64,000 nucleotides of DNA from Diacronema lutheri (taxonomy: Eukaryota > Haptophyta > Pavlovophyceae > Pavlovales > Pavlovaceae), in the NCBI GenBank assembly GCA_019448385.1, contig JAGTXO010000001.1, forward strand, positions 1,860,001-1,924,000, in the 5' to 3' direction. Below are positions 1 through 64,000 of the stretch, in pieces; the stretch's first letter is position 1, and each line of letters opens with the position of its first letter. The notes beneath the pieces were generated by a model. It was not told where the DNA came from. It searched no databases and was given only the letters and a program-made list of their open reading frames with translations. Made by a program: the position numbers and the translations under genes.

Positions 1-97
1 CTCCGCGAGCGGCGGCGGAGCACACGCCAACGCGCGCGCGCGCGCGCGCGCACGCGGCGCACATGACGACCGCGCCGCGTACGGGGCGGGCGGTGCG

Positions 98-3000
98 ATG
101 TCTGACGCACGCGCGCACGGCAATGCGTGTGGGGACGGCGCGTCCGAGTGCGAGGGCGTGCACGCTCGGCGGTGCGGTGCGCGGTACACTGCGAGCGAGT
201 ATGAGGGGCCATCGCCGATCGACGTCGAGCTGCTGCGAGCCGCGAGGCGGGTTGGCTTTGAATTCTGCGCGCGCGTGCGCGCGGACGCGGCTGGTCCGAT
301 GGGGGAAGGCGCGGGTAGAGCGCCAGCACTTGGCGCCGAGGGCGCTAGGGCCAGAGCGCTCGCGCCAGGATCCTCGGGCGTGGACGGCCGCAGGGACGCG
401 CAACAGCCGGCGCAGCCGACGCAGCAGTCGCTGCCGCAGGTCCTCATCGCACGCCTTCCTGCGGACGCGCCGTTCTCAGAGGGCGGCAGCGACGACGGCG
501 TCTGCAGCGCCGACGACGAGCGCGCCGATGGGCACGACGGCGAGCCACGCGCCGCCCGGCCCCCATCGCGCTTTCGCCTCTTGCACGCAATGCCCGACAC
601 GCTCGGCCGGGGGCGATCGTCCATCGTGATCGTCGACGAGGCAGACGGCTCAATCCTGCTGTACACGAAAGGCGCGCTCGATGCCGTCGCGCCCCGTCTG
701 CGCAGGCCGAGGGTGGACGTGCCGCCTCACGCGCGCGCGCACCGCGCTCCCGGCGCGGCCGCGCCAGGCGCGCGCGCTGGCGCGTCACCAACGGACGAGC
801 GCCATGCGTCGTCCAGCAGGCACGCCGGTTGGCCGCAACCCGCGCTCGAGGCGGACGTGGAGACGGTGCGCCAGCTCGAGCTGAGCGCGGCGCACGCGCG
901 CGGCTTCGCGCTCTGCGGCCTGCGCACGGTCTGCTGCGCGGCGCGCGCGCTCTCCGCTGTCGAGTACGAGATGTGGTCGCCGCTCCTCGCCGAAGCGGAG
1001 GGGGCGCCGCCGGCGGAACGCAGCCAAATGGAAGCTGATGCGGCCGACGTGCTCGAGGTCTCGCTCGCTCTGCTCGGCATCGCCGCTGTCGAGGAGGAAC
1101 TCGAGCACGGCGCGCCGGACGCGGTCGCGGCGCTCGCGAGCGCCGGCCTGTGCACGTGGCTCGTCACCGGCGACCGCGAGGACGCTGCCATCTCCGTGGC
1201 GCACGCGAGCGGGCTGCTTGACGGTCGGACGGCGCTTCACCGCGTCTCCGGTGCGACGCTCGACGAGGTTATGGTCGCGCTCGGCGAGGCGGCGAACGTG
1301 AGCGCGCACGCCGCTGGCCTTGGCGCGCGGATGCGGACGGCGGTGGGCATGGGTGGCGCGCCCTTCTGTAGCGGCGCGGCTGCGCTGTTGGCGGGCGGTG
1401 CAGTCGGCAGCGCGCACGGCGCGCGGCGGACGCTCCTCGAGCACGCGGCGCTCGCAGCCGCGACCGCTGAGGCGATCGCTGCCGCGCGCGCGACCGCACG
1501 CGCTGCCGGCGGCCGCTGCGCGGCTGTTGGCACGCCGCGCGCCGTGCCCACACACGATGGCGGCGCGCGCGCCGGCCGTCGACTGGCGCTCGTGTGCGAC
1601 GGCCGGTCGGTCGAGCTCGCGCTCTCGGCGCCCGCGTGCCGCGCCGAGCTCGCGCGCGCGTGCCGCTCGTCGGACGTTACAATCTTCTACGCAATCGGCG
1701 CGCACGCCAAAGCCGCAGTCGCCGGCCTCCTCCGCCCGCCCGGCGCGGGCCCCGGCTCGGGTGCGGCGACGGTCCTCGCCGTCGGCGATGGGCTCAACGA
1801 CGTGGCGATGCTGCGAGCGGCGGACATTGGCGTCGCGTTGGTACCAAGCCGGGCGGCTGGCGGCGGCGCAGCGATGGGCGGGCGCAAGGCTTGGCGCGGT
1901 GACGACGACGAGAACATGAGTGGCATTGAGGGCGAAGCGGATATCGTGCTCGCGTCGATCGCGCATCTGCAGCCGCTGCTGCTGCTGCACGGGCGGTGGG
2001 CGTGGTTGCGTGTGCGCGGGCTTGTCGGCTGCTGGGCCTACCTCGCCGCGCTCACCACGGCGGTGCAGGCGGGCTTCGGCGCTCTCTCAGCCGCGTCCGC
2101 GCAGCCGCTCATCGCAGCATGGCCGCTGCTTCTGCTGCAGCACGCGTGGGCCGCGCTGCCCGCCCTCGTGCTCGCGCTCGGCGACGAGGACCTGCCGCGC
2201 GAGCTCCTCCTCGCCGCGCCGCACCTCTACACGCTCGTGAGCGGCGCGGCCCTTCGGCGCGGCGCGGCGCCCGCCGGCGGCGCCGCTGGCGTGCGCGCGC
2301 GCGCGCGCGCTCGCCGCCGCGCGGACGCGGCGGAGGCTGCCGCCATGCTGCACACTGGCAGCGCGCGTGCGATCGCGGCGCGCGCGCTTGCCGCCGTGCG
2401 CGCGTGCCACGGCTACGTGGCGGGCGCGCCCGCCGCCGCCGCCGACACGGCCGAACGGCTGCGCGCGCGCGCGCGGCTGGGCGCGCTGCTCGTCGCCGAC
2501 GCGGCGCGCGTCTGCGCGCACGCTGCGCTCGCTCTGAGCTGCGCGCTGCTCGGCCTGGCCTCTTCGGACGCGCGCGCGCACTGCGCGAGCGGCTGCGCGT
2601 CGTCGCTCGAGTCGGCCGGCCTGAGCGCGTACGCGGCGGTGTGCGCCGTCATCCTTGTCGACGTGTGCGCGCGCGCGCGCGATTGGACGCGCCCCTTCGG
2701 CGCGAGCGTCGGCGTCGGCTGCGTCGGCGCGCTCGCCGTCGGCGCGGGTGGCTACGCCGACGGTGCACGCGTCCTCGCATCGCAGCCCTCCTTTTGGCTG
2801 CGCGTCGGCCTCGCCGCAGGAGGCGCGACGGTCGTCGCGATCGCGCGGGCGGCGCTGCGTGCGCCAGCGCGCGCCGACGCGTACGGCGCGACCGAGGCGG
2901 CGATGGCTGGGCCGCGCCGCGCGGTCGACGATGGCGAGCGAGCGCGCGCATCGCCCGTTTTGCGCTCGCGCGACGCTCGCGGCGCGGCGGCTGGCGATGT

Positions 3001-3853
3001 CGAGCGTGGTTTCGACGATGATGGCGACACGTCGGAGCTGTCCGACGCGTCCGACGACCACCTGTCGGCACTGTCGGACCGCTCCGACGAAGACGCGGAG
3101 TCCGACGTGCTCCGCCAGCCGCTGCGCACCGGTTTGTCCGAGGACTCCGCGTCTCTCGCACATGTTGGCGCGAGCGCGCGCGGTGTGGGCGCCGGCGTGG
3201 GCGCGCGCGGCGGCAGCTGCGCGCGCCTTGCCGCCGGCGAGGGCGGCGCGAGCGCGCCGTCCGCGCCCGCCGCTGCCGTCACCGGCGTGTCCGCGCGCGG
3301 ATACGCCGCGCTCGCGCAGGGCGGCAGCCAGCTGACCGGCGCTGCGGGCGCATTCGCCGCGCCGTTGCGAAGCGCGTCGCCCGAGCTTGCCGTGCTGTCG
3401 CCCCTGCCCGAGGCGCGGTGGCCGCGCGCGCACGGCGGGGGACAGCAGCCGCTAGCAGCAACGTACAACAAGCCGGCGGTGCCAGCGGCCGAGCAGCGCG
3501 CAGACGGCGGCGTGTCGAGCTCGCACGTCGGCTGGTCGCGCTCGAGCAGCCGCTCGGCGTCCGATCTGAACGATGTCGAAGTCGAGCTTGCCGAGCAAGC
3601 GCGCGTGGCCGGCGGCGACTCTTTCCGCATTCCGCCGCTCTCCGGCCGTGAAGACCGGCTGTCGGGCGAGCTGGCCAGCTCGCAGCGCCTCGACGCGCTC
3701 CCGCGCACGGCCCACGAGCTCGAGAGCCTGGCAGCGCTTGGGCTGGGCTCGCCACCGCCGCCCAACCGCCGCGAGACGCCAGGCGAGCAGCGCGTCGACG
3801 GCGGCGCGTCGACGGACATCATGGCGCGCTTTCCCACGTGCGGCTCGTGGTAA
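98..3853 (+). CDS. P4-type ATPase (phospholipid flippase), 5' partial
   Basis: P4-ATPases flip aminophospholipids to the cytosolic leaflet of eukaryotic membranes. The frame carries nucleotide-binding and phosphorylation-domain landmarks in family order. GPSPIDVELLRAARRVGFEF (about 208-267) corresponds to the family SPDEAALVRAARxxGF block. ILLYTKGALDAV follows near 650. TGDREDAAISVAHASGLL (about 1165-1220) matches the TGDKxETAINI block. VGDGLNDVAMLRAADIGVAL (about 1780-1840) is the Mg-binding GDGxNDxxM hinge. Membrane helices follow from about 2000. The phosphorylated DKTGT and the first helices are absent, so the gene must begin upstream of the window; the ATG at 98 is only the first in the open frame. 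The C-terminal tail is a long Ser/Asp/Ala-rich cytosolic stretch. The family SPDEAA block is altered to SPIDVE. Internal in-frame introns cannot be excluded. It converges on the DnaJ gene with 51 bp between stops. Confidence 0.85.
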   Translation: MSDARAHGNACGDGASECEGVHARRCGARYTASEYEGPSPIDVELLRAARRVGFEFCARVRADAAGPMGEGAGRAPALGAEGARARALAPGSSGVDGRRDAQQPAQPTQQSLPQVLIARLPADAPFSEGGSDDGVCSADDERADGHDGEPRAARPPSRFRLLHAMPDTLGRGRSSIVIVDEADGSILLYTKGALDAVAPRLRRPRVDVPPHARAHRAPGAAAPGARAGASPTDERHASSSRHAGWPQPALEADVETVRQLELSAAHARGFALCGLRTVCCAARALSAVEYEMWSPLLAEAEGAPPAERSQMEADAADVLEVSLALLGIAAVEEELEHGAPDAVAALASAGLCTWLVTGDREDAAISVAHASGLLDGRTALHRVSGATLDEVMVALGEAANVSAHAAGLGARMRTAVGMGGAPFCSGAAALLAGGAVGSAHGARRTLLEHAALAAATAEAIAAARATARAAGGRCAAVGTPRAVPTHDGGARAGRRLALVCDGRSVELALSAPACRAELARACRSSDVTIFYAIGAHAKAAVAGLLRPPGAGPGSGAATVLAVGDGLNDVAMLRAADIGVALVPSRAAGGGAAMGGRKAWRGDDDENMSGIEGEADIVLASIAHLQPLLLLHGRWAWLRVRGLVGCWAYLAALTTAVQAGFGALSAASAQPLIAAWPLLLLQHAWAALPALVLALGDEDLPRELLLAAPHLYTLVSGAALRRGAAPAGGAAGVRARARARRRADAAEAAAMLHTGSARAIAARALAAVRACHGYVAGAPAAAADTAERLRARARLGALLVADAARVCAHAALALSCALLGLASSDARAHCASGCASSLESAGLSAYAAVCAVILVDVCARARDWTRPFGASVGVGCVGALAVGAGGYADGARVLASQPSFWLRVGLAAGGATVVAIARAALRAPARADAYGATEAAMAGPRRAVDDGERARASPVLRSRDARGAAAGDVERGFDDDGDTSELSDASDDHLSALSDRSDEDAESDVLRQPLRTGLSEDSASLAHVGASARGVGAGVGARGGSCARLAAGEGGASAPSAPAAAVTGVSARGYAALAQGGSQLTGAAGAFAAPLRSASPELAVLSPLPEARWPRAHGGGQQPLAATYNKPAVPAAEQRADGGVSSSHVGWSRSSSRSASDLNDVEVELAEQARVAGGDSFRIPPLSGREDRLSGELASSQRLDALPRTAHELESLAALGLGSPPPPNRRETPGEQRVDGGASTDIMARFPTCGSW

Positions 3854-3904
3854 GCGCTGCGCTAGGCATTTTTGAATTGAAAGACGCACACCACACGACC
3901 TCGC

Positions 3905-5014
3905 CTACACTTGCTTGTCGAGCGCAGCGCAGATCGCCTCGCGCTGCGCTGCGCTGAGGGCCTTGGGCAGGGCAAAGTCGACGACGAGGACGGCATCGCC
4001 CGGCTTGCGCCCCTTGGACGCGGGCATCCCGCGGCCGGGGAAGCGGATCACGTGCCGGCTCCCCTCGAGCTGCGCTTGGTCCAGCCGCGCGCGCAGCGGA
4101 GGCGCTGCTGGCACCAGGTGGGGAACCTCAATCTCCTGACCGCGGACCACGTCCTTGAGCGTTGCCCGCGTGTGCACCTCGAGGTCGTCGCCCACGCGCG
4201 CGTAGCGCGGGTGCGGCTTCTGCGCGATCACAAAGCAAATGTCGCCCGCAGGCGAGCCCGGCCCGCCGAGCTGGTCGCCCTCGCCGGGGAAGGTCAGCTT
4301 CGTGCCCGCCTTCCAGCCAGGTTGGACGTGGATCTGGAGCGTGTTGGCCTCGGGCCGGCCGGCGCGCTGCCGTGTCACCTTGATCTTCTTTGTGCAACCT
4401 GTGAGCAGCTCCTCGAGTGAAAGGGCGAGCTCGCGTGTGACGAGCGGCGGCTGCGGCGCGGCCGCGCCGCCTGGCGAGTGATATGTTGGCCCAGCGGAGC
4501 CCGAGCGCTGGCGGGTGCGCGGCGGCTCTCCCATGCCGCGCATTCCGGCCATCCCGCCCATCCCGCCCATCCCGCCCATCCCGCTCATCGGGCCCATCCC
4601 GCCCATTCCACCCATCCCGCCCATCCCGCCCATCCCGCCCATCCCGCCCATCCCCATCCCGCCGAGGCCCGCGCCGCCAAAGAAGGCGCGGAAGATCTCA
4701 TGCGGGTCGACGTTGTCGCCGCCAAACGAATACGTGAATGTCTGGCCGCCCGGCTGGCCGCCGAGCCCGCCGCCGCTCGGCGCGAAGCCCGGCCGTGGCC
4801 GCTCGAAGCCATGCAGCAGCGCGTCGTCGTACTCTGCGCGCTTCTGCTTGTCGGACAGCACAGAGAAAGCCTCGGCAATCGCCTTGAACTTCTCGGTGTC
4901 GCCGCCGCGGTCGGGGTGCTCTTTGAGCGCGAGCTTCTTGTACGCCTTCTTGATCGCCTCCACGTCCGCGTCGCGCGCGACACCGAGCGTCTTGTAATAG
5001 TCCTTCGCGGCCAT
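3905..5014 (-). CDS. DnaJ/HSP40 co-chaperone, class B
   Basis: An Hsp70 co-chaperone that stimulates Hsp70 ATPase and delivers clients, probably cytosolic because no targeting peptide is seen. Single exon, 369 aa. The J domain spans residues 1-70 (starts [12 protein letters not shown]) with the HPD loop in KEHPDRGG. A Gly/Phe/Met-rich linker follows at about 80-170, including a run of GGM units. The two C-terminal substrate-binding beta domains start at [15 protein letters not shown]. The class A CxxCxGxG zinc finger is absent, which makes it DNAJB1/DNAJB4-like. Length is slightly above the usual 340 aa because of the GGM expansion. The start is the only ATG that gives a full J domain. It diverges from the coproporphyrinogen oxidase gene across 105 bp. 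Confidence 0.95.
4550..4664. repeat. 9-nt tandem repeat coding GGM units
   Basis: Roughly a dozen slightly varied copies of catcccgcc-type units lie inside the DnaJ gene and encode Gly-Gly-Met repeats in the linker. Length variation between strains is likely because the units are near identical. Confidence 0.85.
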
Positions 5015-5119
5015 CGAGCTCCACGCCGCGATGAGACGGCGGACGGCCGGCGCTCGGGGATGTAGGTGTCGTTTTAAAAGCTCATTTGCATTTGCACGCG
5101 GTAGGTCGCAGGGCGCGCA
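5015..5119. promoter_or_regulatory. divergent promoter of DnaJ and coproporphyrinogen oxidase
   Basis: A 105-bp gap between two divergent start codons. Its AT-rich core (5071-5098) has gttttaaaag followed by catttgcatttgcacg, two copies of TTTGCA. The same hexamer occurs in other gene-start gaps at 7815, 12672 and 18591. The promoter role is inferred from position and composition. Confidence 0.5.
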
Positions 5120-6556
5120 ATGATGCTGCCAGCGGCGGCGCTCGTGCTCGTCGTCGGGCTGAACGGTGCGCCGTGCGCCTCCGGTGCCGGTTGCCGCACC
5201 CCGCGCGTGCGCTCACACGCGGTGCCGTGCCACCGCCTGCCCTGCTCCTCGTTTGCCTGGTGCGCAGGCCCGTCGCCGCGGCTGCGCGGCGGCGTCAACG
5301 GCGGCTCCCGAGTGTCGCGCTCGGCCGTGGTGAACGCGGCGACGCAGCAGTCGCCGGCCGGTCTCGGCTTCAATTCGCACAAGCCGGTCAGCGATGTGCC
5401 GGACTCGCTCTGCCGCCCCGACGACGGCAACGCCGACACGCAGATGCGCCAAAAGTTCGAGCGCATGTGCCGCGCTGCGCAGAACAAGATCTGCGCGGCG
5501 ATCGAGGAGATTGACGGCACAAAGTTCCGCGAGGACGCTTGGACGCGCGATGGTGCGCTCCGTGCGCATGCGCCCTCGTCGCACTTCGGGTTGCCCGCGC
5601 GCTGACCCTCGCTGCGCGCGCTGCGCGCGCGCCGTCGGGCGTGCAGGCGGCGGCGGCGGCATCACGCGCGTGCTCGCCGGCGGCAACGTCTTTGAGAAGG
5701 CGGGATGCTCGCTGTCGGTGGTGTACGGCTCGATGCCCGCCGAAGCGCTGGCTTCGGCCACAGAGCGCGGCGCCGACCGCGCGAAGGGCATCAAGCCCGG
5801 CGAGCGCGTGCCCTTCTTCGCGTGCGGCCTCTCATCGGTCATGCACCCGCGCAACCCCATGGCGCCGACGATGCACTTCAACTACCGCTACTTTGAGACG
5901 GACGGCGGCGTGTGGTGGTTTGGTGGCGGGACGGACATCACGCCCGCCTACCTCTTCGAGGAGGATATGCGCCACTTCCACGGCACGTACAAGGTGCGCG
6001 CGCCGGGCGGGCGGAGCCACGAGCGCCGGGCATTCGGCGCGCCCGCCGCCGACCGCGCGTGCGCCTGCACATCCCTCTCGAGCGCATCTTCGCCGCGCAG
6101 GAGGTGTGCGACAAGCACGACCCGGACTTTTACCGCAAATTCAAGCAGTGGGCTGACGAGTACTTTATGATCAAGCACCGCGGCGAGACGCGTGGGCTGG
6201 GCGGCATCTTCTTCGACGACCTCAACGACCGGCCAGCCGAGGACATTTTCAAGTTCTCGACCGAGTGCGCGAACGCCGTGGTGGACGCGTACGTGCCGAT
6301 CGTGGCGAAGCGCAAGGACATGGAGTTCACCGACGAGCAGAAGCGGTGGCAGCAGCTCCGCCGCGGCCGCTACGTCGAGTTCAACCTCGTGTATGACCGC
6401 GGCACCATCTTTGGGCTCAAGACGGGCGGGCGCATCGAGTCGATCCTCATGTCGCTGCCGGAGACCACGCGATTTGAGTACGACCACCACCCCGTCGCGG
6501 GCACACCCGAGGCGAAGATCATGGATTGCTTCAAGAAACCGCGCACGTGGGTCTGA
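5120..6556 (+). CDS. oxygen-dependent coproporphyrinogen III oxidase, plastid type
   Basis: Converts coproporphyrinogen III to protoporphyrinogen IX in haem and chlorophyll synthesis (HemF/CPOX family). Three exons restore the family alignment: 5120-5552, 5647-5993 and 6101-6556, giving 411 aa. Intron 1 (94 nt, GTGCGC...GCAG, phase 1) joins EDAWTRD to [20 protein letters not shown], the glycine-rich signature. Intron 2 (107 nt, GTGCGC...GCAG, phase 0) joins HFHGTYK to [14 protein letters not shown]. Other family blocks are [41 protein letters not shown] and [20 protein letters not shown]. The N-terminus [22 protein letters not shown] is a signal peptide followed by an Arg-rich transit-like stretch, as expected for a complex plastid. 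It converges on the prenyl synthase gene with 92 bp between. Confidence 0.96.
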
Positions 6557-6648
6557 GTCTGGCGACGACGGTGTCTTGAAGCAATCCACGTGTCAAACCA
6601 GCACCCTGGCGGCCGTGTGCGATGACCACTTCTAGCCCCTGATTCAGC

Positions 6649-7780
6649 TCAGTTCTTGCGCCCAATGATGAAGTCCGCGAGCGCGGCGAGCGCCGCGCCC
6701 TTGTCGCCGTACGGCTCGAGCGCGCGCTTGGCGTCGGCGATCATCTCCTCGGCAACCTGCGCCGGTTGAGGGCCGGGTCCGGGCGCGGCGGCGCGGGCTC
6801 GGCAGCGGCGACGCGCGGCGCGGGCCACGGCGGCGCGCCGAAGGACGCAGCGCGGCGGCGCGCGCGCGCGCCTGCTTGGACTTCTCGAGCCCGAGCAGCT
6901 TAGGGTACGTGGTTTTGTCCATCGTCAGGTCCTTTCCCGCGGTCTTGCCGAGCTCCTCGGACGTGGCAGTCACATCCAAAATGTCGTCCGCCACCTGAAA
7001 GGCGAGGCCGATCTTGAGTGCATAGGTCTCGAGGGCGCGCACGTCGGCCGCGCTCGCGCCGCCGAGGATGGCACCGCACGCGACGGACGCCTGGAGGAGC
7101 GCGGCGGTCTTGTGCGTGTGGATCCACGTCAAGTCGTCGAGTGAGACATTCGGGTCCGCCTCGCATTTGATGTCCATCGCCTGCCCGCCCGCGAGGCCGA
7201 CTGCGCCGACGCACGTGCCAAGCCGGCGGAGCACGTCGACAACGCGCTCGGCGGGCACGCCCTTTGTGTGCGCGGCGACGTGCTCAAAGGAGGTGGAGAG
7301 AAGCGCATCGCCCGCGAGGATGGCGAGTGGCTCGCCGTACAGCACGTGGTTGGTTGGCTTCCCTCGGCGCAGGTCGTCGTTGTCCATCGCGGGCAGGTCG
7401 TCGTGGATGAGCGACATCGTGTGGATCATCTCGAGCGCGACGGCCGTGGGCATCGCCGCGGCAATGGCGGCCTGGCCGCCAAATAGCTCGGCAGCGGCAA
7501 GACAGAGCGCAGGCCTGATCCGCTTGCCGCCCGCCATGAGCGAGTAGCGCATCGACTCGGTGATCTCGCGCGCGTTCTCGTGCATCACCGGGAGGGACTC
7601 GTCGAGCGCCTTCTCGACAATCACCTTGCGCGCCTCGAGGTATGTGGCAATGTCGAAGCCCGCGCCGACGACCGAGGCGTGCACCTGGCTCGTGCCCACA
7701 GCCCGCAACGCGACGGCGCCCAGCGCGCGCGTGCCCGCCTTCGAATAGGCCAAGGCGCTGATGAGCACCACGATCGCCAT
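6649..7780 (-). CDS. geranylgeranyl/farnesyl-type diphosphate synthase, plastid type
   Basis: An E-type trans-prenyltransferase that condenses IPP with allylic diphosphates, feeding carotenoid and chlorophyll side chains. Both Asp-rich motifs are present: [20 protein letters not shown] (FARM, DDxxxxD) and [12 protein letters not shown] (SARM), plus MAGGKRIRP and GLAGGQAMD. The last exon (6649-6756) encodes [20 protein letters not shown] and ends in the family ADFIIGRKN; it joins exon 1 (6872-7780) after LEKSKQ. The intron (6757-6871, 115 nt, phase 0) must start GC, because no GT donor preserves the alignment. I chose the ATG at 7780 because [20 protein letters not shown] looks like a signal peptide; a longer open frame reaches 7954 but would overlap the neighbouring start. 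Product is 338 aa. The exact chain length of the product cannot be read from sequence. Confidence 0.93.
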
Positions 7781-7856
7781 TGCGCGAAATTCCTCGTGCG
7801 TGAGTTTTGGCAATTTTGCATTAAATTTTGCCATTTTGGCGGTCGGTGGAAGAGCG
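7781..7856. promoter_or_regulatory. 76-bp divergent promoter (prenyl synthase / TAF4-like)
   Basis: AT-rich gap between two divergent ATGs in otherwise very GC-rich DNA. It holds caattttgcatt at 7811-7822 and further TTTTG-containing stretches. Shares TTTGCA with the gaps at 5081-5098, 12671-12679 and 18590-18598. Regulatory role inferred. Confidence 0.5.
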
Positions 7857-9261
7857 ATGGCGGTGTCGCTGTCGCATGTGATCGGGTTCGTCCTACGAGA
7901 AGGGCACACGCCGGCGGAGCTTGAGCTCATCAGGCCGATCGCGCACGCGTACAAAGCCGCTCACGATACTTCGGGCGGCACGGTTGCAGCAGCCGTCACC
8001 AAGCCGCTCCTCGACAGGCTCATTTCCGTCGTCGGCAAGGATCGAGTCTGGGCCGCGGTCAGGCAGGTGCTCACCGCCACCGCCGCCGCGGCGCCGCGGC
8101 CGCAGCAGGCGGCGCTACCCATGGCGGGTCCCGCTCAAGTGCTCGGGGCACCCGGGGCACCCGTCTTGCAGCATGCCGTGCCTGCGTCATTGCCAAGCCA
8201 ATCGTACCCGCTCGACGGCGGCGCGGCGCAGCCGGGGTGCGCACGCGCCACCTGCGCGCGCCACGCACCGCCCGCCCGCGCCACGCGCCGCGCGCCACGC
8301 CGGGGCGCTTCTGGCTGCGTGCCAGCTTGTAGAGCACCACGGAGGCGAGCGTCTCACGTGCACGGCCGTGCGTCGCGCGCGCACCCTTCTGACGCGCAGT
8401 GCCAAGCGGGCGCGCGTTGATAGCGCGGGAGTGGCGGCAATGGGCACGCTCGCCGTCATCGCGGCTCCGCGCGACGACGGCCTGGAGGCAGCCGCCGCGG
8501 TGGTGGGCGATAAACGGGGGCGGAGGAGCAGCGTGGAGCCGGGAGGCGCGGACGGCAGTCTGGTCGCGGACGTCAACCTGGAGGACGAGCAGGCACAACT
8601 TCTCGCGCCGCGTACGCGGGTGATGGCGGGCACGCGCTCGCACGTCTCGGCCGCCCACGCCGCCGCGCCAGCGCCGGCGCTCGGCGGTGTGACGGGCGCG
8701 ACTGGCGGTGGAGAGCACGTGCTGCCCCGGCCCGCGCCGCACCTCGCCAGCTGGTTGGGCAGCGCGCTGCAGGCAGAGGGTTTGCGCCCAGGCGCGCGAG
8801 GTGCAGAAATATCGGGCGCAGTCGGAGCACAACTCACCGAGCTCATCGAGCTGCTCGATGGCGGGCTTCGGCAGCACATGCGTCAGCTGCTGTGCGGCAT
8901 GTGCGACGCCTCGCAACGGCGCCGCGAGACGGCCGCGGCGCAGGCGGGGCTCGTGCGGAGCGATGCGCCGGCGGGCGGCGTGGCAAGCGCGCTGGCGGTC
9001 ACGGCGGCCAGCGGCGGCCCACCGGACGGCGCATCGTCCGTCCGGCTGAAGGAGCGTGTGCAGCTCAAGGATGCGCTCTACCACCTTGAGACGGAGCGGC
9101 GCACAAGCAAGTCACCCCTCCTCGTCTGGTGGCGCGCTGTCGGATCGGTGCGCAACCGCTTCCCGCGCACGCCGGCGCGCTGGCGGGGCGGAGCGGAGCC
9201 AGAGGCTCAGACGGCCGGCGCACCTGCGGCCGCCTCGGCGCCTGCCGCGGCTGGCCTGTAA
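7857..9261 (+). CDS. TAF4-like TFIID subunit
   Basis: TAF4 is a histone-fold subunit of TFIID. The N-terminal block (7857-8066, ending [16 protein letters not shown]) resembles the RST domain, whose family ends in an RxIVGDxxLRxA-type helix. The last third carries [20 protein letters not shown], a histone-fold-like helix, then [19 protein letters not shown], which resembles the TAF4 conserved C-terminal helix, and a WWRAV end. The two parts lie in different frames, so an intron is required. The cleanest choice is 8067-8325 (GTGCTC...CCAG, phase 0), giving 381 aa; other donors between 8067 and 8240 are possible. The assignment rests on motif similarity and gene position only. An unrelated RST-containing protein is the main alternative. 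It converges on the GPCR-TIR gene with 110 bp between. Confidence 0.5.
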
Positions 9262-9371
9262 GTCGGCACAAGGCCGGATCAGGCCTGTGAATAGTAGGGG
9301 GGATGCGGTGAAAGAAGCGACGCCAAGAAGGGCGTGCAGACGCTGTGCAGAAGCTGTGCGGTCGGTCGCGG

Positions 9372-30506: not shown

Positions 30507-32572
30507 ATGTCGGATGGGATGTTGGGCGCCGACGTCACGCACACGCGCGGCGGCGGGCGCTGGCAGCCGCTCAGCGAGGACGAGGAATACTCGCACAAAA
30601 TATCGATGCGCCCGACCCGGAGCCAACGGCCCGACGAAGAGTTCGAGGCGATCGGCCCTCCCCTCGGCGTGAGCGCGGCGGTGCAGGGCGACATCGTGCT
30701 GCGCGCGCTCATTCCGGCGCCGCTGCGCGCGACGATCGCGCTGTGGCCTTACGTGACGGGCATCGTCCTCGTTGCCAACGTGCTGATTGTTATCGTCCTC
30801 CACCGCATCTGGGGCGACGGCAACGCGTTCAAGATGAACGTGATCGACCCGGCGAACGCGGCCTTTTGCGCCAAGCCGTATGACTTGTACCGAAGCGGAG
30901 ACGTCTCGATTCTCGTCCCGTTGCTTGCCCTGCCCGAGGCACTCCGGCTGCGTCGCTTCTGCCTGCACGCGACGGACGGCACGTTTTCTGCGCCGCTCGC
31001 CGACCTGTACTCGTCCATCTCGCTCTTCACGCCGCAGAGCTGGCAAGCGACGCTCGCCGTCTCAGCGTCGCGCTGCGCGCTGGGCATCGCGTGCTCTGTC
31101 TGCGCGTTCGTCATGCTCGTCGTGCCCGCAATGCTCTCGTCGTCGATGCTCCACTATCCCGCGCGCCTTGCGCGCATCGCGCCGTACACGGACGCGTGCG
31201 GCTCTGACTGGTGGTTTGGCCAGGTGCCGGACATCTTCCTCGTCGCACTCGACCTACCGGTGCGTGCGCGCGCCGTGGGTCTGAGGAGCGCCCGCCGGCC
31301 GCGCGCCCAGCGCGCTCACGCGCGCTGGGCGCTCTCGCGATTCCTCGTCAGGTCGTGTCCCTAGTGTTCGTCCCCTACTTTGTCGTGCTGCACGCGGCCG
31401 AAGGCGTGCGGCTCGCGCTGCACGCGTACACCGACGAGTTTGAGATGCGGCTGTCGCCCGTGCAGCGCGACGAGACGACCGTCTCCGAGACGGTGCGCTC
31501 GGCCGCTTGCGCGCGCGCGATCGCGAGGCGCTCCGGCGCGCATGCACGTCGTCCAGCCACACGCCCCTCCGCGTGCGCGCGCCGCGCAGGTGCGCAAGCA
31601 CCAGGCGCTTGAGCTGCTGCTCGAGCATGCGACGGCCGTCCTCGAGCCGGCGCTGCGCTGGCTTCTGCTCGTTGGCCTCGGCATGGTGCTCGCGCTGATC
31701 ACGTGGTCATGGATGGAGTTCACGCTCGCCCACTCGGCGCACTCGCTCGCGCTCTTCGCGGTCGCGATGGCCGTCACGCTCGCGCTGGTGCGTGCGGCGC
31801 ACGCGCGTGGCGCGCGCAGACGCGGCGTCGTACCCGCGCGTGCACCGCCTGATCGGGCAGGTCGCCGCGCGCGCGCTCGGGAATGCTGCCTGTCGCCCAT
31901 CGGCGCGGGCGTGTCGGCTGCGCGCAGTTGCCACTGTTGCGCGCCGCCGAGCGGATCAACGCCTTTCAGGCCAGGCTCGAGAAGCTCGCCTTCTCCGTGG
32001 GCGATCCGGACGTGCTCGGAGCGGCGCTGCCGGCGTCTATCTCGCAGGCCGCGATGCTGCGCGAATATATGCGCGAGCACTCGCTCTCGCTGCGGATCGG
32101 CGGCCTCGTGATCCGTCCGAGCTCTGCACTCTCCTCGACGACGCTGCTCTCCCTGTTTGCACTCATGATGGTGCCGTACTGCGTGCTCATCATGCCACAG
32201 CTCTTTGGCGACCCGCACCTCAACGACTTCAAGGTGCGCGCCCGTCAACCCCGCTGGATGCGGCGCGCACGGCCAAAGCCTCCCTCACCCGCGTTCCACG
32301 CCCACGCGGCGCGTTCTCCCTTCGTCGCGTGCGCCCGGGCGCGTCTGCAGAGGGAGATGCTCCACGAGGATCACCCGCATAACGGCACCAAGCCGCTGTG
32401 CGTCTTTTGCGGCCACTGCGCATTCCACGGCTGGTGCCAAAGCGGCCTCTTCTCAAAGCCGGGCTACGAGGATTGCCGCCCCGCGTCGACGTGCACCCAC
32501 GTCACGTACGCCGCAGAGATCGCCGCAAGTAGCTTGCTTGCGTCGGCCCATCCCCGTGCGGCCCTTTTTTAA
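30507..32572 (+). CDS. unrecognised multi-pass membrane protein, five exons
   Basis: Five exons (30507-31259, 31352-31492, 31590-31787, 31928-32233, 32351-32572), all joined by phase-0 introns of 92-140 nt with GTGCG donors, give 539 aa. Hydrophobic helices occur at PYVTGIVLVANVLIVIVLHR, ALGIACSVCAFVMLVVPAML, SLVFVPYFVVLHAA, LLLVGLGMVLALITWSWME, LALFAVAMAVTLAL and LLSLFALMMVPYCVLIM. A Cys/His-rich C-terminus (CVFCGHCAFHGWC, then further Cys) lies after the last helix. The fourth intron has no in-frame stop. No family is recognised. Exon 3-4 linkage is the least certain junction. The N-terminal 90 residues are polar and probably cytosolic. Confidence 0.65.
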
Positions 32573-32604
32573 GCCAGTGCTGACCCCCACGGCACGCGTG
32601 GGCG

Positions 32605-33420
32605 TCACACGGCCGCGCGGCGAGCCGTGATTCGCTCGCTCAGCCAGCGCAGGCCCTCCAAGATGCCGATGCCGGTCGCGGCCGACGAGTGCTGGACGTG
32701 CCACCGGCTGCTCGTCAGCGCTTGGAGCTGCAACCCCTCGATGATTCGGCCGGTGGTCAAGCTGCCGGGAAGATCAACTTTGTTGGCGTAGATGAGCACA
32801 ATTTGGTCGGCCATCTGCGGGTGCGCGAGCGTAGCGTGCAGCTCGTCGCGCGCTTCTTCGAGGCGCTCCGAATCGCTCGAATCGACCACGAAGATCAGCG
32901 CGTCCGTCGAACGGTAATAATGCTTCCCTGAGGTCGCGCGCCGCAAGCGAAGGACAGGTGGTTAAGCCCCAGACGACTGTGGCGGCGCGCGGCGGCCCGT
33001 GCCCGCACAGAGCTGGCGGATCTTGTCTTGGCCACCGACATCCCAGAGCGTCATCTCGAGGTTGCGGTGGCGCGTGCTCTCAACGTTGAAGCCGATCGTC
33101 TGCGGGCGGGCACGGAAGGACGCGCGCACAACAATGGGTGTATTGTCAGCGACGGCGGGCAAATGGGTGCGCGTTGCCCGACAAGGCCCGGCAAGTCGGA
33201 AGGGCCGACCGACGCCCCTCGTGATCGCGCGCAGCACTCGCTCGCATGCTGAGTATGCCCGTCTTACCGGGACGGTCGTGAGCAGCTCGTCAAGCTTGAG
33301 TCTGTACAAGATACTCGTCTTGCCAGCCGCATCGAGCCCGAGCATGAGGACGCGCGTCTCGCGCGGGAAAAAGTGGTCGAAGAGTCCCCACAAGGGCACG
33401 CGCGAGAGAAGGATGCCCAT
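32605..33420 (-). CDS. ARF-like small GTPase
   Basis: A membrane-traffic GTPase of the ARF/ARL family, 188 aa. Three exons (33268-33420, 33009-33099, 32605-32927). Intron 1 (GTAAGA...GCAG, phase 0) joins LDELLTTVP to TIGFNVEST, the switch I TIGFN. Intron 2 (GTGCGG...TCAG, phase 1) restores [18 protein letters not shown]. Motifs: MGILL with Gly2 for myristoylation, GLDAAGKTS (P-loop), [10 protein letters not shown] (switch II) and NKVD in place of the usual NKQD. A C-terminal SAATG box is present. Close to ARF1/ARL1 rather than SAR1. Intron 1 has the only classic GTAAG donor among the introns resolved here. Confidence 0.95.
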
Positions 33421-33625
33421 CGCGATTGCTTCGCGCGCTTTTTGATGGAGACGCAATCCTGCAGGCGACCCACCCATGTGACACTGATGATGACCAAGTC
33501 CGTCATTGGACACTGACTGTGACACTGAGTTCCACTCAATGCGCACGTCCGCGCTCGCTGCGCGCGCCGCGCGCGCCGGCCGCCCGTCGCACGCCCACCC
33601 GCCCGCCGCTCCGGGTGGCGTCTGC

Positions 33626-35317
33626 TCAGCCGATCCACAACCGCTCTTGCCCGAGCGTCTTGTGCAGCATCTTACGCGCGCGCATCGCCTGGTAGGGGAG
33701 GACGAGCGATGTGACAAGCCCGCCGCCGCGCGCGCCGCGCCCGACGCGCCCGACACGCCGGAGCCACTCGTCGCCGCGACGCGGGAAGTCGAAGAGGACG
33801 ACGTGCTCGGCGCACGAAAAGTCGATCCCGCGGCTCGCGCGGTCGGTCGCGACGAGCACGAGGTGCTCGGCCGAGCCCCCATCGACAAACTCCTGCAGGT
33901 GCGCGCGTCGCCGCTGCGGCGTGAGTGCCGCGTGATAGGCGAGCACGCGGTACGCCTCGCGCCGCCGCTCCTTGCGCTGCAAGTGATTCTCGACCGCGCG
34001 GCAGTCGTCGATCGAATTGCAAAAGACAAGCGTCCGGCGCGCCTGCGCCTGTGCGAGCGACGCGTCGAGCGCGCCAAGCTTCTCGCGCAGCGCGACGTCG
34101 GCCGACGCGCCGGCGCACTCGACGAGCACGTGCCGCACGCCCGGCACCGCCATGTGCAGGCCCGGCCCCTTTGCGAGCTTGAGGCCCGGGAAGGCGGCGC
34201 GGAGCGCGTCCTCGGTCGGCTTGGGCAACGTCGCCGTCACAAAGACGAAGCTCGCGCCGCGCGGCACGCCCTCGCGCAGCGCCTTCCACACGGGCTGAAA
34301 GTCCTCGTCCTCAAGCAGCACGTCCACCTCATCGACGACGATCGTCTGCACCGCGCCGAGCGCGAGCGTGCCCGCCTCGAGGTGCGATGCGAGCCTACCG
34401 GGCGTGCTCACGAGCAGCTCGAGGCCTGCGCCGAGCGCCTCGCGCTGCGTACGCCACGGGTGGTCGCCGGTAATGACGGCCGAGCGGAACGGCACGCCGC
34501 CGCGCGCGAGCGACCGCGCCGTCTGCAGCGCCTGCGTCGCGAGCTCGGACGTTGGCGCCAGCACGATGGCGAGCGGCGCGCCCGGCTCGCCCGTCACGCC
34601 GCGTAGCGCCTCCTGCTCGTGGATGCGCTGCACGATGGGCGCGAGGTAGGCGAGCGTCTTGCCCGAGCCCGTGCGATCGGCGAGCAGGCAATCCTGCCCG
34701 TGCAGCACCCGCTTGTACCCGAGCGCCTGCACGTGCGACGGCGCGTCAACGCCGAGGGAGGCGAGTGCGCGCACGAGTGGCTCCGACGCGCCCGCCTGCG
34801 CGAACGACACTTCGGCAAAAAAGTCGGTGCGCGCCTGGCCGGCAGCCCGCCCGAGCGCAGCCTGATCATGCCACGCGCCGTCGACCTCGATCACCTTCTC
34901 CATCACCGCGCCCGCCGCAGGCCGCGCCGACGGCGCGCCGTACGGGTCGTCGCCATCGTCGCGGTCGTCGCCGCCGTCCGCGGCCGCGGCCGCGCCGGGG
35001 CCGGAGCGCGCGCGCCAGGTGCTGATGCGCGTGCGCGCCTTGTCGCCGTTTGCCGCCCACCACTCGCGCCGCGCACGCCGTCGCGCGGTCAGCCCTTCGT
35101 CCGTGGCGGCCTCGCCGCGCTTGGCCATCGCGCTCGCGCGCTCGTCCTCCTCGAGCTGCGACCACTTTCGGTCGGGCGATGTCTGCCATTCGCGCGGCGT
35201 GCTAAAGTCGCGGCGGCTGCGAGGGCCCGCGACCATCCGCACGGCCACGCGCGGTGTCGCCCGCCACGGCGCGGCCGGCGTGACAGCGCACGCGCAGAGC
35301 AGGACGGCAGGTTTCAT
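33626..35317 (-). CDS. DEAD-box RNA helicase, plastid type
   Basis: ATP-dependent RNA unwinding or remodelling; 563 aa, single exon. Motifs in order: ADRTGSGKT (I), PTSELATQ (Ia), [11 protein letters not shown] (Ib), [11 protein letters not shown] (II), TATLP (III), TLVFCNS (IV), [11 protein letters not shown] (V), RRVGRVGRG (VI). Motif II is DEVD and motif III is TAT instead of SAT, both tolerated in plastid and organellar subfamilies such as RH39/RH22-like proteins. The N-terminus [17 protein letters not shown] is a signal-peptide-like stretch with an Arg-rich region after it, suggesting plastid import and a role in plastid rRNA processing. A 110-residue charged spacer separates it from the core. 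Confidence 0.92.
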
Positions 35318-35405
35318 GGCCGGCCTCGAGGTCGTTTTAACCTGGAGTGCGTGACCGTTTGTGAAAAGGTTTTTGGTTGCTTAACTTGGTCGCGTGTGCA
35401 GTGTG

Positions 35406-38400
35406 CTAGGCGGAGATCGAGAGGCGTTCGCCCCTGCCGCCGTTGAGCTCGTGCGCCACCTCACCCGTGAGCAGCAAGTGCTGCAGCAGCCGCTCAAGAG
35501 CTGAGCTGCATGGCACGCCGAGCTCCTCTGCCGGTGGCGCGCGCGCGGACGAGGGCAGCGCCGGGCGCGTGCACGTTGGCGGCGGTAGGCGCGTCAGCGG
35601 GCGCGGAGCGCGCGTCCCGCGCACTCGCAGGGAGGCACAAAGAGAGGCATGCATCGGGGAGGGGGTGGGGGGACGGGAAAAGAGGGGAGGGAGGGGGGGG
35701 GGGGGGGGGGGGAGGGGGAAGGGGGGGGGGGGGGGGGGTATGCAGCGCGCAAAGCACCGAGGATAGAGGCGTTGAGCAGGTCAGCCGTGCGATGGCGCTG
35801 CTCCATCGAGAGCAGCTGCTGCACGCCCGCCGCGCCGAGCATATCGTCCAAACTGCCGACGCCGCCCGAGCCCGGCGGCGCGCCAACGATGGCTGCCTCG
35901 CCCTCCGCGCGCCACTCGCCGCCGCTCGCGCCGCGGCACGCGCCGGCGGCGCCCGGCGGCGAGCGCACGCACTCAGGTTCGAAGAGCGACGCGGCGAGGT
36001 CAAGCGCTGGGTCGGCGTTGCAGTCGCGTCCGACACGCGCGTTCTCGCCGGCCGGCTCTGGCGGCCGGCACAGCACGCCGCACGAGCCGTCTCCGTCAGC
36101 CACGCGCACGCCGCGAACGGTGAGCGTGCGTCGCGTCGCGCTGCTCGCCCGCGCGGGCTCATGCGCGCCCGCGCCCGGACGCACGTACGCGATGAGCGCC
36201 ACGACCGCATCGAGGTGCGCAAGCTCTGCGCGCGCGTCGAACTCGTACGCGCCGCCGACGCGCGGCGCGCGCGGCGCGAGCGCGCAGAGCGCCCTGCGCA
36301 GCGGCGCGAGCTCGAGCTGCGCGTACGTGAGCGCCGCGTCAAGCTCCTGCACGCGCACCAGCTCGACAAAGATCTGGCAGTGCACGTGCAGCACGGTGCG
36401 CACGCGCCGCGCGGCGCGCGACTCCGCGCGCGCGCGTGCGGAGCGCTCCGCCGCTGCTGCGCCCCCCCCGTCGATATCGGCTGCCCTGCCAGCGGCGTCG
36501 GCTGCCCTGCCAGCGGCCGCGGGCAGGGCGTCGGCGGGCGCACGTCGAGCGCCGCCCGCGCTCGCGGGCTGGCTGCGCGCGAGAAGGGCGGCGCCGAGCG
36601 ATGCCGAGCGCCCAAACCCGCCGCTCTCGTCATCGCCGACGCCCCCGCCGGCGCCCGCGCCGGCGCCTCCGCCGGCGGCTGCGCCCGCGGCGTCGCCGCT
36701 GCGCCCACCGCCGACGCTGCGCTCGCCAGCGCCGGCGCGCGCGTCGGGCGCGTCCTCGATATCGAGGTCCGAGTCAACGGTCGACCTGCGACTCAACAGC
36801 TCCCGCGCGCTCGCGCCGCCGGCGCCGATGCCGCTGAGCGCCCCGACCGCCGCTGCCGCCGCGCACGCTGCACCGCACGCGGCTAGCGCGGCGGCGGCGG
36901 CGGCGAAGCGGGTGCCCGGGTCGCTCGGGCGGTTGCGCTCTGCTGCGCTGCGCCCGACCTGCTCAGCGGCGCCCGGCGCATGTGCTGCGTGCACACCGAG
37001 GGACGCGTCGCGGGACCGCATACCCTCGCCCTCCTCGCTGACGTCGCCCTTGGCGTGTGCCCCCGCGCACACGATGCCGTCCGACATACGCCGCGCGTCG
37101 ACGTCCGCGCCGGCGTCGTCGCCCGCGGCGAGGCTGCGCGCGACCGCTCGGCCACTTTCATGCGCGCTCGCGTCGCGCCCGACGCCGCAGCCGGCCTCAG
37201 CGGACGCGCGCGCTCTGTCGCCAAGGAGAGGCCATGCATCGAGCGCGGCCGGGAAGTTACGCTCGACGAGCGCGAGCGCGCCACGCACGTCACCCGAGAG
37301 TACGAGCGTGCGGATCGAGCGGCGCGCGTCGAGCGACTGGGCGAGTGCGCGCTGCACGTGCGTCGCGCGCGCCTCGCGCTCTCCGCGCGACGCGCCGCGC
37401 TCGGCGTGGCTGCGCGGGCCACCGGCCGCAGCGCGGTGAGCGAGCTTGCCGCCAGCGCCCGCGCCGTTGGCGACGCCGTTGGCGACGCCGTTCGCAACGC
37501 CGTGGGCGATGCCGTTGGCGACGCCATTCGCCACCGCCGCCGCCGCCGCGGCCGACCGGCGCTCGCCGCTGCCCTCGGCCCAGCCGCCGGCGCCGGCCGC
37601 CGCTGACGCTCCGTCGGCGAGCGCCACGCCGTCGCGGGCATCGGCGGCGATGGCGGTGTGCTCGCCGACGCTCCCGGCCTCCGCGCAGAGGGTAGCGTGC
37701 GTGTCCGCGAACGCGTGATGCAAGCAGTACCCGCGAACGAGCGCTAGCACGTCGGCCGCGCCCATCGGCATCGCGAGCACATCCGCGTAACGCGCGCGCC
37801 GCTGCAACCGCTTCCAGCCGCCCAGGTCGAAGGCGAAGGGCTGGCGGCCAAAGTTGAGGCGGACGGTCTCGTTGGGCGAGTGCAGGCCAACCGTGGGTAG
37901 CAGCTCGATCGGCGGCACCGCCCGAAAGGCCGTGCCGAGTAGCACGCCGTTACGCGTGAAGAAGATCGTGCTGGTGGAGCAGTCGAACCCACACCCGATC
38001 ACGTCGCCGCCGCCACACGGCGGGCCGTAGAGCTCGCCGCGCTCGCTGCCCGAGTATTTGCGCCCGTCCTCGGCAAAGTAGCCGTACGAGTTTGGCTCCC
38101 ATCCCGGCTTGCGCGTCAGCTCGAATGAGCGTTCCGCAAAGCCGACTGCAAAGCTCCTGCGCGCCCGCGGCGGCCACGCGCGGGCGCGCGCGCGCAGCCG
38201 CGCGCCGCGTGAGCGCGCGCGCGGCGCGCAGTATCCCCAGGCGCATCGGCCGGCGCCGGCGCCCACCCGCGCGCGCCGGGATTGAGCACGCTGAGCTCAA
38301 AGTAGCAGGCGTACACGTGCCGCGGCACGGGGCGGTTCGCCTGGATGGCACCGACGTCGTGGGCGTGGTTGCCCTTGCCCACATAGCGGACGGTGAGCTT

Positions 38401-38478
38401 GTCCTTTGCAAGCTCGAGGAAGCGCGCCATATTCACCGGGTTGAGCTCCGACGGCGCCTCCTCCTGCCCATCGTCCAT
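35406..38478 (-). CDS. RanBPM/Gid1-like SPRY-LisH-CTLH-CRA protein
   Basis: A scaffold of the GID/CTLH ubiquitin ligase (RanBP9/RanBP10, yeast Gid1). Three exons (38267-38478, 35758-38156, 35406-35527) give 910 aa. Intron 1 (110 nt, GTGGGC...GCAG, phase 2) completes the SPRY domain: RYVGKGNHAHDVGAIQANRP, then SFAVGFAERSFELTRKPGWE and TIFFTRNGVLLGTAFR. LisH is ALVRGYCLHHAFADTHATL. CTLH is RRSIRTLVLSGDVRGALAL. CRA is LHVHCQIFVELVRVQELDAA. Intron 2 (230 nt, phase 1) joins DLLNASIL to EELGVPCSSALERLLQHLLL, the conserved CRA tail, and contains a long C-rich tract. The long Ala-rich insertion between CTLH and CRA (about 300 residues) enlarges the protein over the usual 650-730 aa. Confidence 0.9.
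35655..35738 (-). repeat. C-rich tract inside a RanBPM intron
   Basis: Nearly pure G on the plus strand with a few interruptions, so nearly pure C on the coding strand. It lies within the 230-nt intron, about 130 nt upstream of the acceptor, and probably acts as or extends the polypyrimidine tract. Confidence 0.75.
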
Positions 38479-38633
38479 CCTGCGCCTCCCGGCGTGGACG
38501 GGCCGCGCTCCCCACAAAGGGGCGTCCTTGTCGGAAGTGGGTCCTTGTCGGAAGCGAGGGGTGTTGTCGGACCTCGCATTTTATTACCACGTCGAGTCGG
38601 GGCCATCGTTCCTCGTTGTCCATTGGCAGGGCG

Positions 38634-40108
38634 ATGACGCGCAACGCCGCGCCGCCGTCGATGCGCGTCGGGCTAGCGGCACTCCTTGTATGCACAACCG
38701 TCTCGTTTGGTTACGATGCATTCCACCTGCGCGGCCTGCGGCGAGCTCGTTTCGCTCCGTCGCGCGCAGCCGCGCGCCCCGCCGTGCCCGAGCGCTCGGC
38801 TGTCTCCGCGAGGACGCGCGTGCGGCAGCACGCCATGCAGATGGGCGACGCGGGCATTTCACGCCAGGGCCCGCCGGTGGTGCGCGCACGCGCACATAGC
38901 GCCCCACGCTCGCGCGCACACCGGCCGCACACGCGGTGAGCTCTTCCGGGGCGCGCCGCCGCATTGCCCCCGATCGCGCGTCACGTGCTGCGCCGTATGC
39001 CGCTGGCCGCGCCGCGCCGTTCACGCCACGCGGCGCCTCGCGGCGTGCGCGTGCATGCCCAGCTGGACGAGGCCGCCAAGGAGAGGGGCTACAACGCACT
39101 CCTCGAGATGATGCTGCGTGCCGACTCGTTCAACATCTCGCAGGCCGACATGGTGAAGGCCTCGTACGAGAAGATCGACTACACGTTCATGCAGAAACTC
39201 GGCGCGCAGGTTGAGGCGGCGGAAGGCGAGGGGAAGGTGATCACGCCTCGTGCGCCACTCCCTCGCCACGCGCTCACCAGCACCGCGCGCCCACATTGGC
39301 GCCCGCGCCTCTCACGCCCCCGACGGCGCGGTGCGTGGCGCGCGCGCTCTCGCGCGCGCAGGACTCGCTGGTCCGGGTGCAGGAGCTGGTCAACAAGGAG
39401 ATGTCGGAGCGCATGGGCCGCGCGGCGGAGGCGCTGAAGAAGCTGCTCGGTGCGGGCCCGTCCGGCATGTTCCGCCTCGTGCCCGACTACATGCAGCGTG
39501 GCCTGCTCGAGGAGAGCCTCCTCCTCCTCCTCGAGGCGAACATTCGTCAGGCGTCAGAGGCGGGCGCAAAGCCAGCGGCCGAGCTGATGAGCCGGCTGAT
39601 GACGCAGATACGGCTCGAGATCGACAAGGCCGTCGAGCCCGAGATCCGGCTGCTGCGCGAGCTGCTGCGCATCGAGTCGGCCGACGCGCGGCGCGAGCTC
39701 CTCCGGCAGAAGATTGCGCCCAAGAACGTGCCCGCCATCCTGATCGCGGGCGCGCGCGAGGCGCCGCCAGCGAGCAAGGAGCCGGACGTCAAGGTGCGCA
39801 AGCTGGCCGCGGCGCTTGGCAAGCTCAAGGCGCAGTTCGGCAACGTGGACGAGGAGCTGCAGGGCGGGCTTGGTGCGCGGATCGACATGATCGCAAAGGA
39901 GGCCGAGGCGGTCGCGCGCGAGTTTGGCGCAGGCTCCGACCTGACGCCTCAGGAGATCCAGGACCTCATGTGGGAGAAGGGGTCGGTAAGCGTGTGGGAC
40001 CTCGAGAAGGCCGAGGACGAGTTCGCGCAGAGCGGGCAGGAGGCGCCGTGGGAGGGCGAGGCACAGCAGAGGCTCAAAGGCCTCTCAAAGGACGACCTCC
40101 TGCTCTGA
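38634..40108 (+). CDS. plastid-type conserved-looking protein, function unknown
   Basis: Three exons (38634-38879, 39063-39236, 39362-40108) with phase-0 introns give 388 aa. The N-terminus RVGLAALLVCTTVSFGYDAF is a signal peptide followed by an Arg/Ala-rich transit-like region, so plastid import is likely. The mature part is helical and charged: AAKERGYNALLEMMLRADSF, ELVNKEMSERMGRAAEALKK, LVPDYMQRGLLEESLLLLLE, EIDKAVEPEIRLLRELLRIE. It ends with VWDLEKAEDEFAQ. I do not recognise the family. Start choice is uncertain among 38616, 38634 and 38661, and the first donor could be 38877 or 38880. Its stop lies 24 bp before a G36 run. Confidence 0.65.
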
Positions 40109-40131
40109 GCGGAAGTAGTCGCCTTGCACCG

Positions 40132-40132
<1 letters not shown>

Positions 40133-40170
<38 letters not shown>

Positions 40171-40298
40171 GGGTGCGCGCGCGCCACTCGCCCGGCCCAT
40201 TCGGCGCCGAGCTGGCTCTCGCCCTTGCGCGCAGGGCATTTGAGTCCGACCTCGTCCTCGTGCAACCACAACCCCCCCCCCCCCCCCCCCCCCCCCCC
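40133..40298. repeat. inverted G36 / C27 homopolymer pair
   Basis: G36 at 40133-40168 and C27 at 40272-40298 are separated by 103 bp in the gap between two convergent genes. Each transcript meets a G-run first and a C-run second, so both could form a long G:C hairpin or a G-quadruplex after the stop. A 3'-end processing role is inferred. Confidence 0.8.
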
Positions 40299-40312
40299 TT
40301 GCTGTCGTCAAG

Positions 40313-40945
40313 CTAGCGGCGTACTAGCTCGCGAACAGCGGGGGTATGGGGTCCTCCCGCCTCTGCCTGTGTTTGCAGGGTGGCCATCTGCCGCTGCAGC
40401 GCGAGCGCCTTGCGCGCCGCGATGGTCGCGAGCAGCAGCGCGCGAATGGCCGGGGCCGAGACGTCTAGCGCCGTCTGCCCTCGTCGATTAGGCCGACTCG
40501 CCGGCTCGGGCGGGTCGGGCTGCATGAGGAGCACCAGCGCGCACTCGAGCTGCCCCTGGCGCGCCGCCACGTGCAGCGCGCTGTCGCCGAGCTCCGCCTG
40601 CACGCCACGTGCGCCTGCGGCCGTGCAGACAATCGTTTCGAGCTCCTCGAGCACACGGAACGTGAGCCGCGCGTCCGCGCGCGCGCCCTGCGCCAGCGCG
40701 CGCGCGACGCAGCGCAGAGAGCCTTGGTAGCAGCCCCAGAAGAGACGCGCCTCCGCGGTTGCGCCGTGGTCGTCGGTGACAACGGCGTCCTCATTCAGGG
40801 CGTCCTCGTCCGCCGACCTGGAGGCTACGACGGCGATAGACCCGCTGTCCTCGCGCGCCGCTGCGCTCGGCGCCGCCTCGGCCTCCCCCTCGTCCGACTC
40901 GTCCCAAGCGTCCTTCAGCGCACGTCCGACGTCTCCCGACGCCAT
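40313..40945 (-). CDS. small ankyrin-repeat protein
   Basis: 210 aa, single exon. An acidic N-terminus (DAWDESDEGEAEAA) precedes two to three ankyrin units: RLFWGCYQGSLRCVARALAQ, GDSALHVAARQGQLECALVL and GQTALDVSAPAIRALLL. The consensus TALHxAAxxGxxxxVxxLL is clear in the middle unit and degenerate in the others. A helical tail (RKALALQRQMATLQTQAEA) ends the protein. Ankyrin repeats bind partner proteins; no further function can be read. Its ATG is 14 bp from the divergent RRP6 start, so the two genes must share regulatory sequence. Confidence 0.75.
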   Translation of the reverse strand: MASGDVGRALKDAWDESDEGEAEAAPSAAAREDSGSIAVVASRSADEDALNEDAVVTDDHGATAEARLFWGCYQGSLRCVARALAQGARADARLTFRVLEELETIVCTAAGARGVQAELGDSALHVAARQGQLECALVLLMQPDPPEPASRPNRRGQTALDVSAPAIRALLLATIAARKALALQRQMATLQTQAEAGGPHTPAVRELVRR

Positions 40946-40959
40946 CGTGGCCACGCGCC
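40946..40959. promoter_or_regulatory. 14-bp divergent gap (ankyrin protein / RRP6)
   Basis: Only 14 bp separate two divergent ATGs. Transcription start sites for at least one gene must lie inside the other's coding region, or the real start codon of one lies further in. Confidence 0.4.
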
Positions 40960-43900
40960 ATGGGCGACGCCACGTTCGAGCAGGAGCTGTTTGGCCGGCT
41001 CGTGCGCGCGACGCGGCTGAGCAACACGCTGCCCGCGCCCGGCGATGACCTCGAGTTCTGCGCCACGTTTCCTGGCTTCCGCCAGGCGCAGGCGGGCCTG
41101 CGCGGGCGCCTCGCGCGGATGATTGGCGCGGTGCTCTCGCTGCGCGGTGCGCAGCCGCCGGCCGGAGCGGCCGCCGACGACGAGTGGTACGAGCGCGTGG
41201 TGGACGCGTCGGACGGGATGCTCGAGGCGGCGGAGACGGCTTACGATGGTGCACGCGGCGTGAGCAACACCACGCACCACTCAATCGAGGGCGGGACGGC
41301 TGCTGGCGCGCGCGGCGCCGGGTCGACCGCTCACGCGTCGGGCACGGCGGTCGCCGCGCAGCACAAGCAGCTGCTCCGACCGCAGCTGCGCTGGAAGACG
41401 GCGGTGGACAACTCAGACGCACCGTTCGTTCCCAAGCTCACCTCCAAGCCCAACGCGCTCGTCCCGCTCGATGAGGCCATGGCGTACGCCGTCGCCGCGG
41501 CGAGCGCGACAGGCGGCGAGTGCGTAATGGCCGTTCAACGGCCGTCCGAGGGCCCGGGCGGGCCGGGCGCGCCGCCGTCGTCGGACCCGCACGCGGCGCG
41601 TGCGGCGGCGCTGCGTGCACACGCCTCCGCACTCGGCCTCGTCGGCGCCGCCGCCGGCGACGGCTCGACGCGGTCTGGCGCGCTCGGCCCGAACGCGGCC
41701 GGCGCGTACACGTTCGGCCACCCATACGACGCGGAGCTCGCGGCGTTCGCGCCGAGCGCGGAGCAGCTGCGCGTGCGGGCAGAGCAGCTGTATCGCCCGC
41801 TCCACGAGACGCCGTGCGAATGGGTCGACGACGAAGCGTCCCTCGAGCGCATGCTCGAACATCTGAGCGGACATGACGAGATCGCGCTCGACGTCGAGCA
41901 CCACTCGCTCCACTCGTACCGCGGCTTCTCGTGCCTGCTGCAGATCTCGAGCCGCGAGCGCGACTACCTCGTCGACGCGCTTGAGCTGCGCGACGGCCTC
42001 GGCGCGCTCAACGAGCTGCTCACCGATCCGCGCGTGACCAAGGTGTTGCATGGCTCCGACTCGGACGTCATCTGGCTACAGAGGGACCTCGGTCTGTACC
42101 TCGTCGGGCTCTTCGACACGGGGCAGGCGGCGCGCGCGCTCGGGCTCGAATCGGCCGGTCTCTCGTTCGTCCTCCGCTACTACTGCGGCGTGCACGCCGA
42201 CAAGAAGCTGCAACTCGCTGACTGGCGGCAGAGGCCACTCACCGCAGAGATGGCGGCGTATGCGCGCGCCGACACGCACTACCTTCTCTATGTCAAAGAC
42301 CGGCTCGTCAAGGCGCTCGCCGAGCACGACGAGAAGGCGCGGCGCGTGCCCGGCGCGCCCGACTCGCTCACGCGCGCCGTGTGGGACCGGTCGACTGCGC
42401 TCGCTCGCCAGTGCTACCGCGTCGAGCCCTTCGACCCTGCATCCCACCTCGCGCTGCTGCGCAAGGTCAGCACGCCGCTCACCCCCGCGCAAGTGGGCGT
42501 GCACCGCGAGCTCTTCGCGTGGCGCGACGCGCTCGCGCGCGAGCTCGACGAGTCGCCCGGCGCGGTGCTGCCCGCCTTTGTCCTCGTGCACCTTGCGGCG
42601 AACGTGCCCACGTCAGCGCACGCCGTCCTGTCGGCGTGGGAGGGTCGCGTGCGCTCGCCCATTCCGGCGCTCGTCCGCGCGCGCGCCGGCGAGATTGGCG
42701 AGCTCATTGCGCGTGCGCTTGACGGCGGCGGCGGCGGCGGCGGTGGTGACGGCGGCACGCGCGGCGGCGCGCGCGGAGCTCGGCGCGAGCAGCCGCAGCC
42801 GCAGCGGCAGCCGGTGGCAGCGGAGGCGGCGGACGGAGCGGTCGTAACCAAGGCGCGGCAGGGCAAACGCGACGCCGCGCCCGTCGCGCCGCGCGCGAGC
42901 ATGCTGGATGCGGCGCCGCGCGCTGGCCGCCCAGCGCGCGTCGCGCCCGCTGACGCTGCGCTCGCGAGCGCGCAGCCGGCAATGGCGCGCGCGTGGCACG
43001 TGGCGCCCGCCAGCGCGGTTCCGTCCATCCTTGCGCTGCACCTGCTCGGCGCGAGCGCCACGGTGAGCGCCGCGCGACCGGCGAGCGGGCGCGCTGCTCC
43101 GCCCGGCCGCCATGCCGCGTGCGCGCTCGCGTCCACGTGCGAGGAGGCGCCGCTTTGCGCGCTCGCCGCCGAGATGCACGCCTCGTTTGTCACACGGCCG
43201 CAATGGCGCACGCTCCGCAGCGACGCGCAGCAGCAGCAGCAGAAGAAGATGGATGAGACGGAGGAGATGGAAATGGGGATGGACGAGAACCAAACTGCGC
43301 CACGCACGGCCGCCGCGGCCCCTGCCGCGAGCGCACAGCTCGAGGACGCACGCGCAGCGGCAGGCCGCACGTGCATGGATGGTTACCCCGCCACGCAGCT
43401 TTCCGCCGCAGGTGCCGCGCCGGCTGGGCGCGGCCATGATGCAGTCGAATCGCCGTCTGCATTCAAGAAGGCGGCGTCGAGTGCAACGCCCTCCTCGCTC
43501 GTCGCGCGCTACGGCCACGCGCACAAGGCGGCGCGTGCGGAGCGCACAGACGGCGGGGCCGGCGCAGGCGCACATCGGGCCACTCCGCGCGCACCTGTCG
43601 AATCCGCGGCGGACGACGATGGCGGCGGCATCGGCGCGCGCGCTGCTGACTTTATGCGCACGATTGGCTGGCTGGCGCCCGCCACTGGAGGCGGCGAGCA
43701 GCCGCGACAGGCCGCCGACGGCGCACAGGATGGCGGCGCGCGGCCTCCACCCGCCGGCACGGCGGCCGGCAAGCGCGCCGCCTCCGATGTGGCTGAGCAC
43801 GGCGCAGCGCGCGGTGAAGAGGGTGAGCAGGAGCGCGAGGAAGGGAGCGGCGAGGACGCTGCCGACGACTTTTGGACATCGCCGTCGCATCTGCCGGCTG

Positions 43901-44067
43901 CGGCGCGCGCGCGCGGCCGCGGCGGCGGCCGCGGGAGGGGCGGCGCGGCCGACGGCAGGGGCGAAAAGCGGCAGCGGCCGGCCGGTCCGCGCAACGAGCC
44001 GCGCAACGCACCGGGCCCAATCAAGCGGCAGAACCAGCACAAGGGGCGCTCAGCCTCATTCAAGTGA
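40960..44067 (+). CDS. RRP6/EXOSC10-like 3'-5' exoribonuclease
   Basis: Nuclear-exosome-associated DEDDy exonuclease; 1,035 aa, single open frame. The N-terminal PMC2NT-like region includes FEQELFGRLVRATRLSNTLP. The exonuclease domain spans about 300-470: LDVEHHSLHSYRGFSCLLQI (D and E of ExoI), LHGSDSDVIWLQRDLGLYLV (ExoII D) and MAAYARADTHYLLYVKDRL (ExoIII D and Y). All four acidic residues and the Tyr are present, so it should be active. An HRDC domain follows at about 505-580 (VGVHRELFAWRDALARELDE). The last ~450 residues are Ala/Gly-rich and basic, with an RGG-like run and GEKRQRPAG near the end, as in EXOSC10 tails. Possible in-frame introns in the Ala-rich parts cannot be ruled out. Confidence 0.93.
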   Translation: MGDATFEQELFGRLVRATRLSNTLPAPGDDLEFCATFPGFRQAQAGLRGRLARMIGAVLSLRGAQPPAGAAADDEWYERVVDASDGMLEAAETAYDGARGVSNTTHHSIEGGTAAGARGAGSTAHASGTAVAAQHKQLLRPQLRWKTAVDNSDAPFVPKLTSKPNALVPLDEAMAYAVAAASATGGECVMAVQRPSEGPGGPGAPPSSDPHAARAAALRAHASALGLVGAAAGDGSTRSGALGPNAAGAYTFGHPYDAELAAFAPSAEQLRVRAEQLYRPLHETPCEWVDDEASLERMLEHLSGHDEIALDVEHHSLHSYRGFSCLLQISSRERDYLVDALELRDGLGALNELLTDPRVTKVLHGSDSDVIWLQRDLGLYLVGLFDTGQAARALGLESAGLSFVLRYYCGVHADKKLQLADWRQRPLTAEMAAYARADTHYLLYVKDRLVKALAEHDEKARRVPGAPDSLTRAVWDRSTALARQCYRVEPFDPASHLALLRKVSTPLTPAQVGVHRELFAWRDALARELDESPGAVLPAFVLVHLAANVPTSAHAVLSAWEGRVRSPIPALVRARAGEIGELIARALDGGGGGGGGDGGTRGGARGARREQPQPQRQPVAAEAADGAVVTKARQGKRDAAPVAPRASMLDAAPRAGRPARVAPADAALASAQPAMARAWHVAPASAVPSILALHLLGASATVSAARPASGRAAPPGRHAACALASTCEEAPLCALAAEMHASFVTRPQWRTLRSDAQQQQQKKMDETEEMEMGMDENQTAPRTAAAAPAASAQLEDARAAAGRTCMDGYPATQLSAAGAAPAGRGHDAVESPSAFKKAASSATPSSLVARYGHAHKAARAERTDGGAGAGAHRATPRAPVESAADDDGGGIGARAADFMRTIGWLAPATGGGEQPRQAADGAQDGGARPPPAGTAAGKRAASDVAEHGAARGEEGEQEREEGSGEDAADDFWTSPSHLPAAARARGRGGGRGRGGAADGRGEKRQRPAGPRNEPRNAPGPIKRQNQHKGRSASFK

Positions 44068-44540
44068 CGCACGGGCGTGAAAAGCCGACTCCGGCGCAAG
44101 GGCGTGGACATGAATCATCAGGCAGTGAGGATAACGTATAGATGGTCAAGCCAAATCCGATCAGGGGCACGATCGCGCCCCGAGTGCAGCGCGGGCCGTT
44201 CGGAAGGACGTCCTTGTGAGGGAGCTCTTCGCGTTTGGCGAGCGGGGGAGCACGACGCGCAGCGTTGCTGCGGCGGCGTGCGGGCGGCGAGCAGCGGTCG
44301 GGCTGCTCGCGACGAGGCCGGAGCAGACGGCGCCGTGGCCGCCGGCGCAGGTGACGCGCGCCGACGAGCCGTAGCGAGCGTCCGTGATCCGCACGGCGGT
44401 TGGAGCGGGCCGGCTGGTGCGGCGCGCTCGGCCACGGGTGGCGGCGTGCACGGTCGTGCCGCGCGCGGCACGCGTCGCCAGCCGCGCGCGACCTGGGCAG
44501 AGCCCGCAAAGCGTCGACCGCTGCGCGGCTCGGCCGTGCG
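44068..44540. other. convergent intergenic region, no gene recognised
   Basis: 473 bp between the RRP6 stop (+) and the stop of the giant Fanzor-bearing gene (-). It contains a less GC-rich patch (44085-44160, including gataacgtatagatgg) that could hold 3' ends. Short open frames exist on both strands but show no domain. No terminal inverted repeat or target-site duplication was recognised by eye. Confidence 0.5.
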
Positions 44541-46996
44541 TCAACGCCGGCCGCGCTTCGGCCCGCGCGCGCTGCCGCCGCCGGCACTGGCGCTGGCAGC
44601 TCCGCGGGCGGGGGTGCGGGCGCGAGAGCCGCCGCCGCCACCGCCGCCGCGCCCGCCGCCGTCGTCGCCACCGCCGTCGCCGCCGCCGCCTCCCCCGCCG
44701 TCATCGTCGTCGTCGCCGCCGCCGCCTCCGTCGCCGTCGCCGTCGCCGTCGCCCTCGCCGCCGCCGCCGTCGCCGCTGCCATCGTCGTCGTCGTCGTCGT
44801 CGCCCTCGTCGTCGCCCTCGTCGTCGCCGTCGCACTCGTCGTCGCAGTCGTCGCCCTCGCCGTGCACCATGCGCTCCTCACGCTCCCACACCTCGCCGCG
44901 CGCCCACCAGGCGAGCACGAGGGCAAAGCGCTCAGGCGTCGACGTGGTGTCGCGCCCGGCCGCGTGCGCCGCCATGTCGTGCACGTCGTAGAAGATGTTG
45001 CGCGCGGCGTTGTAGTCGCGGTGCACGGGCTTCTTGCCGCCGTTGCACGCCGGGCAGATGACGAGCGCGTGCACCGTGCGCGTGCCGCCCTTTGCCACTG
45101 GCAGGCGCGGGTTCTGCGCGAGCTCCGCGCCGCAGCGCTGCAGCCTGCCGCCCTTGGCGAGCCGCGGCATCGAGCAGTGCATCGACGTGTACGGCTCGGG
45201 CACGAAGACGGCCGCGACGCCGCGCCGCCGCAGCTCGCGCAGCAGCCCCACCTGGAAGGCGGGCGGCGCGCCCTTGGGCTGCGCGCCCTTGTGGTCGCGC
45301 AGCCACTTGCCCACGCACACGAGCAGCCGGTCGCGCGTCACGCCGTCGACACAGTGCGCCGCGATGAGCGCCTCGGCGACGCGCGCCGCGTTGGACCGCC
45401 CGCCGCTGTCGCGCCGCCAGCGCTCCTTCCGGCGCGCCGGCGCGTCGTACACGTGCTCGGCGGCGCGCTCGCGCACCCGCGCGCTCTCGCGGTGGAAGGC
45501 GATGTATTTGCCCGCGTCGAGCACCTTGGCGCTGTGCGCCTCGCCAAGCCGCGCCTCGTCCGCCTCCACGCTGAACTCCTCGCCGCGCCCGTCCTTGCGC
45601 ACGCGCCGCCGCGCCGCGTTGGTCTTGGCCGTCTCGCGCGCAAAGCCCGCGGCGCGCGCGCGCGCGCGCTGCGTGAACTGCCGCCAGACGGCCGCCCGCC
45701 CGACGTGCGCAGAGTAGGTGGTGATGTTGCCCATGTTCGGGTCGGCCGCGACGACGACCGCCGCCTCGACGTCGATCGCCCGCCGCAGCTCGGAGCCGAG
45801 CGCGACGGCGATGCGCCCGTCCGGCCGGCGCCAGCGGTGCAGGACGCCCGAGCCGCCGGCCGGCGCCTGCGCCTTCGGCACGAGGACGGTCCCGACGGCG
45901 TGCACGGCGACGCCATCTGTCACCACCGACTTGACGGGCTGCCGGCCCGGGAGCGGCACGCGCGGCAGCGGCGCGAGGCCAACCCACGAGCGCCGCGCGT
46001 GCCACGGCAGATCGGCCGGCGGCCGCTCGCGCCCGGCGTAGTCGAAGACGCGGTTGGAGATGTCGAAGCGCGTCGCAAAGACCGCGTACCTGACGCGCAC
46101 GTCCGACATCGGCGGGGTGTTGCCGTTTGTGCCTGTCCACTTGATCGGCTCGCCATCGTGGTCGCGCAGGTCCAGCGCCTTGAGCCGCGCGCGCAGCTCC
46201 TTGCGCTCGTCATCCGAAAGCGTCACCCAGATGGCGCTCGCGGCGAGGCGCACGTTGCGCGGCACCTGCGCGCAGCGCGCGGCGCGCGAGCGCGCGGGCG
46301 CGTGACCAACCTGGCCGCGGGGCGGCGCGCACGGCGGCGGCGCGCGCGCTTGGGCGCTCGGCGGCGGCAGCGGCAGCCACGCCTCGCGCGCACATTGTGC
46401 GTGCGCAGCGGCGCCACATTGTACCGCGGCGGCCGTCCGGTCAGCTGCGTGTGGATGTGCGCGAGCCGGCAGAGCAGCGCCTGCCCCTCGGCCACGTGCT
46501 GCAGGGTGCGGATCTGCACGAGGAAGTAGCGCGTCGTGTGCCGGTCGTAGTTCCACCTTTTCGTGGGCGTGCACTTGTAGTCGATCTTGTGGAGGACCAT
46601 GTCGGGCAGGTGGCGGTCGAGCGCGGCGGGGCAGCCGACGCGCGCGCCCTCCACGTCGCCGCGCAGCAGCCGCTCGCACAGCTCGCGCACGCGCGCGTTT
46701 CGCTGCATCTCGGGCAGCGCGACGAGCGCCTCGTCGCGCTCGACTGCCGCGCGGACGACGTCGCGGAGCAGCCCGTTCACGACGCGCGATGGATGCATCA
46801 GGCACGCGGTGGACACCTGCGTCGCCTCCGCCTCGAGGATCTCCGTGAGGCCCACCGCGCAGACGGGCTGGACGCCCTCGGCCATCTCGCCGACGGCGCG
46901 CGCCGTCGCCGCCTTGGTCTGCGCGGCGGCTTGCTCGGCGGGCTTGCCTCGGGGCGCTGCACCGTACGTGCTCTCGTCCTTGTGCCAGCCGATGGC
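44541..46996 (-). mobile_element. Fanzor (eukaryotic TnpB-like RNA-guided nuclease) region
   Basis: Fanzors are RuvC nucleases related to TnpB and Cas12, guided by an omega RNA. Catalytic pattern: VVVAADPNMGNITTYSAHV (RuvC-I Asp, plus-strand 45731-45748), VAAVFVPEPYTSMHCSMP (RuvC-II Glu, near 45195) and VHRDYNAARNIFY (RuvC-III Asp, near 45025). A four-Cys zinc knuckle is formed by the Cys of MHCS, the Cys of QRCG and CPAC. Family wedge/REC-like sequence starts upstream of the intron (HLPDMVLHKIDYKCTPTKRW, FLVQIRTLQHVAEGQALLCR) and continues SAIWVTLSDDERKELRARLK. No key residue is missing. The C-terminus carries a ~90-residue Asp/Gly tail. A guide RNA would be expected at or after the 3' end, but none could be identified by eye. 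Confidence 0.8.
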
Positions 46997-49900
46997 CGAG
47001 AAGATCGCACGGACGGTTCCCTTGTCCATCGTGGTCGACGTGTGCACGCTGGTCGACGGGCCGCCCGACGCCGCGCCGACGGCCTGCGCGCTCGCCACCG
47101 CAGCCTCGTCGCGCACCACCTTGTTGATGACGCGGTACGCCTGTGTCGTGAGCCTGTGCACGGCCGCCGCGATGCGCCGCAGCTCCTTCCGCGCACCGGG
47201 CTGCGCCGTCACCGCCTGCGGCCCCGCGTTGAGCGTCGAGCGCTTGACCACGAAGCCCGGGAGCACGCTGACGCGCGTGCGCGCCGTCGCGCCGCCGGCG
47301 GCGCGCGCGCTCGGCGCAGCGGGCTCGTCCACGCGCGCGCGCTCGACGCCGCGCGCGCGGGGAACGCTCGGCGCGCGCGCGCCCGCGGCGTCGCGCGCGC
47401 TCGCGGCGGCACCCGCCGCGGCGCGCTTGCCCGCGGCGCCCGACTCGCCGTGCGCGCGAAGCGGCGCCGACGCCAATGCCGACGCCGCGCCCGCGCCGCC
47501 GCTGCCGCTGCCCGATACGCCCGCGCGCCGCTTCTGCTCGTCGCGCGTCTTGCGGAACTGGGCGACGAGGTCGCTGCTCACGTTGGCCTCAGGCTCCCAC
47601 GTGTCGGCGCTCTCGTCGTAGCCCCGCCACCTGATCCGGAACTGGAACGTCACCTTCTTGCCCGCCTTGCGGCGCTCGTCGACGACCGCCTCGACCTCGT
47701 ACGTGCGCGCCTCCTCGTCGACGCTCGCGCCCGCCGCGCTCGCGCCCGTGTCCGGCCACCCAGCGACCGTGCCGCCCAGCCTCTCGGCGGCCGCGCGCAG
47801 CTGCCGCTCGCGCTGGGCGGCCGCGGCGCCTCGCGCGACCAGCGCGGGCAGCATGCCCGCGCCGCCCGCGAGGCCGTGCGCGCCGACGCTGGCGGTCATC
47901 AGCGCGTCGAGGCACGCGAACGTTGCGAGCGCACGCGCGCCATCGTCGCCGCCGCGCGGCTGCGAGCGCACGACGGGCGATGGCCGCGGCTCCCCCTCGG
48001 CCGCGAGCAGCGGCCAGATCGCACTGGCCAGCGCGACGGCATGCGCGCCGACCGCGACGGCCACGTCCGCGTCGAGCGGCGCAAAGTCGTAGCGCACGAG
48101 CGCGGCCGGGCGCGAGTCGTCCGTCGGCCGGTCGGCGACGAGCAGCCCGACCGGGCGCGGCGGCTCGCCGGACGGCGCGGCGACGGGCACGCAGAGGAGC
48201 ACGACGAGCAGGCGCGGCGTGCCGCCGAGCAGCGCGCGCGCGGCATCCGCCCCGTCGGCTCCGCCGCGCGCGGCCGCGGCGAGCAGCTCGGCCGCGCGCG
48301 TCGGGCCCAGCGCCGTGCGCGCGTCCTTGCGCGCGCGTGCGCGCGCCGTGTACGCGGCGCAGGCGTCGTCGAGCACCGCCGCGCTGGGCGCGGTGCCAGT
48401 CGTCGCCCACGCGCGCAGCGCGTCGCGCACCCGCGTGACGATCGCCTGGTCGACCGCCGCCTCGCCGGCAGCGTGCGCCGGCGCGCACGCCGGCGGTGCG
48501 GCGGCAGGCGCGAGCGCGGGCGCGCCGTCGGCGCCGTCAACGCCGACGGCGCCGTCGGCGCGCCGCCACGCGAGCTTCGCCTCGATCTGCTGCCGGACGG
48601 CGTGGCAGTGCCGGTCGATGCCGCGCGCGTCGTCGAGCGCGGCCAGCGCGTCCTCAGCGGCGGGACGGCCGCTCGCGTCCGCGACGGCCTGCAGGCAGAG
48701 CAGCGCGGCCGCACGCGCGTTGCACGCGCTCTGCGGCTCGGGCGCGAGCGCGAGCTCGAGCTCGAGCGGCGACGCGCCTCGCGCCGCGGCGATCGCGTCC
48801 ATCAGCACGTCCAACCGCTGCACCAGCGCCCTGTGCGCGTCGCGCGGCGCGCCCGTCGACGGCGCGCGCGAGCGCGTCGCCACGAGCCCGAGCGCGCGCG
48901 CCGGCGCGCCCGCCGGCGTGTGCAGCACGAGCAGCGCCGCGCCCGCCAAGCTCGCGTTGCGCGTGACGAGCGCGAAGATGCGCGTCGCTTCGTGCGCGCC
49001 CACCGACGCCCAGATCGCAGCGCGATCGGCGTCCGTCTGCGCGTCGCACAGGTCGCGCACGTCGTCCGGCGCGAGCAGCGCGCCGCCGCCGGCGGAGCGC
49101 GCGACGATCGCCCGCGCCTCCGCCACGAAGACGGCCTGCGGCAGGTCGGCGTGGCGCGCGTCGACGATGGCGCGCGTCGCGTGCACGCCGAGCTCCACGC
49201 CGCGGTAGAAGGCGCGCGCGTTGGCCGCGCGCGCGTGCGCCGGCCGTCCGTCCGCGTTGCGCCTCGCGCGCGCCTGCTTGCTCGTGCGCGCGAGGCCGTC
49301 GCGTGGCGGTGGCGGCAGCGTGGCGAGGAAGCGCGCGGCGGGCGGCGGCGCGCGCACGCCGCGCTGCCGCCGTGCGATGGCCGCGAGCCGCCGGCCCGCC
49401 GCGCTGCCGCCCGCGCCGACGTGCTGCCGGCGGCCGAGCGCCGCCGGTGGCGGCGGCGGCGGCGGCGCGGCGGCGGGCGGCGGCGCGACGGCGGGCGGCG
49501 GCGCGGCGGCGGGCGGCGGCGCGGCGGTGGGCGGCGGCGCGGCGGCGGGCGGCGGCGCGGCGGCGGGCGGCAGCGGCGGCGGCGCGGCGGCGACGGCAGC
49601 ACCAGTCGGCTTGTCCGCCCACGCACCCGAGACTCTGTCCCAGACCTTGCCCCATGGCGCGCGCCCACGCGGCCGCGCGAACTGCCCCGGCTCGAGCGCC
49701 TGGCCGCGCTTGGCGGCGGCGGCGGCGGCAGGGGGCGGGCGGCCGGCGCGCCAGTCGAAGACAGGTGCAACCGTGGCGGCAGGCGCCGAGTGCCGCGCGT
49801 CGGTCACAGAGCGCGTGGTGCGCGCGGCGACCGTGGCACGCCTGGCGGGCGGGCGGTGAGCAGCGCCCGCCGGCGCGCCGGCGGGCGCGGCCGCCTCGAG

Positions 49901-52900
49901 CCCGGCGGAGGCGCCGCGCTTGCGCTTGCGCGTGCCGCCGCGCGTGCGCCTGCGCGCGCGCCCGCCGCGCGCCCGTTCGGCCTGCGCGTCGCCAGCCGCG
50001 TCGCCGGCCGCGTCGCCGCGCCGCACGTAGACGACCGCGAACGCCTCCTCGCCGGTCCCGTCGACGCCGCCGCGCGCGCGGCGCAGGACCGACCGCCACT
50101 GCAGCCGCCGCGCGCGGCCGGGCTCGCACGCAAACCAGCGCCCACCGCGCCTGACGACGGCCACAAAGTCGTCGTCGCGCCGCCCGCGCCGGCGCGTGCG
50201 CAGCAGCACGCACTGCACGTCGAGCCAGCCCTCGTGCCAGTCGGCCGTGCTGGGGGCGACGCGAATCGACTGCGGGAGCTCGACGCCAAAGCCGGCGAGG
50301 CGCACGATGTGCGCGACGATGACGCTCGAAATGGCGGGGGCGCTCGACGGGTCGCCCGCTGCAGCGAGCACCGCCCCGCCCCAGTGCTCACGCGTGACGC
50401 AATCCGCGTCCTCGACGTGCACGTGCGCCACGCTCGCGCCGAGCTGGTGCAGCAACGCGCAGATGTCGGCGTCGACCGTCCTCTCCTCCTCGGCCGCCTC
50501 GGCCGTGCCGCGGGCGGCGGCGTCGCCTGCCGGCTGCCCGAGGTACGCGATCGCCCGCTCGACGGCCGCGCGCTCCGCACGCGCTGCGCTGTCGATCGCC
50601 GCATTGCCGACGGGCGCGCGCAGCGCCGCGATCGCGTCTTGCAACGCCGTCGCGTCGCCCGTCGCCGCCGCCGCCGTCACCGCCGCCGCGCTCGCGGTGC
50701 CGTGCGCGACGGCGTGCAGCGCGGCGGCGCGCGCGGCGGGGATGCGCCCGTCCAGCGCGAGCACGAGCGGCGGCCCGGCCGGCGTCTGCTGCCGCCGGTG
50801 CCGCCGGCTCGCAGCCGGGTGGTCGGCGCGCGCGCGCTCGAGCCGCGCGCGCCGCTCGACGACGCGCGCCCAGAAGGCCTGCACCCTCGGCTGCGCGAAT
50901 GCAAGCCAGCCGGCGCCGCGCGTCACGACGTGCACGACGATCCGGTCCTCGTGCCTGAGGTACTGCACGTAGAGCGCTTTGCGCACGCCGAGGACGTGCA
51001 TGCCGAGCTGCAGCTGATCGCGGTGCGGCTGCGGCGGCCCGTCCTCGTGCGCCGTGGCGCCCGCCTTGGTGAGCGTCTTCACCTCGACGAGGACCTGCTC
51101 GTTGTCTTCGGGGAGGATGGCGAGCCCGTCCGGCGAGAAGGCGAACGGCGCGCTCTTGTCGTGCGGGTCCGCACGCACCATCGGCAGGTTGCACACGACG
51201 GTGATGCCGTACGCGGCCGCCAGCTTGCGCAGCGCGACGGCCTCGCCGAGGATGCCCGCGGTCGTCGCCTTGGTCCGCACATCGCGCCGCCGCCGGTGCA
51301 CGTACTCGTCGGTGAGCGTCTCGTGCGCGACGCCGGCGTTGTCGTTCACGACGTCGCCAACCTTGCTGCCCGTGACCTCCTCCCATCGCTCGTCGTGCCA
51401 GCGCGGGCTGCGCTGCGCGGGCGCGCCCGCGCCGACGGCGTCGAGCACGCGGCGCAGCGCTGTGCCGTCGGGCGCAGCAGGCACGCGCGCGCGGTCCTGG
51501 GCCTCGCGAGCGTCGAGGACGCAGCCCGTAGTGGAATCTTGGGGTAGGTCGAGCTTGCTCGCCTCGCCGTAGCGGCTCTCCAGCTGGCGCGGTGCGTCGG
51601 CAGGGCCGCCGTCCGTGCGCGCACCCGACGCGCCCGCCAGTGCACGGGGCGCAGCGTCCGAGGCGCCCGCCGCGCCCGCGCCGCCGCCAATCGCGCCAGC
51701 GCACGCGCGCGCCGCGACCTGCGGACGGCCAGCCGCAGGGACCTCGTCCGCTCGGCCGGCCGCTGCGTCGGCCGTCCGCTTGGCCACCTCGCGCACGTCT
51801 CCGAGCGCGAGCGTGGCTGGCGCCGTCGAGCTCCCGTGGCGTTTGTTCCAAAACTCGAGCAGCCCGCCAAGGAAGGGCGTGCCCGTCGGGCGGTCCTCGG
51901 GCACCTCCGCCAGGATCGCGTCGACGCGCAGCGCGGCCGCCACATCGCAAAACGCGCGCGCGGCGCGCGCCATCCGCTCGGCGCGCGCGCCGCCGTCGTC
52001 CGCCGCGCGGCGGATGGCGTGGCTCACGTGCGCGACGCGGAGCGAGACGACGGCGTGCGCCGGCGCGTCGGCGCCCGTGCCGAGCGTGTGCCGCCGGATG
52101 GCCAGCTGCCCATCGCCCATGCGCGGCGGGAGCGACGCGCACGCCGCGACGGTCGTCTTGCCGGCCGCGCTGTCGCACAGCCAGCTCGCCTCGCCGCCGC
52201 CCGCAAACTCAAAGGTCGCGAAGCCCTCGCGGCCGAAAAGCGCGACGAAGTGGTCGAGCACCGCCTTGTTGATCGCGCGCGCCGCCGGCCGCGTCGATGC
52301 GCCGCGGGCAGCGCCACCCGCCGCGCCGCGCGCATCGCTGCACGTCGCAGGGCAGGTGCAGCCGGACGCGCGCACGCCGTCCGACCGCGTCCGCGGCAGC
52401 TCGAGCTCGCGCACCTTGGGGCAGAACCAGAGCGGGTTGGACGCCTCGAGGCACAGCACGACGAGCCGCCCGTCCGTGCCGGCCAGCGCGCGCGCGTCGC
52501 GCAGCAGCTCGACGGCGAGCTCGGACGTCGCCGCGTGCACCGCCGGCTCGCCCGTCGCGCGGTCGGGCGGGAAGAGGCCGCCGCCGACGAGCGGGCTGGG
52601 GCAGCGGCCGAGCATCACGAGCAGCGGCGGCGGCGGCGTCTGCGGCGCCTGCTGCCCGACCGCAGCCGCCGTCAGCCCGGCCAGGTCGGAGCTCGTGCGG
52701 AGGGCCTTGAGCGCGACGCGCGAGCCGGTGCCCGCCTGCTCGGAAAACGTGGCGAGCATGGCGCACGTGCTCGCCCTCGTGCCGCACTGCCAGCTGACGC
52801 GCGCGAGGAGGCCTTCCAGCGTGTCGTTTTCGCGCGGCCGCGTGACCGCGTCGAGCGCCGCCGAGTCGAGCTGGAGGCTGCCGGGCGTGACGCACAGCAC

Positions 52901-55109
52901 CGCCTCGTGGTAGGCGCGCAGCAGCTCCCTCGGCAGCTGCTCGGCGGGCGTCGCCGCCTGCCCGCCCACCCACCGTGCACCGTGGCCGCCGTCGCCCGCG
53001 CCCGCGAGCCGCACCGCCGGCCCGCCCGTGATCGCCGAGGTCGGTGGCGTGCCGAGCGCGTCGACGAGCGCGCGCACGGGCGCGACACGCCTGCGCGCAG
53101 CGTCCGCGCCGACGGCGAGCGCGGCGATCCGAGCGCCCTCCCATGCGCGCTCCCTCGCGTCGTCCCGCGCGGCCGCCGGCGCGGCGCCCGGCCGCGCGCC
53201 GGGCGGCACCGCGCACGCCGCCGCGACGACCTCCGCGCGCGCGCCGGCGGCGTCGGGCGCGTGCAGCTGCGCGAGCGCGCCAGAGAGCGCGGCGGCCGAG
53301 CGGTAGCGGCCGTGCGCCGCGACGAGCGCGTAGAGCACGCGCAGCGCGGCCACGCCCGCCTGGTCGGGCGCGTCGTCAGCGATGCGCTCGACCTCCCACG
53401 TGCGCGTGGGCGGCGGGCTGCCGTCGGCCGGGTCCGGACGCAGCGCCCACGCGCGCTCGACGATCGCGTTGAACACGTCGCGCGCGGCGCCCTCGTCAAA
53501 CTCGGCGGCGCCCGCCGCGTGCGCGCACCACCCGTGCACGCGCGACGTGGGCGCGTCCACGGCGCGCTGCACGACGAGCACCGCCGGCCGGTCGACGCAG
53601 CCGAGGCTCACCGCCGCGTGCTTGCCCTCGAGCAGCGCCGCCGCCGCAGCCTCGACCAAGGCGTCACCAGGCGCGTCGCCGACGACGACGGCACAGCCGT
53701 CGCCGTACTCGGCCTGCATCGCGGCGACGCACGACGCGACAAAGTCGCCGCCCGCGGCCGCCGCGTGTCGCGCCGCCAGCATCCGGCGCGCGATGGCAAG
53801 CCAGACGTACTCGGCCGGCGCGCGCGCGGCGCGCGCGCGAGGCGCGCCGGCCGCGCCGCGTGCGCCCGCGCGTGCGCCTCCAGCGGCCGCAACGGCCGAG
53901 GCGGCTGGAGCGGCGGTGAGCGTGCGCCGCGCGCGCTTCGCCGGCCGCGCGATGGGCGATGCACCCGCCATCGCCCCGCCCGCAGCAGCCGGTGCGGCCG
54001 CCACAGCGCCCGCCGCAACGCCACTCGTCACGACGCCCGTGGCGGGCGGCGCGGCGTCGGACGCGGCCGCCTCGACGGGCGTCGCGCAACTACCGCCAGC
54101 GGTCGCGGACGCGCCCGGCGACGCGTCGGCGAGGAGGTGGCGCAGCACGCCGCGCGCGAGCGCGACTCGCACGGCGAGCGTCAGCGCGCGCAGGCGGTCG
54201 GAAGGCGAGGCGTCGCGCTCGGCGTCGGCGGACGTGGCGGCAGCAGGCGGGGCGGCGGGCGGCACGGCGGCGGACTGGGCGGCCGCCGGCGCAACCTCGT
54301 CGGCCTTGGCCAGCCAGACGAGCCCGGCGACTGCGAGCACGACGCTGTACGCGCCGACATCGTCACCCGCAACGCGCGCCAGCCGGGCGTGGGCGTCGGC
54401 CTCGGACACGGCGACGCGGAAGAGCACGTCGTCGCGGGCAGCTTGCTCGGCAAACTGACGCAGCTGCTTGGCCATCGTCACGCCGGCGACGCACGCCTCG
54501 CCCGCCTCTGCCTCGACCTGCTCGTCCTGGCCGATGGCGGACGCGCCGGCCTCGGCGCCACCGTCGAGTGTCCGGCGGCGCTCGAGGGCAAAGCCACGCA
54601 CACAGACGCTCTGGAGGCCGCCGAGCGCGCCCGCCTTCTCGTGCAGCGCGCACGACAGCTCGACCACCGAGTCCACGCGCGTCGCGGCGGCGCCCCCCCG
54701 CTCGCCGCGCGTGGGCGCGCGCACGACGAACACCGTGAATTGCGCGCGCTTCGCCGCGCGCGCCGACGCGCACGCGTGCTTCAGGAGCCGGCAAAGCGCG
54801 GGCCTTTGCGCCGCTGCGCCCCGCGTGCACAGCAGCAGTTGGCCGCGCTCGTCGCCCAGCTCCTGCTCGATGGCGGCCTCGAGCGCGTCGTCCGTCAAAT
54901 CGCCGTGCTCCGTCGAGGCGAGCGCGCGCGCAGCCGCGAGCGCCAGCTCGCCTGCGCCCGCGCGCCGCCGGCGGCGCGCACCGGCGGGCGCGTGCGGCGC
55001 CGACGCGTGTGACGACGCCGCCGCGTCCGCGCGCGCACACGCGGCGCGCAACGCCTCACGCGCCGAGGCGGCCGCGCGCGCCCTGGGCGCGAGCCTCAAG
55101 AACGTGCGC

Positions 55110-55193
<84 letters not shown>

Positions 55194-58100
55194 TCGCCCG
55201 CGTCGCCGGCCGGCGGCAGCGGTGGCGGCGGTGACGGCGCGGCCACGGCGGCGGCAGCAGCGGCGGCGGCGGCGGTGGCGGCGGCGGCGGCGCCCAGCGC
55301 GGGCGGCGGCGGCGTGGCGGCGGCGGTGGCGGCGGCGGTGACGCCAGCGGCGGCCTTGGCGACGCGCGTCTGCGGCGGCGCTTCGGCGCGATCGGGGCTG
55401 CCCCCGCCACGCACCGCGCTCGTGCCCGCGCAGACGCCGCCCGGCGCACGATCGCTGGCCGCGCCGGTCAGCGCGACGCGGAGGCGCTCGCCGACAGCGT
55501 ACATGTCCGCCACGCTGAACGTGCGCGGCGCGGACGAGCAGCCCGCCGCGGCGAGCGCGTCGTTGAGCGCGCCCACTATCGCGAGGCCGCACGTCGCGCC
55601 ACGCTGCGCCGCCTCGTCGAGCAGCCGCGCGCGGCGCACGCGCGAAATGTCGAGACCCGCCGCGTGCAGCGTGGCAGTTATCGCCGTGGCGAGCACGAGC
55701 GCCCGCCTGCAGGGCGACGCGAGCGTGTCGACGAGCACCGCGTCGTAGCGACGCTCGCCCGCGCGCGCGACGCGCACAAGGCGCAACGCGGTGAAATGGC
55801 CGGAGGCGAGCTGCGCGCCGTCGTCACCGCCCGCGCCGCCGCGCTCGTCCGACGGGCTCCACACGCCGATGACAGCCTGCGTCGTCGCCTCGCTGCGCAG
55901 GCGGTGCAGCAGCGCGGCGCGCTCGGCGCCGTCCTGGAACACCGCGGGTTGCGCGGCGAGCGGCACGTGGCAGACATGCCCGCCGCCGGCCTGCCCGTGC
56001 ACGCGTAGCACGACCTCGCAGCACGCGTCGACGGTTGAGGCGAGCATGTCGCCGCTGGCGATGCGCTCCACCTCTGCCTGCGGGAGGCCGGCGCTCGCGG
56101 CGGCGGAGGCCAGCCGGCGCGCAGCCGCGTCGCCCGCCCACGCAAGCAGCGCCGAGTTGGCGGGTTGGAGGGGAAGCTCAAGGGCGGCTGGTTCGGTGGC
56201 GGTAGCCTCGTTGGCAACGGGCACGTTGGCGGTGCGCACGTTGGCGGCGGGCGCGGCGGCGATGGCTGGTGGGGCGGAGGACACGCCCGCGGCGGCAGGC
56301 GCGGACGCGACAGCGGCAGCGGCTAGCGGGGCGGGGAAAACGCCGTCGGTGGCTGGCGCGGAGGCGAGTGCAGGAGCAACTAGTGGGGCGGGAAAATCGG
56401 CGGCAGGCGCGAAGGCGGATGCAGCAGCGGCTAGTGCGGCGGGGAAAACACCGTCGGCGGCAGGCGCGAAGGCGGATGCAGGAGCGCCCAGCGGGGCGCA
56501 GAAAACACCGTCGGCGGCAGGCGCGAAGGCGACAGCAGCAGTGGCCAGTGGAGCGGAGGCGCAGGGCCACGCGCGCGCCAGCCGTGCAAGCCCAAGCCGC
56601 GCGCGAGCGACGCACGCGCCGATGGCCGAGGCGGCGGCGCAGGCCACGACGTGGCCTGGCACCGGTGTGGCCAGCCGCTCGCGGGTGTGCACGTCGAGCC
56701 GCGCCCCACGCCAAGAGCGGCGGCGCGCTGAACGGAGGCGCGCGACCCCGATCGATCCGCCCGCGCACGCGCGCGCCGGCTCAGTGTGGCCAACGCGCGC
56801 CGCTATGCAAGGCGCGCGCGCGATAACGGCGGCTGTCGGCCGTGGCGTGCGCGTGGCGGCGCCGCGGCGACGGGCGCGGCACACGAGCCGCTCGGGCGCG
56901 CCGCCGCCGCGCGGCACGATGTCGAGCAGCACGGTCACGCCGCGCGCGCGCGCGACCGCCGTGCACGCGAGCCGCACGGGCAGCGGCGGCCCGTCCGGGC
57001 GCGCGAGCGCCGCCACCTCGGCGTCGGTGAGGCTGTGCAGCTCGCGGCGCGCGCGCGCGAACGCGGCGATGTCCGCGCGCAGCTCCGCGTCCGTGCCGAG
57101 CGCGGCACGCGCGTGCACGGGGAGCGACGCGCGCAGCGCGTGGAGCACGCCGCCGCGCGCGCCGCGCGGCGCCGGCGCGCGCTCGCGCTCAGCGCGCGCG
57201 GCGCGCGTGAGCTCGCGCACCGCGCGCGCGAGATTGCGCCGCGCGGCCGCGACGGGAGGGCTAGGTGCGCGCGCGCGCCGGTTGTAGCGCGGCCGCGCCG
57301 AGTCGAGGGGCGGCGGACGCGGTGCGTACGCCGCGGCGCGGCCCGCGCGCCAAAAGGCCGGCGGCGGGCGCAGCTCCGTCGCGTCGACCGCGGCCGCGAG
57401 CGCGCCGAGCGCGGCGTCGCTGTCGCCCGCCGCGTCGGCCGCGTCGACGAGCACGAAGAGCGCGCCGAGCGCGCGCGACGCGGCCGCCTGCGCGGCGGTG
57501 GGGCGGGCGCAGGCAGCGACGCATGCGGCCGCCATGCCGCGCGCCGCGGCGAACGCCGGTGACGTGACGGCCGCGCCGATGGCAACGGCGGCGGCGGCGA
57601 CGGTCGAGGCGGCAGCGCCGGCGATGGAGGTGGCAGCGGCGGCGGCGCTTGCCATCGCGCGGCGCGCGAGACGCGAGGCGCCACCGACCGCCGCCGCCGC
57701 AGCGCGCGCTGCGCGCGCGCCGGTGGCGCGCATCGTCGCCGCGCCAGGCGCCGCCGCGCCGACGCCGCCGGCGCCCGCGCCGTCGCCGCTCTCGGCCGTG
57801 CAGGGCTCCGATGGCGAACCCGGCGTGCGCTGGCGCGTGATGCGCGCGCCGAGGCGCGCGCTCCGCGCCGCGCGGCCGGCGACGTCGAGGAAGCGCCGTG
57901 CGCGCGCCGCGCGCAGGCCACGCGCGCGCGGCGGCGCAGCGACAGGCGCCGAGCGCCGCGGCGCGCACGCCGGCGCGTCGCTGTCGGGTTGCGCAGCGCG
58001 CGCGCGGGAACTCGGCGCGGCGTGTGCGGGCGGCGGGCGCGCGCCCGCGCGGCGCAGAGGCGCGAGGCGCCGGCCGCAGACGAGGCGTGTGCGCAACCAG

Positions 58101-61100
58101 GACGGCGAGGGCCGCAGGGCGCCGTCGACGTCGCGCATCGGCGGGCCGCGAGCCCGCCGCGCAGCCGTGCGGCGCGCGCGAGGCGCTCGGCGGCGCGCGC
58201 GCCGCACGGCGCGCGCGGCGGCGCGCACGCCAGCGACGGCTGCGGCCACGCCGCGCGCCAACACGGCCGCGGCGTGCGCCATCGCACCGAGCACGGCGCG
58301 TGGCGCGCCGAGCAAGCGCAGCAAGCGCGACGCCGTCGCGCGCGCCGGCGCACTGTGTGCAGGGGCCTCGCCAGCGCCAGCACCGACGCCGCCATCGCCG
58401 CAGCCGCAGGTGGCGTCGCCGCCGCCGCAGGCGTCGCGACGGACGCCGCCGCCGCCGAAACAATCGCCGCACACGTCGCCGCCGACGTTGCCACCCCAGC
58501 CGCCGTTGCGTGCGCAGGTGGCTGCGGCGCGTGCGTGCGGGAGGCGTGCCGTGCGGCGCGCATCACACGGGCTGCGCGACGCGAGCGACGCCGCCGGGGT
58601 CCCCGCTGCGCCAGGCGCGCCGTGCGTGCCAGCCTCGCCGGCCTCGCCGGCGCGCGGTCGCGCGCTCGCCTCGACGTGGCCGCCTCCGCCGCCATCGCCG
58701 CCGTCGAACCGGGCGGCGGAGGGCTGCCGCTCGAACCGCTCGTCGGCGTCGGCCGCCACCGCCGCCTCGCGCTCCGCCGCCGCGGCGGCCGCCGTACGCG
58801 CGTGGCGGAGCGCGCGGCCGCCGTCCGCTGCGCGGCGTGGCGGCGCGGGCGCCGCCTTCGGCGCGCGCGGCCCCTCGGCGCGCTCGCGGAGCACGGCGAG
58901 CGGCGTGCCCGTGGCGACGCTCGTGCAGACGCGCCGCAAGGCGGCGCTTACGCACGCGTGGACGACGCGCGCCGTCCGCTTGTCGGCGGCGCGCGCGGCG
59001 CGGCGCGCGGCCTTGGCGGCGGCCTTTTTGGCGCGCCTCTGCTCCGCCTGCTCCGACAGCGCGCGCGCCTGGCGCTCGGCTGCGAGCGCGTCCTCGGGCG
59101 AAACGGTCGGCCTCGGCGGCCGCGCGCGCGCGCTGCGACGCTGCGCGCTGCGGCGGTCGGACGGCGGCTGCCGCGGCGGCGAGGACGGCGAGCGCGAGCT
59201 CGGCGTGGGCGACCAATCGCCGCTGACGGTTGCGAGCGGCGCAAACGGGTTGTCGTCCCCGCGCCCCGCGGCGTGCGACAGTGCACGCGGCGTCGGGCGC
59301 CGGCCGACCGCTGGCGGGCCCCACTCGGACGGCGGCTCCGAGGGCGAGCGCGCCGTCGGCGCCGCGCGTTGCGCGGCCGGCGGCGCCTCCCGGTCCAGCG
59401 CCGCCTGCTCTCTCGCCGCGGCCTGCTCGTCACCCTCCGGCACGCCACGCGGCGCGAGCACCGCGGTGGCGCAGCGCGTCGCGTTGAGCAACGCCGCCTC
59501 CATCTGCCGCACGCTGGCCTTGGCGCACGCCACACCCTGTCTCGCCCGGCGCAGCGCCTCGTGCGCGCGGCGCACATCCGCGTCGGCATCTTCGCGCATG
59601 CCAAAGTGCGCCTGTTGCAGCCGCAGGTCCGCAGGGCGCCCCTGCGCGCGAGGGGCACGGGCGCGGCGGCGCGCGGGTGACGGAGCTGGCGCGCCGTTCT
59701 GCGCTGCGCGCACGCCAATCGACGGGCGCGCGCGCGGCGGGGCGCGCGCGCGCGCACGCGCGCGCGCTGCCTACCCAGCCGCCGGCCGGCTCGCGCGAGC
59801 GCGCCAGCTGCTCCGCCGCCTCGGCGTCGAGCACGCGCTGCTGCGCCTCCTCCTCGCCCAGTGCAGCGAGGTGCAGCCGGCGGGCTGCCTTGCGGCAGTT
59901 GCCCTCCGCCTTGCCCACGGCCTTGCGCGCCGCGTCGACGGGGTCGTCGTTGGCTCTGTCGCGCCTGCGCTTGCCCTTGTCGGCGGGCGGCGGCTCGGCG
60001 CGCTGCGGCGCGCCGAGCGCGTCGTCGGCTCCGCGCGCGGCCGCCCGCGGGCGGCGGGCCCCAAAGAGCGCACCGGTCGCCGTGCGCGCCGCGCAAGCAA
60101 CGACCAGCGCTGACATGCCGGCGAAGACCGCACCGCCCAGCGCCACGGTTGCCACGATGCGCAGCGTCCCGTGCGCAGGCCGCGCTGCCTCCGCCGCTTT
60201 GGCGGCCTCGCGCGCGCGCGCATCGGCGGCTCTCATCTCGTGCAGCAGCCCGGCCGCGCCGCTCGCGCCGTCGCGGCCGCGCGCGAGCTCGCACAGCACC
60301 GCCGCCGCGTGCCGCGTGGGCTCGCGCGCGAGCAGCTGCGCGCCGCCGTCGGGGCGCAGCTTCTCAACGAACTCGACAAACGTCGCGTCGCGCCAGAGGG
60401 ACATGCAGAAGGCCCTGTGCACCACCCCCTCTTGCTCGCGCATCCGCCGTGCCGCCCGCCTGCCGTCGCGCGCGTGCGCGTGCGCGGCCGCGTCGAATCC
60501 AGCGACGCCGCGCTGCGCGTCGCGCACGGCCGACGACGGCGCCGCCGCGCTGCCCGCCAAGGGCGCCGCAGCGGCGACGCGCGCGTGCGGAGCGACGGGA
60601 TCGCCGGCGGCCGGCGGCTCGGCGCGCTGCGGCGTGCCGTTTGCTCCGCGCGCGGCCGTCCCGGGGGAGATGGCCGCGATGGCGCCGCCAGCCGCGCCGT
60701 GCGCCAGCCACGCGCATAGGCTGCCGACGAGCTCGCCGAGACCCCCGACGGTCGCCGCGGCGGCGAGTGCGCCGGGCTTGCCGGCCGACAGCGGCTCGCG
60801 AGCGTCGTCGTCGCAGCCGCCGGCACCCGTCTTGGCGAGTGCGTCGCGCTCGCCCGCGACGCCCGCCACGACCGCCGCCCCTCCGTCGTCCGCCGCGCCG
60901 GCCGCGCGCGCGGCCGGGCGCAGAGGAGGCGTGCCGGTGCAGCCGTCGCCGCTCGTCTTCGCCGTTTCCTCCACCTTGATCGCTTCGTCGCCACCTGCGC
61001 CATCTCCGACGCCGGGGCCCTTGGTCACGCTTGCCGCCATGCGCGCCGTGCCCGCCGGCCAGCCCGCCGACTGCTCGAGCGCGGCGGCGAGCGGCGCGAC

Positions 61101-63449
61101 GCGCGCCGACTCGGGCGCGCTCTCGTCATCGGGCTCGGGCGCGTTGTGCAGGCGCGCGAGCGCGCGCTCGACGGCCGCGGCGCCACTGCCGGGGGCGCGG
61201 CTCGCCGCGCGCACCGCGCGCCGCCAGGCCGGCGCGAACATGAGCGCCGACTCGAGCGCCGCGAGCGCGCGCGCCTCGCGCGCGTCGCTCGCGCCGAGGC
61301 GCGGCGGCACGCGCGCGGCGCCGCGCGGCGCGGTGCCTCGGAAGCGTGGGCTCAGCGTGTAGGCGAGGTGCTGCGGCACGCCGCGCGCCTCCGCGCGCGC
61401 GCGTCCGTCCTCGACCTCGCGCCGCGCCTTCGCGATCGCCGGCGTGGCGCGCGCGAGCCAGTCGGGGTCGGCGGGCAGGTGGATCACGACGAGAATCGGC
61501 GCCCAGTCCAGCCGCGGGTTCTTGTGACGGTCGGGCACGACCCACACGAGCAGCACCGTGCCCTCCGCGCCGCACGCCGCCTCGTAGATCCTGGGCTGCG
61601 AGCGCCAATCGGGCCTGACGCGCAGCGCCCGCGCGTGGTCGATGGCGGCGGCGCGGTCGCCATTGAAGTGAACCGTCGTCACCTCGCCGTTGACGGACCG
61701 GCCGGACCGCCAGCAGAACACCGCGTCCGCCGACCCGCCGGCGATGGCCGCGAGCGATTCGGGCGCGGCGAGCCGCGGCAAGCCCTCGAAGGCGGCAAAG
61801 TCCTCGTGCGCATTGTACACGCCGCCCCAGCCGTCGTGCGCGTACGCGCGCGCGGCCGCTCGTACCGCGCGCGGCTGGTTCTCCACGCCCGACGTCATGT
61901 GCCATGTCGTCCCCGCGAAGCCGGGCTCGCCCAGCTCGGCCCGCACGACGTTACCGTACCCCGCGCCCTGCGTCGGGGCGGCGAGGTGGTGCATGCCCGC
62001 GCCGGTCACGCCCTCCGTGCGCTGCCGCGTGACGATCGTGCCCGTCGCGTGCGCGAAAAGCGTGTCGACCACGGCGGGCGCGCGCCCGCTGTTCGCCCGT
62101 AGCCGCGCCCTGCCCGCTTTTAGCTGCTCGGGGTCCTTGGCGTCGTACACGCGCGCGTCCGCGTCGCCCTCATCAGGCGCAGTGTAGACGCAGCGGCGTT
62201 CGAGCGGCGCCGAGCGACCGCCGTCCGCGGCCGCCGGCGAGGTTGGCGCCGCGCCCGCCGCCACCGCGCTCGTCGCCGCCGTGCCCGTCGCCACCGCCGC
62301 AGCCGCCGCGCCCGCGAGGTCGTCGTCCCCGTCCTCCGCGCCCTCCCCGTCGTCAGCGGTGGTGGCGTCGCCATCGTCCCCGTCGCCCTCGCCCCCGCTG
62401 AGGCTGCTGAATGGTCGGGGCCCCCACGCCGAGGCGGCGCGCCGCTGCGGCGCACGCGGCGGTGGCGCTCGCGACGGCGGCCTTGGCGCCGCCGCGCCGC
62501 GCGGCCTGGCCGCCGTCGACAGCGCGCGGCCTGCAGCGCCCGTGAGCGCGTCGAGCGCGGCCGTGCGTGCGATGCGGTCGTCGGGCGCGCGCAGCGCCGC
62601 CTCGACGGCCTGCAGCAGCCCGTCGGGCGCGGATCCGCCGACACTGGCATCGCACGCCTCGGCGAGCCGCGCGGCCTCGGCGAGCCGCGCGGCCTCGCGG
62701 GTGAACGGGCCGAAGCGCCTGGCGCGGTCGCCGAGCAGAGCGCCGATGGCGGCGCGGAGCGTGCGCGCGCGGGTCTCCTCGTACGCGGCCGTCGTGAGGC
62801 GCGCGAGGCGCGCGTCCAAAGCCTTCTTGATGTCGACAAGGACATTCGCGCGGCGGCCGTAGAGCGTCGATGCGCTCGCCACGACCTCGGCCGCGACTGT
62901 TGCCGCGGCGAAGCAACACGCGGCCCCACTCTGCGGGGGCGCCTTGAAGGCATCGATGGGCGGCGCTGTTCTGCCGATGCGCTGCGCAAGCTTCTTGATG
63001 AGCACGCCGGCCGCCGTGGCGTACGCCGATTCGCCGTTGCCCAAGGTGCGCGAATCGGCGAGCAGGGCGAGCGCGGCGCCGGGCGGCGCGCCGCGCTGCG
63101 CGGGCGGCGCGAGGAGCAGGTACGCCGCCGTCCAGTGCGCGAGGCCGCTGGACGCGCGGAGGCAGAGCGGTAGCACGACCACGAGCACCTGCCCAAACCG
63201 GTCCGCATCCGCGCATGCTTTGCGCAGGTTGCGCAGCGCCACCTTGAGCGCATGCTGCGAGCACCCCGTGTCGCCCACCCTAACCCTGCTCGTGCCGAAA
63301 TCCGCGTAACGCAGCAGGGCGATGAGGCAAGTGGATGGGACCACGTGGGGGTGGGTATCTCCCGGCGACAGAATGGTGCTGAGGGCCAGCGAGAAACTGT
63401 CCGAGCCGCCCCGCCCGCCGGGCAAAGCGTCCTTCACGGAGTCCTCCAT
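44541..63449 (-). CDS. giant multidomain protein: Ulp1-like protease, YqaJ-like nuclease, chromodomain, Fanzor nuclease
   Basis: Three long minus-strand frames link through two phase-0 introns. Exon A is 59775-63449. Intron 59699-59774 (76 nt, GTAGGC...GCAG) leads to exon B, 46394-59698. Intron 46266-46393 (128 nt, GTGCGC...GCAG) leads to exon C, 44541-46265. Total is about 6,234 aa. Domains by approximate residue: Ulp1-like protease 30-200, single TM helix 1095-1120, charged coiled coil 1150-1300, second Ulp1-like domain 2445-2640, YqaJ-like PD-(D/E)xK nuclease 3985-4180, chromodomain 5218-5280, Fanzor nuclease about 5480-6110, acidic tail with terminal GPKRGRR. Between them lie long Ala/Arg-rich linkers and amino-acid repeats. 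Long unbroken frames suggest it is or was recently functional. It could instead be two or three adjacent genes. The combination suggests a DNA transposon or a domesticated derivative; no capsid, polymerase, integrase or reverse transcriptase is seen. Confidence 0.55.
44671..44876 (-). repeat. Asp/Gly low-complexity tail coding repeat
   Basis: Imperfect trinucleotide array (gtc, gcc, gtcgtc on the plus strand) that encodes alternating Asp- and Gly-rich blocks at the C-terminus of the Fanzor-bearing protein. Confidence 0.8.
47533..47727 (-). other. chromodomain
   Basis: TYEVEAVVDERRKAGKKVTF, then QFRIRWRGYDESADTWEPEA and NVSSDLVAQFRKTRDEQ. It has the chromodomain core YxVExIL-like start, YLVRWKGY-like strand (FRIRWRGY), and TWEPxxNL-like end (TWEPEANV). 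Chromodomains bind methylated histone tails and occur in integrases of some retrotransposons and in HP1. Here it lies about 200 residues before the Fanzor region, within the same open frame. Confidence 0.85.
49430..49590 (-). repeat. Pro/Ala-rich 18-nt-type minisatellite
   Basis: About seven near-identical units of gcggcgggcggcggcgcg encode AAPPPA repeats in the giant protein. Unit boundaries shift by small changes (tggc, acgg). Confidence 0.8.
50840..51420 (-). other. YqaJ-like PD-(D/E)xK nuclease domain
   Basis: QRSPRWHDERWEEVTGSKVG resembles the YqaJ start (RxxRxTGSxxG). TAGILGEAVALRKLAAAYGI supplies the W/G-E helix. FAFSPDGLAILPED gives the catalytic SPDG Asp. QVLVEVKTLTKAG is the ExK strand. 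HRDQLQLGMHVLGVRKALYV matches the Y/HxxQxQxxMxVxG helix. YqaJ exonucleases take part in phage recombination and DNA repair. All expected acidic and Lys residues are present. Confidence 0.75.
55109..55192 (-). repeat. (GGC)28 trinucleotide repeat, poly-Ala
   Basis: An 84-bp perfect GGC array in the giant gene, read as about 28 alanines. Located between the second Ulp1-like domain and downstream linkers. Expected to be length-unstable. Confidence 0.9.
55470..56050 (-). other. second Ulp1-like cysteine protease domain
   Basis: The His-Asp-Cys triad is recognisable: SGHFTALRLVRV (His near 55797), RYDAVLVDTLASP (Asp near 55730) and DEAAQRGATCGLAIVGALND (Gln and Cys near 55595). Spacing (about 21 and 45 residues) fits C48/Ulp1 proteases, which cleave SUMO or related tags and are common in large DNA transposons. 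Preserved residues suggest activity. Confidence 0.65.
56260..56550 (-). repeat. about 66-nt tandem repeat
   Basis: Around five imperfect copies encode a 20-22-residue unit of the form AFAPAADGVFxAPLxAPA in the giant protein. Copies differ by substitutions and short deletions, suggesting recent expansion. Confidence 0.8.
62900..63449 (-). other. N-terminal Ulp1-like cysteine protease domain
   Basis: GLAHWTAAYLLLAPP (His near 63137), LALLADSRTLGN (Asp near 63060) and APPQSGAACCFAAATVAAEV (Gln and Cys near 62925) fit the Ulp1 pattern HW...DS...QxGxxC. Located at the start of the giant frame, after PSTCLIALLRYADFGTSRVR. Confidence 0.65.
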
Positions 63450-63720
63450 CTGCAGACTGTGGGCACGTCAGTGTCCGGATGGCGGCCCGGATGATACTTG
63501 GGAGAATTTACATGATGCCCTGGAGAATGCCCCGCTCTCCCACAACCAGGACCCGCCAGCGCGCCGAGCCTACTCGTTTGCCCGCGCCGCCTCTCTTTGC
63601 GCGCCCGAGCGCGGCCTCCGAGCGCGGCCAACGTCCTCCGGGGGCGTGCATCGTGGCTGCTCGGAGGGGCTGCGACGCGGCGAAAGCTCGCTGCGCGGCC
63701 GCAACGTGAGCGCGCGCGCG

Positions 63721-63780
63721 CGGCCGCGCGCCGGCCTGCGCTGCTCTGCACGGCCGCGCGCCGGCCTGCGCAGCCTCGTC
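63721..63780. repeat. two-copy 30-bp tandem repeat
   Basis: The 21-mer cggccgcgcgccggcctgcgc occurs at 63721-63741 and again at 63751-63771, giving a 30-bp period. Confidence 0.85.
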
Positions 63781-63973
63781 GCGCAGCGTGAGCGCGAGCG
63801 CGCGCGCGGTGAGCTCGGCGGATGGGTGCGCGGCGGCGTTGGCGGCGGGTGCGGCGGCAGGCTGGGCGGCGGGTTTGGACGGAGAGTGTCGGGGAAGAAC
63901 GGGGCGCATCCTGGTTGGGAGTTGGACGGCGCCCACCACGCGCTGGCGGATCCTGGTTGCCACCACCACCAAA

Positions 63974-63989
63974 CCCCCCCCCCCCCCCC
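63974..63989 (+). repeat. C16 homopolymer
   Basis: Sixteen consecutive C near the window end, after a CAC-rich stretch. No gene context available. Confidence 0.9.
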
Positions 63990-64000
63990 GGAGACGAGGA

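Follow-up and report, generated by a model that had tools for sequence, protein, structure and literature searches.

The window analysed here, 64,000 nucleotides of the genome of the haptophyte Diacronema lutheri, contains at 44541–63449 on the minus strand a reading frame built of three long ORFs, 59430–63449 (1339 aa), 46223–59713 (4496 aa) and 44541–46805 (754 aa), all present as claimed in the original prediction. The claim that these frames join in phase through two short introns also holds: both introns have GT-AG borders, and splicing them out yields 18,705 nt, that is, 6,234 codons and one stop. On the minus strand, the resulting giant gene consists of exon A (59775–63449; residues 1–1225), a predicted intron 1 of 76 nt (59699–59774), exon B (46394–59698; residues 1226–5660), intron 2 of 128 nt (46266–46393) and exon C (44541–46265; residues 5661–6234 and the stop). 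Intron 2 is backed by KFE25_006464, an annotated D. lutheri gene model for a related sequence, since its junction (N|VPRNVRL) is identical to the predicted one; D. lutheri gene models were built with RNA-seq evidence, according to the accessible part of the genome paper (PMC8379373).

As the region is 80% GC, long ORFs alone are weak evidence. We generated 100 random sequences with each of an order-1 and an order-2 Markov model of the region, and their longest open frames were 1,401 aa and 2,689 aa, respectively. The 4,496-codon frame of exon B is longer than in all 200 random sequences; exons A and C alone are not, and need other evidence because random frames reach their lengths. For exon C this is the TNB domain match described below, and for exon A it is the coding signature. 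In the joined gene GC3 exceeded GC2 in 21 of 21 segments of 300 codons, and the order GC3 > GC1 > GC2 was seen in 20 of them, GC1 being slightly higher than GC3 in the segment starting at codon 2101. The best frame was that of the joined gene in 41 of 42 segments of 450 bp (44586 to 63036), the lone off-frame segment (56286) being a tandem repeat, and its switches coincided with both introns at the 450-bp resolution.

The YqaJ-like domain proposed for this gene was recovered at 50852–51424 (minus strand) as a RecE/YqaJ-type exonuclease domain by the RecE-like exonuclease family PHROG_434 (E-value 7.5e-16), though the Pfam YqaJ profile fell short of its cut-off both with the whole ORF (0.025) and with the piece (0.0021). 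In PHROG the same stretch also matched another exonuclease family (8.3e-9), a phage family labelled as virion structural protein (6.3e-7) and a Cas4-type exonuclease (0.0015). The motifs E, D (in SPDG), ExK and QxQ, which we take to be those of RecE/YqaJ exonucleases, are visible in it by eye, and the homologue search with this region gave one match among about 8,000 candidates scored. The residues immediately before the exonuclease are matched by the EukProt entry P0003 (Pavlova lutheri), presumably transcriptome-derived, judging from its scaffold name. The chromodomain, likewise predicted earlier, was found at 47549–47701 (minus strand) by the Pfam Chromo profile (PF00385, E-value 5.1e-12), which with 46 bits passes the curated cut-off of 25.1, and its DNA motif has 214 matches in the genome.

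The Ulp1-like, de-SUMOylating proteases of the original prediction did not hold up in the same way. Two possible cysteine-protease-like regions on the minus strand can be read by eye, HW...D...Q...CC at 62850–63335 and GHF...D...QRGATCG at 55388–56161, and no Pfam, PDB or homologue match to an Ulp1-like protease was found in the giant gene. The single-sequence models of both regions (pLDDT 50 and 38, respectively) are of too low quality for a verdict on the fold, and the homologue search with the N-terminus of the giant gene gave no match among about 8,000 candidates scored. Genome-wide, the C48 profile had nine matches and none in the window copy of the element described below; those on contigs C4, C5 and C6 lie outside the transposon copies compared, and the remaining ones are on C86, C89 and C102.

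The C-terminal part of the giant gene resembles a Fanzor nuclease. Its N-terminal share (46394–47263, minus strand, in exon B) was aligned with a second Fanzor family of D. lutheri, and its RuvC and TNB part (44865–46265, minus strand) carries D5835, E6017, Cys 6064/6067 and RD 6076–6077. The zinc-binding TNB domain at 44994–45233 (minus strand; PF07282) matched with an E-value of 2.4e-6 and 28.0 bits against a curated cut-off of 26.3 and, together with the retained D-E-D residues of RuvC, bears out the Fanzor signature predicted for exon C. A locus of the second family (L059) is 28% identical to the Fanzor part, with D, E, the second Cys pair and RD kept in both, and EPYTSMHC of the giant gene aligns with its ESYTSQDC. 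The glutamate lies six residues ahead of the first zinc Cys, the distance from the zinc finger at which the accessible text of PMC10711439 places the alternative RuvC-II glutamate of Fanzors. D5835, TS6020–6021, C6064xxC6067 and RD6076 obey the spacing of the Fanzor motif D-X(125,275)-[TS][TS]-XX-C4-X(5,50)-RD (as stated in the part of PMC3627910 available), the first zinc pair not being CxxC: its position reads CSMP, and the following Cys comes 14 residues later. RuvC-I reads DPN and not DPG, which the available portion of PMC10711439 describes as near exclusive in Fanzors; the D itself is kept. Because DPN and CSMP depart from the canonical residues, the activity of this Fanzor is uncertain. 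Sequence comparison of the Fanzor part with PDB gave no significant match (the best was Cas12f1, 0.41), and its homologue search gave two matches among about 8,000 candidates scored.

The exonuclease, the chromodomain and the Fanzor N-terminal part lie in a single unbroken frame of 4,496 codons. As a single open reading frame, the fusion of Fanzor, chromodomain and nuclease is supported. The locus might instead give rise to several proteins, through separate promoters, alternative splicing or proteolysis, as a polyprotein or a gene cluster does. We regard this as a substantial possibility, short of an even one: the predicted 76-nt intron is the sole link between exons A and B, ATGs occur early in exon B at residues 1259 and 1291, and KFE25_006464 spans just a short piece of the gene, while the common frame of the three domains and the junction between exons B and C in that same model argue for one chain.

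The giant gene is part of a larger element, which occupies 44136–64000 of the window (minus strand). Its left boundary at 44136 is the same in eight copies with differing flanks (two more begin at a contig end), and the right boundary of the window copy, 26,268 bp in total, lies at C9:1930403, some 6.4 kb beyond the end of the window. The coordinates 44541–63449, given originally for the whole feature, are thus correct for the gene, while the element runs from 44136 to past the window end. The left terminus, GTATAGATGGTCAAGCC (44136–44152, plus strand), has 197 exact copies in the genome and the right terminus 208, with none for the reversed controls in both cases. These roughly 200 copies with exact ends bear out the reading, offered originally as one of two, of an elaborate element. 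Pairing was attempted for 89 of 100 left ends taken (197 counted) with 99 of the 208 right ends; 61 of the 89 were paired with a right end, and some of the 28 unpaired ones are close to contig ends. Fifty-four of the 61 paired copies fall into four narrow length classes, near 21.5, 26, 29 and 31 kb (12 copies at 21.4–21.7 kb, seven at 26.0–26.9, eight at 29.1–29.5 and 27 at 30.4–31.1), and the seven others are 12.7, 22.2, 31.6, 32.2, 32.5, 35.9 and 57.6 kb long. The mean of 58 pairs (12.7, 35.9 and 57.6 kb dropped) is 28.1 kb. Assuming an average of 28 kb and counting from 69% to all of the 197 left ends as copies, the element makes up an estimated 9–13% of the 43.5-Mb assembly.

The copies are highly similar: identity over 2.8 kb was 99–100% in all 40 rows scored out of 957 candidates. 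The genome search with TNB gave at least 148 matches (150 of 306 candidates scored), 116 of which score 31.0–31.5 bits like the window copy; in 108 of these 116 the open frame around TNB equals or exceeds exon C in length, and in eight it is shorter. The feature makes up the greater part of a single copy of a giant, young, abundant and recently active DNA transposon. In the window this transposon begins 68 bp past the stop codon of an ORF that carries Rrp6/EXOSC10-like domains. Contigs C1 and C12 start, and contig C8 ends, precisely at the element terminus, which fits the inability of reads to span an identical repeat of 31 kb.

The element ends in GTATAG and [CG]TATATA. Palindromes can be seen by eye near both ends, and the DNA fold there is near shuffle level (z of -0.9 and -1.6). 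In 20 copies with both flanks TATA is common to both ends, the base preceding the left TATA is G in all 20, and the base following the right TATATA is mostly G (15 copies), otherwise C (four) or A (one); no flank-to-flank match, such as a target-site duplication, was found in these 20 copies in the one register tested. The search for an empty site through a flanking repeat, itself rearranged, gave none.

The non-coding stretch at 44136–44540 (minus strand) separates the Fanzor stop codon from the left element end by 405 bp and is where the scaffold of an omega-RNA would be expected. The guide RNAs of TnpB and Fanzor start at the end of the element and read on into the flanking DNA, and by its position the stretch could fit such an RNA; its RNA fold (z of -0.9) is near shuffle level and lends no support to it. 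For eukaryotic transposons the duplicated target site is said to belong to the RNA scaffold (PMC10711439, accessible text).

The gene content to the right of the giant gene differs between copies. A stretch similar to UCH-type ubiquitin proteases is present in both copies scanned on this side, the window copy (L025, E-value 5.3e-8) and the 30,483-bp copy on C30 (L034, 3.6e-8). The C30 copy also carries a PIF1 helicase in two frames, which implies an intron; these match the Helitron transposase Helraiser (7lcc) with 1.4e-20 and 1.6e-6, and are closer to it than to cellular PIF1 (6e-5 at best). No PIF1 was found in the right part of the window copy, and the genome search for Pif1_2B gave no match there. 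Six-frame readings of L034:4000-9999, L060 and L025:5001-7500 and the Pfam search of the giant ORFs gave no Rep/HUH domain, and no DDE or other transposase matched in the giant-gene ORFs or the right-side stretches read. The sole match to the Rep-domain profile Helitron_like_N in the genome is at C63:35738-36019.

A second Fanzor lineage is present in the same genome. At least 14 Fanzor loci have TNB scores of 43.9–44.5 bits, against 31.3 bits in the window family, and form a canonical family; canonical motifs are found in all three loci read of these fourteen. The D. lutheri genome contains no fewer than two Fanzor families besides that of the window, both with canonical DPG and each closing a long frame, in L059 (C9:378501-386500) one of 1,670 aa and in L065 (C86:1017601-1023000) one of about 1,400 aa. 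In five of the 14 loci (on C1, C25, C71, C75 and C78) a Pif1_2B match lies 5.5–19 kb away (150 of 160 candidates scored), and in four of these five the helicase is upstream on the same strand; the other nine have no Pif1_2B near, apart from two beside copies of the first family. C25 also has a right terminus of the giant transposon about 5 kb beyond the helicase. The helicase and the long-form Fanzor thus seem to recur together, the counts being small.

The pattern of substitutions was determined for 26 alignments from 26 loci, several of which are overlapping pieces of one copy. Among 150 unique substitutions 39 were synonymous, compared with 30% expected; the recent burst of copies is near neutral and shows no sign of purifying selection. 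Frameshifting gaps were seen in two of the 26 alignments, both of copies at contig starts, and were mostly within a GC repeat, one falling in exon C. Against an older relic, L066 (C49:212601-216200), 100 of 271 substitutions in four blocks were synonymous (four overlapping alignment rows dropped), a weak signal of purifying selection. This relic has internal deletions and retains residues 2391–2724, 4598–5222, 5798–5879 and 5951–6175 of the giant gene.

Such near-neutral evolution is what one would also see if the Fanzor were a decayed or passive passenger, non-cutting or only binding, in an element moved by its helicase or by other means. The DPN in place of DPG, the broken first CxxC and the lower TNB score relative to the canonical family point the same way. 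All three acidic residues are kept, however, the long open frame around TNB persists in nearly all members of the window family, and just one frameshifting gap lies in exon C; we consider a passive Fanzor rather unlikely, though less so than the remaining alternatives. An endogenous large DNA virus or virophage is far less probable. Helicases, RecE-type exonucleases and proteases are known from viruses, and two phage matches could be read in this sense, that of the exonuclease stretch to a virion structural protein and a Phage_cement_2 match (0.033, under the cut-off) beside PIF1 in one frame of the C30 copy; yet the former falls on the nuclease domain, where the better matches are labelled exonuclease, neither the giant ORFs nor six frames of the right-hand part matched a capsid, packaging or DNA polymerase profile above its curated cut-off, and two queries had no relatives in viral contigs, and the viral origin was rejected. 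Domestication by the host, the other reading offered originally and compatible with the big intact ORF, is contradicted by about 200 exact-ended copies with differing flanks, nearly identical where compared; it was rejected and is the least credible of all.

We infer that the best explanation, with about an even chance of being right, is a transposon with a giant Fanzor-exonuclease-chromodomain protein, whose RNA-guided cutting and resection would aid its copying. A non-coding RNA from the 405-bp stretch, reading into the flank, would guide Fanzor to the unoccupied or sister site, the RuvC site would cut at the guided target, and the fused exonuclease would resect the break. The helicase could then aid copying by strand displacement or recombination; copies that have none, like that in the window, would receive it in trans. 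The chromodomain might carry the complex to silenced chromatin. Because the 20 flank pairs share nothing beyond TATA in the register tested, a fixed guide choosing new sites is argued against, and cutting of the empty or sister site followed by copying back would be favoured. A stronger version, a self-contained RNA-guided copying machine with Fanzor cutting, RecE-type resection and chromodomain targeting in one polypeptide, within a giant element class in which PIF1 helicase and long-form Fanzor recur, seems to us unlikely, slightly more so than the passive Fanzor.

Among known systems, Fanzor1 (Bao and Jurka 2013, PMC3627910; Saito 2023, PMC10432273; both as far as accessible) is alike in the D-E-D of RuvC, the alternative glutamate and TNB, and likewise sits in a DNA transposon near its end. 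Most Fz1 proteins have 600–700 aa (PMC11423790, available text), whereas here the Fanzor is the C-terminal end of a frame of roughly 6,200 aa with an exonuclease and a chromodomain, and has DPN and an imperfect first zinc pair. In the literature searched, which left subscription journals and bioRxiv largely outside and was in part available as partial text, no description of a Fanzor fused to YqaJ, Pif1 or a chromodomain was found. With the RecE or lambda-exonuclease class (YqaJ) the giant gene shares the profile and the motifs; its exonuclease, in contrast, lies inside a transposon frame ending in a Fanzor nuclease.

Helitrons and Helitron2 share a Helitron-type PIF1 helicase with the 30.5-kb C30 copy, and palindromes were seen by eye near both ends. 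Helitron1 has the ends 5'-TC and CTRR-3', and Helitron2 has asymmetric TIRs with two hairpins. The giant transposon has neither TC/CTRR ends nor a Rep/HUH found in the stretches searched, and the window copy lacks the helicase. The helicase gives the element a resemblance to Helitrons, and with no Rep found it is not classifiable as one. Fanzor1 is known inside Helitrons, according to the available part of PMC3627910. The ISL2EU elements of the PHIS superfamily have a YqaJ exonuclease ORF in common with the giant transposon, but encode a DDE transposase with a THAP domain and make AT duplications (PMC4482050, as far as accessible), whereas the giant transposon has no DDE match and is 21–31 kb long.

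Why eukaryotic transposons keep Fanzor is an open question (PMC10432273, in the text available). Here a recent and very successful element combines a Fanzor with an exonuclease of the resection type and with a chromatin reader, and this unusual packaging of nuclease, exonuclease and chromatin reader has spread to about two hundred places of one genome. It makes the cut-and-copy idea testable, as the partners of the cut would share one chain, and genome engineering could draw on it as a natural fusion of nuclease, exonuclease and chromatin reader. The D. lutheri genome paper reports 22.9% repeats, most of those annotated being LTRs, at 32.7% of masked bases, and LINEs, at 3.8%, and the element class seems to be unrecognised in it, because the word stem "transpos" is absent from its accessible text (PMC8379373).

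Two further observations concern neighbouring and related sequences. The gene model KFE25_006464 combines an N-terminal piece of a Fanzor with SAM domains, a possible exon capture from the transposon. Elsewhere in the window, at 20226–28279 on the minus strand, two adjacent ORFs with matches to SAD/SRA, a methyl-cytosine reader, are probably one gene split by an intron.
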